Of a stretch of DNA of 64,000 nucleotides, positions 1 to 64,000 are shown piece by piece. The stretch is from positions 62,001 to 126,000 of the forward strand of contig CAIVGN010000072.1 in the NCBI GenBank assembly GCA_903905455.1. The letters are read 5' to 3'. How positions within the stretch are numbered: position 1 is the first letter of the stretch; each line of letters starts with the position of its first letter. The notes under the pieces were generated by a model. The model was not told the origin of the DNA. It worked only from the letters and a program-made list of their open reading frames with translations, and ran no database searches. The translations under genes and the position numbers were made by a program. Origin of the DNA: an uncultured Archangium sp. (GTDB lineage Bacteria > Myxococcota > Myxococcia > Myxococcales > Myxococcaceae).

Positions 1-397
1 TGTTGCTGATGCCAGACACCGGGGCGATGACCTCGAACAGCGCGCTGCCCGCCGGCGCGCCAGCCTGCACGGAGATGGTGCCCAGCCAGCCGTCGGGGGT
101 GAACTGCTCCTTGACGATCTGCACCTCGGGGCTGATGGCGCCCACCAACGTTCCCGGCGCGAGCTTGCCGTGGAGGAACACGGTGCTCGTCTCGCCGGGG
201 CAGGCGACGACGCTGGCGTTGGGCGCGACCCCGAAGCGCACCTCGGGCGTGGGGTACGCCTTCTTCGCCTTCTCCGCGTCGAGACCCAGGCGCTTGCGCT
301 CGGCGGTGGCCTTCGCGCGGAAGGCGTTGACCCGCTGCTCCCAGGGCTCGGCGTGGGCGAGGCTGGCGACGAGGACGACGGCGGCGACGATTCGCAT
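1..397 (-). CDS. Secreted protein of unknown function, C-terminus cut by window edge
   Basis: Reading leftward from an ATG at 397, the frame stays open to base 1, so at least 132 residues are present and the C-terminus is missing. The first 16 residues (MRIVAAVVLVASLAHA) form a type I signal peptide, followed by a charged helical stretch rich in Lys/Arg/Glu (about residues 20-48). After that comes a beta-rich part with 'EVRFGVAPNASVVACPG' and 'FEVIAPVSG', which looks like an Ig- or pilus-chaperone-like beta-sandwich. I do not recognise the family. The reverse reading of the same bases is also open but has no signal peptide and a shadow-like composition. The gene is divergent from the kinase that starts at 495; the roughly 97 bp between them would hold both promoters. 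Confidence 0.7.
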   Translation of the reverse strand, partial: MRIVAAVVLVASLAHAEPWEQRVNAFRAKATAERKRLGLDAEKAKKAYPTPEVRFGVAPNASVVACPGETSTVFLHGKLAPGTLVGAISPEVQIVKEQFTPDGWLGTISVQAGAPAGSALFEVIAPVSGISN

Positions 398-494
398 CGA
401 AGGATCCCGGGCGTGAGGTTCTGGCCGTGACCAAGCCACACGGGGCCAGTGGACGGAAGCGCGGAGCGCGAATCGCGCCAGCGCTCCGTGTACG

Positions 495-2342
495 GTGTCC
501 CCCTTGGACACCACGCAACGAGCCCTGGCGCTGGTCCAGACGCTGAGCGGCGACGCGCAGACGCACGTGCGCAACCCGCGCTCGACCGTCGCGCCCCCGC
601 GCCACGACCGGCAGCAGGGCGCGCGCATCCTCGCGCTGCTGCGCACCCTCTCGCGCCCGCCCCCGGCCCTCGAAGACGAGGGCACCCTGGGCCGCGGCGG
701 CATGGGCGTGGTGCAGTTGGCGACGCAGGTGACGCTGGGGCGCAAGGTGGCGGTCAAGCGGCTCGTCGCGGGCAACGCGGCGAGCGAAGACATCGAGGCG
801 CTGCTCTCGGAGGCGTGGCTCGCCGGCTCGCTCGAGCACCCCAACATCGTGCCGGTGCACGACCTCGGCCTCGACGCCGCGGGGCTCCCGGTGTTGGTGA
901 TGAAGCGCATCGAGGGCCTGAGCTGGGCCTCGCTGCTGCGCGACCCCGAGGCCCTGGCCGCCCACGCGCCGGGCCGCGCGCCGCTCGAGGCCCACCTGCG
1001 CATCTTGCTGCAGGTCTGCAACGCCCTGCACTACGCGCACGCCCGCGGCGTGGTGCACCGCGACGTGAAGCCCGACAACGTGATGGTCGGCGCCTTCGGG
1101 GAGGTCTACCTCGTCGACTGGGGCATCGCGTCGGCGCCCGGCCTCTCGCCGCAGCTGGCGGGCACGCCGGTGTACATGGCGCCGGAGATGCTCGGCGGGC
1201 AGCACGCCGTCATCTCGCCGCAGACCGACGTGTACCTGCTGGGCGCGGTGCTCTGCGAGCTGCTCACCGGCAAGGCCCCGCACGACGCCTCGACGCCCGA
1301 GCGCCTCGCGCAGAGCGTGCTGGCCTCGGCGCCGGTGCTGCCCGACTCCGCGCCCCTCGAGCTGGCCGCCCTCGCCCGCCTGTGCATGAGCGCCGACCCT
1401 GCGCAGCGCCCCGAGAGCGCGCTGGCGGTGCGCGTGGCCCTCGAAGACTTCCTCGCGCACTTGGGCTCCCTCGAGCTCACCACCCAGGCCGAGCGCCGCC
1501 TCGCCGAGCTGACCGCGCTGCTCTCGGGCCCGGCCCCCGAGGCGCGGCGCGTCTTCGACCTCTTCTCGGAGTGTCGCTTCGGCTTCCAGCAGGCCCTGCG
1601 GGGGTGGCCGCACAACGTCCGCGCGCGGTTCGGCCTCGACACCGCGGTGCGCGCGATGGTGCGCTTCGAATTGAGCGCCGGCTCGGCCCGCAGCGCCCAG
1701 TCCCTGCTCGGCGAGTTGGTGACGCCCGACCCCGAACTCGCGGCCCAGGTGGAGGTCGCGCTCGCCGCCGAGGCCCACCAGAAGCAGGACCTGGCGCGCC
1801 TGGCGGCCCTCGAGAAGAGCCTCGACCCGGACACCGGCGGCAGCGTGCGCACGTGGATCGCCCTGGGCGGTGCGGTGATGTGGGTCATCGCCCCGCTGGT
1901 GGGCCGGCCGATGATCGCCCGCTGGCCGCACTACGAGATGCCGTTCTCCTCCATCGTCTCGGGGCTGAGCACCGTGGCGTTGCTCTTCGTCCAGTGGCGG
2001 ACGAAGGGCGTGCGCACCCCGCTCAACGAGCAACTGCTGCGCGTGATGCTCTTCTCCATGGGGGCGCAGACCGCGGCCCTGCTGGGCCTGTACTTCGCGC
2101 TCGGCGACGCGGGCGCGATGGTGGCCCCGGTGCTGGCCTTCTTCTGGTTCGTGCTCGCGGGCATCATCGCCGCGGCCTTCCTGACCCAGCTGTGGTGGAC
2201 CGCCGCCGGCTACCTGCTGGTCAGCGTGTTCTCCGCGGCCTTTCCCCCGTGGCGCTACGAGATCATCGCCCTGGGCAACGTGGTGCTCGCGGTCAACGTG
2301 TCGTTCCTGCTCAAGCGCCTGTTGGCCCCCGCGCCGCGCTGA
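495..2342 (+). CDS. Hanks-type Ser/Thr protein kinase with C-terminal multi-span membrane domain
   Basis: 615 residues from a GTG start. The kinase domain spans about residues 60-325: glycine loop GRGGMG (66-71), VAVK lysine (Lys88), catalytic loop HRDVKPDN (188-195), metal-binding DWG at 208-210 in place of the usual DFG, and activation-segment end GTPVYMAPE. All catalytic residues are present, so an active kinase is expected. A roughly 130-residue helical linker follows. The last 165 residues hold about five hydrophobic segments (roughly 452-472, 483-500, 516-535, 540-562, 570-600), so the kinase is probably anchored in the inner membrane by its C-terminus. Most bacterial kinases of this class have one transmembrane helix followed by an extracellular sensor; here several helices form the C-terminal domain with little outside. 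Its 3' end and two internal pieces reappear as a remnant at 3747-3864. The substrate is unknown. Confidence 0.9.
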   Translation: MSPLDTTQRALALVQTLSGDAQTHVRNPRSTVAPPRHDRQQGARILALLRTLSRPPPALEDEGTLGRGGMGVVQLATQVTLGRKVAVKRLVAGNAASEDIEALLSEAWLAGSLEHPNIVPVHDLGLDAAGLPVLVMKRIEGLSWASLLRDPEALAAHAPGRAPLEAHLRILLQVCNALHYAHARGVVHRDVKPDNVMVGAFGEVYLVDWGIASAPGLSPQLAGTPVYMAPEMLGGQHAVISPQTDVYLLGAVLCELLTGKAPHDASTPERLAQSVLASAPVLPDSAPLELAALARLCMSADPAQRPESALAVRVALEDFLAHLGSLELTTQAERRLAELTALLSGPAPEARRVFDLFSECRFGFQQALRGWPHNVRARFGLDTAVRAMVRFELSAGSARSAQSLLGELVTPDPELAAQVEVALAAEAHQKQDLARLAALEKSLDPDTGGSVRTWIALGGAVMWVIAPLVGRPMIARWPHYEMPFSSIVSGLSTVALLFVQWRTKGVRTPLNEQLLRVMLFSMGAQTAALLGLYFALGDAGAMVAPVLAFFWFVLAGIIAAAFLTQLWWTAAGYLLVSVFSAAFPPWRYEIIALGNVVLAVNVSFLLKRLLAPAPR

Positions 2343-2376
2343 CGCAACGGCCGCAGCGAGATGCCCAGCAGCCCCG
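2313..2376. repeat. 64-bp direct repeat, copy A
   Basis: The last 30 bases of the kinase gene plus the 34 bases after it match 3801-3864 at 62 of 64 positions in the same orientation. In copy A the kinase end is intact, but the downstream part corresponds to the 3' end of the DUF4079-like gene with its stop codon lost. In copy B the DUF4079-like end is intact and only the kinase tail remains. The two copies bracket a 1.4 kb segment carrying the Uma2 and membrane-protein genes. This is a junction duplication seen directly in the sequence. Confidence 0.9.
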
Positions 2377-2430
2377 ACGCCCTCACTTGCTTCAGAAAGT
2401 GTCCACGGGATCGGGTCAAGCCCAGAACCG

Positions 2431-3015
2431 TCAATGCGCGCGCAGTGACGCGCGATACTCGCGAAGTGCGCGAGGGCTCGGGTGCTTGCGAACGAACTGC
2501 TCGAAGAGGGCGACGTCAAGAGTCGGAAAGAGGCGGCTCTGCTTCGTTGCGATGTAGCGCTTCCCCTTGAGGACGTTGATTCGCAGACGATCCGCTTCCC
2601 ACACCCAGACCTCACGAACGCCCAGGCGGGCGTAGGCTTCGAGCCGGTCGAGCATGGCATTCGTCCACACGACTTCGATCGCCAAATCAGGCACGGCGGA
2701 CGCCTCAGACCCCACGCAGTAGCTCTCGTCGGGCTCGATCGCGGTTCGGTCACGCTTGGAGCGCACGGTGAGTTCCCCGGTCGACACCAGGTCGACTGCG
2801 CGCTCGTCGGCCCACGTTTCGAGGAGACGACCGATGTACCCCTTGATCAGTTCGTGGCTCGACGAGGGCGACATGAGTTCGAGATACGGCTCCATGTAGA
2901 CGAGGCGGTGTGTCGTGGAATCGCCGCGCAGCTTCAGGAATTGCTCGAAGGCGCTCCAGTCGAGTCGCATTCCGACAACCTGGTCTTCGCGTGGCTGTTC
3001 GTTGGGCGCTTCCAT
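2431..3015 (-). CDS. Uma2-family (DUF820) PD-(D/E)XK nuclease-like protein
   Basis: 194 residues. The pattern fits the Uma2 restriction-endonuclease-like fold: 'SPSSSHELIKGYIGRLLETW' with the conserved Glu/His helix (about residues 50-69), then 'VPDLAIEVVWTN' supplying the acidic active-site residues, and 'YARLGVREVWVWE' with the second acidic strand. Proteins of this family are common in cyanobacteria, Chloroflexi and myxobacteria, often in mobile or defence neighbourhoods, and the function of most is unknown. Base composition is visibly less GC-rich than the flanking genes, and the gene sits inside the segment bracketed by the 64-bp direct repeats, so recent acquisition is likely. It starts at ATG 3015. 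Confidence 0.88.
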   Translation of the reverse strand: MEAPNEQPREDQVVGMRLDWSAFEQFLKLRGDSTTHRLVYMEPYLELMSPSSSHELIKGYIGRLLETWADERAVDLVSTGELTVRSKRDRTAIEPDESYCVGSEASAVPDLAIEVVWTNAMLDRLEAYARLGVREVWVWEADRLRINVLKGKRYIATKQSRLFPTLDVALFEQFVRKHPSPRALREYRASLRAH

Positions 3016-3025
3016 CGGCGCAGTG

Positions 3026-3202
3026 TCACGTCTCGCCGTCAGCGTCGCAAGCGGGCGGCGCGGATTCTCGCTGCCACACGGCCCGCACCCGCCAGCGCTC
3101 GACTTCCCGCACCACGCCAGGCTGCTTGCGCACCACCCAGCGCAAGGCCCGCGGCCACGTCAGCGTCCACGCCCTGCGCCCCTGAAGGTCGGCGATTGAA
3201 GG
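3026..3202 (-). pseudogene. Possible fragment of a coding region, no start codon found
   Basis: Between the Uma2 gene and the small membrane protein, one minus-strand frame is open and ends at a TGA at 3026-3028. Its codons have strong G/C bias at the third position and it encodes a Trp/Arg-rich peptide (…ALRWVVRKQPGVVREVERW…). No ATG/GTG with a ribosome site was found at a sensible place and I do not recognise the peptide. It may be the tail of a gene that lost its front during the rearrangement that built this segment. Low confidence. Confidence 0.22.
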
Positions 3203-3733
3203 GTGGCCCGTGCGCTGACACCCGTTGACCTTCGGGACTGGGGGTCTGGTGCTCGAGCGCAGCGGGAAGTTGCGCAGAAAGTGGTTCGAGGTGATTCAGC
3301 GCTCGGGTCAGGCCCTCGTGGCGCGAGCCGGAGGCGCCTCCGTCACGCTGTCGTGCTGGCCGTGATCACGATCGTCTTTCAAGCCGTGATGACGCTCGTC
3401 TTGATGGCGGTGGTGTTCCTGCTGTTCCTCAAGGTGCTGTGGAACATCTACATTCCGTACTTTGCGTGGATGCGGCAAGCGCGCGGCGGGAAGGGGTCCA
3501 CGAGCACCATCACGCTCATGACGTTCACCGAGAGCGGTTTGGTCCTGATTGCGTGTGTCGTCTCGCTCGTCGGGGGGCCCCATGCGTGGCCCTTGAATCC
3601 TCTCGGGATTCTCCTGTGCGGAAGCGCCCTGGTGCTGGGCTCGTACCTTCACATGATCATCTTCGTTTGGGTCGCCAGGAAGTTCCTCAAAGCTCGAACG
3701 GAGGGTCCACCACCCTCTGAGCGCTGGCGATGA
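3203..3733 (+). CDS. Small integral membrane protein of unknown function
   Basis: Up to 176 residues from a GTG at 3203; the start is uncertain because the first ~45 residues are polar and Arg-rich, and internal GTG codons near 3281 or 3353 would give a protein starting close to the first membrane helix. Four hydrophobic stretches are visible: about residues 49-66, 67-84, 112-128 and 133-158. No family is recognised. The gene lies in the lower-GC insert with Uma2, and the degraded kinase remnant begins about 14 bases after its stop. Confidence 0.5.
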   Translation: MARALTPVDLRDWGSGARAQREVAQKVVRGDSALGSGPRGASRRRLRHAVVLAVITIVFQAVMTLVLMAVVFLLFLKVLWNIYIPYFAWMRQARGGKGSTSTITLMTFTESGLVLIACVVSLVGGPHAWPLNPLGILLCGSALVLGSYLHMIIFVWVARKFLKARTEGPPPSERWR

Positions 3734-3746
3734 CGAAACACCGCGG

Positions 3747-3864
3747 GCGAAGACATCGAGGCGCTGCGCTCGGGAGCGTGGCTCGCTGGCGGCCATAGAG
3801 AAGCGCCTGTTGGCCCCCGCGCCGCGCTGACGCTACGGCAGCAGCGAGATGCCCAGCAGCCCCG
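3747..3864 (+). pseudogene. Mosaic remnant of the upstream kinase gene, ending in direct-repeat copy B
   Basis: Three pieces of the kinase gene at 495-2342 are fused here in order. Bases 3747-3790 match 784-827 (about 40 of 44), 3787-3806 resemble 1801-1820, and 3801-3864 match 2313-2376 (62 of 64). The kinase stop codon is preserved at 3828-3830. No reading frame is maintained across the whole. The arrangement implies that a second copy of the kinase 3' half once stood here and was cut down by internal deletions. The last 32 bases are also the 3' end of the neighbouring DUF4079-like gene. Confidence 0.8.
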
Positions 3865-4249
3865 CCAGACCCGCGGCGAAGAGCGAGAAAACGCCCAGCA
3901 CGCCGTGACGCCCCGCGTGCGTCTTGTCACCCCGGGCGAGCGGGCGCCCCAGCCACCACAGGGCGGCGAACATCAGCGCGCTCGCCACGCCCAGCTTGCC
4001 GTGGAACGTGTCGAGCGGCTTCCACCCGCGCAAGAGCACCGCCGAGCCGAGGCCGCCGAAGCACGAGGCGATGAGCAACCCCGAGCTCCACGGGCCGAGG
4101 CGCACGTGGCGCGCGTAGCTGCCTTCGGGCGCCGGCGTGCGTCGCAGCCGCAAGGTGCGCTGGTGAAAGCCCAGGCGGAAGACCACCCACGCCAGCAGGA
4201 GCGCCACCGTCGCCATCACCGGGTGCAGATACGCGAAGACCGAGGACAC
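3833..4249 (-). CDS. DUF4079-like four-helix membrane protein
   Basis: 138 residues from a GTG at 4249, chosen because it keeps the N-terminal 'YLHP' motif; an ATG inside the first helix is possible but would remove it. Four membrane helices are visible (about 5-26, 53-71, 84-99, 112-135). Conserved-looking His residues sit in YLHP, RHVRLG, FHGKLG and GRHGVLG, the pattern expected of DUF4079-type proteins that resemble b-type-cytochrome membrane domains. Heme binding is an inference. The gene is convergent with the kinase remnant and divergent from the hydrolase lipoprotein at 4311. Confidence 0.6.
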   Translation of the reverse strand: MSSVFAYLHPVMATVALLLAWVVFRLGFHQRTLRLRRTPAPEGSYARHVRLGPWSSGLLIASCFGGLGSAVLLRGWKPLDTFHGKLGVASALMFAALWWLGRPLARGDKTHAGRHGVLGVFSLFAAGLAGLLGISLLP

Positions 4250-4310
4250 GGCGCGCCACCTACTACATGCGGTGGTACCCTCGACACCTTCCCGTTCCCG
4301 GAGCCACCGC

Positions 4311-6800
4311 ATGTCCCCTCGCCACGTCATGGGCCCCGTGCTGGCCGCGCTCGCGCTCTTCGGCTGCCCCGGCCCGAAGGCCAACCCGCCCGTCGGCCCT
4401 CCGCAGGGCCCCGGCCTCGGCAGCGCCTGCCTGGCCGGCTCGAAGTGCCGCGACGGGCTGACGTGCAACCCGGCGACGCTGGTGTGCGAAGGCGACCGCG
4501 CCACCCCCGACGGGGCGGCCTGCCTGCTGGGCGTCGAGTGCATCAGCGGCAACTGCGCGCCCAACGGCGCCCGGGGCCAGTGCGCCCCCAGCGGCCCCGG
4601 CGCCCAGGGCACGTCCTGCCAGGGTGACTCCGACTGCGCCGCGCCGCTCAAGTGCGGGTTCGACGGCGAGCACCTCTTCCCCGAGTGCCTGCCCACCGCC
4701 AACCACGACCTCGGCCAGGCCTGCACCCTGGGCCTCGAGTGCGCGCAGGGCCTGCTGTGCATCGAGGGCGCGTGCGCCGCCGTGTCCCTGGGCGCCGACA
4801 AGACCCCGCACGGCGTGCCCCCGGCCCTGCCCGCCATCGCCGGCGCCGGCTGGACGGGCGCCACCTGCCCCGCCCCGAAGGCCACGGCCGAGACCGCGCT
4901 CTTCGTGCTCCCCCGCGAGAGCGACGACGCCGCGGTGAAGGAAGACTTCTACCGCCTGCCCTTCCCCAACGACGCGCTGCGCGATGCCGCCGGGCGCGTC
5001 GACTTCTCGCGCCACCCCAAGGACCCCGCGCCGGCCTTCGGCTTCGACCTCCTGGGCCGCTACCTCGAGGCCCTGGCCCCGGAGCCGTACGGCAACGCGC
5101 CCACCATCATCTACCGCTTCGACGGCCCCATCGACTTCGCCACGGTGCAGCTGCAGACCGACCCCACGGTGCGACTGGTGAAGCTCACCCCGGGCCAGGG
5201 CTCGCCGCGCGGACTGACGCTGCAGTCGAACCCCGGCGCCAACCGCTACGTGTGCGGCAACTGGCTGGGCGTGCGGCCCTACGACGGCGACTCGCTGACG
5301 CCGGGCGCCTATGCGCTGGTGCTCACGAAGGGCCTCAAGGGCAAGAGCGGCGCCGACATCGCCCCCTCGCCCGACTTCACCGCGATGCTCCAGGCGACCG
5401 CGCCCACCGACGCAAGGCAAGCGCTCGCCTGGCCCGCCTATGCGCCGCTGCGCGCCTGGGTCGTCGAGCAGCACCTCACCAACGCCGACCTCGTGGGCGC
5501 GACCGTCTTCACCGTCGCCGACCCGCGCCGGCTGCTCAACCGCCTCGCCACCAGCGTCGCCGCGCGCCCCGTGCCCGCGGCCGACGCGTGGGTGAAGTGC
5601 GGCAGCGGCGCGCCCTCGCCCTGCCCCGACGCCACCGGCCCGCGCGCATGCGGGGCGGCCAACGCGGCCTTCGACGAGTGGCACGCACTCATCGAGCTGC
5701 CCATCTACCAGCAGGGCACCGCGCCCTACCTCACCCCGGCCCAGGGCGGCGGCATCGACGGCTCGGCGGCGGCCCTCGTCCCGGTGCGCACCGAGAAAGT
5801 GTGCGCGAGCCTCACCGTGCCCACGGGCGCCGCGCCTTCGACCGGCTGGCCGGTGGTGCTCTACGCGCACGGCACCGGCGGCTCCTTCCGCGGCCACGCG
5901 GGTGATGGCGCCGCCACGGCCCTCTCGGGCATCACCCTGTCGGGCGTGGCCGAGCCGGTGAAGGCCGCCGTGCTGGGCTTCGACCAGGTGGGCCACGGTC
6001 CCCGGCGCGGCGTCCTGGGGCAGCGCAGCACGCCCGAGGATCTCGTCTTCAACTTCGCCAACCCGGCCTCGGCCCGCGGCACCATGGCCCAGGGCGGAGC
6101 CGACCTGCTGGGCGTGGCGCGCTACGTGAAGTCGCTGGCCTCGAGCCCGCCGGCCGAGCTGCCGAAGCTCGACCCCACGCACCTCGTCTTCTGGGGCCAC
6201 TCCCAGGGCGCGACGGAAGGGGCCCTGTTCCTGGCCCTCGACCGCAGCGTCGACGGCGCGCTGGTGTCGGGCGCCTCGGCCACGCTGGTCAACTCGCTGG
6301 TCTCCAAGAAGGCGCCGGTGAACATCGCCGACGGCCTGTGGGCGGCGCTCAGCGAGTCGAGCCCGGCGGCCATCAGCGTGTACCACCCGGTGCTCTCGCT
6401 GCTGCAGATGTGGAGCGACCCCGTGGACCCGCTGCACTTCGCCTCCCGCGCGACGGTGGTGCCGGCCGAAGGGGCCACGCCGGCCTTCGCGCGCAACGTG
6501 TTCCAGGTGTGGGGGAAGGACGACCTCTACACGCCGCGCCCGGTGCAGACGAGCTTCGCCCACGCCGCGGGCCTGGCCTTCGTCGGCCCGAAGGTCGACG
6601 ACTTCAACGCCACCGAGGTGACGAGCGCCTCAGGCAACGTGAGCCTGCCGCGCCCGGTGACGGCGGCCCTGCGCCAGTACGTGCCCGAGGGCTACGACGG
6701 TCACTTCGTGGTGTTCCGCAACCAGTCGGCGACCACCGACGCGACGCGCTTCGTGGCGCGGGTGCTGCGCGGCGAAGTGCCCACCGTGCCCGAGCCGTGA
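4311..6800 (+). CDS. Cys-rich lipoprotein with alpha/beta-hydrolase (lipase-like) domain
   Basis: 829 residues from ATG 4311; an upstream in-frame ATG would place 13 extra residues before the signal peptide. The signal peptide ends in a lipobox-like LFGC, so an outer-membrane or periplasmic lipoprotein is expected. Residues ~35-165 contain about 17 Cys in Dickkopf-like spacing (CLAGSKCRDGLTC, CLLGVECISGNC, CTLGLECAQGLLC). The rest is an extracellular hydrolase fold: strand 'VVLYAHGTGGS' (oxyanion region), 'VLGFDQVGHGPRRG', and nucleophile elbow GHSQG with Ser631. A late His in 'GYDGHFVVF' could complete the triad. Similar Cys-rich plus hydrolase lipoproteins are frequent in Myxococcota; the substrate is unknown. 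Its stop overlaps the next start (GTGA), so the two genes are probably co-translated. Confidence 0.8.
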   Translation: MSPRHVMGPVLAALALFGCPGPKANPPVGPPQGPGLGSACLAGSKCRDGLTCNPATLVCEGDRATPDGAACLLGVECISGNCAPNGARGQCAPSGPGAQGTSCQGDSDCAAPLKCGFDGEHLFPECLPTANHDLGQACTLGLECAQGLLCIEGACAAVSLGADKTPHGVPPALPAIAGAGWTGATCPAPKATAETALFVLPRESDDAAVKEDFYRLPFPNDALRDAAGRVDFSRHPKDPAPAFGFDLLGRYLEALAPEPYGNAPTIIYRFDGPIDFATVQLQTDPTVRLVKLTPGQGSPRGLTLQSNPGANRYVCGNWLGVRPYDGDSLTPGAYALVLTKGLKGKSGADIAPSPDFTAMLQATAPTDARQALAWPAYAPLRAWVVEQHLTNADLVGATVFTVADPRRLLNRLATSVAARPVPAADAWVKCGSGAPSPCPDATGPRACGAANAAFDEWHALIELPIYQQGTAPYLTPAQGGGIDGSAAALVPVRTEKVCASLTVPTGAAPSTGWPVVLYAHGTGGSFRGHAGDGAATALSGITLSGVAEPVKAAVLGFDQVGHGPRRGVLGQRSTPEDLVFNFANPASARGTMAQGGADLLGVARYVKSLASSPPAELPKLDPTHLVFWGHSQGATEGALFLALDRSVDGALVSGASATLVNSLVSKKAPVNIADGLWAALSESSPAAISVYHPVLSLLQMWSDPVDPLHFASRATVVPAEGATPAFARNVFQVWGKDDLYTPRPVQTSFAHAAGLAFVGPKVDDFNATEVTSASGNVSLPRPVTAALRQYVPEGYDGHFVVFRNQSATTDATRFVARVLRGEVPTVPEP

Positions 6801-7312
6801 CGCGCCCCTGGCGCGAGTACGAGGCCATCACCGCCCACTACGGCGCCCAGCGCGCGAAGCGCAGCGCCGTGCCCCTGATGCAACACATCGACGAGGGCCT
6901 CACCGTGCTCGAGGCCATCGGCGCCAGCGAGCGGGCCCAGCGCGCGTTCTGCCTGCACCCCCTGCTGCAGGGTGACGCCGACCTGGCCGCGGCCTTCGAG
7001 CGCGGGCTCTCCGGGCTGACCGACGACGTGCACGTGCTGGCCCTGGCCCTCGAGTACCGCAACATCGCCAACGCCACGCTCTCGGCGCGGCCCCTGGACG
7101 CGGCCGGGGACATTCCCCTGAGCCCGCTGGACGAGGTCAACGACATGCTCCGCGCCGACAAGGTGCAGAACTGGAAGGACTTCGCCCTGCATCACCGGGC
7201 CACCCACCCGCGCGCCGCCGAGCTGGAGCGCTACTTCAAGCAGTGGCACGCGCGCCTCGGACTGAGCGAGGTACGCGTGGCGGCCCTGGTGGAGCTCGCC
7301 GGGCGACGCTGA
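6797..7312 (+). CDS. Conserved protein of unknown function, possibly HD-like
   Basis: 171 residues, starting at a GTG that overlaps the stop of the hydrolase gene by four bases. It is all-helical, with no signal peptide, so it is cytoplasmic. The N-terminal motif 'RSAVPLMQHIDEGLTVLEAIGAS' followed by 'AFCLHPLLQGD' recalls the His/Asp spacing of HD-type phosphohydrolases (H-ID, then H-P), and a second motif 'ALALEYRNIAN' follows. I cannot assign it firmly. Coupling to an exported hydrolase suggests common expression rather than a shared location. Confidence 0.7.
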   Translation: MTRPWREYEAITAHYGAQRAKRSAVPLMQHIDEGLTVLEAIGASERAQRAFCLHPLLQGDADLAAAFERGLSGLTDDVHVLALALEYRNIANATLSARPLDAAGDIPLSPLDEVNDMLRADKVQNWKDFALHHRATHPRAAELERYFKQWHARLGLSEVRVAALVELAGRR

Positions 7313-7327
7313 GGTCGCCGGCGGCTC

Positions 7328-8866
7328 TTACTGCTGCGTCTTGAAGAGGTGGCAACCGATGCAGCTCGCGGGCGGCGTCGGGTGGTCCTTCTTGGGCAGC
7401 TTCTCGTGGCAGGTGATGCAGCTGGCCGGGCCGAAGCCGGGCTGCGGCAGGTGCGGCGCGTGACACGTCTTGCAGTCGCGGTGCTTCTCGACCGCGTGCA
7501 GGCCGGGCAGCGCCGGCGACGTGGGCGTCACGTGGCACTGCACGCAGGTCTTGAGCACCGTGGCCGAGTGGCTGGCGTGGCACGAGGCGCACTCCTTGTG
7601 ACCCTTCTGCGGCGGCACCTTCTTCTCGTGGCAGCTCAGGCAGGCCTTGGGAGCCGAACGCTCGCCGTGGGGCAGGCCCGCGTGGCAGTCGGCGCACTTC
7701 TGGTGGCCCTTGTTCTTCTTCACCGCGGTGGTCTGCACCTCGTGGCACTTGGCGCAGAGCACCTCGGCCTTCGGCTTGCCCCCGTGCGGCACGTGGCAGG
7801 CGTCACACGACGTCGTCGCCGCGTGCACCACGTCGTTGGTGAAGGGCGCCTTGTCGTGGCAGCTCACGCAGCTCTTCGCGATGGGCGCGTCGGCCGTCTT
7901 GGGGTGCGGCATGTGGCAGCCCGCGCACTTGAGGCCCGTGTCCTTCTGGGGCGGGTGCTTGAGGGCGGCGAGTTCCTTCTTGTGGCAGCTCTCGCAGCTC
8001 CGGGGCGCGGCGCGGTCGGCGTGCGGCTGGTGACACGAGATGCACTGCTTGTGCGAGTTGGGCGCGAGCACGTGCTGGGTGGTGTGACAGCCGGTGCAGG
8101 CCTTGACCGCGTCCTTCTGGAAGGTGTGCGCGGTGTGGCAGGTGCCGCAGCCCACGTGGCCCTTCTCGAAGAGCGCGCCGGGTGACACGCGGGCACGGGC
8201 CTCGATGTCGGGCTTGGTGTGGCAGGTCACGCACTTGCCGCTGGCGACGACCGCAGCGCTGTGGTGCGGGTGGCAGTTCATGCACTTCTCGGCGACGGTG
8301 TCGCCCTTGGCGCCGTGCTTGAGCGTCACGTCGTGGCAGGTGGTGCAGTCGGCGGCCTGGGTGAACGGCACCAGGTGCGGCCGGTGGCAGTTGTTGCAGC
8401 CCTCGACGTGCACGGTGATCGCCGGCTTGGCGCCCTTCACGCCCTGGTCCTGGGTGTGGCAGTTCATGCACGCCCACTTCTGGAAGCGGGCCGTGTCGGT
8501 GTCCGCGCGGAACACGTGGCAGGTCAGGCAGCCCATGGCCTCGCCGCCGTCGGCCATCACGCCGCCGTCGAAGGGGTGGTGCTGGGCCATCTGGTCCTTG
8601 TGGCACGAGGCGCACAGGTCCAGCGCGGGCGCGACGAAGCCGGCGTCAGCGATGGCGTGGCAGTCGTGGCACTCGAGCTTCTTCTCGCCGGTCAGCGAGA
8701 GGTGCTCCTTGTGCCCCGGCGTCATGCGCGCCGAGTGGTAGCTCCCCGGCACGGTGACGATGCCGCCGTCCTGCCGCGGCGGGATGAGGGTCTGGACCTT
8801 TTCCTTCACGTCTTCGCAGGCGCTCAAGCAGCTGACCGCCGCGAGCACCGCGAAGAGCTGCTTCAC
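7328..8866 (-). CDS. 23-heme c-type cytochrome, lipoprotein
   Basis: 512 residues from a GTG at 8866, preceded by a GGTGG-type ribosome site. A GTG at 8905 that overlaps the upstream stop is an alternative adding 13 residues. The signal peptide runs MKQLFAVLAAVSCLSAC with a lipobox LSAC, so the protein is lipid-anchored. I count 23 CXXCH heme motifs spread evenly from about residue 68 to the end, spaced 15-25 residues apart. Many extra His occur (HPHH, HH, TQHV) that can serve as distal ligands. There is no obvious catalytic domain, so the likely role is an electron wire in the periplasm or at the outer membrane. It is the last gene of the unit NapC-like, small membrane protein, this gene. 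Confidence 0.93.
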   Translation of the reverse strand: MKQLFAVLAAVSCLSACEDVKEKVQTLIPPRQDGGIVTVPGSYHSARMTPGHKEHLSLTGEKKLECHDCHAIADAGFVAPALDLCASCHKDQMAQHHPFDGGVMADGGEAMGCLTCHVFRADTDTARFQKWACMNCHTQDQGVKGAKPAITVHVEGCNNCHRPHLVPFTQAADCTTCHDVTLKHGAKGDTVAEKCMNCHPHHSAAVVASGKCVTCHTKPDIEARARVSPGALFEKGHVGCGTCHTAHTFQKDAVKACTGCHTTQHVLAPNSHKQCISCHQPHADRAAPRSCESCHKKELAALKHPPQKDTGLKCAGCHMPHPKTADAPIAKSCVSCHDKAPFTNDVVHAATTSCDACHVPHGGKPKAEVLCAKCHEVQTTAVKKNKGHQKCADCHAGLPHGERSAPKACLSCHEKKVPPQKGHKECASCHASHSATVLKTCVQCHVTPTSPALPGLHAVEKHRDCKTCHAPHLPQPGFGPASCITCHEKLPKKDHPTPPASCIGCHLFKTQQ

Positions 8867-8901
8867 CTGCACACCACCCACCGGCCGGGCACGAAACACG
8901 G

Positions 8902-9135
8902 TCACTGCTCCGGGCGCTTCGAAGCCACGTCGGCCGCGATGGACAAACCAAACAGCAAGCAGGCGAGCACGCCGATGCCCTGGGCGACGGACATCGAGGC
9001 CACCACGGGGAGCGGCGTGCCGAGCACGATGCCCGCGACCATGATGCCGAGGGCGATGAGGCCGAGGGCGCAGGCGACGAGCAGCGCGCGCTCCGAGGGC
9101 CAGCGGGCGAGCAGACGAAGAAAGCGGCGAACCAT
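8902..9135 (-). CDS. Small two-helix membrane protein
   Basis: 77 residues from ATG 9135, with a strong GAGGAG ribosome site that lies inside the end of the NapC-like gene (one-base gap between the genes). Two hydrophobic helices are seen (about residues 17-37 and 47-67), with a basic N-terminus and basic C-terminus. No family is recognised. Its position between a quinol-dehydrogenase-like cytochrome and a 23-heme lipoprotein suggests an accessory or assembly subunit of the same complex. Confidence 0.8.
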   Translation of the reverse strand: MVRRFLRLLARWPSERALLVACALGLIALGIMVAGIVLGTPLPVVASMSVAQGIGVLACLLFGLSIAADVASKRPEQ

Positions 9136-9136
9136 G

Positions 9137-9769
9137 TCAGAGCTCCTCAGGCCGTTTGCTGAACCGATGCGCCACGCCGTGACAGCCGGCCGACGCGCAC
9201 GAAACCTTGTTCGCCTCGAGCTCGTCGAGCACCGCGATGTGTTCGCGCACGTTCATGAACGACGCCAGCTTGCCCGAGTGGCAGGTGCGGCAGTTCGCGT
9301 TCGGGTACGGCTTGGCGATGCGCACTTCCTTGTGGAACTCCTCGAGGGGCATCTTGCGGTAGCCGCTGAAGTAGTAGTGGTAGACGTGCATCATCCCGGT
9401 GATCTTGGTCAGCGGGTACCCCAGCATCGAGTAGTCGGCGTGGCACGTGTAGCAAGCGTGCGGGCCCACGTGCTCGTTGCGCCCGTGGCGCGAGGCCAGC
9501 GAGATGCTGTTGGGGTCCTGGAGATCGCTGACGTGCGTCTCCATCACGTGGCACGAACCGCAGAACGTGGCCTCCGTGGTGCGCGCCATGCCCGACGCCG
9601 TGGTCGAGACCGCGGCGATGAAGGGGAAGACCGCCAGGCCCAGCAGCAGCTTGAGGCGCGTCGTGGCCTGCAACTTCGGCCGCACGACGAGGTGATGAAT
9701 CAAGAGCAACGCGGCAATGCCTGCAGAGGCAATCGCCAACGCACCAATCGGAGTCGCTGCACTTCCCAT
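9137..9769 (-). CDS. NapC/NirT/NrfH-like membrane-anchored tetraheme quinol dehydrogenase
   Basis: 210 residues. Two hydrophobic helices lie at the N-terminus (about 5-27 and 41-61), followed by a periplasmic heme domain. Heme motifs: CGSCHVM (the CXXCHxM form typical of heme 1 in NrfH/NapC), CYTCH, CRTCH, and a final CASAGCH that is CX4CH rather than CXXCH. Known members take electrons from menaquinol and hand them to periplasmic cytochromes. Here the obvious acceptor is the 23-heme lipoprotein two genes downstream. An AGGTGG ribosome site precedes ATG 9769. The second N-terminal helix and the CX4CH site are departures from the short NrfH form. Confidence 0.88.
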   Translation of the reverse strand: MGSAATPIGALAIASAGIAALLLIHHLVVRPKLQATTRLKLLLGLAVFPFIAAVSTTASGMARTTEATFCGSCHVMETHVSDLQDPNSISLASRHGRNEHVGPHACYTCHADYSMLGYPLTKITGMMHVYHYYFSGYRKMPLEEFHKEVRIAKPYPNANCRTCHSGKLASFMNVREHIAVLDELEANKVSCASAGCHGVAHRFSKRPEEL

Positions 9770-10035
9770 GACTCAGCCCACCTGGAGAGAAAGCTTGCTC
9801 AACACGGGTTCACCCCTCGTGACACACCACATCGACTTCCCGTCTCTACCTGAAGCCGTCGTCACGTCGCGATCAAAACGACTGCACGTCAGAGGCCACG
9901 GGGCTGTCGGTTAGTTCATCGTCTTCAGCCTCGCAAGAACTGCGCACTGAGAACCCGGCGCGTCAGATCTGCGTTGTTTCACTTGGATCATTCCAGCGTG
10001 GCGACCGCGCCCGAAGGTTGCTTACTTGCGACCCC
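9770..10035. promoter_or_regulatory. Divergent intergenic region of electron-transfer locus 1
   Basis: 266 bases without a gene separate the NapC-like unit (leftward) from the outer-membrane barrel unit (rightward). The segment is less GC-rich than the genes around it, as expected for promoters. I see no confident -35/-10 pair, sigma-54 box or long palindrome, so it is listed only as the region that must carry the control of both arms of the locus. Confidence 0.45.
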
Positions 10036-11394
10036 ATGTCACGCCTTCGTCATGCGCGCCTGTGGAGTGCGGCGCCCCTTGCTCTGTGTCTTGCTGCCAC
10101 GGCCCGCGCCGAGGAGCCCATGTGGGTGGACGCGCGCGTCTCCACGGTCGCCCAGTATTTTCAGCAGGGACTGGTGCCCGGACAGCCGGGTGTCGTCGCC
10201 CGCGTGGACACCGCGTTCCCCATCACCCTCGCGGCCTTCCTGCGCGTGGGGGCCATCGACCTGCCCGGCGCCGCTGACTCGGTGAGCGCCGAGGTCTCGG
10301 CCTGGGGCAGCGCCGGCCCGCGCAACGGCACCAACGCCGACGCCGACGTGACCGCGGCCTGGGCCCAGTACAAGAAGGGCATCGTGCGCGTGAAGTTGGG
10401 GCGCCAGGTGACGCTGCCGGGCTCGAGCCGCTTCGTGCGCTTCGACGGCGCGGCCGTGGGCGTGAGCCTCGGGTCCCTGGACCTCGACGGCTACTTCGGT
10501 TGGGTGGCCCTGCCGCGGTGGAACCTCGGGCGCGGCGCGACGCTGCTGGGCGCCATCGACCGGGACACCATCAAGGACCCGCTGCTGATGGAGGCGCAGA
10601 ACCGGGCCGGGCAGGTCACCGCCGGGGTGCGCATTGGCCTGCGGCTGCCGCTGCAGACCCGCGCGGCCCTCGCCTTTCACGAGCAGCACGACCTCACGGG
10701 CCCGGCCTTCCGGGTGCTCTCGGCCGACCTCGCCAGCCAGCCCCTCAAGTGGCTCGGCGCCGGCGCGCGGCTCTCGTTCGATCTCCAGGCCCTCGCGGTC
10801 TCGGAGGCGCGCGTGTGGTTCGACATCACCGCCCTGCCCCTGGTGCCGGTGGCCCTGGACTACTCGTTCCAGCAGCCCTCGTTGTTGTTGCCCCAGACCT
10901 CGGTGCTCGCGGCCTTCGGTGGCGCGTCGTGGCACGAGCTGGGCGCCGAGACGACGGTGCGCGCGCTGCCTTCGCTCAAGGTGACGGCCCGCGGCGCGGC
11001 CCAGCTGTTCCCCGGTGACCAGACCGGCGGGCGCGGCACGCTGCGCGCGGTGTGGACGCCCGACCTCGACGGCCGCTGGATGTTGCTGGGCGAAGTGCAG
11101 CGCGTGCTCGTGCCGACCTCGGGCTACTCGCAGCTGCGCGCCGGCGCGCGGTGGCGCGCGGCCCAGACGGTGACCGCGTCCATCGACGGGGCCGTCTTCT
11201 TCTATGACGTGCCGATTCACGGCGTGCCGCTCTCGGTGACCGGCATCGGCAGCGTCGAGTGGGCAGCCAAGCCGTGGCTGCGGGCGCTGCTCTCGGCGAC
11301 GGTGATGCGGACCCCCTATGCGGCCTTCGAGGCCCAGGGCCTGGCGCGCGTCATCTTCGAGCTCGACCCGGTCAGCTCGGGAGGTCGGCAGTGA
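10036..11394 (+). CDS. Predicted outer-membrane beta-barrel of a porin-cytochrome conduit
   Basis: 452 residues from ATG 10036. The signal peptide ends ATARA/EE. The mature protein is a succession of alternating-hydrophobicity strands with short turns (for example 'VRVKLGRQVTLPGSSRFVRFDGAAVGVSL'), almost no Cys, and no soluble domain, which fits a porin. Gene order (barrel, then two multiheme lipoproteins, all in one direction) matches the porin-cytochrome conduits known from Geobacter (OmbB-OmaB-OmcB) and Shewanella MtrCAB. Sequence similarity to those barrels cannot be judged by eye. The stop overlaps a GTG of the next frame, but the better start of the next gene is 48 bases further on. Confidence 0.72.
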   Translation: MSRLRHARLWSAAPLALCLAATARAEEPMWVDARVSTVAQYFQQGLVPGQPGVVARVDTAFPITLAAFLRVGAIDLPGAADSVSAEVSAWGSAGPRNGTNADADVTAAWAQYKKGIVRVKLGRQVTLPGSSRFVRFDGAAVGVSLGSLDLDGYFGWVALPRWNLGRGATLLGAIDRDTIKDPLLMEAQNRAGQVTAGVRIGLRLPLQTRAALAFHEQHDLTGPAFRVLSADLASQPLKWLGAGARLSFDLQALAVSEARVWFDITALPLVPVALDYSFQQPSLLLPQTSVLAAFGGASWHELGAETTVRALPSLKVTARGAAQLFPGDQTGGRGTLRAVWTPDLDGRWMLLGEVQRVLVPTSGYSQLRAGARWRAAQTVTASIDGAVFFYDVPIHGVPLSVTGIGSVEWAAKPWLRALLSATVMRTPYAAFEAQGLARVIFELDPVSSGGRQ

Positions 11395-11441
11395 AGCCCG
11401 TGATGCGTGACAGCAAGGTGGGCTCCGTGGCAGGGGGCGGT

Positions 11442-12494
11442 ATGCGTTGGCTTTTCCTGCCGGTGGCGCTTCTCCTCCTCGGCGGCTGCGACCGCGGCCT
11501 GTTGACCCACTTTCCCCACCGCACGCACCTCGCGAAGATCGAGTGCGGCGGGCCCGGCCAGCCCCAGTGCCTGTCGTGCATCAGCTGCCACCAGGGCGAC
11601 ACCACCAAGCATGACGCCTGGGCCCAGCCGACCGCGCAGAGCTGCGCTGGCTGCCACCAGGACAAGAACACCGACGAGCTGTGGCAGCACTCGGTGCGCC
11701 CGGCCCTGGCCACCCTGCCCGCGGGAAAGAGCATCGTCTTCTCGCACGAGAACCACCTGAAGAAGGAAGGGCTCAAGGGCCAGTGCGTGAAGTGCCACGC
11801 CGGCGCCGTGGGCGTCGAAGGCGGCGCCCCGCTCTTCCCGCCCATGGAGACCTGCCTCGGGTGCCACGAGCACCGCGAGCAGTTCGAGACCAACACCTGC
11901 ACCAACTGCCACAAGACCAGGGACCTCCGCGGCCTGCAGCCGCAGTCGTTCCTCCCGCACGACGCGGTGTGGATCCGCCGGCACGGCGGCGAAGCGCGGG
12001 CCAACCCCGAGCGTTGCGCCACCTGCCACGCGCAGACCAACTGCGACACCTGCCACGACTCGAGCAAGCCCCTGGGCCCGGCGACCCGCAACCCCGAGGC
12101 GCTCGAGGCCAACTACGTGCACCGCTTCGACTTCCTCTCGCGGCACCCCATGGAGGCCCGCTCGCAGCCCGGCCAGTGCGCGACCTGCCACGCCAAGACC
12201 GAGTGCGACGCCTGCCACATCAGCCGCGGCGTCTCTGGCGCCGTCGCGGGCGGCCCCAGCCCGCACCCGCTCGCCTGGGCCAGCGGCCTGGGCACCGCGG
12301 CCAACCTGCACGGCCCGGCCGCGCGGCGGGACATCGGCTCCTGCGCCTCGTGCCACGACCAGGGCGCGGCGACGAACTGCGTGCGCTGCCACAAGGTGGG
12401 CGCCACCGGCGGCACGCCCCACCCCACGGGCTGGCGCAGCACCCAACCCACCACGGCCATCGAATGCGCCGTGTGCCACGGAGGTATGCCGTGA
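11442..12494 (+). CDS. 12-heme c-type cytochrome, lipoprotein
   Basis: 350 residues. ATG 11442 is chosen because it directly follows a GGGGGCGG ribosome site and opens a standard signal peptide MRWLFLPVALLLLGGC with lipobox LGGC; in-frame GTG 11391 and ATG 11403 are longer options. I count 12 CXXCH motifs. In several places two motifs lie 8-12 residues apart (CATCHAQTNCDTCH twice, CASCH…CVRCH), which resembles octa/decaheme cytochromes of the DmsE/MtrA type. It probably sits in or beneath the barrel encoded just upstream, accepting periplasmic electrons. It overlaps the next gene by GTGA. Confidence 0.92.
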   Translation: MRWLFLPVALLLLGGCDRGLLTHFPHRTHLAKIECGGPGQPQCLSCISCHQGDTTKHDAWAQPTAQSCAGCHQDKNTDELWQHSVRPALATLPAGKSIVFSHENHLKKEGLKGQCVKCHAGAVGVEGGAPLFPPMETCLGCHEHREQFETNTCTNCHKTRDLRGLQPQSFLPHDAVWIRRHGGEARANPERCATCHAQTNCDTCHDSSKPLGPATRNPEALEANYVHRFDFLSRHPMEARSQPGQCATCHAKTECDACHISRGVSGAVAGGPSPHPLAWASGLGTAANLHGPAARRDIGSCASCHDQGAATNCVRCHKVGATGGTPHPTGWRSTQPTTAIECAVCHGGMP

Positions 12495-14098
12495 GCGCGC
12501 TCCGCTTCACGCTGTTGGGCGGGCTCGTGCTGGCCGCCTCGGGCTGTTTCATTCCCCAGGACACGTCGGTCGTTCCCGGTGACCGCGCCTGCACGCGCTG
12601 CCACGGCGACCCGAGCCGCGAGGGCACGGTGGAGCAACGGGCGGCCCCGCCGTTCGACCGCTTCGGCAACACCGGCACCCAGTTCCGCGGGGTCGGCGCG
12701 CACGAGCGGCACCTGCTCGCGGGCCCGACGCACGCGGCCATCGCCTGCACCGAGTGCCACCGCATTCCCACCACCGCCCAGGACGACGGGCACAACGTGG
12801 GCATCACGGCCTTCGAGTTCGGCCCCCTGGCGAAGGGCGACGGCGGCATCGTCGCCGCCTGGGACGCCAAGACCCTGCGCTGCACCAACGCCTGCCACCA
12901 GGGCGAGTCCACCCAGTGGACGGCGCAGCACCCCCAGGAGCTGACCTGCGGCACCTGCCACACCCTGCCCCCGAAGGCTCCGCACCCCCAGGCGGGCAAC
13001 TGCGCCGTGTGTCACGCCGACGTGGTCGCGGCCGACGGCGGCATCATCGCGCCCGAGCTGCACGTCAACGGCAGCGTGCAGGTCAGCCAGGTCGCCTGCA
13101 ACGCGTGCCACGGCACCGATGACGGCGGCGCGCCTCCCCGCGCGGTCGACGGCAGCACCGAGCGCACCGCCGTCGGCGTCGGCGCCCACGCGCTGCACCT
13201 CGCCGGTGGCAGCAAGACGAAGCCGGTGGCCTGCGCCACCTGTCACCTCGTGCCCGCGTCCATCCGCGACCCGAAGCACGCCAACGGGGGCCGCGCAGAG
13301 GTGTCGCGCGCCGTCGGTTGGAACACCGCCACCGTCAGCTGCACCAACGGCTGCCACGGCAGCGTGACCCCCGACGGCGGGCTGACCGCCCTCGTCTCGC
13401 CCGAGTGGACCACGCTCGACGCGGGCCTTGGCTGCTCGAGCTGCCACGGCGCGCCCCCGGCGCTCCCGCACCCGCAGGTCACCAACTGCGCGCTGTGTCA
13501 CCCCAACGCGACCGGCCCCCTGGGTCGTGACGTGGTCAACCGCGAGCTGCACGTCAACGGCACCGTCGAGCAGGGCATGCCCACCACCTGTGATGGCTGC
13601 CACGGCATGAACGGCAACTTCGCGCCTCCGCGCGACACCCTGGGCAACACGGCCACCACCTTCCCCGGCGTCGGCGCCCACCAGGCCCACGTCGTCGGCC
13701 GCGGGATGGCGCGCGTGGTCCAGTGCAACGAGTGCCACGTGGTCCCGGCGCAGATCCTGGCGACCAACCACCCCAACGGCACCAACGAGGTGCGCTTCAC
13801 GGGCATGGCCACCATCAACAACGTGCCCAGCTACCAGAACGGCACCTGCAGCGTGGGTTGCCACAACGTGGCGAACATCACCGAGGCCCCCGGCGGTGGC
13901 ACCGCGACCTCGCCCCAGTGGACGCTGGTCGACGGCTCGCAGGCCACCTGCACCTCGTGTCACGGCCTGCCGCCCCCGCTGCCGCACCCCCAGCAGCAGG
14001 ACTGCGCGTCGTGCCACCTCAACATCACGGCCGCGCGCACCTTCATTCAGCCCGAGAAGCACGTGAACGGCACGGTGGAGTTCATCTTCCGCCCGTGA
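12491..14098 (+). CDS. 15-heme lipoprotein cytochrome built of three pentaheme modules
   Basis: 535 residues from GTG 12491, preceded by a full GGAGGT ribosome site; it overlaps the 12-heme gene by four bases. The signal peptide ends LAASGC, so this is a lipoprotein. The chain is three copies of one module (about residues 34-175, 204-338 and 368-510). Each has the order CXXCH, CXXCH, CX3CH, CXXCH, CXXCH and ends with 'HVNG(S/T)V'. The third site of every module is CX3CH (CTNACH, CTNGCH, CSVGCH). Geobacter proteins with mixed CXXCH and longer CXnCH sites are known. As the last gene of the barrel unit it is a good candidate for the cell-surface terminal reductase or contact cytochrome. Confidence 0.9.
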   Translation: MSALRFTLLGGLVLAASGCFIPQDTSVVPGDRACTRCHGDPSREGTVEQRAAPPFDRFGNTGTQFRGVGAHERHLLAGPTHAAIACTECHRIPTTAQDDGHNVGITAFEFGPLAKGDGGIVAAWDAKTLRCTNACHQGESTQWTAQHPQELTCGTCHTLPPKAPHPQAGNCAVCHADVVAADGGIIAPELHVNGSVQVSQVACNACHGTDDGGAPPRAVDGSTERTAVGVGAHALHLAGGSKTKPVACATCHLVPASIRDPKHANGGRAEVSRAVGWNTATVSCTNGCHGSVTPDGGLTALVSPEWTTLDAGLGCSSCHGAPPALPHPQVTNCALCHPNATGPLGRDVVNRELHVNGTVEQGMPTTCDGCHGMNGNFAPPRDTLGNTATTFPGVGAHQAHVVGRGMARVVQCNECHVVPAQILATNHPNGTNEVRFTGMATINNVPSYQNGTCSVGCHNVANITEAPGGGTATSPQWTLVDGSQATCTSCHGLPPPLPHPQQQDCASCHLNITAARTFIQPEKHVNGTVEFIFRP

Positions 14099-14105
14099 GT
14101 CCGGG

Positions 14106-14131
14106 GGCCGTCGCCGACCCCGGCGACGGCC
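14106..14131. terminator. Bidirectional hairpin between convergent genes
   Basis: A perfect 10-bp stem (GGCCGTCGCC / GGCGACGGCC) with a 6-base loop lies 7 bases after the stop of the 15-heme gene and 15 bases before the convergent SRPBCC gene end. The T-tract is weak (TTCGTC), as is common in very GC-rich genomes. It would end transcription from locus 1. Confidence 0.7.
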
Positions 14132-14146
14132 TTCGTCAGCACCCGC

Positions 14147-14611
14147 TCAGGCGGACGCGCCGGTGGGCCCGGCCAGGACCCGGCGCTCGAGCCCCTGCAG
14201 CACGACGAGGAACATGCCGCGCATCATGCGGCTCATCATCGTCTTGCCCATCACCCAGCCCAGCGGCCCGTACTTGACCTCGAAGTCCATGCGCATCGAG
14301 AGCCGCGCGCGCTCGTTGCCCAGCGGCTCGACGGACAGCGTGGCGAAGGCCTGCTTCAGGGGCAGCGAGAAGCCCGAGAGCGCCACCTGGTACGAGCGAC
14401 CCTCCTGCCAGTCGACGACCTCCTCGACGGCCGAGCTCCCGTCCTTGAAATGACAGCGGCGGCGCGCCCCCTTGCCGGTGACCTCCGTGGTGAGCACGTC
14501 GACCTTCGTCACCCGCGGGTGAAAATCGTCGATGTGCATGAAGCGGCCGAGCACCGCCCAGGCCTTCGGGGCAGAGGCGTCGATGTCCAGCGTGCGCTGC
14601 GTCGTGATCAT
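14147..14611 (-). CDS. SRPBCC (START/polyketide-cyclase fold) protein
   Basis: 154 residues from ATG 14611, with a GGAG ribosome site. The N-terminus 'TLDIDASAPKAWAVLGRFMHIDDFHPRV' is the typical strand-helix-loop opening of SRPBCC/polyketide cyclase-dehydrase proteins, followed by alternating strands and a long C-terminal helix rich in Met. These proteins bind small hydrophobic ligands; the ligand is unknown here. There is no signal peptide. It is monocistronic by appearance, with its own AT-richer upstream region. Confidence 0.78.
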   Translation of the reverse strand: MITTQRTLDIDASAPKAWAVLGRFMHIDDFHPRVTKVDVLTTEVTGKGARRRCHFKDGSSAVEEVVDWQEGRSYQVALSGFSLPLKQAFATLSVEPLGNERARLSMRMDFEVKYGPLGWVMGKTMMSRMMRGMFLVVLQGLERRVLAGPTGASA

Positions 14612-14631
14612 GGGTGCTCCAGGGGACGAGT

Positions 14632-14651
14632 AACCAACTATTCGATTGGAT
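14632..14651. promoter_or_regulatory. Short inverted repeat upstream of the SRPBCC gene
   Basis: An AT-rich patch 21 bases upstream of ATG 14611 has arms AACCAA and TTGGAT separated by 8 bases. It could be an operator or part of the promoter; the spacing would suit a dimeric repressor. The evidence is the symmetry only. Confidence 0.25.
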
Positions 14652-14699
14652 ACTCGGTGCGTGGGCCCCGGTCAATCTCAGCCGAGCCTCGGCGGGCCG

Positions 14700-15440
14700 T
14701 CAGTCGAGCCCGAGCACGAGCGCCGTCGCCCCGCTGGCGAGGCCGAGGCCCAGCGCCACCACGCTGCCGCCGAGGAGCCCGTTGGCGAGGTCGGCCTGCT
14801 GCTGGGCTTCAATGCGGGTGAGGCTGGTGACGACGGGCTCGCGCAGCGCGGTGTCGAGCTGGCCCTTCACCACCGCGCTGGCCACGAGGAGCCCGATGGC
14901 CGCGGCGCCCAGGCCGCCCGCCACCCCGCCGAGCACCCGCGGCGCGACGCGCGACGGCGCCGGCGAAGGCTCGAGCCACGGAGGGGGCGCCTCGACGAGC
15001 CCCGGGGTCAGCACCTTCGGGGGCGGCGGGGGCTCGACCACCGGCCGGTCCTTCGCGAGCCGCGTGCCCAGCTGGTACGCGAAGACCTGGGCCTCGGGGC
15101 TGCGCTCGAGCTGCTCGTTCGCGAGCAGGAAGGTCTGCTGCAGCACCACCGCGGCGGCGTCGACGGCCTCGAGGTCCACCGTGAGGCCCTTCTTGTTCTT
15201 CACCAGGGTGACGCCCACCACGCAGGCGCCGCGGGTGCGCGCGAGCGCGGTCAAACACTCGCGGTCGGCGCAGGCGGGCGAGACCAGCTCGGCCTCGAGG
15301 CCCGCGGCGCCCAGCGCGACCCGCAGCCGTTGCCGGAGCGCCGCGCCGCTGCCCGCGGGAATGCCCAGGGTGGTGCGCTCGACGATGGCCACCTTGCCAT
15401 CCGTCGACGAGAGGAGAGCCAGCAGGGTCAGCGCGAGCAC
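14700..15440 (-). CDS. Exported protein with C-terminal membrane helices, partner of the kinase
   Basis: 246 residues from a GTG at 15440, 21 bases after the kinase stop, so the two genes are one unit. A short signal-like start (MLALTLLALLSS) is followed by an alpha/beta region ('KVAIVERTTLGIPAG…CADRECLTALARTRGACVVGVTL'). This resembles the small periplasmic domain found in many myxobacterial proteins next to Ser/Thr kinases, where a per-protein score is computed from paired Cys. A Pro-rich linker (about 137-165) and two hydrophobic helices near the end (about 170-190 and 222-245) follow. Function is unknown. Confidence 0.65.
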   Translation of the reverse strand: MLALTLLALLSSTDGKVAIVERTTLGIPAGSGAALRQRLRVALGAAGLEAELVSPACADRECLTALARTRGACVVGVTLVKNKKGLTVDLEAVDAAAVVLQQTFLLANEQLERSPEAQVFAYQLGTRLAKDRPVVEPPPPPKVLTPGLVEAPPPWLEPSPAPSRVAPRVLGGVAGGLGAAAIGLLVASAVVKGQLDTALREPVVTSLTRIEAQQQADLANGLLGGSVVALGLGLASGATALVLGLD

Positions 15441-15461
15441 GGGCTTCGGGGCCTCACCACG

Positions 15462-17264
15462 TCACCTGGGGAAGAACGTCTTTTCGATGTCGGCCAGCTC
15501 GCCCCAGCACCGCTCCACCGCGCCCCGGCACTCGCGCACCTCGTCGAGCTGGAGCACCAACGTGCGGCGCAGATTCTCCGGGAGCGCCTGGGCGCGCCGG
15601 TGCAGCTGGTGCCGCCGTTGCTGGACCTCGAGGCGGGTGTGGCGCGCGCCCTTCACCGGGCGCGACGGCTCGCGCGGCAAGGCCACGGGAGCGAGCGCCT
15701 GCGGGGCCACGGGCGCCACCGCGGGCACGCGCTCGGGCGGCGTCACGTCGTCCGGTGGCTCGTCGCCGACGACAGGCGCGGCGACAGGCGCAGCGACAGG
15801 CGCAGCGACAGGCGCAGCGACGGGCACGGCGACGGGAGCCAGCGGGCGCGGGAGCGGAGCCTCGGCGACGGGCGCCGCGGGCCAGAGCACCACGGCGGCC
15901 GCGGCGACCGCGAGCAGCACCACCGCCGCCACCCCGCCGAGCGCGAGGCGCCAGCGGAGCGGGCGCAGGGCCGGCATCGCGACCGCCGTCGCCGCCGGCG
16001 TCGCGTCGACCCGGGGCAGACGGGCACGCGAGACCCGGACCGGCGGGACCCGGCGCACGAGTTCGTCCTGGATCTGCTCGAGCGCCTGGCGCACGTCGGC
16101 CGCCGAGGCGGGCCTTTGGGCGGGGTCCTTCTCGAGCAGGTTGAGCACCAGCGCCTCGAGCGACGCGGGCACCCGGGGGTCGAGGGAGCGCAGCGGCCTG
16201 GGCCTCAGGGTGAGGTGCTGGTCGAGCAGCTCGTGGAGATTGACCGCGGTGAAGGGCGGCTGGCCGACGAGCATCTCGTAGGCCACGCAGCCCAGGCTGT
16301 AGAGGTCGGTCTGGGGGCCCACCGCCTCGCCGCGGGCCTGCTCGGGCGCGATGTACAGCGGCGTGCCGCCGACGCTCGTCTGGCGCACCATGGCCCCGGC
16401 CTCACCGCGCCGGGCGAGCCCGAAGTCGAGCAGCTTGGGGAAGGTGGTGCCGTCGCGCAGCTCGACGATGAACACGTTGGCCGGCTTGAGATCGCGGTGC
16501 GTGACGCCCGCGGCGTGCGCGGCGCCCAGCGCGTGGAGCATGGGCACGAGGAGCTCGATGGCATCCTTCGGCGGCAGCGCGCCGCGGCGGCGCAGGACGG
16601 CGTCGAGGGGCTCGCCTTCCAGCAACTCCATCACCAGGTAGGGTTCCCCCGCGGCCGTCTGCCCGAAGCTGAAGACGTCGATGATGCCGGGGTGACGCGC
16701 GGCACTCAGCGAGCGCGCTTCTTCGAGGAACCGGCGCGCGTGGTTGGCGTCTTGCGCGTACTCGCGCCGCAGCACCTTGATGGCCACCGGCCGGCCGATG
16801 ACCGGCTGCTCGCCCCGGTACACGAGGCCCACGCCGCCCTCGCCGAGGGGCGCGAGCACGCGGTACTCGCCGAGCATCGCGCCGATGAGCGGGTCGACCT
16901 CGCTGCTGACGCTGCGCACCGAGGTCTGGTCGAGGCCCGGCTCGGCGGCGGCCCGTGACGCGCGGCGCACCGAGGTCGGCGCGAGCTCGGGCGGGGGCTC
17001 GGCGATGGTGGGGCCCGTCTGGCGCACCACCGTGCTCTCGAGGGGCGGCTCGGAGACCGGGGGGTAGGAGCGGCGCGCCGCGGTGGGCGCGAACGCCGCC
17101 GCGGGCTGCGCGACCGTGGGCCCCGTCCTGCGCACCACCGTGCTCTCGAGGGGCGGCTCGGAGACCGGGGGGTAGGAGCGGCGCGCGGACGCAGGAGCGG
17201 CACCCGGGCCGGTCGCCCGCCGCACCACCGTCTTGCCTGTGCCGTCGTCTTCGTTCTCGCTCAT
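15462..17264 (-). CDS. Hanks-type Ser/Thr protein kinase with repeated Thr-rich N-terminal tail
   Basis: 600 residues from ATG 17264; an ATG at 17288 would add eight residues. The N-terminal 125 residues are disordered and contain a near-identical 36-residue repeat plus several 'TVVRR'-type Thr motifs, good candidates for autophosphorylation and FHA-domain docking. Kinase domain about 133-400: GEGGVG loop, AIK lysine (163), HRDLKPAN (256-263), DFG (280-282), GTPLYIAPEQ. One transmembrane helix (about 447-470) is followed by a Val/Ala/Pro spacer encoded by a 12-bp tandem repeat near 15775-15830. The C-terminal ~110 residues are basic and helical and would lie outside the cytoplasm. All catalytic residues are intact. 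Confidence 0.92.
   Translation of the reverse strand: MSENEDDGTGKTVVRRATGPGAAPASARRSYPPVSEPPLESTVVRRTGPTVAQPAAAFAPTAARRSYPPVSEPPLESTVVRQTGPTIAEPPPELAPTSVRRASRAAAEPGLDQTSVRSVSSEVDPLIGAMLGEYRVLAPLGEGGVGLVYRGEQPVIGRPVAIKVLRREYAQDANHARRFLEEARSLSAARHPGIIDVFSFGQTAAGEPYLVMELLEGEPLDAVLRRRGALPPKDAIELLVPMLHALGAAHAAGVTHRDLKPANVFIVELRDGTTFPKLLDFGLARRGEAGAMVRQTSVGGTPLYIAPEQARGEAVGPQTDLYSLGCVAYEMLVGQPPFTAVNLHELLDQHLTLRPRPLRSLDPRVPASLEALVLNLLEKDPAQRPASAADVRQALEQIQDELVRRVPPVRVSRARLPRVDATPAATAVAMPALRPLRWRLALGGVAAVVLLAVAAAAVVLWPAAPVAEAPLPRPLAPVAVPVAAPVAAPVAAPVAAPVVGDEPPDDVTPPERVPAVAPVAPQALAPVALPREPSRPVKGARHTRLEVQQRRHQLHRRAQALPENLRRTLVLQLDEVRECRGAVERCWGELADIEKTFFPR
17022..17186. repeat. 57-bp direct repeat inside the kinase gene (108-bp period)
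   Basis: Bases 17022-17078 and 17130-17186 are identical over 57 positions. They encode the duplicated 'RRSYPPVSEPPLESTVVR' stretch of the kinase N-terminal tail. The exact identity at DNA level, with diverged spacers, points to recent copying or gene conversion within the gene. Confidence 0.9.
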
Positions 17265-17333
17265 CGCTGCTGCAGGGCTTTCGACCATACCCCGCGGCGG
17301 GCGTTCGTCGTCAGCGCAACCCGGTGCGGACGC

Positions 17334-20300
17334 TCAGGGGATGCACGCGGTGATGTAAGTCACCGTCATGGTCTTGCCGGGCTCGGGCACGTAGAGCGGC
17401 TCGAAGTTGATGGAGTTGTTCGTCGCGTCGTAGTCCCAGATGCGCGACGCCAGGTTCGGGTCGGGGTCGACGGAGGGGATGGGCACCCCGTCGATGGCCA
17501 CCTGGATGCCCATGGTCGCCGCCAGGTCGGGCCGCGAGGTGAGGAAGAAGTTGGTGCGGTACCCGAAGGCGTTCTTGCCGATGCGCTCGAGGGCCACGGC
17601 CCAGTTGGGGGTGCAGATCTCCTCCTTCACGCCGTTGGTCTGCTGCACCATGAACTCGTGGCGGCCATCGTTGGTGTCGTCGTAGCTGCAGCCCGAAGGC
17701 GCGCTGGGGAGGAACGGACCGACCACGTTGTAGGTGAACTGGCTGGAGCGCTGCGCGCCTTTGATGTTGAGCAGCTGGTTCAAATAGAAGACCGGCGCCT
17801 GCGGGGCCTGGTCGCGGGCGTCGGTGACGCACACCACCGCGAGCACCGCCTCGTTGCGCAGGAAGCCGAGGTTCTTGGTGGGGTCGGTGATGTACGGCGC
17901 GGTCAGGGCCTTCGTCGCCGGCGCCATGCACGACTCGGTGCCGCCGGTGGTGCCCACGTTCACCAGGGCCGCGAACTCGGTGGCGAGGTTGGGCGTGGTG
18001 GGCCGGAGGATCTTGTTGCCCGCGGGCGTGGTGTGAAGAATGCCCGCCATCGCCGCGGTGGAGCCGGAGAGCTCGGTGTTGGTCACGCCGAGCTGGAAGT
18101 CGACCTGGTTGCTGGTGGCGTACTGGAGGAACGCGGCCATGTTCGAGGCCAGCGACATCTGCTTGTCGAACATCGAGCCCGAGTCGTCGATGACGAGGAG
18201 GATGTCGGCCTTGGGCTTGGTGTCCTGGCGGAAGGTGTCGGTGTTCAGGCCGTCCATGTCGCCCTTGCCCTGGAGCGCCACCACGTAGTCGAGCGGCTGC
18301 CCGCCCTGGGTGACGCTGATGACGAAGGCGCCGGTGTCGGGCCCGTAGTTGATGGGCCGGTACTTGAGCGAGAAGGTGATGGGGGTGGTGCTGGCCGGGG
18401 CCACGCGCGTGCCGCCCGAAATGCCGGAGACCACGAAGAACTCGGGGCACGGCGCGGTGCCGGGGCAGTTGGGGCCGCCGGGGCCTTCACCCGCCGCCGA
18501 GCCCATGGCCGCGGTGTTGATCATCACCTCGGTGGCGCACGAGTTGTAGATCTGGAAGTTGCGGTTGGGCGAGTTGCAGTCCTTCTTCACCGTGCCGAAG
18601 TCCAGCGCGCTGGGCGAGATGGTGAGGCAGCTGTTGGCGATGGTGGCCGACAGCGCGACCTCCGCCAGCGGGGCGATGGGGCTGGCGAGGTTGAACGACA
18701 CCTTGCCGGTGACCTGCGCCGGCACCGAGGGCAGCTGCCCCTGCGGCCAGGCGCGCACCATCACCTGCTTCGTCTCGTTGCCCATCAGCTCGAGCTCGTT
18801 GATGGGCCCGCCGGGCAGCGAGAACACCGCGGGCATGCCGGGGGGCGTGCCCAGCTCGGGGAGCAGCTGGAGGTTGGAGAGCAGGCACACGTCGCTGAGC
18901 CGGTTGCGGATGCTGAAGCCGAGGTCCTTGATCGACGGCGGCGAGACGATGCCGAACTGCAGGGCGATGGGGGTGATCTCCACGTCGCAGGGCGGCAGCA
19001 TCACCGCGTTGGCCGACACGGCGATGGTGGTGACCTGCTCGTCGGGGTCGTTGGAGAAGATCTTCACCTCGAAGGCCCGCGTGCCCAGGCCGTTGGGGGT
19101 GATGCGCACGGGCAGGTCGAGCAGGCTCGTCGCGCCGCCCGCCTCGAGGCCCACCGCGGGGTCGTAGCGGCCGGCGCCGGAGGTGGGGAGATCGTTGGTG
19201 CAGGTGCTGGTCGCGGGGTCGAAGGTGCCCACGCAGATCTCGCTCAAGTCCGAGCCGGGCATGGCGGTGACTTCCCAGTAGGGCTTGACGTAGCCGCCGG
19301 CCCCGTCGGGCTTGCCGAGCTTCAAGTTGGCCCGCGGGTCGGCCGGCGTGGGCCGGGTGCCGACGTTCTGCACCGTCAGCTTGCGCGCCCCGAACGAGGC
19401 CGGCGAGGCGTTGGCGAAGTAGGCGATGCGGCCGAAGGTGAGGCTCGGCGAGGGGCGCACGTCGATGTCGGGGCCGCCACCGACGCCGCGCAGGGTGATG
19501 CTCACGGCCGGCTGCGTGGGGAGCACCGTGGTGCCCACCAGCTGGCCCTGGCGGGGCCCGAGCACCAGCGGCTTGAACGAGAGCTTCGCCTTCACCGAGC
19601 CGGGGGTGATGGTGTTGGTGACCGGGTCGCGTGCGCCGGGGGGCACGGTGAGCTTCGTCAGGTCACCCGGGTCGGCCTCGGTGACCTTGAACACCACGCC
19701 GGGGTTGCTGCCTTCGCGCGTGGCCAGGGCGCTGAGCACCACCGGCGAGAGGGAGAGGTTGGTGAAGGTGACCTCGCCGGGCACGGTCGTGCCGGGGGGC
19801 GCGTAGCCGAAGTCGACCAGGGCCGGCGTCCACTTGAGCACCGCGTCGACGCCGGTCCCGATGAGGCGCACCGGCTTCTCGGGGCACCCCTCGGCGCGGC
19901 GCATGCGCACCGTGGCGATGTAGTCGCGCGGCTCGGTGGGCTTGAAGGTGAAGGTCGCGGTCTTGGTGCGCATCGCGGGGATGAGGAAGTCGTCCTTCGG
20001 CGAGTCGGCGGTGGCCACGAAGATGCCGTCACCCTGCTGCGACTCGATGGGGCCGCGGTAGGCGCGGGTGTCGATGGGCCGGGGGTTGACGAAGTCGAAG
20101 GTGCGGTTGAACGAGTCGCCCGCGGCGACGGCGCCGAAGTCGATGCTCGCCGGCAGGTCGCATTCGCCCGACACCGCGGTGCCCTTGAGGGTGATGGTGG
20201 CGTTCTCGCCACCGGCGGCCGTGTCACCCGAGGTCATCACCAGCACCGCCAGGTGCTCGACCTGGGGCACGCCCTCCTTGACCGGGGGCGAGTAGTCGAT

Positions 20301-20672
20301 GTTGAACTCCACCGACTCGCCGGAGCCGACGGCCGTGGGGGTGTCGAAGGCGATGGCGAAGACCGGCGAGGCCTCGTCGATGAAGGTGCTCACCTTCGCC
20401 GCGTCGCCGCTCTCCTTGGTGAACTTCTGGATGGTGAGCGTGCCCAGGCCCACGTTCTGCACGATGAGCTTCTGGGTCACCGTCTTGCCCATGGACACGG
20501 TGCCGAAGTCGTAGGTGCCGTTCTCGCCCGAGACCTGGAGCCCCGTGGCGTCGGTGTAGATGACGCGCACCTCGCCCTTCTGGCGCACGCCGCCCTTGCC
20601 GCCGCAGTCACAGCCTTGGATCAACAGCAGGGCCAGGGCCGCGAGGGCCGTCACTCGATTCGAAGGGCGCAT
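17334..20672 (-). CDS. Large lipoprotein: choice-of-anchor Ig-like repeats plus von Willebrand factor A domain
   Basis: 1112 residues from ATG 20672, which has an AGGAG site nine bases upstream; a GTG two codons earlier is too close to that site. The signal peptide ends LLIQGC (lipobox). The next ~800 residues hold about five to six ASPM/SPD-2/Hydin-like 'choice-of-anchor D' domains, each opening with 'xxDFGxVxxGxxxxxxxxxxN' (for example 'TYDFGTVSMGKTVTQKLIVQN', 'SIDFGAVAAGDSFNRTFDFVN'). The C-terminal ~280 residues are a vWA domain with the metal-ion site 'LLVIDDSGSM' and 'CVTDARDQ'. Such proteins are typically outer-membrane or surface adhesion/scaffold lipoproteins in myxobacteria. It is upstream of, and co-directional with, the kinase at 15462-17264 (69-bp gap). 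Confidence 0.85.
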   Translation of the reverse strand: MRPSNRVTALAALALLLIQGCDCGGKGGVRQKGEVRVIYTDATGLQVSGENGTYDFGTVSMGKTVTQKLIVQNVGLGTLTIQKFTKESGDAAKVSTFIDEASPVFAIAFDTPTAVGSGESVEFNIDYSPPVKEGVPQVEHLAVLVMTSGDTAAGGENATITLKGTAVSGECDLPASIDFGAVAAGDSFNRTFDFVNPRPIDTRAYRGPIESQQGDGIFVATADSPKDDFLIPAMRTKTATFTFKPTEPRDYIATVRMRRAEGCPEKPVRLIGTGVDAVLKWTPALVDFGYAPPGTTVPGEVTFTNLSLSPVVLSALATREGSNPGVVFKVTEADPGDLTKLTVPPGARDPVTNTITPGSVKAKLSFKPLVLGPRQGQLVGTTVLPTQPAVSITLRGVGGGPDIDVRPSPSLTFGRIAYFANASPASFGARKLTVQNVGTRPTPADPRANLKLGKPDGAGGYVKPYWEVTAMPGSDLSEICVGTFDPATSTCTNDLPTSGAGRYDPAVGLEAGGATSLLDLPVRITPNGLGTRAFEVKIFSNDPDEQVTTIAVSANAVMLPPCDVEITPIALQFGIVSPPSIKDLGFSIRNRLSDVCLLSNLQLLPELGTPPGMPAVFSLPGGPINELELMGNETKQVMVRAWPQGQLPSVPAQVTGKVSFNLASPIAPLAEVALSATIANSCLTISPSALDFGTVKKDCNSPNRNFQIYNSCATEVMINTAAMGSAAGEGPGGPNCPGTAPCPEFFVVSGISGGTRVAPASTTPITFSLKYRPINYGPDTGAFVISVTQGGQPLDYVVALQGKGDMDGLNTDTFRQDTKPKADILLVIDDSGSMFDKQMSLASNMAAFLQYATSNQVDFQLGVTNTELSGSTAAMAGILHTTPAGNKILRPTTPNLATEFAALVNVGTTGGTESCMAPATKALTAPYITDPTKNLGFLRNEAVLAVVCVTDARDQAPQAPVFYLNQLLNIKGAQRSSQFTYNVVGPFLPSAPSGCSYDDTNDGRHEFMVQQTNGVKEEICTPNWAVALERIGKNAFGYRTNFFLTSRPDLAATMGIQVAIDGVPIPSVDPDPNLASRIWDYDATNNSINFEPLYVPEPGKTMTVTYITACIP

Positions 20673-20812
20673 GTACACGTTCTCCTGGCGACTCCCGGGC
20701 TTGGGGGAGGCGCGAAGTGGCCGACGCTCTCACTGTCTGCGCAGTGCGGCAAGGCCACGGCCTCCCGAGGTGGCTCGCACCTGGTACGACATGTGTCCGG
20801 GGATGGCGGGGG

Positions 20813-21166
20813 TCAGCGCACGCGGCGCGAGAGGAAGAGGCTGTAGGTCAGCTCCCCCACCGGGCAACCGCGGCGACGGGCCTCGCGGCGCAGGGCCGCG
20901 GGCAACGAGCAGCTCGATGCGTCCTTCGGGTCGACGAGCCTGGCGTACCCGCGCTGCGAGTAGACGCCGACCTTCCACCCGAAGGGGGCCAGCGCCGCGC
21001 AGAGGTCCGCGGTGAGCTGGTGGTGCACCGCGCGAGAGAGGGGGAAGGCCTCGCCGTCCGCGCTGGGCGCCCGCCAGGTGCCTTCCTCTTCCACCCAGCC
21101 CGTGTCGCGCAGGTACTGGACCTTGCGCGCGAGGGAGAGACCGCCGACGTGACGCTCGAGTCTCAT
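20813..21166 (-). CDS. Conserved small protein of unknown function
   Basis: 117 residues from ATG 21166. The protein is soluble and basic, with no signal peptide or membrane segment. The sequence 'LSLARKVQYLRDTGWVEEEGTWRAP' is helix-turn-helix-like in rhythm but lacks a clear recognition helix. Two Cys occur near the C-terminal part. No family is recognised. The 134 bp between this gene's stop and the vWA lipoprotein start contain nothing else obvious. Confidence 0.55.
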   Translation of the reverse strand: MRLERHVGGLSLARKVQYLRDTGWVEEEGTWRAPSADGEAFPLSRAVHHQLTADLCAALAPFGWKVGVYSQRGYARLVDPKDASSCSLPAALRREARRRGCPVGELTYSLFLSRRVR

Positions 21167-21200
21167 GAGCCGAAGGCGACGCTCCCTGCGCTGGGGTGCT

Positions 21201-21377
21201 TTACGCTCGCGAACCGCCGCTGCCCTTGCGGGCGAGCTTGCGGCCCTTCTCGGCCGTGAAGGGGTTGATGGGCGGCTTGCGGGTGAGCTTCTTGTCGGAC
21301 GCCGCGGCCTTCTCGGTCTTCGCGGCGGGTTGGACAGCGGGCGGAGTCACCCCTGGTGTCTTGGCTTTCTTGATCAT
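21201..21377 (-). CDS. 58-residue basic protein
   Basis: ATG 21377, with a GAGGT site ten bases upstream, opens a 58-residue frame ending at TAA 21201-21203. The protein starts MIKKAKTPGV and is rich in Lys, Arg, Ala and Pro, ending in a 'FTAEKGRKLARKGSGGSRA' tail. Composition suggests a nucleic-acid-binding or nucleoid-associated small protein; no family is recognised. TAA is a rare stop in this window, and codon usage is otherwise like its neighbours. It is comparable in character to the 101-residue basic protein at 36405-36710. Confidence 0.65.
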   Translation of the reverse strand: MIKKAKTPGVTPPAVQPAAKTEKAAASDKKLTRKPPINPFTAEKGRKLARKGSGGSRA

Positions 21378-21477
21378 GGACCTGCGTACCTCTTTTGCTG
21401 CGCGCGCGGGCTCCTTATCGCCGCCCGTCAGCGCGAAGGACAGCAGAGGGTCAGCGCGAGGGTGGCGGGAACAGGGC

Positions 21478-23055
21478 TCAGAAGTCGTCGCACGGAGTCC
21501 CGAGGCGCTGGCCGGTGTAGACGCCCAGCTCGAGGAACACGACGTCGAGGTTCTCCTTGAGGTTCAGGGTCTTGAGCGGCGTCTTCTTGCCGCGGGCGCT
21601 CCAGGTCGAGGCCTGGTCGACGTCGATGAGCAACTGGAGGTCGCCGCGCTTCGTGGAGTACAGCTCGCCCCCCGTGTCAGCGACGACGTTGGTCATCTTC
21701 TGCTGCACCATGGAGCCCTTGCGCCCGACGTAGAGGTGGAAGTCGCGCTCGTGGCCGGGCTGCGCACCGGTGTCGACGAAGTAGTAGGTGCCCGTGGAGT
21801 CACGCAGCAGGGCGTGAGGAGCCCGGGTGAACGACGCGGGCACCACGCGGCTCGCGAGCATCACCGCCTGGCCCTCGTCCTTGCCCAGCAACGGCACCTT
21901 CACCTCCCGCGCCCCGCAGGTCACCCTGCAGGTCTTCAGCGCCTCGTCGAAGGTGATGCGCGAGTACATGCGCGCGGGAAACTCGGTGGCGAACGTCGGG
22001 AGGCTCTTCTGGTTCGACATGCGCGGGTCGGCGAACCAGGCGCTGGAGCTCGACGACCAGTCGCGAACCGGCCGGCTCTGCACGAGGGCCTTGAGCGTGC
22101 CGGTGAAGAGGCCCAGGTCCCCTGCATCGTCGACCACCAGCAGGTGCCCACTCGTGTCGCGACAGACCTTGAACCCGTCGAGCGCGCGGAGTTCGCCGGG
22201 CGTCTGCCCGTCGTGCCAGGGGCCCATGCCCGCGACCGACGCCTGGGGGCTCGCGCCCGCCTGGAGGATGAACTCGGTGGTGCTGCGGGCGACCATGGGC
22301 GGCTCGTTGAACGTCACCTCCAGCGCCCCGCTCTTCAGCTCGAAGCCCAGGCCCGGCTCAGGGCGCTGGCGACAGTGGACCTTCTGCACCAGCTGCGCGA
22401 TGCGGCGGCGCACCGGCGCGGGGGCCCCGTTGCACGCCAGCCCGATCCCCTCGAGCGCCACCGTGCACCAGCAGCCCACGTCGCACCCGTCCGGCAACGT
22501 GGTGCCGACGGACGCCCAGTCCGCGCTGACCTCGAGGGGGAAGCCACAGCGCTGCTCCACCGCCTTCGCGTCCTCCGCGAGGCCCGCCTCGCCGTCCTGC
22601 AGGTAGAGCGCGCGTGAGAACGACTGGAACGCCGCGAGGCTCCCGTCGCGCTCCTGGCCGCGCCACGTCGAGACGAGCCCGCCCACCTCTTCCACCGACG
22701 GGGGCGCGAAGGCGTGGACCTCGAGCACCGGCCCTTCAGCGAGCGACACCTGCCCCGTCGTTCCATCTTCGGCCAGCGTGAGGAGCGTCGGATACAACCC
22801 GTTGCGCTGGATCGAGACCGCGCCCCGTTCCTCGAAGCAGGGCAAGGCGCGACCGTCGTAGCTGCTCCTGGCGCCCCGCACCTCGACCAGGCACGGGGGG
22901 CCCGGAGCCTCGAAGCGGGCCAGCGTCACCAGGACCTCGCCGCCCGCGAGGCGCAGCGCCGACTTCGTGACCAGCGCGGGCCTCGTCTCGAGTCCCGAAT
23001 GGGTGCAGCCCACGACGGCCACCAGGCAGACCAGCACCACAGGAGCGCGAACCAT
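21478..23055 (-). CDS. Secreted lipoprotein of unknown function
   Basis: 525 residues from ATG 23055, chosen because it begins a standard lipoprotein signal peptide (MVRAPVVLVCLVAVVGC). The mature protein is beta-rich, with a Cys-rich stretch around residues 170-190 (CDVGCWCTVALEGIGLAC). No domain is recognised; the C-terminal half has a regular strand pattern compatible with a beta-propeller or barrel. It is divergent from the kinase at 23093, with only 37 bp between the starts, so the promoters overlap. Confidence 0.7.
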   Translation of the reverse strand: MVRAPVVLVCLVAVVGCTHSGLETRPALVTKSALRLAGGEVLVTLARFEAPGPPCLVEVRGARSSYDGRALPCFEERGAVSIQRNGLYPTLLTLAEDGTTGQVSLAEGPVLEVHAFAPPSVEEVGGLVSTWRGQERDGSLAAFQSFSRALYLQDGEAGLAEDAKAVEQRCGFPLEVSADWASVGTTLPDGCDVGCWCTVALEGIGLACNGAPAPVRRRIAQLVQKVHCRQRPEPGLGFELKSGALEVTFNEPPMVARSTTEFILQAGASPQASVAGMGPWHDGQTPGELRALDGFKVCRDTSGHLLVVDDAGDLGLFTGTLKALVQSRPVRDWSSSSSAWFADPRMSNQKSLPTFATEFPARMYSRITFDEALKTCRVTCGAREVKVPLLGKDEGQAVMLASRVVPASFTRAPHALLRDSTGTYYFVDTGAQPGHERDFHLYVGRKGSMVQQKMTNVVADTGGELYSTKRGDLQLLIDVDQASTWSARGKKTPLKTLNLKENLDVVFLELGVYTGQRLGTPCDDF

Positions 23056-23092
23056 GAGCGCGACCGTGTACGCGGGGGCAGGTAACCCCGCA

Positions 23093-24628
23093 ATGAATGA
23101 GTACAGTCCGGCGCCGATGAAGACCGGGTTGAAGCAGGGCGACGTCCTGGGGGACACGTGGCGGATCGACGTGCTCCTCGGGCGAGGGGGCATGGGCGAG
23201 GTGTGGGAGGCCCAGCACACGCGGGTGCCGGGCAAGCGCGCCGCGGTGAAGACGCTGCACGCCGTCGATTCCCAGGGCCAGGACCTGTTGGCGCGCTTTC
23301 GCCGCGAGGCGGAGATCGCCGCCCGCCTCGAGCACCCCAACATCGTGCAGCTCTTCGACTCCGACGTGCTGCCCTCGGGCGAGCCGTACCTGGTGATGGA
23401 GCTGCTGCGCGGCGAGACCCTCAAGGCGCGGCTCAAGCGAGGCCCGTTGTCGTTGCCGGAGCTGCAGTCGCTGGTGCTGCAGGTCGGCTCGGCGCTCAGC
23501 GTGGCCCACCACCACGGCGTGGTGCACCGCGACCTCAAGCCCGACAACCTCTTCCTCGTGCCCACGCCCACCGGGCCCCTGGCCAAGGTGCTCGACTTCG
23601 GCATCTCCAAGCTGCTGGGGTCGGATCAGATCAGCACCAGCAACTCGGTGTTGATCGGCACGCCGCGGTACATGTCGCCCGAGCAGGCGCTGGGAGAGAA
23701 CGACCGGCTCACCGCGAAGAGCGACGTCTTCTCGCTGGCAAGCGTTTGTTACGAGGCCTTCAGCGGCGCACCGCCCTTCGTGCACGGCAGCCTGGTGCGC
23801 GTGGTGCACGCCATCGTCAACGAGGCGCCGGTGCCGCTGACCGGCCTGCCCCCGGGCGTGGCGGCGGCCTTCGAGGCGGCGTTCCAGAAGCACGCCGAAG
23901 AGCGCTGCACCATCGAGGCCTTCGTCGCCTCGTTCTGCGGGGTCGAGCTGGGAGCGGGCGGGAAGGTCGCCAGCGGAGTGGTGCCTGCCCCGCTGCCCGC
24001 GCCGCGCGAGGCCGAGCAACCGACCCGAGAGAGCCGCGCGCCGAAGGCCGAGGCGCCGCGGGCCTCGCCTCCACGGCCGGCCCACGCGAAGGCGGTGAAG
24101 TGGCTCGCCCTGCTCTCGGCCGCGCTGGTGGTCGGCGGGGCGGTGCTCGCCCTGAGCCGCGGGTCAGCCCCCGAGCAGGCGCCGGTGACGGCCCCCGACG
24201 CGGGCTCGCCCGGGGTGGTGCTGGCCCCGGTAGCCCCCGTGGTGGCGCCGCCGGGGGCCATCGTCGAGTCGACGGACTCCGGGCCCCCCGCGGCGCTGGC
24301 GACGGTGACCGTCGACGCGGGGTCGAGTGTGCCGGTCGCGGCCGCGAGGGTGGCGAAGGCAGCGCCGGTCGAGGTGATCACCGAGGAGCAGCAGGCGGCC
24401 CTGGGCACCGTGGAGGCGGACTTCTCCGCCGGTCGGTACGCCGAGGCCGTCGGGGGCTCTTTGCGCCCGGTCATCGCCCACGTGGGCCGCGCGGTGGAGC
24501 TGCGCACCATGGCCTACTGCGCGCTGGGGAACCTCGGGCTGGCCCGTGCCACGAAGCCACAGGTCCCGCGCGCGCACCTCGCGGCCGTCAGGGACTTCTG
24601 CCGCCAGCACGACATCGATCTCGACTGA
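23093..24628 (+). CDS. Hanks-type Ser/Thr protein kinase, single transmembrane helix
   Basis: 511 residues from ATG 23093; ATG 23054 and ATG 23117 are alternatives, and 23054 would overlap the divergent gene. Kinase domain about 18-285: GRGGMG loop, AAVK lysine, HRDLKPDN with His145, DFGISK, GTPRYMSPEQ. A Pro/Ala-rich linker leads to one membrane helix (about 336-357), then a Val/Ala/Pro spacer and a C-terminal helical ~75-residue region resembling a single TPR-like unit ('GTVEADFSAGRYAEAV…'). It is probably a receptor kinase with a small periplasmic sensor. Confidence 0.92.
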   Translation: MNEYSPAPMKTGLKQGDVLGDTWRIDVLLGRGGMGEVWEAQHTRVPGKRAAVKTLHAVDSQGQDLLARFRREAEIAARLEHPNIVQLFDSDVLPSGEPYLVMELLRGETLKARLKRGPLSLPELQSLVLQVGSALSVAHHHGVVHRDLKPDNLFLVPTPTGPLAKVLDFGISKLLGSDQISTSNSVLIGTPRYMSPEQALGENDRLTAKSDVFSLASVCYEAFSGAPPFVHGSLVRVVHAIVNEAPVPLTGLPPGVAAAFEAAFQKHAEERCTIEAFVASFCGVELGAGGKVASGVVPAPLPAPREAEQPTRESRAPKAEAPRASPPRPAHAKAVKWLALLSAALVVGGAVLALSRGSAPEQAPVTAPDAGSPGVVLAPVAPVVAPPGAIVESTDSGPPAALATVTVDAGSSVPVAAARVAKAAPVEVITEEQQAALGTVEADFSAGRYAEAVGGSLRPVIAHVGRAVELRTMAYCALGNLGLARATKPQVPRAHLAAVRDFCRQHDIDLD

Positions 24629-24655
24629 CGCATCGCAAGTGCTAGCAGCGGGCGG

Positions 24656-25954
24656 GTGAAGACGAACTTCGTGGAAGAGCTGACGTGGCGCCGGATGCTG
24701 CACGACTCGATGCCCGGCACCGACAAGCTGCTGAACACCGAACGGGTCTCCGGGTACATCGGCTTCGACCCGACGGCGGACTCCCTGGGCGTGGGCAACC
24801 TGGTGCAGGTGATGACCCTGCTCCACTTCCAGCAGGCGGGGCACAAGCCCATCGTGCTCGTCGGCGGCGCCACCGGCATGGTGGGTGACCCGTCGGGCAA
24901 GTCGGAAGAGCGCTCGCTGCTGGGCACCGACACGCTCGCGCAGAACCTCGCGGGCCAGAAGAAGCAGCTCGAGCGCTTCCTCGACTTCAGCGGCGACGGC
25001 GCCGAGATGGTCAACAACCACGACTGGTTCAAGGACTTCTCGTTCCTCGACTTCATCCGTGACGTCGGCAAGCACGTGCCGGTCAACTACATGCTCGCCA
25101 AGGACTCGGTCGAGAAGCGTCTCAAGGGCGAGGGCATGAGCTTCACCGAGTTCACGTACCAGCTCATCCAGGGCTACGACTTCTTCTGGCTGTGGAAGAA
25201 CAAGGGCGTGAAGTTGCAGATGGGCGGGTCGGACCAGTGGGGCAACATCACCACCGGCACCGAGCTCATTCGCCGCAAGGGCGGGGAAGACGCGAAGGCC
25301 TACGCGCTCACCACGCCGCTCATCAAGAAGGCCGACGGCGAGAAGTTCGGCAAGACAGCCACCGGCAACCTGTGGCTCGACGCCAGGCGCACCTCGCCCT
25401 ACGAGTTCTACCAGTTCTGGCTCAACGCCTCCGACGAGGACGTGAAGAACTACATCCGCATCTTCACGCTGCTCGATCGCCCGACGGTCGAGGGGCTCGA
25501 GGCGGAGCACGACACCGCGCCGCAGAACCGGGTGCTGCAGAAGACCCTGGCGAAGGACATCACCCGGCGCGTGCACGGCGCCGACCAGGTGGACGTGGCG
25601 CTCGCCGCGACGGAGGTGCTCTTCGGCAAGGGCGCGCTCGAGCAACTGCAGGCGCTCAGCGACGAGCAGTTCCTCCAGGTCTTCGTCGGCGCCGGCGTGC
25701 CGGTGGCCGAGGTGCCGCGCGACGCCTTCGGAGGCGAAGGGGTCAACGTGGTCGACCTCTTCACCGACAAGTCGCAGCTCGTGGCCAGCAAGGGCGAAGC
25801 GCGCAAGCTGATGCAGGGCAACGGGCTCTCGGTGAACAAGCAGAAGGTCACCGACCCGAAGCTCGGCCTCAAGAGCGACCAGTTGATCAACGGCCGCTAC
25901 CTGCTGCTGCAGAAGGGCAAGAAGGACTACTGCCTCGTCAAGGCCGTCGGCTGA
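24656..25954 (+). CDS. tyrS: Tyrosyl-tRNA synthetase with altered HIGH motif
   Basis: 432 residues from GTG 24656; full length for the family. It charges tRNA-Tyr with tyrosine in the cytoplasm. The class I core is clear: '[18 protein letters not shown]' (31-54 region), '[17 protein letters not shown]', '[17 protein letters not shown]', '[13 protein letters not shown]', KMSKS equivalent KFGKT (230-234), and a C-terminal S4-like RNA-binding domain. The HIGH motif reads GVGN: Thr40 is kept, but the usual His45 is Gly and His48 is Asn. The start '[19 protein letters not shown]' follows the form seen in Bacteroidetes and some other groups. It ends one base before the convergent LysM gene ends. 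Confidence 0.95.
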
Positions 25955-26572
25955 TCAGATCGGCGCGAAGATCTTCAGGCCGCTGCGGCTCGCGTTGCCG
26001 GCCAGGGTGTTGCGCTCGATGAAGTCGCTGTAGCTGCTGTGGCCGTCACCGGCGGTGATGGCCGTGTGCCCGTAGATGGCGCCCAGGCGGCTCGAGGTGT
26101 GCTCCCAGGTGAGGACCAGGCCCGGCGTCCGGAGCGCCTCGGCCAACGAGATGTTCACCTGCTTGAACTTGTTGCGCGGCAGGTTGTTGTCGATCTGGTT
26201 GCCGTTGCCCCAGACCTTGATGCCGAAGGTCTTCTGGATGGCGCGGCTCACGCCCGTCGCGCACAGGCCCTGGCCGCTGGAGCCGCCCATGCTCAGCGCC
26301 GTGGCGCGACCCGCCGCCGCCAGCCGCGACGAGCCCTGCACCCCGCCCGCGTGCACCGGCTTCGGGCCCGTGGTGTGCGCCGGCGCCGCGGGGTGCTTCG
26401 GCGCGTGGAAGGTGTCCTGCGTGCTGTGCCCCGGCAGCCGCAGCGAGTGGCCGGCGATGATCAGGTTCACGTTGTGGATGCCGTTGAGCTTCGCGAGCGC
26501 CCCGACCGTCGTGTGGTACCGCGCCGCGATGCCGGACAGCGTGTCGCCATTTCGGATCTGGTAGCTGGACAT
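25955..26572 (-). CDS. LysM-domain protein with CHAP/NlpC-like C-terminal domain
   Basis: 205 residues. The N-terminal LysM motif (about 3-47: YQIRNGDTLSGIAARY…) binds peptidoglycan-type glycans. A Pro/His/Ala linker follows, then a domain with 'GQGLCATGVSRAIQ' (Cys at the start of a helix) and 'YGHTAITAG' (His after a strand), the Cys/His layout of CHAP or NlpC/P60 amidases. No signal peptide precedes the LysM, which is unusual for a wall enzyme and suggests export by another route or a phage/effector-like origin. The stop codon directly abuts that of tyrS. Confidence 0.75.
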   Translation of the reverse strand: MSSYQIRNGDTLSGIAARYHTTVGALAKLNGIHNVNLIIAGHSLRLPGHSTQDTFHAPKHPAAPAHTTGPKPVHAGGVQGSSRLAAAGRATALSMGGSSGQGLCATGVSRAIQKTFGIKVWGNGNQIDNNLPRNKFKQVNISLAEALRTPGLVLTWEHTSSRLGAIYGHTAITAGDGHSSYSDFIERNTLAGNASRSGLKIFAPI

Positions 26573-26728
26573 GCTTCATTGTCGGAGCGCCCGGAACCTC
26601 GACTTTCGGGGACAACGTAAATGGCCTTTCCGATTCAGGGGCAATTCGGGGGCGGGCCGGAAGGGAGGCGGGTCGGGAAGGGGCACCCCCGCCCAGCGCA
26701 CCCCGGCCAGCGCCTCGACGCCGGCGCC

Positions 26729-26891
26729 GGGTGACGCGCTCGTGCAGGCTTCGCCGAAGGTGACCTCCGCAGGGTGCGAGGGTCCACGAGTCCGTCATCA
26801 AAATTGACAACCGCTCAGGTCAAAACTGGACGTTGTCAATTTTGATGACGCACCCGGAGACCTCCGCGGGGAGCGCGCGTCTCTCCGTCAC
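26729..26891. repeat. Dispersed palindromic element, copy 1 (MITE-like)
   Basis: A 62-bp core (26791-26852) has AT-rich inverted arms; the inner 18 bp (GTCATCAAAATTGACAAC at 26794-26811 and its exact complement at 26832-26849) are perfect and flank a 20-base loop. Copy 2 at 61220-61381 has the same core. When one copy is reversed, similarity continues on both sides to GTGAC ends, about 162 bp in all. The AT-rich core stands out in a 70% GC genome. The segment 26573-27013 contains no other gene that I can support. The copy lies about 120 bp upstream of a linker-lipoprotein gene. Confidence 0.85.
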
Positions 26892-27013
26892 CAGGCGCTC
26901 GCGGTCGCGGGGCTGGGCGTGCTCGGCAACCACGAAGGTCAACCGCGCCCCCGCCCGCCATGCCGGCGCCGTGTCGCTGGCGTCCACCCGGGGCCCCGTG
27001 CTCCGCTGACCGC

Positions 27014-28252
27014 GTGCGTGCTTCCCTGCTCTGCCTGCTGTGCGCCTGTGGCGCGTTGACCCCTCCCTCCTCTGACGCCGGTACAGGCGGCGGAACTGCG
27101 TCCACCGGCGGTGGCGGCGGCACGTCGACCGGAGGCGGCACGTCGACCGGAGGCGGAACCGCGACCGGAGGCGGAACCGCGACCGGAGGCGGAACCGCGA
27201 CCGGAGGCGGAACCGCGACCGGAGGCGGAACCGCGACCGGAGGCGGAACCGCGACCGGCGGTGGAACCGCGACTGGTGGTGGCACCGCGACCGGCGGTGG
27301 CACCGGAGAGTTCACCTTCTCCCGCCTGACCTTCTCCCCCGTGCCCTCGGGAGTCGTGAACTCCCCCGACGTCGTGGGCCTCGCCCGGCGCACCAACGGC
27401 GAGCTCTGGGTCGCCCTCGCCGACTCGAGCATCTACCTCGCCGCGTCCGGCTCGCAGACACTGCGGCCGCTGGCGAACCTCCCCTCCATTCCCACCACGC
27501 GCACCCAGGTCACCGGCCTCGCGGTCACGCCCACCGAGGTCTTCATCTCGAAGGCCGGCAGCGTGCACCACTGCACGGGCACGTGCGCCTCGCACAACGA
27601 TTTCACCGTCGCCACCAGCGTCGGCGGCCTCGAGACGACGGTGGCCCTCTGCGCCCGGGACGCGCGGGTCTTCATGCTCAGCCAGAGCGGCAGCACCAGC
27701 TCGCTGTGGGAATACCAGGGCGGCACCTTCACCAAGACCGTGGCCGACGTCGGCGTGGCGCACGGCATGGGGTGTTTCATCGCCGAGAACGGTGACGTGC
27801 TCGTCGTCGGCGACGACTCGAACGTCGCGGTGCTGACCAGCAACGGCGGCCTGAACAACGAGCCCATCGACCTCGGCGCGCACCCCGGCGCGAGCTGGAG
27901 ATCCGTGACCACCTCGGCCACCGGCGGCTTTCTCGTGGGTGGAGGCTCTGGCTACCGCTTCGCCACGCGCCAGGCGGGCCACTGGGTCGACCTGGCGCCG
28001 AACACCGCGGGCGCGGTGATGACCACCGTGCTCGCCGCCGGCGCCGACGTCTACGCGGGGGGCTTCACCAACACCGGCAGCACCGCCACCCCGGCCTTCT
28101 TCAAGTGGAACGGGACCAGCTTCGTCGCGCTCTCCCCGCCGCCCTTTGCCATCGACGTCACCGACGGCCTGGCGGTCAGCGCCAACGAACTCTACTTCGG
28201 CGGCCCCAGTCGCACCTCGGGCTCCTACGAAGTGCTGCACGGCACCCGCTGA
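27014..28252 (+). CDS. Lipoprotein with Gly/Thr linker and propeller-like domain
   Basis: 412 residues from GTG 27014, which opens a lipoprotein signal (MRASLLCLLCAC); ATG 26960 would give an unnatural Arg/Pro front. After the lipidated Cys comes a ~75-residue linker of repeated GGGTAT units, then ~310 residues of beta-rich sequence with recurring 'V.GLA…GELWVAL', 'GLAVTPTEVFIS', 'VTTSATGGFLVGGG', 'TVLAAGADVYAGGF' blades. This is compatible with a beta-propeller of the two-component-sensor or Ycf48 kind. It is probably exposed on the cell surface. It is convergent with the next gene, nine bases apart. Confidence 0.72.
   Translation: MRASLLCLLCACGALTPPSSDAGTGGGTASTGGGGGTSTGGGTSTGGGTATGGGTATGGGTATGGGTATGGGTATGGGTATGGGTATGGGTATGGGTGEFTFSRLTFSPVPSGVVNSPDVVGLARRTNGELWVALADSSIYLAASGSQTLRPLANLPSIPTTRTQVTGLAVTPTEVFISKAGSVHHCTGTCASHNDFTVATSVGGLETTVALCARDARVFMLSQSGSTSSLWEYQGGTFTKTVADVGVAHGMGCFIAENGDVLVVGDDSNVAVLTSNGGLNNEPIDLGAHPGASWRSVTTSATGGFLVGGGSGYRFATRQAGHWVDLAPNTAGAVMTTVLAAGADVYAGGFTNTGSTATPAFFKWNGTSFVALSPPPFAIDVTDGLAVSANELYFGGPSRTSGSYEVLHGTR
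27113..27306. repeat. 18-bp tandem repeat encoding GGGTAT/GGGTST linker
   Basis: About ten units of an 18-bp sequence (GGAGGCGGAACCGCGACC and variants) in frame. Unit number could change by slippage without shifting the frame, altering linker length by six residues each time. Confidence 0.9.
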
Positions 28253-28261
28253 GCGCGAGGC

Positions 28262-29035
28262 CTACTGCGACAGGTCGAGGGTGAACGTCGCGTCAGACGC
28301 GAGGCTGTGCGTGTCGTCGGCGGGATGCGCGACGTTCATGAGCGTGAACTGGAACACCGGGCAGTTGCCCGTCCAGAAGTCCCTGCTGGCCGTCATGTCG
28401 AAGGGGAGCTTGCTGGTCGGCCCCGTCGTGCTCAGGCTGACCGTCGCCGGGGTCGAGGCCACCACGAAGGCCGTCGCCGATTCGGTGGTGTTGAAGGGCT
28501 CGGTGCCCGTGGCGCGCAGCCGGAAGTTCGCCGGGCCCGAGAAGCCGCCCGTGGGGCACGCCTGCACCCAGAACCCGGCCCTGGCGTCGCACTGGGTGCC
28601 GATCCCGGCGAGCGCCGAGGTGGCCGCGGTCGTGGACTGGAACCGCACCACGAGGCTGTTCCCCGACGGGGTCACCGTGAGCGTCGCGACCGCGGAGCCC
28701 GTACCCACCATCGACGTCGCGTTGACCGTCATCGCGCCGACCACGGACTGGCCGAGCAGGGGCGTCGCGGGCTGCGGGTCGGACACGTCGGCGACCGTCG
28801 CGCTGTTCCGCACCGTCTTGCAGTGCGTGACCAGCGGCGCACTGACGGGCGTACCCGGCGGAGAGGCGAACCAGGTCCATTCCACGCCGAACACGCCAGC
28901 AGTTCCGCCGCCACCACCCGTGGCCCCCGAACCGCCTCCCACGCCACCGTCCTCTTCGGGGTCGATGGGCTCGGGGCAGCCCAGCAGTGCGAGGCAAAAC
29001 ACCACGGCGAGACACCACGAGAGGGGTGAACGCAT
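28262..29035 (-). CDS. Secreted lipoprotein of unknown function
   Basis: 257 residues from ATG 29035. Signal peptide MRSPLSWCLAVVFCLALLGC ends in lipobox LLGC. A short acidic/Gly linker (EEDGGVGGGSGATGGGGG) is followed by ~210 residues of beta-rich sequence rich in Thr/Ser/Ala with four Cys that could form two disulphides. No domain is recognised. No close ribosome site is visible. It shares a 105-bp divergent region with the PAS-GGDEF-EAL gene. Confidence 0.7.
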   Translation of the reverse strand: MRSPLSWCLAVVFCLALLGCPEPIDPEEDGGVGGGSGATGGGGGTAGVFGVEWTWFASPPGTPVSAPLVTHCKTVRNSATVADVSDPQPATPLLGQSVVGAMTVNATSMVGTGSAVATLTVTPSGNSLVVRFQSTTAATSALAGIGTQCDARAGFWVQACPTGGFSGPANFRLRATGTEPFNTTESATAFVVASTPATVSLSTTGPTSKLPFDMTASRDFWTGNCPVFQFTLMNVAHPADDTHSLASDATFTLDLSQ

Positions 29036-29140
29036 GCCGAAATCAAAACGGCAGCCCCCTGAAGTGCCAAGCGCATTGTTTGCGCAGCAAGCATTCGCAC
29101 GTAGGCGACGGCCCCGGTTCGTGAGGTAGCCTGCGCCGCG

Positions 29141-31468
29141 ATGTCTCTGGGCCCGATCGTGAACCTGCTCGAATCAGTCCCTGCGGCCCTCGTGGCGCAC
29201 GACCCTCAAGGCACCGTCGTGGCCTGGAACCCGGCGGCAGAGACGTTGCTCGGGTGGCGCCGCGACGAGGTGCTCGGCCGACCTTCCCCGTTGCCGCGCG
29301 AGCTGCTGGAGGGCGCCGCGGAAGTCGGCCTGACGGAGGTGGCCACGCGCGCCGGGACCCCGCTGCAGCTCTCGTTTGCCCGCGTGCCGTTGCCGGGCCT
29401 GGGCGGCACGGCCCTCGTGCTCTGGCCTCCCCAGGCACCTGTGGCGCTCGACGCCCCGATGCTCCGCGCCCTCTTCCACCACGCGCCCGACGGCATCGTG
29501 GTGGTCGACCGCAAGGGCAGCATCATCGACGCCAACCCGGCCATGGGGCGCATGCTGGGCATGAGCCGGGCCGAGCACCCACCGGGCACGCTGTGGGACT
29601 TCATGGACACCTCGGCGGGCGGGTTGCCGACGGCGCAGGAACACTTCGGCCAGGTCCTCGCCAGCGGCCGCGCCATCGGGGAGGTGCCCCTCAAGCGTGG
29701 CGACGGCACGACCCTGCGCGTCGACATCAGCGCCGCGGCCTTCGCCGAAGACCGCTTCGTGGGCTTCGTGCGCGACGTGACCGCGCAGCGCCGCGACGCC
29801 CTGCAGCTGCGGCTCTTCTCGCGGCTCTTCGAGTGTTCAGGCGAAGCCATCGTCATCACCGACCGCCACAACGCCATCATCGCCACCAACAACGCCTTCA
29901 CCGAGATCACCGGCTACGCGTTCCAGGAGGTGCTGGGCAAGAACCCCTCGCTGCTCAGCTCCGGCCGCCACGATCGCGCCTTCTACGAGGCGATGTGGAC
30001 CACGCTGAAGCAGACGGGCCAATGGCAGGGCGAAGTGTGGAACCGCCGCAAGTCGGGCGAGATCTTCCCGGAGTGGACCACCCTCAACACCATCCGCGAC
30101 GAGGCCGGCGAGGTGACGAACTACGTCGCCATCTTCGCCGACATCAGCGCCATCAAGAACTCGCAGGCCCAGGTGATGTACCTGGCGCAGCACGACCACC
30201 TCACCGGGCTGCCCAACCGCACGCTGCTGCGAGATCGCCTCGGCCAGGCCATGGGGCTGGCGCAGCGCGCGAACCACCAGGTCGCGCTGATGCTCGTCGA
30301 CCTCGACGGCTTCAAGACCGTCAACAGCTCCATGGGCCCGCAGGAAGGCGACCTGCTGCTCAAGGAGATGGCCCGCCGCATCCAGGCCGTGGTGCGCGAG
30401 GGTGACACCGTGGCGCGCATGGGCGGCGACGAGTTCGCCATCGTGCTCACCCCGCTCGACCGGGCCACCGACAGCCTCAAGGTCGCCAGCAAGGTGCGCG
30501 AGGCCATCGTGCAGCCGGTCACCGTCGCCGGCCGCCAGATGCGCTTCACCGCGTCCATCGGCATCAGCGTCTTCCCGCAGGACGGCGCGAGCGTGAACGC
30601 GCTGCTCAGCCACGCCGACGCCGCCATGTACACCGCGAAGGAAGCCGGCCGGAACACCTCGCGCTTCTTCACCGAGGACATGAACAGCCGCGCGCTCGAG
30701 CACCTCGTGCTGCTCAACGCCATGACCCAGGGCCTCGAGCGCGGCGAGTTCCATCTCCAGTTCCAGCCGCAGCGCCCCATGAGCGGCAAGGGGTTGATCG
30801 GCGTCGAGGCGCTCCTGCGCTGGCGTCACCCCGAGCTGGGCCTCGTGCCGCCCGACCGCTTCATTCGCATTGCCGAAGACTCCGGCCTCATTCGCCCCAT
30901 CGGCGCGTGGGTGCTGCAGGAGGCCTGTCGCCGCGCGAAGGGCTGGAACCTGCCGGTGGCCGTCAACCTGTCGGTGGTGCAGCTGCAAGACCCCGACTTC
31001 TTCGAGGTGGTGACCAGGGCGTTGGCCGAGAGCGGCGTCGACCCGGCGCTCATCGAGCTGGAGGTCACCGAGAGCGTGGTGATGAAGGACCCCCGGGCCA
31101 CGGTGGAGCTGCTCACGCGCCTGCGCGCCCTGGGCCTGCGCCTGGCGATGGACGACTTCGGCACCGGCTACTCGTCGTTGGCGCAGCTCAAGCGGCTGCC
31201 GCTGCACCGGCTGAAGATCGACCGCGCCTTCGTGCGCGACGTGCTCACCGACCCGGCGGACCAGGCCGTGGTGCAGGCCGTCATCGCCATGGGCCACGCG
31301 CTCAAGCTGCGGATCATCGCCGAGGGCGTCGAGACCCGCGACCAGCTCCAGGTGCTCACCGACTTCGGCTGCGACGAAGTGCAGGGGTACCTGTTCGGGC
31401 ACCCGGCCGAACCCGAGGTGATCGACGCCGAGCGGAGCGCCGATGCACCACCGGCCCCGCCGGGCTGA
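29141..31468 (+). CDS. PAS-GGDEF-EAL cyclic-di-GMP signalling protein
   Basis: 775 residues from ATG 29141; no membrane segment, so cytoplasmic. Three PAS domains are seen at about 5-95, 105-215 and 222-335, the second and third with the classic 'DGIVVVDRKGSIIDANPAM' and 'EAIVITDRHNAIIATNNAF' openings. The GGDEF domain (~340-510) has an intact GGDEF signature at 428-432. The EAL domain (~525-765) keeps E556-A-L, the Asn of 'NLSVVQL', 'EVTES', 'DDFGTGYSSL', 'KIDRAFV', 'EGVET' and 'QGYLFG'. Both catalytic sites look active, so it could make and break cyclic di-GMP under PAS control. It is likely monocistronic. Confidence 0.95.
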   Translation: MSLGPIVNLLESVPAALVAHDPQGTVVAWNPAAETLLGWRRDEVLGRPSPLPRELLEGAAEVGLTEVATRAGTPLQLSFARVPLPGLGGTALVLWPPQAPVALDAPMLRALFHHAPDGIVVVDRKGSIIDANPAMGRMLGMSRAEHPPGTLWDFMDTSAGGLPTAQEHFGQVLASGRAIGEVPLKRGDGTTLRVDISAAAFAEDRFVGFVRDVTAQRRDALQLRLFSRLFECSGEAIVITDRHNAIIATNNAFTEITGYAFQEVLGKNPSLLSSGRHDRAFYEAMWTTLKQTGQWQGEVWNRRKSGEIFPEWTTLNTIRDEAGEVTNYVAIFADISAIKNSQAQVMYLAQHDHLTGLPNRTLLRDRLGQAMGLAQRANHQVALMLVDLDGFKTVNSSMGPQEGDLLLKEMARRIQAVVREGDTVARMGGDEFAIVLTPLDRATDSLKVASKVREAIVQPVTVAGRQMRFTASIGISVFPQDGASVNALLSHADAAMYTAKEAGRNTSRFFTEDMNSRALEHLVLLNAMTQGLERGEFHLQFQPQRPMSGKGLIGVEALLRWRHPELGLVPPDRFIRIAEDSGLIRPIGAWVLQEACRRAKGWNLPVAVNLSVVQLQDPDFFEVVTRALAESGVDPALIELEVTESVVMKDPRATVELLTRLRALGLRLAMDDFGTGYSSLAQLKRLPLHRLKIDRAFVRDVLTDPADQAVVQAVIAMGHALKLRIIAEGVETRDQLQVLTDFGCDEVQGYLFGHPAEPEVIDAERSADAPPAPPG

Positions 31469-31534
31469 AAGCCCGTTTACACCCCCGGGTGGCCAACTTG
31501 CGCGCGCCCAGGCGGCAGCCTACAGGCGCCGTCC

Positions 31535-33901
31535 ATGTTGCTGCCCCTGCTCCTCGTCCTCGCCGCCGCGCCGGTCACCTTTCAATCGGGCGTGCTGACG
31601 CCCCCGCTCATCGGCTCGCCGGGTGACGCCGCGCTGCGCTTCGCGGCCTCGCGCCAGGCGGAGCTGGGCCTCGACCCGCGCTCCACGCTGTCGGTGGGAC
31701 GCCTGATGTCGACGCGCTTCGGCGGCACCGTGCAGCTGGTGCAGCAGGTCGACGGGCTCGAGGTCTTCGGCGCGCGGTTGATCGTCACCTTCGACGAGCA
31801 GCAGCGCGTGGTGCGCGTGTCGTCCACGCTCAAGCACTTCACCGAGGTGAAGACCGCGGCGACGCTGACCGGGCCGCAGGCGCTCGAGCGGGCGACGCAC
31901 GAGGTCGACGGGGCGTGGCTGCGCAGCGACGGCGTGCCCTACGGCGGCGCGCACCGCCAGGCGTTCGTGGTGAACGGCGCGGCGCACGTGGGCTTCCTCG
32001 CCTTCGTGCCCACGCTCAAGAACTCGCAGAGCTGGCACGTGGCCATCGACGGCACCGACGGCTCGGTGCTCTTCGTGCAGGACCGCGCGCGGGCGGGCAA
32101 CGCGGCAAAGGTGTACCCGTCCAGCCCCGGCGGCGTGAACGCGGGCGTGGGCGTCACCCCCACGGCCGACGTGGCGCTGGCGCATCTCCCGGCCGACGCG
32201 GGCTTCCTGCGCGGCGATCGCATTCGCGCGCTCAACTGCTGCCCCACCGAGAACTGCAACCCCGACGCGGGCCCCCTGCGCGCGCAGGGCATGGCGCAGA
32301 GCTTCAACGGCCCCATCACCTTCGACGTGGCCATCTGTGATCAGCGCCCCCGGGCCACCAACGACCCCGCGGTGCACGCCAGCGGAGACTACGTCTACGC
32401 GCCGGTCGACCCGCCGGGCACGGTGAACCCCAGCATCAACAACCCGGCCGACTACGACGAGTTCGCCGAGGTGCACGCCTACTTCCACGTGAGCAAGGCC
32501 TACGAGGCGGTGCGCGGCTTCTCGGTGGGCCCGCTGGCGCGCGACGGCGGCTTCTCGCCGTTCACCATGCGCAACACCGGCGCCGGCGGCGACCTGCCCG
32601 CGGTGTGGGTCAACGTCGCCGACGCCGACATGAACAACGCCACGCCCAACGCGCAGGGCGTGTACGTGAGCAACACCCTCTCGCGCACCGACAACGCGAT
32701 GTACCTGGCGCGCGAGAACATGGACTTCCTGCTGCTGCCACCGCAGGTGCTGGCCTCCGACGCGCTGGTCATCTACCAGGGCGCCGCGGCCGACTTCGCC
32801 TACGACGGGCCGGTGCTGTGGCACGAGTTCGGGCACGGGGTCATCCACTCCACCGCGGACTGGACCACCGGCGTCACCTTCGACTCGCGCTCGGTGAACA
32901 ACGAGTCGTCGGCGCTCGACGAGGGCAACGCCGACCTCATCGCCGCGATGACCGGCAACGACCCGGTGGTGGGCCAGTACGTCGGCCCGCGCATCGACCC
33001 CACGATGAGCGCCATCCGCGACGTGGACAACACCGAGCGCTGCCCCGACGTGCTGTGGGGCGAGTCGCACCAGGACTCGCTGCACTACACCGGCGCGGTG
33101 TGGGAGGTGCGCAAGCTGTTCCTGGGCACCGACGACGGCGCCACCTTCAACGCGGCGTACTACGCGGCGCTGGTCTCGTTCCCGCCCGACGTGAACTTCG
33201 AGAAGGCCGCGGCGATCATCACCTCGGCCGTGGTGCAGGCCTTCCCCCAGGTCGCCGACGCGCGGGCGAAGATCGAGGCCATCTTCGATGCCCGCGGCGT
33301 GACGCACTGCTCGAAGGTGCTCGACGTGACCGCCGACCCCGCGGCGGTGCACCACTTCTATGGCATCGTGGGCACCACCTTCGCGGCGCTCAACGACGGC
33401 GCCGTGGTGCCGGGCCCGTACCAGTTCAAGATTCACCTGCCCCATGGCGCGAAGAGCGTGAGCGTCGCCGCGCAGATGCCCAACTTCGGCGGCAACACCT
33501 CGTCGCGGCTCGAGCTGCTGGCGGCCGCGGATCGCCCGGTCACCTTCATCGAGAACGGCGGCTCGTTGATCAACGACGCCCAGGCGCGCTCGGTGCCCTC
33601 GGCGTCGGGCAACGACGTCACCGGAAAGACGCTCATCGACGTGGCCTGTGGCGGCGACGTCTACGTCGCGCTGGGCAACACCAGCCGGCGCGACCGCCAG
33701 GTGTACGAGCTGGGCTTCTCGTTCGAGCCGGCCGACAGCTGCCCGGAGGTGGTCGATGCCGGCCCCCCGGTGCCCCTGCCGGTCTCGCTGGCGCACGCGC
33801 CGGAGTTGCTCGGGGATCGCGCCCAGGGGTGCGGGTGCAGCTCGGTGGACGCGATGGCCTTGTTCGCGGGCCTGGCGTTGTTGGCGCGCCGTCGGCGCTG
33901 A
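31535..33901 (+). CDS. MYXO-CTERM secreted metalloprotease (gluzincin, M4/M36-like)
   Basis: 788 residues from ATG 31535. The signal peptide is short (MLLPLLLVLAAA). Residues ~25-190 resemble an FTP/PepSY-type propeptide ('VQLVQQVDGLEVFGARLIVTFDEQQRVV'), which would keep the enzyme inactive until cleavage. The catalytic part carries HEFGH at 430-434 and 'DEGNAD' with Glu463 as the likely third zinc ligand. A beta-sandwich domain follows. The C-terminus 'GCGCSS' + hydrophobic helix + RRRR is the MYXO-CTERM surface-sorting signal, expected to be processed at the Cys by a myxosortase-type protease. It is therefore a cell-surface peptidase. Confidence 0.9.
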   Translation: MLLPLLLVLAAAPVTFQSGVLTPPLIGSPGDAALRFAASRQAELGLDPRSTLSVGRLMSTRFGGTVQLVQQVDGLEVFGARLIVTFDEQQRVVRVSSTLKHFTEVKTAATLTGPQALERATHEVDGAWLRSDGVPYGGAHRQAFVVNGAAHVGFLAFVPTLKNSQSWHVAIDGTDGSVLFVQDRARAGNAAKVYPSSPGGVNAGVGVTPTADVALAHLPADAGFLRGDRIRALNCCPTENCNPDAGPLRAQGMAQSFNGPITFDVAICDQRPRATNDPAVHASGDYVYAPVDPPGTVNPSINNPADYDEFAEVHAYFHVSKAYEAVRGFSVGPLARDGGFSPFTMRNTGAGGDLPAVWVNVADADMNNATPNAQGVYVSNTLSRTDNAMYLARENMDFLLLPPQVLASDALVIYQGAAADFAYDGPVLWHEFGHGVIHSTADWTTGVTFDSRSVNNESSALDEGNADLIAAMTGNDPVVGQYVGPRIDPTMSAIRDVDNTERCPDVLWGESHQDSLHYTGAVWEVRKLFLGTDDGATFNAAYYAALVSFPPDVNFEKAAAIITSAVVQAFPQVADARAKIEAIFDARGVTHCSKVLDVTADPAAVHHFYGIVGTTFAALNDGAVVPGPYQFKIHLPHGAKSVSVAAQMPNFGGNTSSRLELLAAADRPVTFIENGGSLINDAQARSVPSASGNDVTGKTLIDVACGGDVYVALGNTSRRDRQVYELGFSFEPADSCPEVVDAGPPVPLPVSLAHAPELLGDRAQGCGCSSVDAMALFAGLALLARRRR

Positions 33902-33944
33902 GGGTCGGCGTGGGTGCGCGTGCGGGTGCGGGCGCGCGTTCGAC

Positions 33945-34479
33945 TTCGACGGGAGGCTTTCGTCTCCTGCGATCGGCCCAGGTCGTCTCTTTGTTTGGGT
34001 GCCGGGGTTCGCCCCAATCCCTTCCTTTCCCCCCGGGGAAAGGGGAGCGCTCGCCGCGCGGGCCAGACGGGATTCAGAGTCGAATGGGGCAAGGCCTCGA
34101 TTCGCAGGACCACTCGCAGCGCAGGACCCCCACGCTTCTTCTCGATGGTCTTGGCATGCGCCGGATCCACCGCCCAGGCAGCAACATCTGACGTCCCGCA
34201 GTTGCTGCCGAAGGGCAGCAGCAGCCGTTAGATGCTGCTGCTTCAGCGCCCCGCGTCGCCACCCACGAAAACCGTCGAGGGCCGACGGTGGATCGACCCC
34301 CACCGACCGTTCCTGAACATTGAGGCCTTGCCCCATTCGACTCTGCATCCCGTCTAGCCCGCGCGGCAGATGAGCGCACCCCTCGCCCCGGGGGGCGAGG
34401 ATGGGAGTGGGGCGATCCCAGGCACCCAAACAGCAAGACGACCTCGACCGATCGCAGGAGACGCAAACCTCCCATCGAA
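33945..34479. repeat. 535-bp imperfect inverted repeat (foldback element) with covarying hairpins
   Basis: The 603 bp between the metalloprotease and the PhnD-like gene hold no supportable gene. They are instead one palindrome centred near 34212. The outer ~165 bp of each arm (33945-34109 and 34315-34479) match at roughly 85%, and weaker symmetry continues to a central hairpin (34178-34241). Each arm also contains its own 9-bp hairpin: CCTTTCCCC/GGGGAAAGG at 34024-34043 and CCTCGCCCC/GGGGCGAGG at 34381-34400. Two base pairs have changed together between them, so pairing is conserved. Nothing suggests a coding role. Confidence 0.88.
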
Positions 34480-34504
34480 GCCCGCCGTACTACGTTGCCC
34501 CCCC

Positions 34505-35401
34505 ATGCGAATGCTCTGCGCCACTCTCGCGTTGTCCTCCGCCGTCGTCTTCGCCCAGCCCGCCGCCCCGAAGGCCGCGCCCCCTGCCCAGGCCATGGTC
34601 ATCGTGGGCGTGGTGGCCGCCACCAACGACGTCGCGGCGAAGAAGCAGGCCGACGCGTTGGCGAGCTTCGTCGCCGTGGCCCTCAAGGAGCCCGCCCTGC
34701 CCCGCGTCTTCCCCGACCAGGAAGCGCTCGCGCTCGCCGTCGCGAAGGGTGACGTCGACTTCGCCCTCATGGGCCCGTTGGCCTACCTGCGCGTCGACCC
34801 CAAGGCGAAGACCCAGCTCCTCTTCCGCACCGTGCGCCAGGGCAAGAGCACCTACCGCTCGGTGGTCTTCGCGGGCCCGGGCAGCAAGCTCACCTCGCTC
34901 GACGCGCTGAAGAAGGAGAAGCGCCCCCTGAAGGTCGCCTGGGTCGAGACCTCCAGCGCCACCGGCTACGTCATCCCCAAGGCGATGATGCTCGGGGCCG
35001 GCATCAACCCCGCGCAAAGCTTCGAGGTGCAGGACTTCCTCGGCTCCCACGACGCGGTCTGCAAGGCCGTGCTCGAGGGCAAGTACGACCTGGGCGCCAC
35101 CTTCAGCGATCCCACCCCCAACACCACCCGCGTCTCCGGCTGCGTGGGCGCCCTGGGCAAGAAGGCCGACACCCTCAAGGTCGTCGCGCTCTCGAGCGAG
35201 GTGCCCAACGACGTGCTCCTCGCCGCGCCGAAGCTCGCGCAGGGCAAGGTCGACGCCCTCGTCGCCGCCGCGAAGGCCGCCGGCGCCAACGCCGAGGGCC
35301 AGAAGTCCCTCCAGGCGGCGCTGCTCGCCGAGGGCGTCGCCGACGTGAAGGACGAAGACTTCGCGCCGCTGCGCAAGGCCCTCGACGCCTTCGTCCCGTG
35401 A
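34505..35401 (+). CDS. PhnD/SsuA-type periplasmic substrate-binding protein
   Basis: 298 residues from ATG 34505, which opens a signal peptide (MRMLCATLALSSAVVFA). The body follows the phosphate/phosphite/phosphonate-binding (PF12974-type) pattern: 'ALASFVAVALKEP', 'LAVAKGDVDFALMGPLAYL', 'RSVVFAGPGSKLTSLDALKKEKRPLKVAWVETSSATGYVIPKAMM', 'GSHDAVCKAVLEGKYDLGATFSDP'. No ABC permease or ATPase gene is adjacent, so it may act as an orphan binding protein or as a sensor partner. The stop overlaps the next start (GTGA), so it is coupled to the MBL-fold hydrolase. Confidence 0.85.
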   Translation: MRMLCATLALSSAVVFAQPAAPKAAPPAQAMVIVGVVAATNDVAAKKQADALASFVAVALKEPALPRVFPDQEALALAVAKGDVDFALMGPLAYLRVDPKAKTQLLFRTVRQGKSTYRSVVFAGPGSKLTSLDALKKEKRPLKVAWVETSSATGYVIPKAMMLGAGINPAQSFEVQDFLGSHDAVCKAVLEGKYDLGATFSDPTPNTTRVSGCVGALGKKADTLKVVALSSEVPNDVLLAAPKLAQGKVDALVAAAKAAGANAEGQKSLQAALLAEGVADVKDEDFAPLRKALDAFVP

Positions 35402-36306
35402 AGAAGCTCCTGCGCGTCGTAGGGGCGCTGCTCGTGCTGGGCGCCCCCGCGTACTGGTGGCTCTTCGTCGAGAGCCACGAGCCCACCGGCACCTTCGCCC
35501 TCGAGCTCGCCGAACTGCGCCGCCTCGCCAGCAGCCTGCCGGGCGAGAAGCCTTTGGCGCTGCACGTCGAGCACGTGGCGAGCTTCGAGTTCCCCTCCGT
35601 CGCGGTGATGGCCGGCGCCGGCTGGTCGAACACCACCCTGCCCGTCTTCAGCTACCAGCTCGTCTTCCCCGGCCGCACCCTGCTCATCGACACCGCGATG
35701 GACGAGGCCACCGCCCAGGGCCAGCACGCCACCTTCTACGATTCCGCGGCCTGGGCCCGCCTCGACGCCGCCATGGGCACGGCCGAGCGCATCGTGGTGA
35801 CCCACGAGCACTTCGACCACCTCGGCGGCGTGAGCACCCACCCGAAGGCCGCGCTGCTCGCCGGCAAGCTCGAGCTGACCCGGGCCCAGCTCCAGGACCC
35901 CTCGAAGCAGGACCCGCTGCGCTTCCCCGAGGCCGCGCGCGCGAAGCTGCCGCCCCTGGCTGATCAACCGGCCCGCGCGCTCGCCCCCGGCGTGGTGTCG
36001 TGGAGCGCCCCCGGCCACACCCCCGGCAGCCAGCTCGTCTTCATCCAGCAGGCCGACGGCGAGGAGTTCCTGCTGCTCGGTGACGTGGCCTGGCACCGGT
36101 CGAACTGGGAGCAGGTGCACGAGCGCGCGCGGCTCCTGACCTGGTTCTTCCTCGGGGAAGATCGCGAGGCCGTGCTGCGGCAGCTCGCCGCCATCAAGGC
36201 GCTCTCCGCCCAGGCCCCGGGACTCCACGTCGTGCCCGGCCACGATGGCGAGGTGATGACCTCGCTGATCAGCCACGGATTCGTTCACGCACAGTTCCGC
36301 GACTGA
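35398..36306 (+). CDS. Metallo-beta-lactamase-fold hydrolase, membrane-anchored
   Basis: 302 residues from GTG 35398. An N-terminal hydrophobic segment (about 4-22) anchors or exports it. Zinc-site motifs are complete: 'THEHFDHLGG' (HxHxDH), 'APGHTPGS', 'LLLGDVAWH', and the final His in 'VVPGHDGEV'. The family covers lactonases, glyoxalases and phosphodiesterases; the substrate cannot be told. Coupling to a PhnD-like binding protein suggests that both handle the same extracytoplasmic small molecule, which is inference. Confidence 0.88.
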   Translation: MKKLLRVVGALLVLGAPAYWWLFVESHEPTGTFALELAELRRLASSLPGEKPLALHVEHVASFEFPSVAVMAGAGWSNTTLPVFSYQLVFPGRTLLIDTAMDEATAQGQHATFYDSAAWARLDAAMGTAERIVVTHEHFDHLGGVSTHPKAALLAGKLELTRAQLQDPSKQDPLRFPEAARAKLPPLADQPARALAPGVVSWSAPGHTPGSQLVFIQQADGEEFLLLGDVAWHRSNWEQVHERARLLTWFFLGEDREAVLRQLAAIKALSAQAPGLHVVPGHDGEVMTSLISHGFVHAQFRD

Positions 36307-36404
36307 ACGCAGCATCTGCAGACGTTGCGCGGCGCAGCGGGCGAGATTCCAACGCATTGTGCGGGGCACACACCTTGAACGTCGTGGGGCCACAGGAGGC
36401 TCAC

Positions 36405-36710
36405 ATGGCGACGAAGGCCCAACAGTTCAAGGCGGCAGCAGAGCGCACCCAGCACCGCGAGAAGAAGGTCGTCAAGCCGCTCCGCCCGCTCGATCCCCAC
36501 CACACCGACACGCGCAACGTCACGAAGTGGGGCGACAAGCAGGTCGGCATGGCCCTCGAAGACTCGATGTCGGGGCGGCCCTCACGCAAGTCGACGCGCC
36601 CCTCGGCCCACCATGGCCGGGCCGACACCCAGTTGATGCGCGCGGCCCTCGCCAGGAGCCAGACCAGCAAGGCCCGAGCGGGGCGCGCCGCAGTCGCGCG
36701 CCGCAAGTAA
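36405..36710 (+). CDS. 101-residue basic protein of unknown function
   Basis: ATG 36405 is preceded by a perfect AGGAGG ribosome site, which fixes the start. The protein is highly basic (Lys/Arg/His-rich; 'HREKKVVKPLRPLDPHHTDTRN', C-terminal 'KARAGRAAVARRK') with no membrane segment, suggesting nucleic-acid or ribosome association. No family is recognised. The strong ribosome site suggests high expression. The following small gene begins 19 bases after its stop. Confidence 0.75.
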   Translation: MATKAQQFKAAAERTQHREKKVVKPLRPLDPHHTDTRNVTKWGDKQVGMALEDSMSGRPSRKSTRPSAHHGRADTQLMRAALARSQTSKARAGRAAVARRK

Positions 36711-36729
36711 ACCCTCACCGAGGCACGTC

Positions 36730-36960
36730 ATGAACCAGACCCCGCAAGACATGAAGTCGCTGCAGCAAGACGTCCGCGCGCTGCGTGACGAGGTGCGCGT
36801 CAAGGTGCACCTCGCCGGCATGGACATCAAGGACGAGTGGAAGAAGCTCGAGCCCCAGCTGGATCGCGCCGCCAGCAGCGCCGCCATCGTCACCGGCGAA
36901 ATGCTGGCCGACCTGAAGAAGCGGCTGACCGAGTTGCGTCAGCGGCTCCAAACGCACTGA
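36730..36960 (+). CDS. 76-residue helical (coiled-coil) protein
   Basis: ATG 36730 with a GAGG element ahead. The whole chain is helix-forming, with heptad-like spacing in 'DMKSLQQDVRALRDEVRVKVHLAGMDIKDEWKKLEPQLDRA' and 'LADLKKRLTELRQRLQTH'. It is charged and soluble. Such short coiled-coil proteins are common unassigned genes in myxobacteria. It is likely co-transcribed with the basic protein upstream. Its stop directly abuts the convergent transferase gene end. Confidence 0.75.
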   Translation: MNQTPQDMKSLQQDVRALRDEVRVKVHLAGMDIKDEWKKLEPQLDRAASSAAIVTGEMLADLKKRLTELRQRLQTH

Positions 36961-39207
<2,247 letters not shown>

Positions 39208-39221
39208 GCAGGCCGGCGGCT

Positions 39222-39244
39222 GGGCACCGCGTGCGGCGGTGCCC
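39222..39244. terminator. Bidirectional hairpin after argG and the NrfJ-like gene
   Basis: A perfect 9-bp stem (GGGCACCGC / GCGGTGCCC) with a 5-base loop lies 14 bases after the argG stop and 8 bases after the stop of the convergent NrfJ-like gene. It closes the long minus-strand unit of locus 2. Confidence 0.7.
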
Positions 39245-39252
39245 GGGACGCC

Positions 39253-40050
39253 TTACTTCGCCTGCGCCTGGTCCAGCGAGACCGGCACCGGCCCCATGCC
39301 CACGTCCTTGTTGAGGGCCACGATGCCCTCCATCACCACGGCCTGGTCCTTCTTCACCTCGGTGGCGCTGATGCACAGCAGGTCGTCGGTCTTGTCCGCC
39401 GCCGCGCCCGTGCCGTCCTTCAGGTGCACGTACCAGGCGCCCTGCACGAGGCTGGCGCGGTCGACGGTGCCCTTCACCTTGACCTTGCGGCCACCGAGCA
39501 TCGCGCGCTCGCTGTAGACGTCGACGACGCGCAGGGTGAGCGCCTCGCCCGAGCCCGCGGCCTGCAGCGCGGCCTTCACCTCGGGGGTCGCGGTCGGCGC
39601 GGGGCCGGCCATGGGCACGGGCGCCGCGGCCTGGGCGGTGCGAGGCCCCGGTGCCGCGCCTTCGATGGAGCCGAACCACAGGCTGGCGAAGGTGCGGCCC
39701 AGCGAGGGGCTCGAGAAGTCGTGCATCTCGGTCTGCAGCATCACGCCGACTTCCTGGCCGGCCGTCAGCGAGGGCATGGACTCGACCGCCGCCCACTCGC
39801 CCGACTCCATGCGCAGGTAGGTGTACTGGGGAACCTGGATGACCTCGGCCACCTTGCCGCGGAGCACCTCCCCCTTGCCGGCGCCGGTGAGGGCGGCCGT
39901 GGGCGCCGGCTGCGCGAAGGGCATGGCCGAGGGCATGGCGACCGACGACGCGGGCGCGCTCGTGGAGGGGCCCGACGCGATGACGCTGGCACGGCCGACG
40001 ATGATACCGAGAACGAAGAGGATGACGCCGATGGCGATGGGCTTCGACAT
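39253..40050 (-). CDS. NrfJ-like exported protein
   Basis: 265 residues from ATG 40050. An uncleaved or signal-type helix at the N-terminus (about 5-26) is followed by an Ala/Pro/Ser linker. The first folded domain 'LRGKVAEVIQVPQYTYLRMESGEWAAVESM…' is the beta-barrel pattern of the NrfJ family, named for a gene in the Wolinella nitrite-reductase cluster. The second domain 'LTLRVVDVYSERAMLGGRKVKVKGTVDRAS…WYVHLKDGTG…LLCISATEV' is an OB-fold like those in cytochrome-related periplasmic proteins. It starts 34 bases after the stop of the preceding lipoprotein and so probably belongs to the locus 2 unit, which supports a respiratory link. Confidence 0.7.
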   Translation of the reverse strand: MSKPIAIGVILFVLGIIVGRASVIASGPSTSAPASSVAMPSAMPFAQPAPTAALTGAGKGEVLRGKVAEVIQVPQYTYLRMESGEWAAVESMPSLTAGQEVGVMLQTEMHDFSSPSLGRTFASLWFGSIEGAAPGPRTAQAAAPVPMAGPAPTATPEVKAALQAAGSGEALTLRVVDVYSERAMLGGRKVKVKGTVDRASLVQGAWYVHLKDGTGAAADKTDDLLCISATEVKKDQAVVMEGIVALNKDVGMGPVPVSLDQAQAK

Positions 40051-40084
40051 GCCCGTGGCTCTACCACCGCCGTATCGAATTACA

Positions 40085-40717
40085 TCAACGGCAGCTGAAG
40101 TCGGCCTGGCAGACCAGCCCGTCCTCACAGCCCGTGATGCTGCAGCCTTCGCTGCCCGGGGTTCCATCGGGCGGCTCGAGGTCGAGGTGCTGCTCGAAGA
40201 GCCCGGCCTCACCGACGCAGCCCGACACGGTCGTCTCGGGCAACCCGGGCACCACCACCCGCGCCTCGTAGCAACCGGCGGGCACGAAGAACTCGGCCTC
40301 GTTCTCGGGCGCCACGATGGGGCTCGTCAGGGGGAGGCCCACCAACGACACCGTGCCCCCGGTCAACACGTGCCGGCCGACCGACTGCACGTAGAGCTCC
40401 AGCTTGCCGGACCGCCTTCCTTCCAGCGCGCCCAGCTCGACGACGCTCGCGCCACCGACCACCACCGGCTGCCGGTGCGAGAGGGCCGCGTTGACCACGA
40501 TGAGGAGATCGACGGTGCCCAGCGGCACCGCCTCGAGCGTGAAGCGCCCGGCGGAGTCGGGGTGGGTGACCAGCGCGGGCTGGCCCACCACGGCCACCAC
40601 CGCGTTCGCGTCGGCGGCGACCAGCTGGCCACGAATGGTGCCCGTCTTGAAGGGCTCGTTCTCGAGCCCCCCGCAGGCCGACAGGGCACACAGGGCGATG
40701 GCGAGGCTTCGTTTCAT
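40085..40717 (-). CDS. Lipoprotein with carboxypeptidase-regulatory-like fold and Cys-rich tail
   Basis: 210 residues. ATG 40717 shares its last-read base with the stop of the caspase-like gene (TGATG). Signal peptide MKRSLAIALCALSAC ends in lipobox LSAC. Residues ~26-100 ('TGTIRGQLVAADANAVVAVVG…DSAGRFTLEAVPLGTVDLLIV') match the carboxypeptidase-regulatory-like (CarboxypepD_reg) beta-sandwich. The end carries 'CSITGCEDGLVCQADFSC', four Cys in a Dickkopf-like knot. It probably accompanies the caspase-like protein at the envelope. Confidence 0.72.
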   Translation of the reverse strand: MKRSLAIALCALSACGGLENEPFKTGTIRGQLVAADANAVVAVVGQPALVTHPDSAGRFTLEAVPLGTVDLLIVVNAALSHRQPVVVGGASVVELGALEGRRSGKLELYVQSVGRHVLTGGTVSLVGLPLTSPIVAPENEAEFFVPAGCYEARVVVPGLPETTVSGCVGEAGLFEQHLDLEPPDGTPGSEGCSITGCEDGLVCQADFSCR

Positions 40718-42357
40718 CAGAACCGATACCCAATGCCGGCCCACGCGCCGGCGAAGCCGAGAGTCTGCGTCACGCCATCCACCACCACCGCCGCCAGCAT
40801 CGCCTGCAAGCCGACCGACACTTCCCAGTGCGGCGTCAGGTGCACCGCGCCCCCCAGCAACAGGCCGGGCGTCACCGAGAAGGCCGATTGGGTGCCCTGG
40901 TACGCATCTAGAGAGAAGGACCGCTGGACCCAGAGCCCGGCCACGCGCGGGCCGACCCACACAGACACCCACCGCCAGTCCCACTGCCAGGCCAGCGAAA
41001 CTCCGACGAGAATGCTCGACCACCCGAAGGGCACGCCGGGGCTCTGCGGGGCGAGGCTCAGCGCACCCTGGCCCCCGAAGCCGCTCAGGTCGGCCTCCAC
41101 GGTGATGCGCTTGAGCAGCACGCGCTCGAAGCGCACCGCCACGCCGAGGGCCGGCGAGACGGGGAGCAGCTGCTGGCGGCTGACGCTGTCGATGAAGCCG
41201 AAGGCGCCCCCGGTGGCGGTCATCGAGAGGAAGGGGTCGGTGCGGCGCGCCAGCGAGTCGACGTCGAGGCGCTCGCCGGCCTCGAGGCGCACCTCTTCGG
41301 TGAGCAGCACCTCGTCGCCCTTGGCCAGCTCCACGTGGTGCGCGCCGGGGCCCACGGCGGCGCCGCCGGGCAGCTCGGCGCGCTCGACGCCGTCCACGCG
41401 CAGGGTGAAGCCGTCGAGGCGCGGCACGTAGGAGTAGAGCTCGGGCTGGCCGGTGCGCTTGACGTCGCCGGTCAGCACCACGGGGTCGGCGCCCACCTCG
41501 ACCATCTCGGCCGAGGGGCGCTGGCGGCCCTGCGAGAAGACCCAGGTGCGGCGGCGCGCGTAGTCGTGGGCCTCGGTGGCGGTGACGGCGCCGTCGCCGT
41601 TGCGGTCGCCCCCGCCCGCCAGCGCCTCGATGAGCCAGTGCGTGTACACGTCGTTCTGCAGCGTCTCGTCTTCGCGGGCGGTCTCGAGGAAGTCGCTGGC
41701 CGAGAGCACGATGGAGGCGCGCGAGACTTCTTCCAGGGGGCGCAGCGCGCCCTTGAGCGAGGCCAGCTCGGAGGCCACGTCTTCGGGCAAGAGCGACTTG
41801 CCGCTGCCCGAGTGGCAGGTGGCGAGCACCACCACCCGGCGGCGCGAGCGCGAGGCCAGCAGGCCGGCCGAGAGCGCGTCGATGGGCAGGGCCGTCTGGC
41901 TGACGCGGTGGAAGTCGGCGTCGGAGGTGACCAGGTAGCGCTCGAGCTCTCCGCGCGCGTCGCGGGCCAGGGTGCCGTGGGCCGACACGTAGAGCACCAC
42001 CACGTCTTCGGGCTGGGTGGCCAGGGCGGCGAGCCGGGCCACCGCCGCCTTGACGCCCTCGCGCGTGGTCTGGGCGGGGGTGGTGAGCGACTCGACGTGC
42101 GCGAAACGGCCGCGCAGCGGGTCTTGCAGCACGGCCGCGAGGTCCTTCACGTCTTTCTTCGCGTAGCGCAGCGGCTGCCAGTGCTCGTCGTGGCTCTGGG
42201 GGATGCCGATCAACAGCGCGAAGCGCCGGCCGGCGAAGGCCTGGCGCACCTCGTCGGCCGAGGCCTTCACGGTGACCAGGCCTCCCTTCTCGCCGGTCGG
42301 GTGCGCGCAGCCCATTGCCGCCGCAGCACCGACCAGGAAGAAGAGCGTGAGTCTCAC
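40717..42357 (-). CDS. Caspase-like (C14) protease with C-terminal barrel-like domain, lipoprotein signal
   Basis: 546 residues from GTG 42357, overlapping the anti-sigma-like gene by GTGA. A signal peptide with a possible lipobox (AAMGC) precedes a caspase/metacaspase p20 fold: 'RFALLIGIPQSH', 'YAKKDVKDLAAVLQDPLRG', catalytic His127 in VSAHG and Cys181 in ATCHSG. A 'DRNGDGAVTATEA' acidic loop within the domain resembles the Ca-binding/turn element often seen there. A PEGA-like small domain (~310-375) follows, and the last ~150 residues form alternating strands ending YRF, like an outer-membrane barrel or lipocalin-like domain. Export of a caspase fold fused to such an end is unusual. The target is unknown. 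Confidence 0.82.
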   Translation of the reverse strand: MRLTLFFLVGAAAAMGCAHPTGEKGGLVTVKASADEVRQAFAGRRFALLIGIPQSHDEHWQPLRYAKKDVKDLAAVLQDPLRGRFAHVESLTTPAQTTREGVKAAVARLAALATQPEDVVVLYVSAHGTLARDARGELERYLVTSDADFHRVSQTALPIDALSAGLLASRSRRRVVVLATCHSGSGKSLLPEDVASELASLKGALRPLEEVSRASIVLSASDFLETAREDETLQNDVYTHWLIEALAGGGDRNGDGAVTATEAHDYARRRTWVFSQGRQRPSAEMVEVGADPVVLTGDVKRTGQPELYSYVPRLDGFTLRVDGVERAELPGGAAVGPGAHHVELAKGDEVLLTEEVRLEAGERLDVDSLARRTDPFLSMTATGGAFGFIDSVSRQQLLPVSPALGVAVRFERVLLKRITVEADLSGFGGQGALSLAPQSPGVPFGWSSILVGVSLAWQWDWRWVSVWVGPRVAGLWVQRSFSLDAYQGTQSAFSVTPGLLLGGAVHLTPHWEVSVGLQAMLAAVVVDGVTQTLGFAGAWAGIGYRF

Positions 42358-43088
42358 GGGGTGACGTCCACCCGCAGCTTTGCCACGACCACCCCCGCGT
42401 CGCCACCTGCCTTGATGGCTTCGAGTGCGGTGTCCACCGACATCGGCACCTCGGCGGCCACCAGCCACACCGAGACCGGGCCGCGCTCGCCGGCCAGCGA
42501 GAAGCCCAGCAGGCCCTCGTCGCCGCGCTCGAGCTCTTGCGCGCCCTGCACCAGGCCCAGCTGCGTCAGCTCGACGGGCACGCCGTCACCGCGCTGAATG
42601 AACAGCCGCGCCGGGCCCGCCATGGGCGAGCGCACCTGGAACACCAGGGCCGCGGCCGACGACACCGCCTGGCCGTCGTCGATGGGCGTCAGCGCCCCGC
42701 GGGCGCCCTTCACCGCGGCGCGCAGCTCGAGGGCATCCTGGCCGCTGCCCTTGAGCCCGGTCCACGGGTCGACTGCCACCTGGGGCTCGGCGCGCCACAG
42801 CAGGCCGCCCGCCACCAGCAACCCCAGGGCGGCGGCCACGGCGAAGACCAGGGAGCGGCGCGCGGGCTGCTGCTGGCGGCGGCGGAAGCGGGCCCAGGCC
42901 AGCTCGTCGGTGGAGGGCGCGCGGGGGGCGAGGGACAGCAGCACCCGGTCGATGTCCCCGTCGGCGCCGGGCAGGGCCGCGAGGAACGCGTCGCAGGCCT
43001 CGCAGCCAGAGGCGAGGTGCTCGAGCAGCGCGTCGTCGCGGGTGGCCTGCAGCGCGGTCCAGCGCGCGGCGTCGAGATGCGGGCTCAC
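42354..43088 (-). CDS. Anti-sigma-factor-like membrane protein
   Basis: 244 residues from GTG 43088, overlapping the sigma-factor stop (GTGA). The N-terminal cytoplasmic part has 'LLEHLASGCEACDAFLAAL', an H-x4-C-x2-C arrangement like the zinc anti-sigma (zf-HC2) motif. One membrane helix (about 82-99) and a periplasmic beta-rich domain follow. Known proteins of this design hold an ECF sigma factor inactive until a signal outside releases it. Gene order and coupling support that it controls the sigma factor directly upstream. Confidence 0.8.
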   Translation of the reverse strand: MSPHLDAARWTALQATRDDALLEHLASGCEACDAFLAALPGADGDIDRVLLSLAPRAPSTDELAWARFRRRQQQPARRSLVFAVAAALGLLVAGGLLWRAEPQVAVDPWTGLKGSGQDALELRAAVKGARGALTPIDDGQAVSSAAALVFQVRSPMAGPARLFIQRGDGVPVELTQLGLVQGAQELERGDEGLLGFSLAGERGPVSVWLVAAEVPMSVDTALEAIKAGGDAGVVVAKLRVDVTP

Positions 43089-43696
43089 GGTTCCCACCTT
43101 CGCTTGAGCACGTCGAGCATCAGCTGCCGGCGAATGCGGGCGCGAAAGCGCTCGAGGCGCATGGTCACCGCGCTCTTGCCCACGCCCATGCGCTCGGCGA
43201 TCTCCCGGGCCGAGAGCTCGCCCTCGACGTAGAACAGGCGCACGGTCTCCTTCTCGGGACCCTCGGGCAGCGACTCGATGAGGCGCCGCACCATGGAGAT
43301 GTCGAGCTCGAGCCGGGCCGATTCCGGGATGAGCTCGGCGGCGTCGTCTTGTTCCTGCGCGTAGCGCTCGCGCACCTCGTGGCGGCTGGCCTTGCGCGCG
43401 AGCGCCGAGAGGCCCCGGTTCCGCGCGATGGACAGGAGCCAGCCATCGAAGGCCTCGGGCGACTTGAGGTTGCCGACGGCCCGGAAGGCGCGAGTGAAAA
43501 CTTCCTGCACGAGGTCCTCCCTTTCGTCAGCGTCGAGCTGTGCAAACCCCTCGAGCAGGCGCAACACGCCGGGCCGCCATGTCAGGTACACCTGACGGCA
43601 GGCAGCCTGGTCCCCCCGCTTCACGCCATCCAACAGGCGGACGAGTTCTTCTCGGTCCGTCACGGTCAAGGACTCACTGAATGCGGCGCCGGCCAC
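43085..43696 (-). CDS. ECF-type RNA polymerase sigma factor
   Basis: 203 residues from GTG 43696; a start at 43663 (GTG) is possible. Region 2 is seen at about 22-100 ('YLTWRPGVLRLLEGF', 'DEREDLVQEVFTRAFRAVGNLKSPEAFDGWLLSIARN') and region 4 at about 135-195 ('LIESLPEGPEKETVRLFYVEGELSAREIAERMGVGKSAVTMRLERFRARIRR', a helix-turn-helix). It lies only 13 bp after the outer-membrane barrel gene of locus 2 and is followed without a gap by its anti-sigma-like partner. Its targets may include the locus itself, which is inference. Confidence 0.92.
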   Translation of the reverse strand: MAGAAFSESLTVTDREELVRLLDGVKRGDQAACRQVYLTWRPGVLRLLEGFAQLDADEREDLVQEVFTRAFRAVGNLKSPEAFDGWLLSIARNRGLSALARKASRHEVRERYAQEQDDAAELIPESARLELDISMVRRLIESLPEGPEKETVRLFYVEGELSAREIAERMGVGKSAVTMRLERFRARIRRQLMLDVLKRRWEP

Positions 43697-43709
43697 GGGG
43701 CACGGGCAC

Positions 43710-45380
43710 TCAGAAGCTGCCTCCGAGCTGAAACCCCACGCTGCCCAGGGGGGGCGCCGCCGACGCCAGGGGCAACCGGCCCATGAACACCACGCGACCC
43801 TTGAGGAATCTCCACGGCGCGACCTCCAGCGCCACGGAGGTGCCCAGCTCGTTGCCGGCCAGCCCGGCGCTGCCGGTGACGGCCTGCTGCTGGAACCAGC
43901 TGGCCCGGGTCACGAGGCGGAAGAAGCCCTGGGCGTTGACGCCTACCTGGAAGTACCCGTGCCGGCCGCGCACCCAGCCGAACTCCTCGAGGTACCCGAG
44001 GCTGACCCCCAGCGGCAGGCCGGCGATGCGGGGCACGGACACTTCCGGCCCCACGCGGCCCTGCACCAGGCCCGAGTCGAAGTCCGAGGCCAGGCCGCCC
44101 TGGGCGGCGACGAAGAGCCACGCGGTGGGCTGCCACACGGCGCTCAGGTCGGAGTGCAGCGCGCGCTGGCCCGGCGAGACGGTGCCCACCTCGACCAGGC
44201 CGGTCAGCGGGAGCCCGCGGTAGCGCACGGCGCCGTTGAGCCGCAGGGTCTCCATCGGGCGCCAGCCGACGTCGAGGCGCGCGGCGTCGATGCCGGCGGC
44301 GGCCTGCGTCTGGCCGAAGCCCAGCTCGACGGCGAGTGCGCCGTCGAGGTCCGCGCCCTTCCACAGGTTGGCGTTGACGGCGACCTCGGCCCGGCCCCCC
44401 AGCGTGTCGCGCAGCGACCAGCCGGCGCGCACCCCGAGCTGCACCAGGGTGGCGGTGGCGCCGGTGCCCGTCGAGAAGCGCGCCTTGGCGAAGGCACCCG
44501 CGGCCCACTGCGAGGGGGTGATGGTCAGCCGCGCCGCGTCGGGCAACAGGCCGCCGTAGGCGCCCAGCTCGAAGCCGTCGCCGAAGCGCCACGCGCCCTG
44601 CGCGCCGTCGATCACCATCAGCCCCGAGGTCGCGCGCAGCCAGGTGCGGCCGATGGCGCCGGAGATGGGCACGTCGGCGCGGCGGAAGCCGATCTCCAGC
44701 TGGCGCACGAGGAGCACCGGGGACTTCTGGTAGAAGGTGCGGGTGGCGTCGGGCCGCGCGCTGAAGTTGAGCGCGGTGATGTCGGCGCTCGCCCGCAGGC
44801 CGCGCCAGATCTCCACGTCGTAAGCGAGCAGGTCGAGCCGCTGCACGCCGAAGGGGCCCCCGGACAGGCCCCCGTAGGTGGTGTGCGAGAAGAGCGCCTC
44901 GACGCGCGGGCCCACGTTGCTCGACGAGCCGGCGGTGTCGAAGTCGCGCAGCTTCCAGTTCACCTCGTCGAAGTGCGCGGCGCGGCGGGCCAGCTCGGCC
45001 TCGGTGGGCAGCGCCACGGTGGCCACGGGGTTGTTCTCGGCGACGCGGCCGACGGCGAAGCGATCTCCCAGGCGCAGGCCGGGGCCCTCGCAGCGGGCGA
45101 AGTGCTCCGAGACGGCGGCCACCGTGCACTTGCCGGCGGGCTTTCCGCCGCGCACGAAGGTCAACGCCTGGCCCGGGGCGAGGCCGTCGAAGGCGCCGCG
45201 GTTCAGGAAGGCCGCGTCAGCGGTCACCGAGCTGACCTCGCCGGTGGCGCTGAGCACCACGCCCTTCGAGGCGGTGGCGGCCTTGGTGGTCTTGGTGGCC
45301 TTGACCTTCTTGGCGACGGGCTTCTTCGCCCAGCCGGGCGCGGCCAGCACCAGCATCACCACCAGCCAGCGCGCGCTCAC
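43710..45380 (-). CDS. Predicted outer-membrane beta-barrel of locus 2
   Basis: 556 residues from GTG 45380, overlapping the 10-heme gene by GTGA. The signal peptide ends at PGWA/KK. A Lys/Thr/Ala-rich linker and a small beta domain (about 38-115, 'GEVSSVTADAAFLNRGAFDGLAPGQALTFV') precede ~420 residues of alternating strands with terminal 'GFQLGGSF', a typical barrel end with final Phe. By position it is the porin of a conduit whose cytochromes are encoded directly upstream. The short periplasmic domain before the barrel distinguishes it from the locus 1 barrel. Confidence 0.75.
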   Translation of the reverse strand: MSARWLVVMLVLAAPGWAKKPVAKKVKATKTTKAATASKGVVLSATGEVSSVTADAAFLNRGAFDGLAPGQALTFVRGGKPAGKCTVAAVSEHFARCEGPGLRLGDRFAVGRVAENNPVATVALPTEAELARRAAHFDEVNWKLRDFDTAGSSSNVGPRVEALFSHTTYGGLSGGPFGVQRLDLLAYDVEIWRGLRASADITALNFSARPDATRTFYQKSPVLLVRQLEIGFRRADVPISGAIGRTWLRATSGLMVIDGAQGAWRFGDGFELGAYGGLLPDAARLTITPSQWAAGAFAKARFSTGTGATATLVQLGVRAGWSLRDTLGGRAEVAVNANLWKGADLDGALAVELGFGQTQAAAGIDAARLDVGWRPMETLRLNGAVRYRGLPLTGLVEVGTVSPGQRALHSDLSAVWQPTAWLFVAAQGGLASDFDSGLVQGRVGPEVSVPRIAGLPLGVSLGYLEEFGWVRGRHGYFQVGVNAQGFFRLVTRASWFQQQAVTGSAGLAGNELGTSVALEVAPWRFLKGRVVFMGRLPLASAAPPLGSVGFQLGGSF

Positions 45381-46261
45381 GGCAGGCCCTCGTTCTGGCG
45401 GTGGCACTCGGCGCACTTCCTGGCGACGTACGAGTAGCCCATGGCGTTGGGCTTGTTGGCGTGCAGGGCGTCGGTCTCGCTGACCGGGCCGGCGCCGCCG
45501 CCGTTGGTGTGGCAGCTGACGCACAGCGTGGCGGTGTTGGTGCGGCAGGTGCTCACCGGGGGGGTGGTGGCGCTGTGGCAGCCCAGGCAGGGCACCCCGG
45601 CGTGGGCACCGGCGCTGATGGGGAAGCAGGCGTCGTGGGTGACGAAGCGCGCCGGGGTGAAGCTCAGGGCCCCGTGGCACTGCTGGCAGCGCTGGGTGTC
45701 GAGCCCCAGGGCCAGGTGGTCGACGGCCTTGCCCACGGTGCGCAGGGCGGCGTCGTGGTGGCAGGCGGCGCAGTCCACGGTGGCGCGGCTGAAGCGGCGC
45801 TCGCGGGCCTCGCCGTGACACTCGACGCAGGGAATGGCGGCGTGGGCCCCGAAGAGCGGGAAGTTGGTGCGCCGGTGCGCGTCGGCGTCGAAGCGCGAGC
45901 GCCAGTCGGTGGTGTCGTGGCAGCTCTCGCAGCGGGCGCCCAGCTCGCCAGAATGCACGTCGCGGTGGCAGCCCACGCAGGTGCGCGGCAGGGGCACCGA
46001 GAAGTCGGTCACGTGGCAGGCCTTGCACGAGGTGCGCTCGTGCCGGCCGGTCAGGGAGAAGCCGGTGCGCTCGTGGTTGAAGCGCACCTCGCTCCACGAC
46101 GAGGTGGCGTGGCAGGCCGAGCACTGGGTCACGCCCTCGTGGCCCGGCTTGCTGAGCTTCGACAACGACTTGATCACGTTGGCCATGCCGGCCTTCGGGA
46201 CGTCGGCCTGGCCCGCGTCGGGCGCGGCGGCCACCACCAGCATCAACAACAGCGCCGTCAT
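45377..46261 (-). CDS. 10-heme c-type cytochrome
   Basis: 294 residues from ATG 46261, overlapping the 20-heme gene by ATGA. It has a signal peptide (MTALLLMLVVAAA) and no lipobox, so it is periplasmic or inserted in the barrel. I count ten CXXCH motifs over residues ~45-290. Length and heme number equal MtrA/DmsE-type decaheme cytochromes that fill outer-membrane porins, and the next gene encodes a barrel. Pairing with that barrel is a strong inference from gene order; direct homology to MtrA cannot be tested by eye. Confidence 0.92.
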   Translation of the reverse strand: MTALLLMLVVAAAPDAGQADVPKAGMANVIKSLSKLSKPGHEGVTQCSACHATSSWSEVRFNHERTGFSLTGRHERTSCKACHVTDFSVPLPRTCVGCHRDVHSGELGARCESCHDTTDWRSRFDADAHRRTNFPLFGAHAAIPCVECHGEARERRFSRATVDCAACHHDAALRTVGKAVDHLALGLDTQRCQQCHGALSFTPARFVTHDACFPISAGAHAGVPCLGCHSATTPPVSTCRTNTATLCVSCHTNGGGAGPVSETDALHANKPNAMGYSYVARKCAECHRQNEGLP

Positions 46262-48015
46262 GGCTCAAACCCCTTGAACGCGCCCTTGTGGAAGTCGGAG
46301 TGACACCCCTCGCAGGTCTGCGGCAGCGGCCGGTACTGCACCGCCATCACCTTCGCGGCCACCGGCACCTTCTTGTGGCACGCCTCGCACTTCGCCTTGC
46401 CGTGCTGCCCGTCGAGCAGGAACTGGGTGAAGGGCGGCTCGTGCACGAAGAGCACCTTCTTCCAGGCCTCGGTCACGTGGCAGGTGTCGCAGGCCTTCTT
46501 GCCGAACTGGCCGGCGTGCTCGTCGAGGTGGCAGCCGCGGCAGTCGCTCTCCAGCGGCTTGTAGCGCACCGGTTCCTGGGGGCTGGGCGCGACGTGGCAC
46601 TTCTCGCACTTCACCTTTTGGTGGGCGCCGGTCAGCGGGTACTTCGAGTCTTTCTGGTGGTCGAAGCGCAGCGCGGTGAAGGACGACACCTGGTGGCAGG
46701 TCTCGCAGCGCGTGTCCTTGAACTGGCCCTTGTGCAGGTCGGTGTGGCAGCTGTCGCAGCGCTCGGTGGGCTTGGTGAAGTCGAAGAGGGCCAGGCTGAA
46801 GAGCTCCTGGCGCTTGCGCTTCTTCAAGTCGGCGAGCACCGGCTTGGGGATCTTCGCCTTGAGGGCCGGCGTCGCGGGGTGGCAGCTGGCGCAGGGCACC
46901 ACCTGGTGCGCGCCCTCCAGCGGGTACTTCGTCCTGGCGTGCTCGGGCAGGCTGAACTTCGCGGGCACGAAGCCCTGCTCGCTGTGGCAGGTGGTGCAGT
47001 CGGGGGCCTTGCCGTTGACCGAGAGCTGCCCCTCGTGGGCGTCGGGGTGGCAGGTGTTGCAGGTCTCGTGGGCGAGGCCCTTGAACTTGGCGGGCACGCC
47101 GGGGAACGGGCCGTGGCAGCTGCGGCACTCGACGTCGAGGTGCGCGCCCTTCAAGGGGAACTTGGTCTTCTCGTGGAACTCGCGTTCCTTGCCCGCGTTG
47201 CGCAGGATGTTCCAGCCTTCGACCACGTGGCAGCTCTGGCAGCGCAGGCCGAAGCGGGCCTCGTGCGGGTCCTTGTGGCAGTCGAGGCAGCTGCGGTGCT
47301 CGACGGGGGCGAAGCGCAGGAAGGTCTCTGACTTGGGCGCGGGGAAGCCGTGGGCCTCGGTGTCCTTTTCCGAGTCGTGGCAGGCGGTGCACTTCACCTT
47401 GATGTGCTTGCCCTTGAGCGGGTAGTCGGTGTCGTCGTGGTTGAAGCCGGGGGTGGGCTTCCAGGCCTTCTCCACGTGGCAGTACTCGCAGTCTTCCTGC
47501 TGCTGGCCGCGGTGCTCGTCGAAGTGGCAGTCGGGGCAGCCCGAGCCCAGGCCCAGGCGGGTGCCGGGGCGCTTCTCGAGGAGCTTGAGGGCGGTGGTCC
47601 ACACGATGAGCCGCTTCTCGTGGCACGCGCTGCACTTGGCCTCGGTGTGCGCGCCCTTGAGCGCCCAGCCGGTGCGCAGGTGGTTGAAGCCCTTCTCGCC
47701 GCCGGCGCCCCACTCGATGAGGTTGGAGGCGAGGCCCTGGTGCTCGCGGTGGCAGGTCTCGCAGTTGCGCTTCTCGGCGGCGATGTGCCCGTGGAGCCCC
47801 AGGCCCTTGCCCAGGCGCGGCTGCAGCTCCTGGTGACACGACAGGCAGGTCTCCTGGCTCAGTTGCCCGCCGGCCGGGTGACACTTGGTGCACTGCGAGA
47901 GCCCCTCGAGCGAGGTGTGGGGCTTGCTCAGCTCGCCGGGAGAGAACAGGTCGGCGCGCGCGGACCCGGCGCACACCACGGCCCAGAGGACCAACCACCA
48001 CGACCGAAAGCTCAC
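46258..48015 (-). CDS. 20-heme c-type cytochrome
   Basis: 585 residues from GTG 48015, overlapping the flavoprotein fusion stop by GTGA. The signal peptide (…LVLWAVVCAGSARA/D) has no lipobox. There are twenty CXXCH motifs. A recurring ~45-residue unit 'FNHDxTxYPLKGxHxxVKCxxCH' appears at least six times (for example 'FNHDDTDYPLKGKHIKVKCTACH', 'FDHQKDSKYPLTGAHQKVKCEKCH'), so the chain grew by repeat of a two- or three-heme unit. It is probably a periplasmic wire between the inner-membrane fusion protein and the decaheme/barrel pair. Confidence 0.93.
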   Translation of the reverse strand: MSFRSWWLVLWAVVCAGSARADLFSPGELSKPHTSLEGLSQCTKCHPAGGQLSQETCLSCHQELQPRLGKGLGLHGHIAAEKRNCETCHREHQGLASNLIEWGAGGEKGFNHLRTGWALKGAHTEAKCSACHEKRLIVWTTALKLLEKRPGTRLGLGSGCPDCHFDEHRGQQQEDCEYCHVEKAWKPTPGFNHDDTDYPLKGKHIKVKCTACHDSEKDTEAHGFPAPKSETFLRFAPVEHRSCLDCHKDPHEARFGLRCQSCHVVEGWNILRNAGKEREFHEKTKFPLKGAHLDVECRSCHGPFPGVPAKFKGLAHETCNTCHPDAHEGQLSVNGKAPDCTTCHSEQGFVPAKFSLPEHARTKYPLEGAHQVVPCASCHPATPALKAKIPKPVLADLKKRKRQELFSLALFDFTKPTERCDSCHTDLHKGQFKDTRCETCHQVSSFTALRFDHQKDSKYPLTGAHQKVKCEKCHVAPSPQEPVRYKPLESDCRGCHLDEHAGQFGKKACDTCHVTEAWKKVLFVHEPPFTQFLLDGQHGKAKCEACHKKVPVAAKVMAVQYRPLPQTCEGCHSDFHKGAFKGFEP

Positions 48016-50222
48016 GTGAAGATCCACCGATAGCCAAGGAAGAGAGACACGCCGATGTGCGCGGCGATCAGCACCACGAGCACCACGGCGAGCACCACGT
48101 GAAACACGCGCCAGGTGGCCAGCAGCACCTTGAGCGAGCGGAAGAAGGTCACCTGCGCCTGCAACCGGCGCAGCTTGTGGAACGAGTCGGTGAAGTCGTG
48201 GGCGTGGTGCGGGCTGGGGAACATCGAGCGCACGTGGAGCAGGTGCCGCGCGTCGGACACGCGCTGCACCGGCAGGTGGAGGAAGAAGCGCAAGAGCGAC
48301 TTCTGCGTGGGCCGGGTGACGGCCGAGGCGATGAGGGTCTCGACCTCGGCGGGTGACGAGAGCGACGCCGCCGCCCCGCCCAGCCGCTCGCTCAGGCGCT
48401 GCCAGCGCCGCGAGAGCTCGTCGAGCTCGCCTTCCTTGCCCTCGCCGCTGGGCACGATGCCGTAGATGAAGCGACCCACGATGCCGGTGAGCACCACCAC
48501 CGACAGCGACAGGGCGGTGAGCGTGGCCAGCTGGTTCTTCGACTGGAACGCGGCGTGGAAGACGATGACCAGGGGGCTCAAGAAGCCGACGAACTGGTGG
48601 AAGGTGAGCCAGGTGCGGATGGTGCTGAAGCCCTTGAGCCGCTCCCAGCGCTTGCGCACCGCGTAGATGAAGTTCGAGAGCATCACCACGGTGCTCACGA
48701 TGCCCACCCCGTGACCCCAGGGGCCGGCGGGCTTCAGGAAGCGGTGCGCGGGGTGCAGCAGCCGCTCGGGCTGGGCGAGCCGGTAGTAGTCCCAGCCCAC
48801 GACCGCGAGCATGGCCACGGTGAGGATGCCCAACACGAAGAGCGCGAAGGACAGGCGCCGGTGCGACTTCTCTTTCTCGTCCACCACCGCGCTGCCGCGC
48901 TTGGCCTTGGCCCCCAGCGACTCGCCGTGGAGCTTGGTGAGCCCCACGCCCATCTTGCTCAGGAACTCGGTGGGCACCTCGCCGCCGAGGCAGGCGATGA
49001 TGAAGTCGTTGGGCAGGTCGATGAGCTTGCCGCCCTTTTCGAGGGACACGCTCGTGGCGGTGACCTGCTTGATGTTCGAGCCCATGAAGGCGAACACCCG
49101 GCCCTGCTCGGTCAGCTCCTTGAAGCGGCGCTTGTTGGCCTCGCGGGCCTTGCCGAACTCGGGCTGGCGGTAGCTCAGGGCCACCTCGGCGTCGCTCTCT
49201 TCGGCGATCTGGATGGCGGCCTCGAGGGCCGCGTCGCCGCCGCCGACCACCAGCACGCGCGCGCCCTCGTACTGCTGGGCGTCGATGAGGCGGTAGGTGA
49301 CCTTCTCGAGCTCCTCGCCGGGCACGCCCATCTTGCGGGGGCTGCCGCGGCGGCCAATGGCGAGCACCACCTTCTTGGCGCGCAGGGTGCCCTTGGTGGT
49401 GAAGATGGTGAAGTCGCCGTCGTTGCCGTCGATGCGCTCGACCTTCACGCCGGTGTTGACCCGCACGTCGGCCTTCTTGCAGGCCTCGACCCAGCTCTCG
49501 AGCAGCTGTTCCTTCGAGATGAGCGGGGCCCCGAACTTCCCGAAGTAGGGCAGCTCCACGCGCTCGGTCATCACGACCTTCTGGCGCGGGTAGTGCGAGA
49601 TGGTGCCGCCGAAGCTCTCCTGCTCCACCACGCGGAACTTGAGGCCCTGTTCCTTGAGGCCCAGGGCGGTGGCGAGGCCCGAGGGCCCGGCGCCGACCAC
49701 CACCACGTCGTCGATCTCCCCCTGCTGGCCCTTGAGCTGCGAGCCGAGGTGCCGGGCGCACTGCAGGCCCTGGGTGATGGCGTTCTTGATGAGGCCCATG
49801 CCGCCGAGCTCACCGACGATGTGCACCCCGGGGCGGCTGCTCTCGAAGACGTCGCTGAGCTCGGGCAGCTCCACGCCGCGCTTGGACGAGCCGAACACGA
49901 GGGTGATGGCGTTGACCGGGCATTCCACCGAGCACTTGCCGTGGCCGATGCAGGCCGAGGGGTTGATCAGCGCGGCCTTGCCGTCGACCACGCCCAGGAT
50001 GTCGCCTTCCGGGCAGACCGCGGTGCACGAGAGGCTGCCGATGCACTTGTCGGGGTCGATGACGGGGTGCAGCGTGGGCGCCTCGGCACGGCCGTCCTTG
50101 TGCACCTGTGCCAGGGCCAGAGAGTCGGCGGCCTCCCGCTTCGCGCGGCTCCGCGTCATGAACCACGCGATGCCCGCGCCGAGAAAGACGAGGCCCAACA
50201 ACAAGAGAAGATCGATGCTCAT
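48012..50222 (-). CDS. Ferredoxin-flavoprotein-cytochrome b fusion, inner-membrane electron input
   Basis: 736 residues from ATG 50222. Order: N-terminal membrane helix (3-22); two iron-sulphur motifs (Cys60/66/70 with Pro, Cys91/97/101 with Pro), each CX5CX3CP, so the second Cys of the usual CX2CX2CX3CP is Ser or His; an FAD-binding thioredoxin-reductase-like domain (GAGPSG 177-182) with an NAD(P)-binding site (GGGDAA 327-332); then a membrane part with helices at about 458-476, 504-521, 541-558, 566-590 and 702-730 carrying His in FHQFVGF, FHAAF, FHVVLAV and AAHIGV as likely heme b ligands. It could move electrons between NAD(P)H, quinone and the 20-heme cytochrome. It heads the locus 2 unit. 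Confidence 0.88.
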   Translation of the reverse strand: MSIDLLLLLGLVFLGAGIAWFMTRSRAKREAADSLALAQVHKDGRAEAPTLHPVIDPDKCIGSLSCTAVCPEGDILGVVDGKAALINPSACIGHGKCSVECPVNAITLVFGSSKRGVELPELSDVFESSRPGVHIVGELGGMGLIKNAITQGLQCARHLGSQLKGQQGEIDDVVVVGAGPSGLATALGLKEQGLKFRVVEQESFGGTISHYPRQKVVMTERVELPYFGKFGAPLISKEQLLESWVEACKKADVRVNTGVKVERIDGNDGDFTIFTTKGTLRAKKVVLAIGRRGSPRKMGVPGEELEKVTYRLIDAQQYEGARVLVVGGGDAALEAAIQIAEESDAEVALSYRQPEFGKAREANKRRFKELTEQGRVFAFMGSNIKQVTATSVSLEKGGKLIDLPNDFIIACLGGEVPTEFLSKMGVGLTKLHGESLGAKAKRGSAVVDEKEKSHRRLSFALFVLGILTVAMLAVVGWDYYRLAQPERLLHPAHRFLKPAGPWGHGVGIVSTVVMLSNFIYAVRKRWERLKGFSTIRTWLTFHQFVGFLSPLVIVFHAAFQSKNQLATLTALSLSVVVLTGIVGRFIYGIVPSGEGKEGELDELSRRWQRLSERLGGAAASLSSPAEVETLIASAVTRPTQKSLLRFFLHLPVQRVSDARHLLHVRSMFPSPHHAHDFTDSFHKLRRLQAQVTFFRSLKVLLATWRVFHVVLAVVLVVLIAAHIGVSLFLGYRWIFT

Positions 50223-50372
50223 GGTTCCGAACGCGCCGAAGGGCGCTTACGCGAAGGGGCGCAGTATTGGGCATCTAGGCCACTTCGGCGGAAGAAAAAG
50301 CCCTGTAGGTATCCAATCCCGAAAAATTTGCGCCTCGCGTGGCCGGTAAATGACGCTGGTGGTCTAAAACCG
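50223..50372. promoter_or_regulatory. Divergent intergenic region of electron-transfer locus 2
   Basis: 150 bases separate the flavoprotein fusion (leftward) from the 29-heme lipoprotein (rightward). The middle (about 50298-50335) is markedly AT-rich (runs GAAGAAAAAG and GAAAAATTT), the best place for promoters. I could not identify a clear ECF, sigma-70 or sigma-54 box. Both units must be controlled from here. Confidence 0.5.
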
Positions 50373-53300
50373 ATGGCTCCCATGAGAACGACTCTTCCGA
50401 TCAGCACGGCGCTGTTCTCCTACCTCTTCATCGCGGGCTGCTCGTCGACCCCCACGGACCCGAAATTGCCGGCGACGGTGAACGCGGCCAACCACCGCTG
50501 GTTCCCCATCTCGACGGGGGCGATGCACGAGTACGGGAAGACGATGGGCCCCGACGGGGCGTTGACCTGCGACGGCTGTCACCGGCCGGGCGCCGAGAGC
50601 TTCACCGCGGTGCGCTGCGATCAATGCCACAAGCACACCGAGGCCATCACCCAGCGCCTGCACCTGGGCATTCCCAGCAGCTTCACCGTCGACACCAGCG
50701 CCGTGAGCGACCCCGACCTGAAGGCGGAGCTCCGCGGCGCGAGCTGCTTTGGCTGCCACCCCACGGGGGAGAAACGCCCCTTCAGCCACACCCTGATCAC
50801 CAGCGAATGCGCCCAGTGCCACGCGGTGGACAACGCCTTCGCGGCGCTGCCGAAGGCGGGCTTCACCCACCGCGACGTGGGCGCGGCGGACTGCGCTGCG
50901 TGCCACGTCACGACCGCGTGGTCGACGGTGAGCGCGGCCCCGTCGAACGTGTCCGATCCGGCGCATGACCTGACGGTGACGGGCCTCTTGCCGACCTTCA
51001 CGGGCACCACCATCTCTCGCGTGTCTGCCCTGGCGCAGACGCTGCCCATGCCCATGAATCACCTGGCGACGTCCATCGACGCGGGGGTGCTCACCGACTG
51101 TGCCGCCTGTCACCAGGAAGCCAACACGGGCGTCTACTTCCCCGGCCTGCTGCACTCGTCGCTGGCCAACGTCGGCCAGGCCCAACCTGCGCAGTGTGCG
51201 GAGTGCCACGCGCGGTCGGTGCCCCTGGGCTTCGTCGGGGCCTTCGCCACCGCGCCGGCGCGGACGCCCGCGACGGGCGAGATGCGGCACGACGCCGTGG
51301 CGTGGGCGAACGGCGCCCCCGGCGCGACCCGGATCGTGACCCAGGACTGTGCGACCTGCCATCACACCCCCAGCCCGCTGCTCGCCGCGACCTGGCGGGT
51401 CGTCGAAGTCGACGGCGGGCCGGCGCAGTTCCACGCCGCCCTCACGGCGGCCGCCCAGGCCCAGCCCACGTCGTGCCTCGACTGCCACGCGAACTCTCGC
51501 CCGGTGGCTGCGTTGACTTCGATGAACGCCGCGCTGCCGGCGGGAATGACCTTCGACCACGGCAATGGCGACGCGCTCCAGGACTGCGTGCTGTGCCACA
51601 GCTCCACCAGCGCCTGGAGCGGCGGCAAGTTCCACCTCGTGGGCAGTGCGGCGCCCGCGAGCTGCGTGGGGTGCCACGAGGCGAAGCGCCCGACCTCGAC
51701 CACCGGGTGGACGAGCACCACCTACCAGGCCTCGCCTTTTGACTACGGCACCAACGCCCAGGGCATCACCCACGGCGGCGGCGAAGACTGCGCCGTGTGC
51801 CACGGCGGCAGCACCCAGACCTGGGCCGGCGGCCACTTCCCCCACGGCGTCGGCACGCTGGCCACGCAGTCGTGCAGCGCCTGCCACACCAGCCAACGCC
51901 CGACGGCCCCGGTGCCGGGGGTGGGCAACAACTTCAACCACACGCTCAATGGCACCGGCGACTGTCGCGCGTGCCACCAGGCGACCGTGACCGCCGGTCG
52001 CTACGTCGACCTGAACCCCATCCCGGGCGGAGATTGGAAGGGCGGCAAGGAGTACCCCGGTGACGTGGTGGTGACCTCGCCCACCCAGTTCATCGCGCTC
52101 CAGACGTGGACGCTGCAGCGCAACGCCGCTCGCTTCGTGACGGGCATGACCACGCAGAACGCGACGCTGTTCAACGCGATGCTGCACACCTCGACGGCCA
52201 TCCCCGCGGCGTTGTTCCCCGGGCCGGCCAACGCCCCGGACAACAGCACCTGCTTCCACTGCCACACCAACGTCGCGGGCACGGTCACCTCGTTCGCCGA
52301 CGGCAAGTACCACGCCGTGCTCACCGACGCGGGCGTGCCCCAGCCGACGGCCCGGTGCCTCGATTGCCACGAGCAGATGCGGCCCGACATGATCGTCGAG
52401 AAGTCGGCCTCGGTGCTCCAGCCCATGGACCACTCGGCCACCTTCACCGCGCCGGTGACCATCGCCGGCCAGACCGTCAGCGGGGTCGCGACCCTCGACT
52501 GTTCGGTCTGCCACGCATCGCCGGGCAGCACCTGGGGCGACGGCAAGTTCCACGCGAAGATCAGCACCGCCACGCCCGCCGACTGCGTGACCTGCCACTA
52601 CCCGCTGATGGCCAGCCCCCAGGCCGACGTCACCACCGGCACCACCTTCGCCATGAAGCACCGCTCGACCCAGGTGACGGTGCAGAAGTGCGAGACCTGC
52701 CACACCACCGCGCTCTCGAAGAGCGCCATGGCCTTCACCCCCAGCACCGGCGCGGCCCTGTGGAAGACCGGGACCCTGCACCCCCACGTCGCGATGCAGC
52801 CGGCCAGCTGCGTCGAGTGCCACGCCCTGTCCGAGCCGACGATGGCCACGCAGGGCACCACCACCTGGACCTTCACCACCGGCGGCACGGCGACCAACAG
52901 CGCCCAGTGGATGAGCCACCCCATGGCCGACGTCGCGGGGAAAGACTGCGCGGCCTGCCACCTGGCCGACGCGAAGCCCACCGGCAGCGCCTGGAACAAG
53001 GGCACCGACCTGCACGCGAAGGTCCCCAGCCCCACGGGCTGCGCCGCGTGTCACGGCACGAGCAACGGCCGCGGCACCGTCATCGGGACCAACAACAACC
53101 TGCCGAGCGGGCTCACCAACTCCCAGGTGACCACCACCGCCGGCCCCTTCCCCGGGGTGAAGGACCAGCTGAACCACGCCGACATCAACGTCACCGCCCG
53201 CGACTGCAGCTTCTGCCACACCCAGAAGGGCACCTCGACGGTCGCCGGCGTCCAGGGCCAGGAATGGCGCCAGGCCACCTTCCACAAGAACTTCAGCGCC

Positions 53301-54017
53301 GCGTCACCGCTGGTGATGAACACCACCACCGGCCGCTGCAGCACCTGCCATTTCAACCTGAAGCCCGGCGCCACCTTCGCGGCCTTCGACCACGCGACGT
53401 TCACCAGTGCCTCGGGCACCCCGGACTGCAGTTCCTGTCACTCGTGGCCGGGCACCAGCGCCATGACCCCCAACTGGCTGGGCGCGGCGGCGATGCCGGC
53501 CTTCATCGCGGTGGGTGGATTCACCATCTCGCAGCCCCCTGCGACCGCGGCCAACACGCTGCAGACGGGCATCGCGAACCTGCCGCATCCCGCGGTCGCC
53601 ACTGGCGTGCCGTGCACCGCCTGCCACGCGCAGGCGGCCGGTGGGCGCCACGCGCTGGGCTACGATCACCTCTCGTCGCTGGCCAGCACGCGCTGCGGCG
53701 CCTGTCACGAGGCCGGCAGCGACCTCGTCGCGACGCCCTGGAATGGCGCGACCACCGAGGCCACGGGCGCAGGCGATACGCGGCCCTTCACCCTGCCCAG
53801 CGTCAGGGCCACCTACAAGGGCAACACCGCGACGGAGACCTACCCGAAGCACTTCTTCCCCATCGACTGCAAGGAGTGCCACCTGGTCCCCGCTGGCAAC
53901 GGCCTCACCACCACGGGCACGGTCTACCAGGCCGCCTGGAAGTTCCCCCACACGCAGGCGAAGATGACCAACCCGTCAACGTGCCTGACGTGCCACCCGG
54001 GCGGCGTCCCCAACTAG
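50373..54017 (+). CDS. 29-heme c-type cytochrome, lipoprotein
   Basis: 1214 residues from ATG 50373; ATG 50382 would also work. The signal peptide ends LFIAGC (lipobox). I count 29 CXXCH motifs spread over residues ~68-1205, on average 40 residues apart and therefore much looser than in the other cytochromes here. The spacers are Thr/Ser/Ala-rich and beta-like. A repeated motif 'FNHxx…DCxxCH…WxGGKFH' is visible. Long, lipid-anchored, loosely spaced multiheme proteins of this kind are candidates for surface-exposed or filament-forming cytochromes. It is divergent from the locus 2 unit, so co-regulation is likely. Confidence 0.93.
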   Translation: MAPMRTTLPISTALFSYLFIAGCSSTPTDPKLPATVNAANHRWFPISTGAMHEYGKTMGPDGALTCDGCHRPGAESFTAVRCDQCHKHTEAITQRLHLGIPSSFTVDTSAVSDPDLKAELRGASCFGCHPTGEKRPFSHTLITSECAQCHAVDNAFAALPKAGFTHRDVGAADCAACHVTTAWSTVSAAPSNVSDPAHDLTVTGLLPTFTGTTISRVSALAQTLPMPMNHLATSIDAGVLTDCAACHQEANTGVYFPGLLHSSLANVGQAQPAQCAECHARSVPLGFVGAFATAPARTPATGEMRHDAVAWANGAPGATRIVTQDCATCHHTPSPLLAATWRVVEVDGGPAQFHAALTAAAQAQPTSCLDCHANSRPVAALTSMNAALPAGMTFDHGNGDALQDCVLCHSSTSAWSGGKFHLVGSAAPASCVGCHEAKRPTSTTGWTSTTYQASPFDYGTNAQGITHGGGEDCAVCHGGSTQTWAGGHFPHGVGTLATQSCSACHTSQRPTAPVPGVGNNFNHTLNGTGDCRACHQATVTAGRYVDLNPIPGGDWKGGKEYPGDVVVTSPTQFIALQTWTLQRNAARFVTGMTTQNATLFNAMLHTSTAIPAALFPGPANAPDNSTCFHCHTNVAGTVTSFADGKYHAVLTDAGVPQPTARCLDCHEQMRPDMIVEKSASVLQPMDHSATFTAPVTIAGQTVSGVATLDCSVCHASPGSTWGDGKFHAKISTATPADCVTCHYPLMASPQADVTTGTTFAMKHRSTQVTVQKCETCHTTALSKSAMAFTPSTGAALWKTGTLHPHVAMQPASCVECHALSEPTMATQGTTTWTFTTGGTATNSAQWMSHPMADVAGKDCAACHLADAKPTGSAWNKGTDLHAKVPSPTGCAACHGTSNGRGTVIGTNNNLPSGLTNSQVTTTAGPFPGVKDQLNHADINVTARDCSFCHTQKGTSTVAGVQGQEWRQATFHKNFSAASPLVMNTTTGRCSTCHFNLKPGATFAAFDHATFTSASGTPDCSSCHSWPGTSAMTPNWLGAAAMPAFIAVGGFTISQPPATAANTLQTGIANLPHPAVATGVPCTACHAQAAGGRHALGYDHLSSLASTRCGACHEAGSDLVATPWNGATTEATGAGDTRPFTLPSVRATYKGNTATETYPKHFFPIDCKECHLVPAGNGLTTTGTVYQAAWKFPHTQAKMTNPSTCLTCHPGGVPN

Positions 54018-54070
54018 CCGGGCGCGGTGGACGCGGCCGCCGGCCTTCCGCTTCGAGCGGGCCTCCCCGG

Positions 54071-57000
54071 TCAGAGCTCCATCCACGCCCCGCCGTTGCC
54101 GACCACCTGCCACGCGCTGCCTGACTCAGCGGTGCCCTTGTGCCCGATGCCGTTGAGGCTTCCCGAGAGCGGCTGCCACCGGGTGGCCCAGGTGGCCCCC
54201 AGGTCCGTCGAGACGAACAGCCCATTGATCGTCACCGCGCCGAAGATCGGTCCGGCGATGCCCCGTTCCATGACGACCACGTCGCGGAAGGCGAGGCGGG
54301 AAGCGAGGTACGCCTGGCCCTGGGTCCAGGTGGCGCCGCTGTCGCTGGTGCGGAACGTCACGCCGCCCGCGCCGACGGCCAGGCCGACCTCGCCGTTGGC
54401 GTCGAGGGCGACGCCGTTGAGGGCGTAGCCACCCGCCATCGTCTGCACGGCACCCCACGCCATGCCTGCGTACGGGCGCACCACCCCGCCACTGCCGACG
54501 ATGACGCCGAAGCGCGCGCTGAGGCCCTGCTTGAGAACGACGCCCGCGTAGTTCGAGGTGCTCGAGCCGCTGGCGGGGTCGACCGACCACGTCGTGCCGT
54601 TGAAGGTGAGAATCGTGCCGGCGTCGCCGACCGCGACGCACCAACTGCCCGAGGTCGGAGGACACGAGACGCTGGTGAGCCGGGCGGTGGTGAGGCCGCT
54701 GCCCAACTGCGTCCACGTCATGCCGTTGTTCGAGCTGTGGAGGATGACGCCGGCGTCGCCGACGGCGATGAAGGAGGTCATCGAGCGTCGCACCACCGCG
54801 TTGAGGTGGGTGGTGACGGGCGTCGGCACCTTCGTCAGCCCTCCCGCATTCTCCTTGTAGAGGCTGCCGTTCACGCCGACGGCGTAGGCGATGTTGACGT
54901 TGTCCATGTCAATCGCCACGTCGAGGAGGTCGGTGGCGTCGCCGGAGCTGTAGTCGGCCCAGGTGCCGCTCGGCCGGTTCGACGAGACGTGGCCATTGAG
55001 GCCGACCGCGAGGTGGTTCGCGCCGGTCCAACTGAAGACGGACATCACGTTCGACACGGGTGAGAACAGGTCGGTCACGACGCTGGTGGACAGGGTCACC
55101 ACCGAGACGCGCGGAGCGGCGTTGTCGCTCCCTCCGATGAGCGCGGTGGTCGCCGAGAGGCCTGCCACCGAGTTCACGTCGTAGCCATTGAGCGCCGCGA
55201 TGCCGAGCGACGCCCAGGTCAAGCCGCCGTCGGTGGAGCGGATCAGCCCCGAGACGGTGGGCCCGACCTGGCCGCTGATGAGCAGCGTGGAGGTGCCGGG
55301 CAACTGCGTCACCGACCGGAAGCTCACGGCCGCGTGCGTCGCTGGCGCCGTGACGGTGGTCCACGTCGCGCCGCTGTCGGTGGACCGGAGAATCGTCCCC
55401 AGGTCACCCACGGCGAAGACGGTGTTCGCGGTGCACGCGGCGGTCGTGCCGTCACAGCGCGCCGTCGCGCGCAGCGTGGCGGTGGTGCCCGACGTCACCG
55501 GCGCGAAGTCGCCCGGCCCGATGGCGCCCGTCGCCCGCACGATGACGCCGCTCGCGCCGACGGCGATCCACCGGCGCGAGTTGAGCGGCGCGCCGGAGCT
55601 GCCCGCGTAGGTGAACCCATAGAGGTCACGCGTGGTGCCGGTGGCCCTGGCGACGAAGGTCGCGCCGTCGTCGTTGCTCACCGCGATGTGTCCGCCCGCC
55701 CCCGCCACCCACAACCGGGTGCCGTCGGAGTGCAGCGCGCGGATGTCGCCGTCGGTCATGCCGTCGCGTCGCGTGGTGAGTTGATCGGGGGACGTTCCCG
55801 AATACAGCGCGCCGCCGCCGCCGCCCATGAAGAGCACGCTCGCGTGGCGGGTGACCGCGAAGAGATCGTTCGGCGTGGGCAGGCGATTGAAGATGCGGTG
55901 CCTGGGGAACTGGGGCGTGCCCCCCCCTTCGGCGCTCACGGCGGACACGTTGCCCACCGAGTCGGTCACGCGCGCCACGATGTACCGCGTGACGCCATTG
56001 GACAGCTCCAGGTCGACCCGGGTGCTCAGGGGAATGGCCGTCCACGTGTAGGGGCCACCCGACGTGAGGCTCATGCCGTACTCGGCAGACACGGTGGGCG
56101 CGTCCGAGTTGCCCGAGCCAGCCACGCTCACGCTCACCAGGCGGTGATCCGCGGCGGTGTTCAGCAACGCGCTCGGCGCGACGTTGTCCAACATCACGGT
56201 GTCCATCGCGGGGATGGGGCTCACGTTGCCCACGCTGTCGCGGAAGTACGCGTAGAGCGTGTACTCGAACTGCGCCTGGTTCATGGTCACGCTCGAGGTC
56301 GTGGCGTACGGCACGAAGCACGCGTCGTTCCGGAGCGGCGCGACGGGGACACCGGACGAAGTGCGGAGGAACTTCAGGCACATGTGCGTCACGGCGCCCA
56401 TGTCGTCGGTCGCGGAGAGCGCCACGCTCACCGTCGCGGTGCCCACGTAGCCGACGCCGTTGGCGAGCACCGCGGTCGCGACCGGGCCGGTCTGATCCAG
56501 GTAGACAGAAGCGCTCAACGTGGGGCTCACGTTGCCCGCCGCGTCACGCACGCGCACCGAGATGGTCTTGGTGCCGTCGCCCGCGGCGACCTGGAGCCCG
56601 ATCAGCGCCGGGGTCCCGATGACGGGCGCGGTGGCGAACGCCGTGTCGCTGCCTTCGCCTCTCCCGACGCCGCTGCCGGTGTCGTTCGCGGCGTAGTTGA
56701 TGTTCACGTAGCGGTTGCCCACCATGCTGGCTCCTCCCTCGAGGACGAGGTTGCTCAAGGTCGGCGGGGTCCAGTCGAGCACGATGGAGTCGGACACGAT
56801 GTTCGATGCGTTGCCCGCAGGGTCGATGACGCGGATGAACCGGGACACGGTGCCTTCGCTCGCGCCGAGGTCGATGACGGGGTTGGCGCTGTCGAGCGGA
56901 CCGCAGTTCGTCGGAGGACTCGCCTCGCCCTGGCAGAACACGAAGGTCGAGTCCGTCGTCTCGCCGACGGTGAAGCTCGCCACCCCCTGCGAGGTGGTGG

Positions 57001-59239
57001 AGTAGTCCCAACTCGCCCCGTTCGGGTTGAACGCGCCGTAGAGGATGAAGCCGCTGAGCACCGGGGCCTGGGTGTCGAGCGTGATGGTAACGGTGGTGGT
57101 GACGACGTTGCCCGCCACGTCGGTCGCGCGCAGCGTGACGGTCTTCAGGCCATCCATCCCACTGAGCACCCAACTCGAGGGAGAGCCGGTGAGCGCGGTG
57201 AAGGTGGTGCCGTCATTCGAGGCCTCGACTCGCAGCACGCCGCTCGAGGCGTCCTGCACGGCATACGTCAACGAGACGGTGGTGAGGTGCGTGAAGGGCG
57301 CGCCCGCGTTGAGGGCCGCGCCCTGGAGCGTCGGCCCCAGGGTGTCGAGGAGGATGTTCGCGGTGAACGTCGCGACGGCCGCGTTGCTGTCGCGCACTTC
57401 GACGCTGACGCTGTGCACGCCCGGCGTCGAGGGAATCACCCAGGCCTTCGACGTGGCGTAGGCCTCGAGCGCGGTGAAGGCGCCGCTGTCGTTGGCGAAG
57501 CGCATCTGGGTCATGGAAGCTCCGCTGCTCGGGGTGGCGGTGAGGGCGAGCGTGACGGCGGTGGTGTTCGTCGCCTGGGCACCGGCGTTGATGGTCAGCG
57601 TGCCGCTGACGGCGCCGGCAGCGACGGTGAACGCCGCCCCGGCCCCGAACTGTTGCCAGGCGCTCGCGGTGCCTTGCTGGTCGACCGCGCGCGCGCGCCA
57701 CTTCCACGCCCCGGGGGCCAGCGTCGGGAGCGTGACGGTGAGGGTGCCCTCTGCGGACAGGGGCGTGGCCTGCGTGGGCGCCCCCGTGAAGACGTTCGCG
57801 TTGGGCACGACCTCGACCTCGAGCTTCACCGTCGCGTTCTCGGGATCATCGATGGCGGCGCGCAGGCGGGGCGCCGCGGTGACGGTCGCCCCGGCGGCGA
57901 CGGCGATGTTCGCCCCGTCGACCTGTGCCAGGGCGGAGAGGAGGGGAACCCCGTTCGCAGGTGGCGTGACGCTCACCGTGAAGCTGCGCGAGACGCTGAG
58001 CGCGCCATCGCTGACGGTGACGGTGATGATGCGCGACTCGGTGATGGAGCTGCCAGGTGCGAGCGTGAGCGTGGTGCCGGTTCGCGAGGCCCACGCCGGC
58101 AGGTTCGGGGTCGTGATCTGCAGCGGGTCGCCGTCAGGATCGACCGCGACCAGGGTGACGGTCTGCGTGGTGCCGGCGGTCATCGCCACGTCGGCCAGGG
58201 GCTGCAGCGTGGGCGGGTTGTTGACGTTGTTGACGGTGACGCCGAGCGTGCCGTCGGCCGTCGCCAGACCGTCGCTGACCCGCACCACGAGCAGGTAGGA
58301 GCCGCCAGCGCCAGTGGCCGGAGAAAGCGTGAGCGTGCCGTTCAGCACGGTGGCGAACGAGGGCCCCGTGACGAGGGAGTAGGTGAGCGGGTCTGCGTCG
58401 AGGTCGGTGGCGGAGAGCGAGACGGGCAGCGTGTTGCCTTCGCTCACCGTGACCGGCACGAGCGTCGGCCAGGTCGGGGCGCGGTTGGTGTTGGTGATGG
58501 TGATGGGCAGCGTGGTGTTGGTCGACGTCGTGCCATCGTTCGCGCTGATCACCACGGCGTGAAGGCCGCTCGCGGAGAAGTCGGGCGCGAGGGCGAGCGT
58601 GGCGCCGGACACCTGCGCGAAGGTGGGGCCGGTGACGATGGAATAGACGAGCGTGTCCCCGTCAGCGTCGGTGGCAGCGAGCGGGATCATGCGGGTCGCG
58701 TTCTCGGCGACGGTGAGCGAGCCCGGTGAGGGCCACGCCGGAGCGCGGTTGCTGTTGGTGACGGTGATCCTGAAGGTGGCCTGGGCGTTGTTCTGGCCGT
58801 CGGTGACCTGCACGACGACCAGGTGCGTGCCGGCGCTGCTGAAGTCCGGCGCGAGGGTGATGGTGGAGTTGGTGAGCGAGGCGAACATCGGCGCGCTGAG
58901 GAGCTCGAAGGTGAGCGCATCGCCGTCCGGGTCGCTCGCCACGAGGCTGAGCATCTGCGCGGCGCCTTCGGCCATCGTGAGGTCAGCGATTGGGCTCAGC
59001 ATCGGTGGCTGGTTCGCGCCGCCGTCGCTGGCGCCACCGCCGCCGCCCGTCGCGGAGCCCCCGCCCGTCGCTGAGCCACCGCCCGTCGCGGAGCCGCCAC
59101 CCGTCGCGGAGCCGCCACCAGTGGCGTCGCCACCTCCCGCAGCGGAGCCTCCGCCTCCGCCCGTGCCTTCGGGAGGAGGCGCGGAACAGCCGACGAGGGC
59201 CAGGAATCCGGCGAAGAGCAGCGCGCGCGCGAAGTGCAT
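54071..59239 (-). CDS. Giant lipoprotein: cadherin/Ig-like repeats plus Ycf48-like propeller
   Basis: 1722 residues from ATG 59239. Signal peptide MHFARALLFAGFLALVGC (lipobox LVGC), then a GGGSAT linker. Four dystroglycan/cadherin-like Ig repeats follow (about 78-440), each with 'DPDGDxLxFxLxxxPxFA…L.LAPDFS.AG.H.VVV…VTDG'. Several bacterial Ig-like 3 domains come next (about 440-1130, 'VSLTYAVQDASSGVLRVEASNDG'). The C-terminal ~600 residues are a propeller with recurring 'AVGDxGxILxSxDxGxTWxx' blades like Ycf48 or sialidase Asp-box proteins. The role is probably surface adhesion or scaffolding. It is convergent with the 29-heme gene (53 bp between stops). Confidence 0.85.
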   Translation of the reverse strand: MHFARALLFAGFLALVGCSAPPPEGTGGGGGSAAGGGDATGGGSATGGGSATGGGSATGGGSATGGGGGASDGGANQPPMLSPIADLTMAEGAAQMLSLVASDPDGDALTFELLSAPMFASLTNSTITLAPDFSSAGTHLVVVQVTDGQNNAQATFRITVTNSNRAPAWPSPGSLTVAENATRMIPLAATDADGDTLVYSIVTGPTFAQVSGATLALAPDFSASGLHAVVISANDGTTSTNTTLPITITNTNRAPTWPTLVPVTVSEGNTLPVSLSATDLDADPLTYSLVTGPSFATVLNGTLTLSPATGAGGSYLLVVRVSDGLATADGTLGVTVNNVNNPPTLQPLADVAMTAGTTQTVTLVAVDPDGDPLQITTPNLPAWASRTGTTLTLAPGSSITESRIITVTVSDGALSVSRSFTVSVTPPANGVPLLSALAQVDGANIAVAAGATVTAAPRLRAAIDDPENATVKLEVEVVPNANVFTGAPTQATPLSAEGTLTVTLPTLAPGAWKWRARAVDQQGTASAWQQFGAGAAFTVAAGAVSGTLTINAGAQATNTTAVTLALTATPSSGASMTQMRFANDSGAFTALEAYATSKAWVIPSTPGVHSVSVEVRDSNAAVATFTANILLDTLGPTLQGAALNAGAPFTHLTTVSLTYAVQDASSGVLRVEASNDGTTFTALTGSPSSWVLSGMDGLKTVTLRATDVAGNVVTTTVTITLDTQAPVLSGFILYGAFNPNGASWDYSTTSQGVASFTVGETTDSTFVFCQGEASPPTNCGPLDSANPVIDLGASEGTVSRFIRVIDPAGNASNIVSDSIVLDWTPPTLSNLVLEGGASMVGNRYVNINYAANDTGSGVGRGEGSDTAFATAPVIGTPALIGLQVAAGDGTKTISVRVRDAAGNVSPTLSASVYLDQTGPVATAVLANGVGYVGTATVSVALSATDDMGAVTHMCLKFLRTSSGVPVAPLRNDACFVPYATTSSVTMNQAQFEYTLYAYFRDSVGNVSPIPAMDTVMLDNVAPSALLNTAADHRLVSVSVAGSGNSDAPTVSAEYGMSLTSGGPYTWTAIPLSTRVDLELSNGVTRYIVARVTDSVGNVSAVSAEGGGTPQFPRHRIFNRLPTPNDLFAVTRHASVLFMGGGGGALYSGTSPDQLTTRRDGMTDGDIRALHSDGTRLWVAGAGGHIAVSNDDGATFVARATGTTRDLYGFTYAGSSGAPLNSRRWIAVGASGVIVRATGAIGPGDFAPVTSGTTATLRATARCDGTTAACTANTVFAVGDLGTILRSTDSGATWTTVTAPATHAAVSFRSVTQLPGTSTLLISGQVGPTVSGLIRSTDGGLTWASLGIAALNGYDVNSVAGLSATTALIGGSDNAAPRVSVVTLSTSVVTDLFSPVSNVMSVFSWTGANHLAVGLNGHVSSNRPSGTWADYSSGDATDLLDVAIDMDNVNIAYAVGVNGSLYKENAGGLTKVPTPVTTHLNAVVRRSMTSFIAVGDAGVILHSSNNGMTWTQLGSGLTTARLTSVSCPPTSGSWCVAVGDAGTILTFNGTTWSVDPASGSSTSNYAGVVLKQGLSARFGVIVGSGGVVRPYAGMAWGAVQTMAGGYALNGVALDANGEVGLAVGAGGVTFRTSDSGATWTQGQAYLASRLAFRDVVVMERGIAGPIFGAVTINGLFVSTDLGATWATRWQPLSGSLNGIGHKGTAESGSAWQVVGNGGAWMEL
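59032..59131. repeat. Tandem repeat encoding the GGGSAT linker
   Basis: Five to six 18-bp units (GAGCCGCCACCCGTCGCG and variants on the plus strand) encode the Gly/Ser/Ala/Thr linker behind the lipidated Cys of the giant lipoprotein. Same design as the linker at 27113-27306, with different codons. Confidence 0.85.
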
Positions 59240-59309
59240 GGAGGCCGGCCCAGCAAGCCACGCGCCGCGATCTCTGGACCACTTCTCGGGGGCTTGGCGC
59301 CGGTCATGC

Positions 59310-59335
59310 CTGACGCAGTGACGTCACCGCGTCAG
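59310..59335. promoter_or_regulatory. 26-bp near-perfect palindrome between two minus-strand genes
   Basis: CTGACGC and GCGTCAG flank the perfect 10-bp palindrome GTGACGTCAC, with only one mismatched pair. It lies 58 bp after the stop of the DUF6438 gene and 71 bp before the start of the giant lipoprotein. There is no T-tract, so an operator or a weak terminator are both possible. Confidence 0.5.
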
Positions 59336-59393
59336 AACCAACGGGTCATCGTCGCGGCGAGCGGGGGCGCGAAGCAGCCCCCACCGGGTCGGC

Positions 59394-59945
59394 TCAGTCG
59401 ACGCAGCCTCCGGCCTTCCGCTTCGAGTTGGTCTCCACGTACCGGCCCGAAGCGGTCAGCTTGTCGATGGTCACCGCGAGGCGCTGGAGCATCCGCTCCG
59501 CCTCGTGATCGCGCGGCAGCTCGGCGGTGCCTTCGCCGCCCAGCTGCACCCGGTGCACGCGGCCCTCGCGCCGCAGGGTGAGCACCAGCCCGGGGAACTC
59601 CTCGACCTCCGTGGGGTAGCGCTTGGCGAAGTGGAAGAAGTCGGCGCGGGCAAACTCCGAGAAGAGGTGCTTGGCGAACGCCGGCTCCATGCGCCAGTCG
59701 CGCTCCCCGATGGCGGCCACGTCGGCCACGCCGGCGAAGTGCACCCGGCCGTTGGCGCGCAGGGTCAGCGTGTAGACCGGGCACTCGCCCGAGCAGGCCG
59801 TGCGCTCGAGGATCAGCTCGTCGGGCTCGGGCTCAGGGGCTGGCGGCGGCGCGACCTCCACCACCACCGGCGCCGCGGGCGCGACCACCGGCGCAGGCGC
59901 GTGGGCACAGGAGAGGACCAACAGCCCCAGCACCGCGCGCTTCAC
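59394..59945 (-). CDS. DUF6438-domain lipoprotein
   Basis: 183 residues from GTG 59945, overlapping the upstream stop by GTGA. The signal peptide ends VLSC (lipobox). After a Pro/Ala/Val linker, 'ILERTACSGECPVYTLTLRANGRVHFAG' is the opening of DUF6438 (Cys-x3-CPxYxLxxxxxGxVxYxG), a domain known from many bacterial lipoproteins and of unknown function. It is coupled to the monoheme lipoprotein upstream. Confidence 0.8.
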   Translation of the reverse strand: MKRAVLGLLVLSCAHAPAPVVAPAAPVVVEVAPPPAPEPEPDELILERTACSGECPVYTLTLRANGRVHFAGVADVAAIGERDWRMEPAFAKHLFSEFARADFFHFAKRYPTEVEEFPGLVLTLRREGRVHRVQLGGEGTAELPRDHEAERMLQRLAVTIDKLTASGRYVETNSKRKAGGCVD

Positions 59946-61081
59946 GGCTGCACCGGGGGGAAGCGGGCCTCGACTTCGCCGAGCACGTGGGCGGTCTCGT
60001 TGATCACCCGCTGCGAGACGAGCGCCGTGCTGCCGAAATAGCCCAGCGCGCGCAGGGTGCGGCTGCGCGCGGTCTGGGGCCCCGACGGAGAGAGGTCGAA
60101 GGGCGCCGCGGTGTAGCGCTCGGGGAGCGCCGTGACGTCGAGGCCCGCGTCGGTCGCGCGGGGTGCCAGCAGCGTGGTCGAGAGATGACAGCTCACGCAC
60201 TGCGCGGTCTGCGAGGTGTGGAGCGTCGGGTTGTCGACCGCGAGCAGGCCCTGGACCGACTCGCGCTGCGCCCCGGGGCTGGAGTTGCGGAAGTCCGGCT
60301 CCATCACCGCGCGCGAGAAGCCAGGGGGCGCGTCGGCCAGCGGCGTCACCTGGTACGAGTCACCACCGAAGAGCAGCACCTCCTGCGAGCCCGCGTCGAC
60401 GCCGAAGATGGTGATGGGTTGGAGCGAGCCCTGGCCCAGCTCCTCGCCGCGGAAGATCCACACCAGGGCGGCGTGCTGCGTCTCCTGGCCGAAGAGCGTG
60501 AGGCGCTGCAGGTGCTCGGCGCGCGCGTAGCGGCCGACGAAGGCGCCCAGCTTCGCGCGGTAGTCGCGGTCCGCGAGGAAGGCCGCGTTGACCGTGAGCG
60601 CGGCGCTCCGGGGCACGTCCTGCTGCGCGGCCAACGCTCGGAGCTCGTCGACCACCGCCGGCACCTCGACCCGCGGAATGGGGAAGACGGCGTGCAGCGC
60701 GATGTCCTCCACCAGCGGCGGCGTGGCGAAGACCGGCTGCAACACCAGGCGCAGGCTGGCGTCGGCGTCGTCTGCGCAGGGCGTGGGCGTCGCGCGGTCA
60801 CAGAGGTCGAAGCGAAAGGCCACGAGGCGCAGGCGGTCGAGCGAGGTCGTGACCACGGGCTCGGCGGTGGTCAGGCGCGTGAAGCTCGCGAGCGGCAGCA
60901 GGGCCGAGGCCGCGGGGAACGGGGAACCGGCGTCGAGTGACTCGAGGGGGAGCAGGAAGGTGACGTCGTTGAGGCCGAGTTGCCGCGACTGGGTCGGGAC
61001 GTACGGAGTGCCCGCGTCGGGACGCGGCGTGGAGCCGCAGGCCGCGAGCAGGACCAGCAGCGGGGACATCGGCGTCTTCAT
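59942..61081 (-). CDS. Lipoprotein with one CXXCH site, unknown function
   Basis: 379 residues from ATG 61081. Signal peptide MKTPMSPLLVLLAAC ends in lipobox LAAC. The main body is alpha/beta and not recognised. Near residue 275 a single 'TAQCVSCHLST' could bind one c-type heme, and the surrounding sequence ('NPTLHTSQTAQCVSCH') resembles the heme part of di-heme peroxidase-like or DUF1592-type proteins. A C-terminal helix follows. Coupled to the DUF6438 gene. Confidence 0.7.
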   Translation of the reverse strand: MKTPMSPLLVLLAACGSTPRPDAGTPYVPTQSRQLGLNDVTFLLPLESLDAGSPFPAASALLPLASFTRLTTAEPVVTTSLDRLRLVAFRFDLCDRATPTPCADDADASLRLVLQPVFATPPLVEDIALHAVFPIPRVEVPAVVDELRALAAQQDVPRSAALTVNAAFLADRDYRAKLGAFVGRYARAEHLQRLTLFGQETQHAALVWIFRGEELGQGSLQPITIFGVDAGSQEVLLFGGDSYQVTPLADAPPGFSRAVMEPDFRNSSPGAQRESVQGLLAVDNPTLHTSQTAQCVSCHLSTTLLAPRATDAGLDVTALPERYTAAPFDLSPSGPQTARSRTLRALGYFGSTALVSQRVINETAHVLGEVEARFPPVQP

Positions 61082-61219
61082 GGCGCGCAAGGTACGGGAG
61101 CCGGGGTGAACACTCCACCAGGCGCCAGTGCTGGCCCTCACAGCAGCCTGAAGGGACGGCGGGGGCACTGGGTCGCGCGACGAGGCGGTCGCGGGGAGCA
61201 CCTCGGCTCGCGGCGCACC

Positions 61220-61381
61220 GTGACCAGGAGGCGCCCGGTCCCCGCGGGGGTCTGCGACTGCGTCATCAAAATTGACAACTGCCGGGGCTGTAACTTGGCG
61301 TTGTCAATTTTGATGACGCACTTCGAGAGGCACGCTCCCCCCGGAGCCTCTTTCCCGAAGCGTGCATCCCGACGTCACCCC
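61220..61381. repeat. Dispersed palindromic element, copy 2 (MITE-like)
   Basis: The 62-bp core is 61259-61320, with 21-bp perfect inverted arms (61259-61279 and 61300-61320) and a 20-base loop. The core arms match copy 1 (26791-26852) at all but one position, while the loops differ. Reversed, the flanks also match copy 1 out to GTGAC/GTCAC ends. The 421-bp gap 61082-61502 otherwise contains nothing I can support. It lies about 120 bp upstream of the lamin-tail lipoprotein gene. Confidence 0.85.
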
Positions 61382-61502
61382 GGCGCGTGGCCGAGGGGCT
61401 CTCCGGGCAGGGCACGACGAGGGGTACCCCGCCCCACACCACCCTCCTGGCGGCTGCGCGCGATGCTCGATTCCGCCGAGGCCAGTGGTATTGGGCCTGA
61501 TC

Positions 61503-62951
61503 ATGAAGCGTCTGCTCCCGAGCCTTGGCCTGTCGCTGTTCTTCCTCGCGTGCACCGGTGAGCCGCAGAAGCCGCTCCACTTCCAGACCCACCGCGACCC
61601 GTTGTCGTCGGGCATGGTGATCAGCGAGGTCTACGGCGGAGGCGGCAGCAGCGCCGCGACGGCGGCCTACAAGTACGACTTCATCGAACTGCTCAACCTC
61701 GGCACCACGGCCGTCGACATCTCCACCTGGTCCGTCCAGTACACCAGCTCCACGGGCGGCGGCTGGTCGGTCACGCCGTTGACCGGGCTGGCGCCGGTGC
61801 AGCCGGGTCGCTCGGTGCTGGTGCGCATGGGCACCAGCGGCACCACCGGGGCGACGCTCCCCGCCCACGACGTCAGCGGCGGCAGCGCGATGAGCGCGAC
61901 GAGCGGCAAGGTCGCCCTGGTGGCGTCGAGCACCGCGCTGACCACCCCGTGCCCGGCCTCGAGCGCCTGGGTCGACTTCGTCGGCTACGGCACGGCGGCC
62001 AACTGCTCCGAAGGCAGCCCCACGCAGGACACGGCGGCGGACACCTCGGCGCAGCGCAGCTCGAACGGCTGCGCCGAGACCGACGTCAACGCGACGGACT
62101 TCACGGTCGGCACGCCCTCACCCCGCAACAACGCCGCGGCGGTCATCACCTGCAGCGGCGGCGGGACCGGCGGCGGCGCGGGCGGCGGCACGGGTGGTGG
62201 CTCCGGCGGCGGCACCGGCGGAGGGTCGAGCGGCGTCTGCACCACCATCTTGAGCTGGCCCACGGCGGCGAGCGCGGCCGGCTACGACATGACCAACGAG
62301 ACGGTCTTCGCCGACCTCGCCACCCAGGACCCCGACTTCGCCGACGGCGGCATGGACACCCTGACGCTGGAGGCCTTCTTCGGCGGCATGCCCGCCCTCA
62401 CGCTGCCGGCGAACGCCACCTTCACGGCCAACGACAGCTATGGCACCTGCGAGATCTGCGCGGTGCTGACGCAAGGCTGCAACTCCGCGGGTGACTGCAC
62501 CCGCGAGTACTTCGCCCAGAGCGGCCTGGCCTCGGTGAGCTCCGCGACGCAGAGCGCGAACAGCGGCCTGTTCTCCGGCCTGATGACCAACGTGCGCTTC
62601 GTGGAGTGGGACTTCGTCAACGACGCGGCGGTGCCCGGCGGCCGGTGCGTGGTCGTCGAGTCCCAGGCCTTCCAGGTGACGTGGCCGGCCACGACCCCGA
62701 CCGGCGGCGGCAGCGGGACCACGGGCGGCGGGAGTGGCGCCACGGGCGGCGGCACCGGAGGCGGCAACGCCACCACGGGCGGGGGCAACGGCGTCACCGA
62801 CGCAGGCCCGGCGGCGGACGCGGGCACCGGCGGCGGCTCGGGGAAGATCGGCGGCAAGAGCGGCTGCAGCTGCGCCTCGGGCGGCGAGGGCTCGCTGGCG
62901 CTGGCCTTGCTGGGGCTGCTGGCGCGACGCGGCGCACGACGTTCGCGTTGA
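61503..62951 (+). CDS. Lamin-tail-domain surface protein with MYXO-CTERM sorting signal
   Basis: 482 residues from ATG 61503. The signal peptide ends FFLAC (lipobox-like). Residues ~35-155 are a lamin tail domain ('ISEVYGGGGSS…YDFIELLNLGTTAVDISTWSVQYTS'). A Gly/Ser/Thr linker leads to a second, Cys-containing beta domain (~240-400), then another GGG linker, and a C-terminal 'SGCSCASGG' + hydrophobic helix + RRGARRSR, the MYXO-CTERM signal. Carrying both a lipobox-like start and MYXO-CTERM is notable. It is expected on the cell surface; LTD domains are found in secreted nucleases and adhesins. Confidence 0.85.
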   Translation: MKRLLPSLGLSLFFLACTGEPQKPLHFQTHRDPLSSGMVISEVYGGGGSSAATAAYKYDFIELLNLGTTAVDISTWSVQYTSSTGGGWSVTPLTGLAPVQPGRSVLVRMGTSGTTGATLPAHDVSGGSAMSATSGKVALVASSTALTTPCPASSAWVDFVGYGTAANCSEGSPTQDTAADTSAQRSSNGCAETDVNATDFTVGTPSPRNNAAAVITCSGGGTGGGAGGGTGGGSGGGTGGGSSGVCTTILSWPTAASAAGYDMTNETVFADLATQDPDFADGGMDTLTLEAFFGGMPALTLPANATFTANDSYGTCEICAVLTQGCNSAGDCTREYFAQSGLASVSSATQSANSGLFSGLMTNVRFVEWDFVNDAAVPGGRCVVVESQAFQVTWPATTPTGGGSGTTGGGSGATGGGTGGGNATTGGGNGVTDAGPAADAGTGGGSGKIGGKSGCSCASGGEGSLALALLGLLARRGARRSR

Positions 62952-62985
62952 TTGCGTCGCAGCTTCTGTAATCTTCCGCGGGCCC

Positions 62986-64000
62986 ATGAAGCCCGACTCC
63001 AAGCGCGTCATCGCCGACCTGAAGGAACTCAAGGCCCTCACCGAAGACGAGCGCGGCGCGCAGCGCGTCGCCTGGGGGCCGGTGTGGCGCAAGACGCGTC
63101 AGTGGTTCCAGGAAAAGGTGAAGCGCGAGCTGGGCCTGGACACCCAGCGCGACGGCGCGGGGAACCTGTGGGTCACCCTGCCCGGCGCCTCGAAGGACAG
63201 CCTGGTCATCGGCAGCCACCTCGACTCGGTGCCCTGCGGCGGCTGGCTCGACGGGTGCCTGGGCGTGCTCGCGGGCCTCGAGGTGCTGCGCCGCGCGAAG
63301 GCCGCGGGCACGCCGGCCCTCACCCTGCACCTCGTCGACTGGGCCGATGAAGAGGGCGCGCGCTTCGGGCGCAGCCTCGCCGGCTCCGCAGCCTCGGCGG
63401 GCACGCTCGACGCGCAGCGGGAGCTTGGCCACCTCGTCGACCGCAACGGCGTGAAGCTGCCGGACGCGCTGAAGGAGAACGGCATCACCCTGGAGGGCAT
63501 GGGCACCGCGCGGGCGTACTTCGAGGCGCTCCACGCGAAGGCCTACCTCGAGCTGCACATCGAGCAGGGGCCGGTGCTCGAGTCGATGAAGAAGCCGGTG
63601 GGCGTGGTGCTGGGCACCATGGGCGTCGAGCGACACAACCTGAAGTTCCTGGGCCAGGCCGCGCACTCCGGCGCCGCGCCGATTCACCTGCGCAAGGACG
63701 CCTTCCTCGCCGCCGCGGAGTTCGCGCTGGCCTGCCGCGAGATCAGCGTGAAGCACTCCGGGCGGACGCCGCGCACCCGCGTGGTGGCGACCTGCGGCGT
63801 GGTGAAGGTCGAGCCCAACTTCGTCACCGCCGTGCCCGGCTCCACGGAGATCTCCATCGACCTGCGCGCGCTCGACGGCAAGGTGCTCCAGAAGATGCTC
63901 GCCCTCGCGAAGAAGGCCTCGCTCAAGGCGGCGAAGAAGCACCTGGTGAGCGTCGAGTGGAGCCCGCTGCTGCACATCACCCCGCGGCCCTTCGACGAGA
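62986..64000 (+). CDS. M20-family amidohydrolase (allantoate/N-carbamoyl amino acid hydrolase type), C-terminus cut
   Basis: From ATG 62986 the frame is open to the window edge, giving 338 residues of an expected ~410. Zinc-site blocks of the hydantoinase/carbamoylase branch of M20 are present: 'IGSHLDSVPCGGWLDGCLGV' (His and bridging Asp), 'WADEEGARFGRSLAGSAA' (Glu pair), 'LELHIEQGPVLE' (His). The dimerisation domain 'TMGVERHNLKFLGQAAHSGAAPIHLRKDAFLAAAEF' follows. The last zinc-ligand His lies beyond the edge. Such enzymes hydrolyse N-carbamoyl amino acids, ureidoglycolate or allantoate; the substrate is not decidable here. Confidence 0.88.
   Translation, partial: MKPDSKRVIADLKELKALTEDERGAQRVAWGPVWRKTRQWFQEKVKRELGLDTQRDGAGNLWVTLPGASKDSLVIGSHLDSVPCGGWLDGCLGVLAGLEVLRRAKAAGTPALTLHLVDWADEEGARFGRSLAGSAASAGTLDAQRELGHLVDRNGVKLPDALKENGITLEGMGTARAYFEALHAKAYLELHIEQGPVLESMKKPVGVVLGTMGVERHNLKFLGQAAHSGAAPIHLRKDAFLAAAEFALACREISVKHSGRTPRTRVVATCGVVKVEPNFVTAVPGSTEISIDLRALDGKVLQKMLALAKKASLKAAKKHLVSVEWSPLLHITPRPFDE

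Follow-up and report, generated by a model that had tools for sequence, protein, structure and literature searches.

The porins of Pcc conduits are described as having 18–22 strands (PMC4245776). The two-gene Pcc clusters of Anaeromyxobacter (Shi et al. 2014, PMC4245776) encode a periplasmic partner of 338–344 aa with 12–14 hemes and are reported to have no outer-membrane cytochrome next to them. The same paper reports outer-membrane cytochromes of the Pcc type with CX3-4CH motifs and, with reference to Stevens 2004, ascribes covalent heme binding to these motifs (PMC4245776). Two other papers include CX3CH and CX4CH in their heme-motif counts (PMC5566968, PMC10734462), and a third describes a CX3CH in ImcH (PMC6295460). 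The five-heme module, the conduit logic and the CX3/CX4 motifs considered below are already known. In open papers, with the terms tried, we found no description of a three-module protein in Myxococcota or of a series leading from CX4CH (X4) to CX3CH (X3); literature searches for TIGR01904, for PF09698 and for CX4CH together with ‘covalent’ also returned nothing.

We analysed a 64,000-nt stretch of DNA (the window) from an uncultured Archangium sp., in which a gene for a 15-heme cytochrome (12491..14098, plus strand) is the last of a same-strand operon with the order porin, 12-heme cytochrome, 15-heme cytochrome. The porin (10036..11394, plus strand; 452 aa, start codon uncertain) is a predicted 22-strand beta-barrel; its AF2 model (pLDDT 78.7, pTM 0.71) aligns lengthwise with 22-strand receptors (Z up to 19.2, rmsd 3.7 over 354). 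It matched no Pfam or NCBIfam family, and MtrB is absent among the matches listed for the model, an absence that excludes nothing. The second gene (11391..12494, plus strand; 367 aa as read, start codon uncertain) encodes a predicted lipoprotein in which all 12 of the 12 motifs are CXXCH, with a match to PF22113 (47.4 bits vs cut-off 30). The GTG start of the 15-heme gene overlaps the TGA of this upstream gene. The 535-aa product is likewise a predicted lipoprotein: it contains LAASGC, which we take to be a lipobox-like motif ending at Cys19, and this cysteine is invariant in the alignments of nine and of 25 orthologs described below.

Two further cytochrome genes lie on the minus strand. A NapC/NrfH-like tetraheme cytochrome (9137..9769; PF03264, 48.5 bits vs 24.1) is divergent from the operon; it has three CXXCH and one CX4CH (CASAGCH), and the latter is identical in six orthologs (L076, L078, L079, L081, L082 and L083). 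A 23-heme cytochrome, also a predicted lipoprotein (7328..8905; start codon uncertain), contains 23 CXXCH motifs and matches PF14537 (65.4 bits); it has repeated matches to Cytochrom_c3_2 and Cytochrome_C7 and is conserved beside the conduit operon.

The 15-heme cytochrome is real. Reading of the ORF and its motifs confirmed what the first-pass annotation had proposed: 15 heme motifs (12 CXXCH and three CX3CH) in three five-heme modules, the CX3CH being the third motif of each. On the plus strand, module 1 (residues 29–196; 12575..13078) has the order CTRCH, CTECH, CTNACH, CGTCH, CAVCH; module 2 (residues 197–359; 13079..13567) has CNACH, CATCH, CTNGCH, CSSCH, CALCH; and module 3 (residues 360–529; 13568..14077) has CDGCH, CNECH, CSVGCH, CTSCH, CASCH. 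The expanded sites start at residues 131 (CTNACH; 12881..12898), 284 (CTNGCH; 13340..13357) and 453 (CSVGCH; 13847..13864), all on the plus strand, and HVNG occurs at residues 191, 354 and 524. The modules (168, 163 and 170 residues) align over their full length, as was to be checked, with pairwise identity of 40–44%, and pairwise z-scores against shuffled sequences are 12.5, 13.5 and 15.7. In the shuffles the heme Cys/Cys/His were kept fixed and the remaining residues were permuted 1000 times; this control rules out an artefact of motif counting as the source of the module likeness. A triplication is thus directly readable, as three homologous modules with the expanded site at the same heme. 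A structure prediction, another check suggested at first pass, did yield an AF2 model of the 15-heme protein, but a poor one (pLDDT 60.2, pTM 0.40); searches with it for a fold match gave no matches in Foldseek and two chains in VIA-align, neither with Z 2. Sequence searches of the PDB with the protein returned nothing convincing.

TIGR01904 (NCBIfam, CxxxxCH/CxxCH domain c-type cytochrome) matched three stretches of the 15-heme protein, with E 6.3e-24 and 83.5 bits for the whole protein against a curated cut-off of 27. When the modules are scored singly within the genome, this cut-off is passed by module 2 (35.6 bits) and module 3 (44.6 bits), and module 1 falls under it (24.0 bits). The shorter Pfam relative PF09698 reaches 14.9 bits in the protein, under its gathering score of 21.7; elsewhere in the genome it has four matches, of 36.5 to 24.2 bits. 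By curated cut-off the protein is filed under TIGR01904 and not under PF09698. It has the same repeating module as TIGR01904, but its third sites are all X3, which departs from the literal CX4CH of the family name. X3 sites also occur elsewhere in this genome, in proteins that exceed the cut-off; contigs C11, C45 and C160 encode three more multi-module proteins, with third sites of the form CXXYCH (X3) or CXXXYCH (X4). These own-genome paralogs (L001–L020) were read by eye and stand outside the module counts given below. The frame on contig C11 (L006, L018 of genome G000) is 1391 aa long with at least six modules, and is followed by a nearby cytochrome ORF with paired CXXCH motifs. The domain is present in 68 of the 195 Myxococcota genomes searched.

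Matched against 60 relatives, the 15-heme query found 27 at E 1e-20, mostly through other multi-module proteins, and several genomes of the family are without a 15-heme gene. We counted as orthologs those proteins that sit beside a porin relative and have three modules, no more and no fewer, which gave 25 (the window, L096–L116, L118, L119 and L122). This left out several loci that do adjoin porin and 12-heme relatives: L117 and L126 (four modules), L121 and L124 (seven modules), L155 and L161 (two modules), L137 (three modules in a different gene order) and the one- or two-module proteins of L084–L089, L095 and L173. The first-pass annotation had advised looking for single-module relatives; in L084–L089 and L095, one- and two-module proteins stand beside porin and 12-/13-heme relatives. 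Relatives of the porin and the 12-heme protein lie upstream of the 15-heme gene in all 24 named orthologs; in 22 of them the order is strict and the matches are separate, and in L096 and L098 the matches run into one another by a few bases. At the same loci, some of which end at contig ends, we found relatives of the tetraheme protein in 17 of 24 and of the 23-heme protein in 20 of 24.

Writing the number of residues at the third site of modules 1 to 3 as three digits, the window is 333, and eight related genomes with an orthologous operon have 334 (three genomes), 433 (two) and 434 (three). Across the 25 orthologs the pattern is 444 in 12, 434 in six, 334 in three, 433 in three and 333 in the window alone, so that the third slot is expanded, to three or four residues, in 75 of 75 modules. 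On the ortholog tree, the CX3CH state requires one change in module 1, two in module 2 and two in module 3. In a tree of these 75 modules with 18 from other proteins (a quick tree with SH-aLRT support only), modules 1 and modules 2 form one group each (SH-aLRT 94 and 95, respectively), and module 3 needs two changes. Since modules group by position across the 25 orthologs, the triplication is older than the lineage. Because 444 rows fall to either side of the midpoint root, it is simplest to assume an ancestor with X4 throughout; that root serves for drawing only, and the X4-to-X3 direction is an inference backed by how common X4 is elsewhere. The comparison favours a triplicated ancestor with X4 in every module, followed by separate, later shortening in each. 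The site of exactly three residues would then be recent, and what appears to have been kept is the expanded state. The earlier idea that CX3CH itself was kept through triplication was rejected on the ortholog patterns, the change counts and the module tree: CX4CH occupies every third site in 12 of the 25 orthologs, and the changes to CX3CH are separate in each.

The candidate ligand residues are strongly conserved. In an alignment of nine orthologs 30 His are invariant, namely the 15 motif His and 15 others, five per module: two in GAHxxH, and one each in an HxxG at mid-module, in PPxxPH and in the closing HVNG or HVDG. In 25 orthologs 29 of these 30 remain invariant, with H499 nearly so. The HVNG/HVDG His is most simply read as the distal ligand of one heme. 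With five other conserved His per module available as distal ligands, all 15 hemes, those at CX3CH included, are probably bis-His; they would be six-coordinate wire hemes and not catalytic. Multiheme proteins can be enzymes, and an extracellular reductase of a particular substrate would be the corresponding alternative to a wire. We regard it as very improbable: a conserved candidate distal His for every motif (15 and 15) leaves no obvious open site, and no catalytic family was matched by the protein in Pfam or NCBIfam. Two further features do not vary among the 25 orthologs: a Trp located between hemes 3 and 4 (W143, W306 and W477), and the two Cys and the His of the third site in every module.

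To survey the third site more widely, we used a module profile that gave 498 matches, of which 468 cover more than 75% of the profile and 431 are distinct. The counts took in loci L076–L174 and the window (the named-genome scan gave 79 loci), that is, Myxococcota and one MAG labelled Bacteroidetes (L157). In the 431 modules the third site is CX4CH in 363 and CX3CH in 66, with two modules having neither and none having CXXCH; X3 is thus a minority state in TIGR01904-type modules. The second site is CXXCH in all 431, and the fourth is X2 in 364 and X3 in 67. Thinning of the relatives to 248 representatives left 209 X4, 38 X3 and one other at the third site. As a control for bias, we searched with a profile in which CXXCH was imposed on site 3; of its 432 distinct matches one had CXXCH, and this was the 23-heme neighbour in L114 and no module, so that a true CXXCH module was not found with this profile. 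Four further matches read in that run as having no motif are alignment-shifted CX4CH sites, save L144, where a Cys is lost. The rule at the third site is therefore ‘expanded’, and not ‘exactly three’. The new observation is that an expanded site has so far been obligatory at this heme and its length has not.

An expanded fourth site is seen in other lineages. CX3CH at this position (e.g. CGASCH) mostly accompanies a CX4CH third site; L092, L129 and L143 are among the multi-module examples. Very long frames were also seen (L120, of 2959 aa, L172, L145, L146 and L123), with 13 to 16 consecutive five-heme modules, which implies up to ∼80 heme sites per protein.

The two modules with neither X3 nor X4 have each lost a third-site Cys. 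In the first module of L144 (7932-10748) the site reads CAGTYGH, with the second Cys gone, which makes it a candidate natural example of a module binding four hemes covalently; the L157 module is without the first Cys. The L157 frame (7791-10418) has four modules beside a 12-heme relative on a contig labelled as a Bacteroidetes MAG, pointing to interphylum transfer or a mislabelled bin. Such losses are what could be cited for heme-free CX3CH sites, with 12 hemes in the window protein. To that reading we give hardly any credence, as the two Cys and the His show no variation in any module of the 25 orthologs, CX3-4CH is reported in the Pcc paper as a covalent heme binder (PMC4245776) and CX3CH occurs in ImcH-type cytochromes. 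The 15-heme reading is retained below. A search with one family, PF01578, indicated a single cytochrome c maturation set in the genome (two matches, one contig), a weak indication that there is no dedicated lyase for the expanded sites.

The lack of CXXCH at the third site of the surveyed modules fits some constraint, of a kind that the counts leave unspecified. A possible, still tentative proposal is that the third heme needs an expanded loop for module folding or conduction, the choice between three and four residues being nearly neutral. If so, orthologs with 444, 434, 334/433 and 333 make up a natural deletion series, each module losing one residue at a different time, and the purpose of the expanded site becomes testable with matched natural proteins. 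The first-pass annotation had suggested that the CX3CH heme has a special geometry or redox potential, which the AF2 model is too poor to show. In a broader form of this idea the CX3CH heme is functionally special (an unusual potential, an exit heme or a partner contact) and the expanded site is selected for this. Both the complete lack of CXXCH in the 431 modules and the invariant Trp between hemes 3 and 4 would agree with a special heme; yet the length shifts freely between 3 and 4 even inside one protein (94 distinct ORFs carry at least two modules, with X4 throughout in 55, a mixture in 35 and X3 throughout in four, the window protein being one of them), and neither the motif His nor the five further His in each module differ in conservation from those elsewhere, so that the ligands are not marked as unusual. 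We consider a special heme possible but doubtful.

For the operon as a whole we built on what was computed, namely module homology, family, His conservation, operon conservation, the barrel prediction and the X3/X4 history, and from these we infer heme attachment, surface location, complex formation, direction and function. The 15-heme protein is likely to serve as the outer cytochrome, probably exposed on the cell surface, of a Pcc conduit taking electrons across the outer membrane. Points against this reading are the poor model of the 15-heme protein and the absence of its gene from several genomes of the family. In the proposed scheme the NapC/NrfH-like tetraheme protein would oxidise quinol and the periplasm would be crossed via the 23-heme cytochrome. 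The 12-heme cytochrome would plug the 22-strand barrel and carry electrons through the membrane, and the 15-heme protein would lengthen the chain outside and deliver them to an acceptor, whether mineral, humic or other. Its third attachment sites would have to exceed CXXCH, with three or four residues interchangeable.

The 12-, 15- and 23-heme proteins are all lipoprotein-like, and lipoprotein signals do not distinguish an inside from an outside position. This permits an arrangement in which the 15-heme lipoprotein sits on the inner leaflet of the outer membrane as a periplasmic wire or store, buffering or ferrying electrons between the 23-heme and 12-heme proteins, and the separate 23-heme lipoprotein nearby would suit it. 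We find it unlikely: the order porin, 12-heme, 15-heme matches Pcc clusters that include an outer-membrane cytochrome, and Anaeromyxobacter-type genomes have the porin and 12-heme pair in clusters reported to be without an adjoining outer-membrane cytochrome, as expected if the latter is an add-on on the outside.

With an outer 15-heme cytochrome as the preferred reading, a predicted electron-export operon is now present in Myxococcota beyond Anaeromyxobacter-type genomes. Orthologous modules with X3 and X4 at the same heme provide matched natural pairs for probing expanded heme-attachment sites. The surprise is moderate, given that both the domain family and the conduit logic were known.

Among known systems the window operon resembles Pcc (OmbB-OmaB-OmcB type; Group IV pairs of Anaeromyxobacter), with which it has in common the porin, an adjacent multiheme partner and a putative outer cytochrome with typical and CX3-4CH motifs. 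The 22 predicted strands, supported by full-length barrel matches, fall in the Pcc range of 18–22; the adjacent partner, with 12 CXXCH, falls in the range of 5–14 hemes, and its location is presumably periplasmic; and the putative outer cytochrome has the invariant lipobox Cys19 and 15 motifs. This likeness is drawn through the Anaeromyxobacter-type pairs and not through BLAST to OmaB/OmbB/OmcB, the criterion of Shi 2014. In Anaeromyxobacter-type genomes the porin and 12-heme relatives lie side by side (in G045 at 3954476-3955606 and 3955774-3956667), the latter having ∼344 residues and 12 motifs; these appear to correspond to the reported Pcc pairs, going by their size, number of hemes and position and not by accession numbers. 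The Group IV pairs consist of two genes, whereas the window operon adds a third, the 15-heme gene. Mtr (MtrCAB) follows the same logic of porin, inner and outer cytochrome, and the PF22113 family matched over cut-off by the window 12-heme protein is MtrC/MtrF domain II/IV; however, Mtr has a 28-strand porin with 10 and 10 hemes, compared with 22 strands and 12 and 15 hemes in the window. PCC3 of iron oxidisers likewise joins a porin with repeat-rich multiheme proteins, but He 2017 gives it median heme counts of 34 and 21 and an adjacent five-helix inner-membrane protein.

What the first reader, a model, noticed from the sequence alone, without database searches (positions are those of the whole stretch)
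26729..26891. Dispersed ~162-bp element with AT-rich palindromic core, copy 1 upstream of a linker lipoprotein gene
The core (AAAATTGACAAC and complement) is found again at 61259-61320 in a genome of about 70% GC. Inverting one copy extends the similarity to GTGAC-type ends on both sides, so the unit is larger than the hairpin. Both copies sit ~120 bp upstream of genes for Gly-linker surface lipoproteins. It may be a non-autonomous mobile element that was co-opted as a promoter or operator (the core contains TTGACA-like bases).
Basis: seen in the sequence. Interest (0 to 1): 0.7.

Follow-up and report, generated by a model that had tools for sequence, protein, structure and literature searches.

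The report
Modular palindromic repeat with flippable core
The two matching hairpins belong to a family of about 30 intergenic palindromes of roughly 300 bases in one bacterial genome; the repeats have shared outer ends and a central hairpin that can be inverted or swapped, and they look like non-coding mobile DNA rather than lipoprotein gene switches.

Summary
Each copy is a roughly 300-335 bp imperfect palindrome, not 162 bp, with outer arms of about 95 bp and a central hairpin with near-invariant arms, TCATCAAARTTGACAAC, around a loop of 12, 20 or about 38 bases. A covariance model finds it at 30 places in this genome at E<=1e-4 and in none of 59 relatives; GTDB, viral, phage, plasmid and Rfam searches found nothing. 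Copies are intergenic with no orientation preference (7 convergent, 15 tandem, 5 divergent of 27, as in the background). Genes reading away from them are not enriched for lipoproteins (4 of 26 against 37 of 330, p=0.52), so the promoter/operator idea is not supported. The same outer arms also flank other cores (a GC-rich hairpin; a TGTCCTCTTTGATGAC repeat; none) and occur weakly in a same-genus genome. In one sister pair the core is cleanly inverted (52 of 54 identical when inverted, 35 of 54 as is) while the outer arms keep their direction. Best reading: a BOX/MITE-like non-autonomous dispersed repeat with conserved ends and an exchangeable, invertible hairpin core. No target-site duplication and no transposase was found, so mobility is inferred.

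The parts
26654..26970 (.). copy 1, whole element (ends accurate to about 10 bases)
   Evidence: all-vs-all similarity of 29 copies, end motif alignment, outer-arm profile hits 26655-26766 and 26868-26971
26655..26766 (+). copy 1 left outer arm (Q type), reading inward
   Evidence: nhmmer E 2.6e-12 (copy is in the training set)
26868..26971 (-). copy 1 right outer arm (P type), reading inward
   Evidence: nhmmer E 1.8e-10 (copy is in the training set)
26793..26811 (+). copy 1 core arm 1 CGTCATCAAAATTGACAAC
26812..26831 (+). copy 1 loop, class A, 20 bases
26832..26850 (-). copy 1 core arm 2 (inverted)
61140..61455 (.). copy 2, whole element (ends accurate to about 10 bases)
61140..61243 (+). 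copy 2 left outer arm (P type)
   Evidence: nhmmer E 5.7e-8 (training set)
61259..61279 (+). copy 2 core arm 1 TGCGTCATCAAAATTGACAAC
61280..61299 (+). copy 2 loop, class A, 20 bases
61300..61320 (-). copy 2 core arm 2 (inverted)
61342..61456 (-). copy 2 right outer arm (Q type)
   Evidence: nhmmer E 1.3e-11 (training set)
25955..26572 (-). neighbour gene: LysM (and weak CHAP) protein, start faces copy 1
   Evidence: (LysM 49.1 bits)
27014..28252 (+). neighbour gene: lipoprotein with TGGG-repeat linker, start faces copy 1
   Evidence: start codon chosen by eye
59942..61081 (-). neighbour gene: lipoprotein-like protein, start faces copy 2; no Pfam match
61503..62951 (+). neighbour gene: lipobox protein with Lamin Tail Domain, start faces copy 2
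   Evidence: PF00932, 37.4 bits

Best explanation
It is a non-coding, non-autonomous dispersed repeat with a modular build. Two inverted outer arms of about 95 bp are the constant ends of a wider intergenic repeat family. Between them sits an inner hairpin module, in this case a pair of near-invariant 17-20 bp AT-rich arms around a variable loop. Shown by computation: copy number, discrete ends, outer arms shared with elements that have other cores, one clean inversion of the core between sister copies, and halves whose closest relatives differ. Inferred: the outer arms are what a transposase acting in trans recognises, as in MITEs; the core arms are conserved because a protein or the hairpin itself is recognised; inversion and exchange of the core come from hairpin-driven template switching or recombination between copies, as for small inversions between short inverted repeats in chloroplast DNA. 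A host function is not needed to explain the data.
For: Model R1 (from 22 copies) finds the element at 30 distinct places at E<=1e-4, plus C59 at 0.91; three of the 30 (both ends of C123, end of C169) share a 141-bp assembly overlap. Similarity between 29 copies falls away about 165-215 bp either side of the centre. Mean pairwise identity per column (22 copies): core arms 0.94 and 0.92, loop 0.77 once oriented, outer flanks 0.61 and 0.50. Outer-arm profile: 97 hits at E<=1 in the own-genome loci (training copies included) against 1 in the same sequence reversed. These arms also bracket a GC-rich hairpin ACTGACGGACTCCGTGG (C89, C12, C171, C238, C125), a TGTCCTCTTTGATGAC-repeat core (C200), and nothing at all (C42:4711-4874). 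Sister copies C12:17563 and C238:64958: core 52/54 when inverted, 35/54 as is; outer 49/64 as is, 33/64 inverted. Halves disagree: C12:17563's P arm is closest to C238:64958, its Q arm to C77.
Against: No target-site duplication above chance: mean 1.85 in 27 copies against 2.26 in mismatched flank pairs. No transposase with these ends was found; PF01797 gives 0 matches in this genome, other transposase families were not searched. No empty site could be shown, because flanking genes are not syntenic in relatives at the three sites tried, and neither are element-free neighbours. The core is better conserved than the ends, the reverse of a simple MITE. Only one of six sister pairs shows a flip. 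The genome is a 251-contig assembly, so recent identical copies may be collapsed.
Confidence: 0.7

Rival explanations
1. A regulatory DNA site (operator or promoter) in front of surface lipoprotein genes, spread by co-option.
For: At the window copies the element edge lies about 44-59 bp from the start codons of three lipoprotein-like genes; the core arms are highly conserved and contain TTGACA.
Against: Lipoprotein-like genes are 4 of 26 start-facing neighbours against 37 of 330 background, Fisher p 0.52. Convergent/tandem/divergent 7/15/5 against background 74/215/70. No sigma-70-like promoter at either copy. Loop length varies (12, 20, about 38), so the arms do not keep one helical phase.
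Confidence: 0.08
2. An RNA element: a bidirectional terminator or mRNA-stabilising hairpin at gene 3' ends.
For: Many stop codons lie right at the element edge (stop-facing distances pile up at 154-201 from the centre); the whole unit folds into one long hairpin, z -3.1 and -4.8 for the window copies.
Against: No T-run terminator predicted. Natural gaps after stop codons are short anyway (median 21.5 for convergent pairs). Five of 27 copies lie between divergent genes. In the arm columns substitutions are mostly absent rather than compensatory: 2 of 22 pairs have two-sided changes. Column pair 47/84 is A-U 7, G-C 7, A-C 4, G-U 4, close to independent.
Confidence: 0.12
3. A two-tier parasite: the core hairpin is its own small REPIN-like element that inserts into the centre of an older outer-arm repeat.
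For: Same outer arms with different cores or none; both core directions occur (9 and 13 of 22); arms more conserved than loop, as in REPINs (PMC3116915, passages read); arms 16 of 18 identical by eye to the repeats of the C200/C59 core.
Against: No RAYT (PF01797) in the genome. I saw no core-A copy standing free of outer arms, though a few have one arm truncated. The flipped sister pair shares a rare arm variant, which fits inversion in place better than two insertions.
Confidence: 0.3
4. Concerted evolution only: breaks at the hairpin tip and gene conversion between copies homogenise the centre.
For: Similarity is highest near the centre and falls outward; mosaic halves.
Against: The loop at the very centre is less conserved than the arms and comes in unrelated classes.
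Confidence: 0.2

Closest known systems
BOX-type composite repeats of streptococci (PMC3049150, passages read)
   Same: Intergenic, non-coding, stem-loop forming, with constant end modules and exchangeable inner modules; S. suis has related elements with different ends around the same inner module.
   Different: Here the ends are inverted copies of each other, the inner module is a hairpin that can be inverted, and the outer modules stay the same while the core changes. Sequence similarity to BOX was not tested.
MITEs, including ERIC/IRU and YPAL/RU-2 (PMC2229807, passages read)
   Same: Short, non-coding, terminal inverted arms, long hairpin fold, dispersed between genes; RU-2 also is not A+T-rich and lacks TA ends.
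   Different: No target-site duplication seen, no TA ends, about 300-335 bp, no source transposon known, core better conserved than ends.
REPINs (PMC3116915, passages read)
   Same: Two strongly conserved inverted motifs around a less conserved spacer, forming a hairpin.
   Different: No RAYT gene in this genome; embedded in 95-bp outer arms.
CGTC-tagged REPs (PMC3733652, abstract and passages read)
   Same: The core begins GCGTCAT and ends ATGACGC; CGTC repeats are said to lack a dedicated transposase.
   Different: Those have 8-9 bp stems with 4-5 base loops within each unit and a CCA-like tail; the arms here have no such inner stem.
Small inversions between short inverted repeats in chloroplast DNA; template-switch loop inversions (PMC12928735 and PMC8794818, passages read)
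   Same: Inversion of a short stretch between hairpin arms; reported sizes 5-50 bp with 11-24 bp repeats.
   Different: Here it is in a dispersed bacterial repeat, with arms shared by about 30 copies.

Membership tests
MITE | terminal inverted repeats | tested here: met
   outer arms found as inverted pairs around different interiors
MITE | target-site duplication | tested here: not met
   27 copies, 1.85 against 2.26 in mismatched pairs; ends only known to about 10 bases
MITE | autonomous element or transposase with the same ends | tested here: inconclusive
   no transposase seen beside the related core in G003/G002 (by eye); genome not searched for transposases other than PF01797
REPIN/RAYT system | two conserved inverted motifs with variable spacer | tested here: met
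   arms 0.94/0.92, loop 0.77
REPIN/RAYT system | RAYT (Y1 transposase) in the genome | tested here: not met
   PF01797: 0 matches; found in 5 of 14 control genomes; assembly 97.84% complete
CGTC-tagged REP | 8-9 bp stem with 4-5 base loop inside each unit | tested here: not met
   arm TCATCAAARTTGACAAC has no such inner stem (by inspection)
BOX-type composite repeat | constant end modules around exchangeable inner modules | tested here: met
   resemblance of architecture, not of sequence
BOX-type composite repeat | sequence relation to boxA/boxC | not tested
   no BOX sequence was compared
ERIC/IRU | 127 bp with TA ends | tested here: not met
   unit about 300-335 bp, ends GGCC-like
intrinsic terminator | GC-rich stem followed by T-run | tested here: not met
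   0 found at both window copies
known Rfam RNA | covariance model match | tested here: not met
   5 copies with flanks, 0 matches up to E 1

The most novel reading that the evidence does not exclude
A two-tier, cassette-like repeat: an outer inverted-repeat element whose central hairpin is repeatedly inverted and replaced by unrelated hairpins, so that each lineage of the genus carries its own set of cores on common ends. The core may be an independent mini-element moved by a nuclease or transposase not yet described.
Probability: 0.3. Interest if true: 0.6.

Novelty: new variant of a known kind. Interest (0 to 1): 0.4.

Why it matters
Dispersed palindromes are common in bacteria, but how they spread without a transposase of their own is open. 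Here ends and core can be told apart, and inversion and exchange of the core can be read from sister copies, which makes the mechanism testable. It also corrects a tempting misreading: two repeats in front of lipoprotein genes in one window were chance company, not a regulon.

Tried and rejected
Operator/promoter for lipoprotein genes: rejected. Terminator: not supported. An early idea that copies specifically abut stop codons was dropped, since natural gaps there are short. A further idea, that copies mark rearrangement breakpoints (flanking genes on different contigs in relatives at three sites), was rejected by its control: in a 20-kb stretch, element-free neighbours are scattered just as much. 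The idea that element ends overlap lipoprotein signal peptides (note 2) was not tested as such and was dropped, since outer arms occur as repeats with genes in all directions. RAYT/REPIN membership: rejected. Target-site duplications: none. Matches elsewhere: GTDB contigs 0 for core and 0 for the C200-type repeat, viral contigs 0 and 0, plasmids and phages none; these tools may leave out the window's own genome. Papers: searches; none of their listings shows this repeat, and the three arm strings occur in 0 papers. My first two alignments mixed orientations and were redone. A first lipobox rule was too strict and was loosened. The gene caller is a home-made codon-usage script, so single starts may be wrong; one start (27014) was set by hand.

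Full report
Observation. The hairpin at 26793-26850 and its twin at 61259-61320 are exact inverted repeats of 19 and 21 bp around 20-base loops. The shared 16-mer, allowing three mismatches, occurs only in these four arms in the 64-kb window; shuffles expect 0.03. The genome (G000, 8.6 Mb, 251 contigs, 97.84% complete) has 17 places with the strict pattern, and 0 of the 59 relatives searched with it have one, five of them from the same genus.

Extent and number. From 22 aligned copies a covariance model was built. It finds 30 distinct places at E<=1e-4 and one more (C59) at 0.91; none of 59 relatives reaches E 0.01. Three of the 30 places (both ends of contig C123 and the end of C169) share a 141-bp overlap that looks like an assembly k-mer, so the true number is 28-30. 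Pairwise similarity of 29 copies (28 of these plus a variant at C125) reaches about 165-215 bp each side of the centre and stops in most; C12:17563, C238:64958 and C125 share more on one side (to about -340), and a few copies are truncated. The unit is therefore about 300-335 bp, and it folds on itself: in C42, 122 of 128 predicted pairs span the centre; z-scores over 29 copies range from -7.0 to +0.8 with 30 shuffles each, and the window copies score -3.1 and -4.8.

Anatomy. Mean identity over 22 copies is 0.94 and 0.92 in the two core arms, 0.77 in the loop once oriented, and 0.61 and 0.50 in the flanks. Arm columns hardly vary; only 2 of 22 predicted pairs have changes on both sides, so the arms are conserved as sequence more than as pairing. 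Loops are 20 bases in most copies, about 38 in C26, C203 and C238:28113, and 12 in C108 and C125.

Core flips and swaps. With outer arms laid in one direction (called P left, Q right), the loop reads forward in 9 and reverse in 13 of 22 copies. This count depends on telling P from Q, which is clear (absolute score 15 or more) in 18 of 23 copies. The firm case is the pair C12:17563 and C238:64958. They share outer arms (P/P score 97, P/Q 16) and flanking sequence to about -340, but their cores match 52 of 54 when one is inverted and 35 of 54 as they stand. Of the five other close pairs that I looked at (C42/C60, C229/C136, the two C89 copies, C3/C235, C203/C238:28113) none shows a flip (for the last pair my P/Q labels were simply opposite). 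Closest partners often differ between the two halves, for example C12:17563 (P arm with C238, Q arm with C77).

Outer arms are a wider family. A hairpin scan of 517 kb of own-genome loci found a second hairpin, ACTGACGGACTCCGTGG with short loops, whose surroundings are the same outer arms. A profile of outer arms (from 29 copies, ten truncated or doubtful arms left out) gives 97 hits at E<=1 in own-genome loci and 1 in the reversed sequence (training copies included). It pairs around core A, around the second core, around a TGTCCTCTTTGATGAC-repeat core at C200, around a broken copy with a group II intron at C59, and around no core at C42:4711-4874. In 465 kb not fetched for weak hits, about 11 sites have outer arms without core A (of the 16 arm hits listed there, three belong to core-A variants C238:28113 and C139 and were dropped). 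Scaled to the genome this would be roughly 200, a rough figure because the loci were chosen around core-A copies. In 830 kb of G003 (same genus) the first-pass profile has 6 hits at E<=0.01, best 2.3e-5; in 396 kb of G005 1 hit at 0.0022. Reversed G003 and G005 give 0 with the iterated profile against 13 forward at E<=1. So the ends appear older than the species, while core A is known only here.

Position and function. Of 27 copies with called genes on both sides (of 29 tried), 7 lie between convergent, 15 between tandem and 5 between divergent genes; all adjacent pairs in the same loci are 74, 215 and 70. Lipoprotein-like genes are 4 of 26 start-facing and 2 of 30 stop-facing neighbours against 37 of 330 others (p 0.52). 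No sigma-70-like promoter and no T-run terminator is predicted at the window copies; myxobacterial promoters of other types are not covered by that scan.

Mobility. Discrete ends, mostly unrelated flanks and shared inverted ends speak for movement. Against it stand the missing duplications, the missing transposase (only PF01797 searched genome-wide) and the lack of an empty site. I therefore infer mobility and do not claim it as shown.

Comparison with what is known. The architecture is nearest to BOX-type composite repeats (PMC3049150) and to MITEs such as ERIC and RU-2 (PMC2229807); the core alone resembles a REPIN (PMC3116915), but there is no RAYT. CGTC-tagged REPs (PMC3733652) share the tag and the want of a transposase but not the inner stem. 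Loop inversion between short inverted repeats is known from chloroplast DNA and as a product of template switching (PMC12928735, PMC8794818). For all of these I read found passages, plus the abstract of PMC3733652. That the host belongs to the order Myxococcales is a guess of mine from genome sizes and gene types; no call names the organism.

Noticed in passing
L090:9730-9931 (contig C59:29729-29930): Group II intron (Rfam RF02005, 120.7 bits) inside a broken copy of the element, shortly after the left core arm.
   Followed up: partly
L041 (contig C123, 3046 bp): The contig's two ends are identical over 141 bp within an element copy, so it closes on itself (tandem repeat, small circle or assembly effect); it carries an 828-aa protein with carboxypeptidase regulatory-like domains.
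   Followed up: partly
L094:4725-5082 and L090:9963-10364; G003 C54:74725, C22:1292; G002 C644:20442: A second repeat with TGTC(C/A)TCTTTGATGAC motifs 48 bp apart at inverted ends, with like motifs in same-genus genomes; its motif is 16 of 18 identical to the core arms.
   Followed up: partly
L049:8086-8620 and 12463 (contig C107): Four copies of the second, GC-rich hairpin core lie within 4.4 kb, three of them within about 0.5 kb.
   Followed up: no
L164:10834-10887 (G003): A 22-bp AT-rich hairpin of different sequence in a same-genus genome, with flanks that by eye recall the outer arms.
   Followed up: no
L082 and L083 (contigs C229 and C136): Two copies with nearly identical outer sequence on both sides, suggesting a segmental duplication.
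   Followed up: no
window:17300-37200 against G003 and G005: Gene order is poorly kept even between same-genus genomes; neighbouring genes fall on different contigs.
   Followed up: partly

Follow-up and report, generated by a model that had tools for sequence, protein, structure and literature searches.

In the RseA/DegS/RpoE system, the anti-sigma factor is a membrane protein and the first proteolytic step takes place outside the membrane. In the CASP system of type III-E CRISPR loci (Csx29 TPR-CHAT, Csx30 and CASP-sigma; Craspase), cleavage of the inhibitor relieves the inhibition of the sigma factor (PMC10028731). The ECF54 group has no anti-sigma factor, and CHAT, subtilase and carboxypeptidase proteins are found nearby (PMC8999054). 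In the literature searched, we found no paper linking an ECF sigma factor and a caspase with myxobacteria or electron conduits, none in which a porin-cytochrome conduit is switched directly by an ECF sigma factor, and no described function for the core module that is the subject of this work (a sigma factor, a membrane inhibitor and an outer-membrane caspase), which is widespread in myxobacteria.

Organization of the locus

Nine ORFs, g1 to g9, lie on the minus strand between positions 39253 and 50222 of the window (the whole 64-kb stretch of DNA analysed), in the order given by a preliminary description of this DNA, whose counts of 20 CxxCH motifs in g2 and 10 in g3 were confirmed. The first four constitute module A. 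The g1 gene (48012-50222) encodes a 2x[4Fe-4S] ferredoxin joined to an FAD/NAD(P) oxidoreductase and a cytochrome b-like membrane part, with Pfam/NCBIfam matches to Fer4, Pyr_redox_3 and, weakly, a ferric-reductase-like membrane part. It is followed by g2 (46258-48015), a 20-haem periplasmic cytochrome matching Cytochrome_C7 among other families, by g3 (45377-46261), a 10-haem member of a multihaem cytochrome family, and by g4 (43710-45380), the putative outer-membrane barrel. The order g1-g2-g3-g4 was retained in about 17 genomes, and g4 was present in 38 of the 145 genomes of the order. The AlphaFold2 model of g4, which had been described as a barrel, has long antiparallel strands; g4 matched no family in Pfam or NCBIfam and the confidence of the model is low (pLDDT 47), so that an outer-membrane barrel is plausible, short of demonstrated.

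The preliminary description of the conduit had omitted the gene that matters most, c29h (50373/50382-54017, plus strand), which is divergent from g1 and encodes a lipoprotein cytochrome with 29 CxxCH motifs and matches to Cytochrome_C7 and other families. Its product is likely the surface partner, or terminus, of the conduit. Module A is predicted to be an electron conduit of the porin-cytochrome type, carrying electrons out of the cell; the cytochromes and the synteny of such a conduit are present at the locus, and the barrel is represented by the low-confidence model.

Module B (g5-g8) begins with an ECF sigma factor gene, g5 (43085-43663, minus strand), for which the GTG start at 43663 is preferred from comparison with relatives. 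Its product matched TIGR02937 (74.8 bits, cutoff 42.9; 5.9e-21) and Sigma70_r2 (41.4 bits), with r4_2 just under cutoff, and has Sigma70 regions 2 and 4 and no region 3, which fits an ECF factor. The module ends with g8 (40085-40717, minus strand), a lipoprotein with a carboxypeptidase-regulatory-like domain (weak CarboxypepD_reg), which still follows g7 in most loci of module B. The last ORF, g9 (39253-40050, minus strand), encodes a membrane-anchored protein that matched no family in Pfam or NCBIfam.

All the overlaps reported for the junctions (GTGA, ATGA, GTGA, GTGA, GTGA and TGATG) were found again, as was the gap of 34 bp ahead of g9. The reported 13-bp gap between g4 and g5 was not retained, since it depended on a GTG start at 43696 and relatives fit the GTG at 43663; the gap is then 46 bp and contains a promoter motif, the GTG at 43696 being the first half of its conserved hexamer GTGGCC (43696-43691). 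The terminator placed near 39222 proved to be a 9-bp GC hairpin with no T run and an unremarkable folding energy (z -1.0). Terminator-like matches in the region were no more frequent than chance predicts (4 against 4.1 expected), and a scan for sigma-70 promoters found none.

The anti-sigma-like protein and the caspase

The g6 gene (42354-43088, minus strand) encodes a single-pass membrane protein with no Pfam or NCBIfam match, for which an anti-sigma-like role is proposed because of its position, topology and linkage. Its invariant H-x4-C-x2-C is one residue longer than the ZAS motif H-x3-C-x2-C, and we therefore do not class it as a ZAS protein. An invariant G-x-K-G sequence lies just outside the membrane and includes Lys113-Gly114 (42752-42747).

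The product of g7 (40717-42357, minus strand) is a lipoprotein caspase with a lipobox cysteine at position 17, a disordered linker behind it that carries a conserved Lys24-Gly25 (42288-42283), and a C-terminal eight-strand barrel of the OmpX/OmpA type. It matched Peptidase_C14 with 43.5 bits (cutoff 21.4), the catalytic dyad His127 and Cys181 is conserved, and the fold was predicted with high confidence (pLDDT 87). A sequence search of the PDB with the caspase profile gave no match, and a comparison of folds was therefore needed; the nearest structures were the MALT1 paracaspase (Z 24), caspases and a metacaspase, and the C-terminal part resembled OmpA, NspA, Ail and OmpX. The exported caspase-fold protease of the preliminary description is thus borne out by the lipobox, the intact dyad, the fold and the barrel; it may be a sensor of redox or envelope stress.

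The Lys-Gly pair follows the membrane span of the anti-sigma-like protein in 56 of 62 sequences (2 of 18 control single-span proteins) and is found in the linker of the caspase in 65 of 76 (1 of 94 control lipoproteins), the misses being mostly truncated or ORF-extended sequences. Orthocaspases are described as cleaving after basic residues (PMC6426788). We infer that the caspase may free the sigma factor, perhaps at the conserved Lys-Gly; to reach g6, it would need either to bridge the gap between the two membranes or to be set free beforehand. That the outer-membrane caspase is a signal-sensing protease which cuts the anti-sigma factor (and itself), and so releases the sigma factor to switch on the extracellular electron conduit, is a tentative proposal. 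It is also conceivable, if doubtful, that the caspase is instead an effector of the module under control of the sigma factor, such as a cell-death or envelope-remodelling protease. Its gene lies downstream of the sigma factor gene within one operon, bacterial homologues of caspases are a frequent topic in work on cell death, and the protein is of an outer-membrane type whereas the anti-sigma factor is in the inner membrane. However, the caspase gene is strictly linked to the anti-sigma gene, which it immediately follows, and both proteins have, close to their membrane anchors, a Lys-Gly that otherwise lacks an explanation; this fits a protease and its substrate better.

A conserved promoter motif

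The dyad GTGGCC-N17-GTC was initially noticed among sequences of which the window was one, whereas the PWM used to test it was built with neither the window nor its congener. With this PWM, the two best matches in the 64 kb were those before g5 (43671-43696, minus strand, in the g4/g5 junction), which was the top match with 18.4 bits, and before c29h (50339-50364, plus strand), 8 nt upstream of the ATG at 50373. A degenerate form, GTGGCC-N17-GCC, precedes g1 (50258-50283, minus strand), where the motif is intact in genomes G003, G009, G030, G141 and G144.

The dyad was found directly before the ECF gene of module B in 56 of 74 loci, with a spacer of 17 in 54 of these 56, while shuffled controls gave a mean of 1.1 and a maximum of 4. 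Seven genomes, belonging to three genera, carry close relatives of both modules; here the dyad was present before c29h in 7/7, before g1 in 5/7 and before g5 in every readable case, compared with 1 of 285 other genes of the same loci. The motif before c29h keeps its place in different gene layouts, with flanks that are not conserved, and in G141 it is kept though modules A and B sit on different long contigs. Conduit genomes that have no module B showed no dyad before g1 (0/8) or c29h (0/3). Eight further conduits of the order likewise had none before g1, and a second Anaeromyxobacter had one there.

Several genomes departed from this pattern. In the Anaeromyxobacter genomes G045 and G067 the dyad precedes g1 and is absent before g5. 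G008 has a conduit and a motif-bearing module B, yet no motif before g1. The degenerate motif before g1 of the window and the lack of one before g1 of G018 indicate that the conduit operon itself may not be controlled uniformly. In G023, module B lies directly upstream of module A on the same strand, the motif is absent, and the sigma factor has diverged, with an identity of only about 35%.

We consider it improbable that a regulator other than this sigma factor acts at the dyad and controls module B and the surface cytochrome together. The motif was identified from sequence alone and its GTGGCC differs from the textbook ECF -35 element (GGAAC), but its location some 8-12 nt ahead of the start, its spacing of 17 and its GTC element fit ECF promoters, and the sequence between its halves is not conserved. 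Moreover, the hexamer is a different one where distant loci encode diverged sigma factors: in the module-B loci L181-L185 it becomes GAGAC with the distance to GTC unchanged, a shift that would be as expected for diverging sigma specificity.

Across the genome there are 351 copies of GTGGCC-N17-GTC, or roughly one every 24 kb. A tightened form was found three times in the 8.6-Mb genome, one occurrence being the c29h promoter. A tightened pattern gave 20 matches, most of them within genes; the intergenic ones other than those of g5 and c29h (L269, L273 and L274) precede unrelated genes.

Two modules and a bystander

Module B was found in 84 of the 145 genomes of the order, Myxococcus xanthus included (with two copies), mostly with no conduit nearby. 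Its core is present in most Myxococcaceae, and its order (ECF, anti-sigma, caspase, lipoprotein) is retained across Myxococcaceae and Anaeromyxobacteraceae, mostly in the absence of a conduit. Complete Anaeromyxobacter genomes have both modules more than 1 Mb apart. The genomes compared include several draft MAGs, with genes predicted by a simple script. The sequence comparison shows module B to be independent and old; it is probably a myxobacterial module of cell-envelope signalling.

The nine genes are thus two modules (A, g1-g4; B, g5-g8) and a bystander, g9, with no single conserved nine-gene unit; as a conserved cluster the latter was ruled out by synteny in about 100 loci, and linkage of the sigma factor and caspase genes to the cytochromes was the exception rather than the rule, module B standing alone in most of the 74 named loci. 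That all nine genes form a single operon transcribed from a promoter of g1, as their description as one coupled unit implied, is in our judgement very unlikely. Stop and start codons overlap at most junctions, no strong terminator lies within the run, and the g1-g8 block is retained in the congener G003 and wholly missing from G004 and G005. Overlaps, however, are common within each module of such dense GC-rich genomes, a conserved ECF-type motif lies inside the run at g4/g5, module B is alone in most genomes, and g9 is a neighbour of argG. The presence and absence of the block indicate that g1-g8 was gained or lost as a block in this genus, and read-through from g4 to g5 is possible. We also considered g9 as a component of the conduit. 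It follows the barrel gene in G018, yet it adjoins argG in the conduit-free congeners G004 and G005, which leaves its membership unsupported.

That modules A and B are chance neighbours and the c29h motif a coincidence is the least credible reading, since, for all the frequency of the motif in the genome and the location of most tightened matches inside genes, it is conserved in the same place in 7/7 genomes against 1/285 for other genes, in differing layouts and between unconserved flanks.

Proposed control of the conduit

The matching promoter sequences suggest that module B switches on the surface part of the conduit, even where the two modules are far apart. The conservation of the motif before c29h and g1, also with A and B on different contigs, and its absence where there is no module B, make it probable that the g5 sigma factor acts in trans to control the conduit. 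The regulatory loop of the preliminary description gains support from this, whether the modules are neighbours or not. With a diffusible sigma factor, the proximity of A and B would be helpful and not required.

We favour, as reasonably probable, an explanation with two modules in which the g5 sigma factor drives g5-g8, c29h and often g1-g4, and the caspase cuts g6. The g5 protein would recognise GTGGCC-N17-GTC promoters and drive its own operon, g5-g8; in this lineage, its targets would also include c29h, joined in most close relatives by the g1-g4 operon. The membrane protein g6 would keep the sigma factor inactive until a disturbance of the envelope activates the outer-membrane-anchored caspase g7. 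The latter would then cut g6 at the invariant Gly-x-Lys|Gly, immediately beyond the inner membrane, and perhaps cut itself loose at the corresponding Lys|Gly that follows its lipid anchor. The sigma factor would next be released by general proteolysis, leading to more module B and more surface cytochrome.

If this is true, caspase-gated sigma signalling governs extracellular respiration. With the promoter motif, the regulon can be predicted from sequence, and the Lys-Gly site offers a one-residue test of bacterial caspases as signalling proteases versus death enzymes. M. xanthus is genetically tractable.

Comparison with known systems

As in type III-E CASP, a caspase-fold protease is encoded here with an ECF sigma factor and an inhibitor. 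However, no Cas7-11 effector or TPR-CHAT protease was recognised among the nine genes (Pfam/NCBIfam), the protease is lipid-anchored and carries a barrel of the outer-membrane type, the putative inhibitor sits in the membrane and has a zinc-finger-like motif, the proposed targets are respiratory surface cytochromes, and cleavage is a proposal. The ECF54 group likewise has a caspase-fold protein in the ECF neighbourhood, whereas a membrane anti-sigma gene is strictly linked in module B.

By analogy with RseA, g6 would be a single-pass anti-sigma factor with a cytoplasmic sigma-binding part and an envelope part, and its conserved Lys-Gly beside the membrane span is a candidate cut site for proteolysis of this type. 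The proposed protease is of the caspase type, unlike DegS, and no RseB-like gene was recognised in the cluster. Module A resembles MtrABC and the Omb-Oma-Omc conduits of Geobacter in that a periplasmic multihaem cytochrome, a barrel candidate and a large multihaem lipoprotein predicted to lie at the surface are encoded together; it differs from them in its 20-haem and 10-haem proteins, its ferredoxin-FAD-cytochrome b fusion and a barrel with no family match. Finally, g7 shares the caspase fold and the His/Cys dyad of orthocaspases and MALT1, relatives that cleave after basic residues (PMC6426788), and differs from them by its lipid anchor and its fused eight-strand outer-membrane barrel.

Gene content of the locus

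The nine minus-strand open reading frames at 39253-50222 (g1 to g9) were present as the preliminary description had them, with the same CxxCH counts of 20 in g2 and 10 in g3. Searches of Pfam and NCBIfam assigned g1 to a ferredoxin and FAD oxidoreductase, g2 and g3 to multihaem cytochromes, g5 to an ECF sigma factor, g7 to a caspase and g8, by a weak match, to a carboxypeptidase-regulatory-like domain; no family match was obtained in these databases for g4 (the putative barrel), g6 (the anti-sigma-like protein) and g9. A lipoprotein cytochrome gene with 29 CxxCH motifs (c29h, 50373/50382-54017), absent from that description, lies on the opposite strand upstream of g1; its product is the predicted surface cytochrome. 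Other multihaem proteins of the window (7328-8872, minus strand, and 11391-14098, plus strand), of which one carries 23 CxxCH motifs and two carry 12 apiece, are not preceded by the sigma motif described below.

Distribution of the two modules

Genomes of the same order (60, later 145) were searched with the barrel and the caspase, about 90 stretches were fetched, genes were called by a simple codon-model script and gene orders were compared. The results showed two modules whose gene order is kept separately across these genomes, many of which are draft MAGs, rather than the single nine-gene unit proposed before. The order g1-g2-g3-g4 (module A, the electron conduit) was kept in about 17 genomes, and that of sigma factor, anti-sigma, caspase and lipoprotein (g5 to g8, module B) in many more, including Myxococcus xanthus (two copies, L170 and L171), Corallococcus, Archangium, Pyxidicoccus, Hyalangium and Anaeromyxobacter, mostly with no conduit nearby. 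Caspase orthologues occurred in 84 of the 145 genomes, the barrel in 38 and both in about 20. Two module-B clusters with Myxococcus-like neighbours were seen in BNCN01 (L150, L167; 'Comamonas sp. KCTC 72670'), whose Comamonas label is probably wrong, and in module B of Anaeromyxobacter oryzisoli SG63 (L173) the gene calls place an open reading frame of about 1815 aa between anti-sigma and caspase.

The modules were adjacent in three layouts only: B behind A on the same strand (the window and its congener G003); A and B divergent and separated by one or two genes (G009 and G144); and B immediately before A in the same orientation, where c29h points away from a strongly diverged sigma gene (G023, L072:5956-9740). 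Complete Anaeromyxobacter genomes carry both modules more than 1 megabase apart. In two congeners without either module (G004 and G005), g9 is found beside argG; g9 is therefore a local neighbour, and g1 to g8 a block gained or lost within this genus.

A putative promoter motif upstream of the sigma gene

When the regions preceding 88 module-B sigma genes were compared, GTGGCC...GTC recurred with a spacer fixed at 17, its end lying about 8-12 nt upstream of the start codon. Of the 74 loci that are at least 49% identical to g5, 56 had GTGGCC-N17-GTC, versus 1.1 in shuffled sequences (maximum 4). This putative element is built like the ECF-type promoter of an autoregulated gene. The copy before g5 (43671-43696, minus strand) lies exactly within the g4/g5 junction, and the GTG previously taken as the g5 start is its first three bases. 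A promoter at this junction had been named as an observation that would refute a single unit, and a putative one was found there. Five distant loci (L181-L185) have GAGAC-N18-GTC before the sigma gene, in the same register and at the same distance to GTC as GTGGC(C)-N17-GTC, as would be seen if the -35 element and the sigma factor had changed together. In many Myxococcus and Corallococcus genomes module B is present a second time in diverged form (L165-L171 and similar), with GTGGCC-N17-GTC missing upstream and, in several, a common GTGACTCCTTCCCT-like stretch there; these copies probably have a different promoter specificity.

The same motif upstream of c29h and the conduit

The sequences in which the motif first came to notice included the window; the weight matrix was built from 30 non-redundant sites excluding the window and G003. 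Its two best matches across the 64-kb window were the g5 site (18.4 bits) and 50339-50364 (15.1 bits), 8 nt upstream of the c29h ATG. The latter is one of three occurrences of a tightened pattern in the whole 8.6-Mb genome. Because the loose pattern is frequent (351 matches genome-wide), conservation was tested in the seven genomes, from three genera, that carry close relatives of both modules (G000, G003, G018, G009, G030, G141 and G144).

The exact dyad was found before c29h in 7/7 genomes, before g1 in 5/7 and before g5 in all that were readable, versus 1 of 285 other genes at the loci examined; the three genera are related and the counts are not independent events. The gene layout around the sites varies, and so does their flanking sequence. 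The single exception, a MopE-type metal-binding (copper-binding) lipoprotein gene adjoining g1 in G003 (L204:5155-7488, minus strand), follows the strongest motif copy of that locus (L204:7521-7546, 19.6 bits) and likely encodes another surface protein of the regulon. The window's own g1 is preceded only by a degenerate copy, GTGGCC-N17-GCC (50258-50283). The motif was kept in G141, where conduit and module B are on different long contigs, and the predicted link between them is therefore in trans. No dyad was found before g1 in eight conduit-bearing genomes without module B, nor in eight further conduits of the order. Two close Anaeromyxobacter-family genomes (L073, L285) have the exact dyad before g1; before their module-B g5 it was missing (checked in one of the two).

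The anti-sigma protein and the caspase

The g6 protein spans the membrane once. It has an invariant cytoplasmic H-x4-C-x2-C, which exceeds the zinc anti-sigma signature by one residue, and an invariant G-x-K-G just outside the membrane, within otherwise poorly conserved sequence. In g7 a lipobox cysteine is followed by a short linker containing a near-invariant Lys-Gly, and then by a caspase fold, a small beta domain and a barrel of eight strands. In the AlphaFold2 model the linker is disordered (pLDDT < 50, residues 18-27) and the caspase fold is confident, with both catalytic residues present. Among solved structures the caspase part came nearest to MALT1 paracaspase (Z 24), caspases and metacaspases, and the barrel part to OmpA, NspA, Ail and OmpX. 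A Lys-Gly behind the anchor was present in 56/62 anti-sigmas and 65/76 caspases, most misses being truncated or badly extended reading frames, versus 1/94 other lipoproteins and 2/18 other single-span proteins.

Because orthocaspases cut after basic residues (PMC6426788), an economical guess is that g7 would cut its partner g6, and perhaps itself, at the Lys|Gly bond, and that g6 cleavage would free the sigma factor through the usual proteolytic relay. Candidates for signal sensing are g8 and the outer-membrane-type barrel of g7.

Comparison with known systems

Porin-cytochrome conduits are already known. Since the parts are known singly and our literature search found no report joining caspase/ECF sigma systems with such conduits, we consider the locus a variant of known systems and describe it, from its predicted features, as an envelope module of ECF sigma factor, anti-sigma and caspase that is linked to an electron conduit. 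CHAT proteins are encoded near ECF54 factors, which lack an anti-sigma (PMC8999054). In type III-E CRISPR a caspase-fold protease relieves the inhibition of an ECF sigma factor (PMC10028731), and the present locus resembles it in pairing a predicted protease of this fold with an ECF sigma factor.

Follow-up and report, generated by a model that had tools for sequence, protein, structure and literature searches.

How extracellular electron conduits of the PCC3 class connect to the metabolism of the cell has been a question since 2017, and these conduits are widespread and functionally uncharacterised. It is raised anew by a gene in the window analysed here, a 64,000-nucleotide stretch from an uncultured Archangium sp. 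The gene encodes a single chain, here called FAM, in which a ferredoxin domain, a flavin domain and a membrane domain with paired histidines follow one another, and it lies next to genes for several multiheme cytochromes.

The FAM reading frame runs from an ATG to a TGA with a clear coding composition (GC3 0.97, GC2 0.43); gene calls in this high-GC DNA are homology-based. Hydropathy places one helix near the N-terminus and five in the C-terminal half (approximately residues 5–23, 457–475, 504–522, 541–559, 565–583 and 709–727). The first is followed by an Arg/Lys-rich segment and, by the positive-inside rule, the ferredoxin-flavin portion (the head) is therefore predicted to be cytoplasmic. 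The one-chain architecture proposed in a preliminary description of this DNA (a helix, two Cys motifs, a TrxR-like domain and about five helices with His pairs) is borne out by Pfam, hydropathy and motifs. FAM is considered a real protein and not a chance assembly, since six cluster cysteines and four membrane histidines are kept in its family and the gene order is the same in 30 of 30 related loci. In a structure model (AF2, from an alignment of 8 sequences; mean pLDDT 57), the flavin domain alone is interpretable, with matches to YpdA and TrxR.

Table 1. Features of the FAM locus, in positions of the window
Feature	Position	Strand	Details
FAM, ferredoxin-FAD/NAD(P)-cytochrome b fusion (predicted)	48012..50222	-	736 aa
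N-terminal transmembrane helix, residues 5-23	50154..50210	-	hydropathy
Dicluster ferredoxin domain, residues 52-110	49893..50069	-	Pfam Fer4_10, 2.6e-11
Motif 1, C60-IGS-LS-C66-TAV-C70-P	50010..50045	-	Ser63 at second-Cys position
Motif 2, C91-IGH-GK-C97-SVE-C101-P	49917..49952	-	His94 at second-Cys position
YpdA/TrxR-like FAD + NAD(P) domain, residues 171-432	48927..49712	-	GAGPSG, GGGDAALE, invariant R352, no CXXC
PCC3-type IMP domain, five helices, residues 450-736	48015..48875	-	motif, alignment, hydropathy
W538-x3-H542-x13-H556, predicted heme b ligand helix	48555..48611	-	family alignment; PMC5566968
T579-G-x-x-G583-R584, SGXXG-type PCC3 IMP motif, Thr for Ser	48471..48488	-	TGIVG 579-583; PMC5566968
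W704-x3-H708-x13-H722, predicted heme b ligand helix	48057..48113	-	family alignment
20-heme periplasmic cytochrome c (predicted)	46258..48015	-	585 aa, signal peptide; overlaps FAM by 4 bp
10-heme cytochrome c	45377..46261	-	294 aa, signal peptide; overlaps 20-heme gene by 4 bp
Outer-membrane beta-barrel (predicted)	43710..45380	-	556 aa, signal peptide, C-terminal Phe; overlaps 10-heme gene by 4 bp
29-heme cytochrome c lipoprotein, predicted surface cytochrome	50373..54017	+	lipobox IAGC; divergent from FAM

FAM is the first gene of a four-gene operon in which each junction is a 4-bp overlap, with the 29-heme lipoprotein gene divergent; the overlap with the 20-heme gene, already remarked on in the preliminary description, is the sequence GTGA. 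A 20- or 30-heme gene directly follows FAM in 30 of 30 myxobacterial loci. No Pfam match was obtained for the barrel, and its AF2 model (pLDDT 61) has ∼18 long strands, with top Foldseek matches that are all outer-membrane barrels. The gene content of PCC3 clusters is thus represented by the barrel gene, the 20- and 10-heme signal-peptide proteins and the 29-heme lipoprotein, the sites of the three cytochromes being those predicted from their signal sequences. From these features, the locus is, by prediction, a whole porin-cytochrome conduit with FAM at its head.

He et al. (2017; PMC5566968) defined the PCC3 inner-membrane protein (IMP) by five helices, two WX3HX13H motifs and an SGXXG motif on the fourth helix. 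Residues 450–736 of FAM contain five helices, two WX3HX13H motifs and TGXXG in place of SGXXG. The two histidine pairs (H542/H556 and H708/H722) each lie in a W-x3-H-x13-H motif, and all four histidines, whose conservation had been named as a check on the initial reading, are conserved in the family alignment. The domain aligns with IMPs of Bacteroidota and Pseudomonadota, with the W-H-H, G-x-x-G-R and W-H-H residues invariant; the Emticicia IMP matches residues 450–735 with an E value of 4e-35. The Pseudomonadota IMPs used here come from genomes with PCC3 gene content and stand in for the named PCC3 proteins (e.g. Slit_0867-0870). By motif and gene context, the membrane half of FAM appears to match the IMP of the published four-gene clusters. 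The core of the earlier suggestion, a single-chain electron module for extracellular transfer, is well supported, FAM being a predicted inner-membrane protein at the start of a complete and conserved porin-cytochrome operon; its membrane half, however, is not new in itself. The Pfam ferric-reductase match (Ferric_reduct) to this half is below threshold (E 0.003; 18 bits against a cut-off of 28); this and the poor FAM model count against the reading, favoured below, of FAM as part of a PCC3-like conduit. A PDB profile search with the IMP alignment returned GPCR fusion chains only, mostly with cytochrome b562, and these were judged spurious.

In Bacteroidota and Pseudomonadota, head and IMP are encoded by two distinct genes that adjoin or lie close together. 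The two genes adjoin on an Emticicia plasmid, where a CcsA-type maturation gene lies beside them, and a full cluster in the order IMP-24h-34h-porin-head, again with a separate head, is present in the Pseudomonadota genome L097. Fifteen Bacteroidota loci and some myxobacteria likewise have a separate head gene beside the IMP. Among 398 genomes, head and IMP are found in identical sets of five (5/5, p ∼1e-11), and among 296 they co-occur in 27 of 28 (p ∼2e-37), on different contigs in three of the co-occurrence genomes. It is well supported by these comparisons that FAM represents a fusion of two proteins encoded elsewhere by separate but co-occurring genes; the idea of FAM as a free-standing novel enzyme was dropped once the separate genes had turned up. 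On the question of a single fusion event, a tree of the fused and split states needs five label changes and its root is uncertain. As the separate head genes lie beside or near the IMP and co-occurrence is near-perfect, the head would seem to be a fifth PCC3 component that has so far been overlooked, a putative cytoplasmic NAD(P)H end like that of NOX and ferric reductases. Our literature search gave no paper in which the head is assigned to a conduit.

We consider it probable that FAM is the component by which a PCC3-like extracellular conduit is rooted in the inner membrane, and that its head, with NAD(P)H, FAD and ferredoxin sites, and its IMP, with five helices and two b hemes, would pass electrons outward. 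The cofactors and route are inferred from sequence features, operon, conservation, fused and split states, and co-occurrence. Most likely, NAD(P)H would first reduce the FAD of the head. Electrons would then pass one at a time from FAD via the two three-Cys Fe-S clusters to a cytoplasm-side heme b and on to a periplasm-side heme b. The 20-heme cytochrome would take them across the periplasm, and the 10-heme cytochrome, seated in the outer-membrane barrel, would hand them to the 29-heme lipoprotein at the surface, so that the overall layout would be that of a NOX or ferric reductase feeding a wire. Outward flow is somewhat favoured over inward flow. The fusion of head and IMP at the start of a complete set of conduit genes suggests that PCC3-class wires may connect directly to the NAD(P)H pool of the cell. 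Without a quinone step, no energy would be conserved at FAM, which also speaks against the NAD(P)H-outward route. We put forward more tentatively, as an idea that may well prove wrong, the wider proposal that PCC3 conduits are not (or not only) quinone-linked, and that an overlooked NAD(P)H-FAD-dicluster-ferredoxin fifth component wires the pyridine nucleotide pool via two b hemes to the surface, in myxobacteria as one polypeptide whose dicluster domain carries two [3Fe-4S] clusters.

The conduit might instead import electrons from an outside donor. The IMP would then feed the quinone pool, and the head would play an accessory part, either reducing NAD(P)+ or adjusting the exchange. For iron oxidisers, He et al. 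model the PCC3 IMP as a cytochrome b with two hemes that reacts with quinones (PMC5566968), a quinone link that weighs against the NAD(P)H-outward reading, and work on Gallionellaceae PCC3 starts from the assumption of inward flow. However, the head is a near-obligate partner of the IMP and is fused to it in FAM, so a purely quinone-based route leaves the head unexplained; in addition, the ES-1 PCC3 genes are lower, not higher, on Fe(II), and no quinone site could be identified. We therefore regard import as unlikely, if still a serious contender.

The flavin domain of FAM matches Pyr_redox_3 (Pfam, 2e-41), and its closest solved structures are YpdA/Bdr. The FAD and NAD(P) motifs are kept in the family, with R352 present in 77 of 77 members. 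The head could accordingly be read as a disulfide reductase for cytochrome c maturation or thiol repair, sharing the operon only since multiheme cytochromes need reduced cysteines; its nearest sequence relatives are indeed YpdA bacillithiol-disulfide reductases, and the Emticicia maturation gene adjoins IMP and head. Yet the CXXC motif of TrxR is absent from FAM, position 181, which aligns with the conserved YpdA cysteine (GGGPCG), is Ala in 65, Ser in 10 and Gly in 2 family members, and the ferredoxin and fused heme-b domains would have no role, which makes this reading very improbable. FAM scores 151 bits against TIGR04018, below the equivalog cut-off of 339.9 bits.

The two ferredoxin motifs of FAM share one spacing (C60-x5-C66-x3-C70-P71 and C91-x5-C97-x3-C101-P102), with Ser63, numbered as Ser54-type in error in the preliminary description, and His94 at the second-Cys position and the other three cysteines present in each, as in the sequence definition of [3Fe-4S] ferredoxins. 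Free-standing ferredoxins with CXX[S/H]XXC(X)nCP bind [3Fe-4S] clusters (PMC6237146, PMC9868604). According to family counts, the six cysteines and both CP prolines are kept over three phyla, and the reading of these Cys-poor motifs as cluster sites survives the alignment. Of the two substitutions, His94 is near-invariant across three phyla and is in this sense family-wide; the Ser63 position is S, C, T, A or G across the family, Ser being fixed only in the myxobacterial fusions and alternating with Cys elsewhere. That each motif, one Cys in four short, no longer binds Fe-S and the domain is structural only can scarcely be credited, given this conservation and the cluster-binding free-standing ferredoxins. 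In a literature search, no clear earlier case of a single ferredoxin domain with two [3Fe-4S] clusters came to light. With a near-invariant His at one predicted cluster and Ser alternating with Cys at the other, the family provides a natural set of variants in which to study how ligands tune the potential of Fe-S clusters.

Since the putative NAD(P)H head is conserved, being fused to the IMP in FAM and almost always found with it in two other phyla, the link of PCC3 to metabolism becomes testable with one protein. The head gene also gives PCC3 genomes a cytoplasmic marker, and it predicts a way in which cells might exchange electrons between NAD(P)H and their surroundings.

Each part of FAM has a known counterpart. 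The YpdA/Bdr bacillithiol disulfide reductases and TrxR-like ferredoxin-NADP reductases have the same FAD/NAD(P) fold (262 residues aligned), whereas FAM is without a redox-active Cys and is fused to ferredoxin and cytochrome b. The ferredoxins of mycobacterial P450s (PMC6237146, PMC9868604) likewise carry a Ser or a His where the second Cys would be and bind [3Fe-4S], but are single-cluster free proteins, while FAM has two such motifs in one dicluster domain within a membrane reductase. CbcL, ImcH and CymA, the multiheme c-type, quinol-linked start points of EET (PMC6295460), share with FAM the inner-membrane start of an extracellular electron pathway; unlike them, FAM has no CXXCH heme motif. 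The published PCC3 clusters (PMC5566968) resemble the FAM locus in having a porin, large multiheme cytochromes both outside the cell and in the periplasm, and a five-helix IMP with two WX3HX13H motifs and GXXG on the fourth helix. They consist of four genes, with an IMP of ∼300 residues without assigned function, whereas at the FAM locus IMP and ferredoxin-FAD/NAD(P) head form one chain, the periplasmic cytochrome is divided between a 20-heme and a 10-heme protein, and SGXXG is TGXXG. Ferric reductases and NADPH oxidases (FRD, PF01794) have a similar predicted layout, with NAD(P)H-FAD on the cytoplasmic side, a pair of HX13H helices that carry two b hemes, and electrons leaving the cytoplasm. 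In FAM, by comparison, the flavin domain is of the YpdA/TrxR and not the FNR type, two Fe-S clusters would be inserted, and the acceptor would be a multiheme wire.

FAM, the 736-residue fusion of a ferredoxin, an FAD/NAD(P) domain and a cytochrome b-like membrane half, begins with a membrane helix (residues 5–23). An Arg/Lys-rich stretch lies just after this helix, so, by the positive-inside rule, we infer that the following domains are cytoplasmic. These are a dicluster ferredoxin domain (residues 52–110; Fer4_10, 2.6e-11) and an FAD/NAD(P) domain (residues 171–432; Pyr_redox_3, 2e-41), for which the closest solved structures are YpdA/Bdr (1.3e-29). Five helices follow within residues 450–736. 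The architecture proposed in the preliminary description is, thus, confirmed, as is the overlap of FAM with a 20-heme cytochrome gene, which amounts to 4 bp.

Features of the FAM locus, its flanks and the second multiheme locus (window positions)
Feature	Position	Strand	Remark
ECF-type sigma factor	43085–43696		
556-aa protein	43710–45380	-	signal peptide, C-terminal Phe; 4-bp overlap with 10-heme gene
10-heme cytochrome	45377–46261	-	4-bp overlap with 20-heme gene
20-heme cytochrome	46258–48015	-	4-bp overlap with FAM
FAM	48012–50222	-	736 residues
29-heme lipoprotein	50373–54017		lipobox IAGC; divergent from FAM
1722-aa Ig/cadherin-repeat protein	54071–59239		convergent with 29-heme gene
23-heme lipoprotein-like protein	7328–8905	-	second locus
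NapC/NirT-type triheme membrane protein	9137–9769	-	second locus
458-aa signal-peptide protein	10018–11394	+	second locus
12-heme protein	11259–12494	+	second locus; MtrC/MtrF domain

PCC3, a class of porin-cytochrome gene clusters for electron transfer across the cell envelope, is defined by a porin, extracellular (median 34 hemes) and periplasmic (median 21 hemes) multiheme cytochromes, and an inner-membrane protein (IMP) of ∼300 aa with five helices, two WX3HX13H motifs and SGXXG (He et al., PMC5566968). When FAM 445–736 is aligned with the Emticicia IMP and three IMPs from Pseudomonadota, the elements W-H-H, G-x-x-G-R and W-H-H are invariant. Based on motif and gene context, we therefore place the membrane half of FAM in the PCC3 IMP family, the published proteins being matched by motif description.

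FAM combines what are two separate genes in other genomes. On plasmid pEMTOL02 of Emticicia oligotrophica (NC_018749), a 281-aa IMP matches FAM 450–735 (E 4e-35) and the adjacent gene product of 440 aa, the separate ferredoxin-flavoprotein "head", matches FAM 1–433 (E 2e-113); genes for 23- and 40-heme cytochromes and a 538-aa barrel-like protein follow. This cluster is a plasmid-borne conduit. A CcsA-type cytochrome c maturation gene is located directly upstream of it (L082, 9968–13054). The same split set, whole or partial, is found at 15 loci in Bacteroidota and at several in myxobacteria (L064, L066, L067 and L070), and one Pseudomonadota locus (L097) encodes, on one strand, an IMP, 24- and 34-heme cytochromes, an 842-aa porin-like protein and a head.

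Head (E < 1e-100) and IMP (E < 1e-60, with a profile partly built from three of the five IMPs found) occur in the identical five of 398 Pseudomonadota genomes, on separate contigs in two of them. Among 296 Bacteroidota genomes (head, E < 1e-60; IMP, E < 1e-20), 27 contain a head, all with an IMP, and 28 an IMP; the single genome with an IMP but no head match (G733) contains a distant head relative (E 3e-52). The chance probabilities of ∼1e-11 and ∼2e-37, respectively, overstate the surprise, because genomes share ancestry and are not independent. The published PCC3 descriptions consulted, among them PMC5566968 and PMC8788666, give four components and make no mention of the head. What is new is that FAM links a recognized but unexplained part of the conduit, the PCC3 IMP, to an apparently overlooked NAD(P)H head.

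Three genes follow FAM on the same strand with successive overlaps. The AF2 model of the 556-aa protein has ∼18 long β-strands at modest confidence (pLDDT 61), and its top solved-structure matches are outer-membrane barrels without exception. Judging from signals and by analogy, the locus would comprise an inner-membrane end, a periplasmic wire, a barrel-embedded cytochrome and a surface cytochrome. The ECF-type sigma factor is encoded immediately past the barrel gene and is a candidate regulator of the operon. The Ig/cadherin-repeat protein has a PSII_BNR (YCF48-like) domain match. At E 1e-5, nothing in the second multiheme locus (7328–12494) matches the PCC3-like operon in sequence.

Counting partial and head-only matches, the order has FAM-like genes in 38 of 145 genomes and the phylum in 55 of 195. 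Wherever FAM and a 20- or 30-heme gene could both be placed (30 loci, of which L010 and L059 represent one contig recorded twice), the cytochrome gene comes directly after FAM on the same strand; that of L080 is truncated where its contig ends. The neighborhood also contains the barrel, the 10-heme gene and, in many cases, a 27–31-heme gene. In L010, L052, L059, L062 and L065, a single 30-heme gene stands in for the separate 20- and 10-heme ones. The operon can, thus, accommodate merging or splitting of neighboring genes, which speaks for a joint function.

The preliminary description reported non-Cys residues in both ferredoxin motifs; these are present, but are Ser63, rather than a residue at position 54, and His94. 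All six motif cysteines are retained across 77 heads, barring a few alignment gaps. Only His94 is family-wide (73/77; one change on the tree), the four exceptions being distant 959–985-aa forms with Cys. Of 41 myxobacterial fusions with data, 40 have Ser63, but the position varies elsewhere (Ser/Cys/Ala 10/9/1 in Bacteroidota, Ser/Cys 3/2 in Pseudomonadota, Thr or Gly in a few other heads), with eight changes on the tree. The distant forms (L072–L075, myxobacterial) have the second-position Cys in both motifs, and 33- or 36-heme cytochromes lie near three of them (L072, L073 and L075). A second FAM copy in one genome (L080, G128) has Cys for Ser63 and retains His94 (CIGCTSC/CIGHGRC). When free ferredoxins carry Ser or His here, the cluster bound is [3Fe-4S], with more positive potentials in His forms and a lower one in the Ser form (PMC6237146); the His of M. 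tuberculosis FdxE does not ligate the cluster (PMC9868604). By analogy with these proteins, the most likely cluster is [3Fe-4S] at motif 2 and, at motif 1, [3Fe-4S] with Ser or [4Fe-4S] with Cys. If the Ser cluster had a low and the His cluster a higher potential, transfer from FAD to heme b would run downhill.

The flavin domain lacks both the thioredoxin reductase Cys pair and the YpdA Cys (Ala/Ser/Gly at position 181), so disulfide chemistry by the head is unlikely. GxGPxG, GGGDxxxE and R352 (77/77) are conserved in heads, accompanied by a basic residue at position 358 (76/77), a pattern that suggests, but falls short of proving, NADPH as the substrate. Electrons would pass from NAD(P)H through FAD, two Fe-S clusters and two b hemes to the 20-heme cytochrome, the 10-heme cytochrome in the barrel, the 29-heme cytochrome and the outside. 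Inward flow, to NAD(P)+, has a substantial probability, somewhat short of even. In Sideroxydans ES-1, PCC3 is downregulated on Fe(II) (PMC8788666), which speaks mildly against Fe(II) oxidation by PCC3 there. Because exporting electrons from the cytoplasm would diminish the membrane potential, the physiological role of FAM is most plausibly to balance redox state or to reduce extracellular acceptors rather than to conserve energy at this step. The earlier reading of FAM as a single-chain electron injector finds, as a whole, partial support, in that the described architecture is genuine and conserved and a role as injector fits. Outward flow through FAM would resemble that in NOX and ferric reductases.
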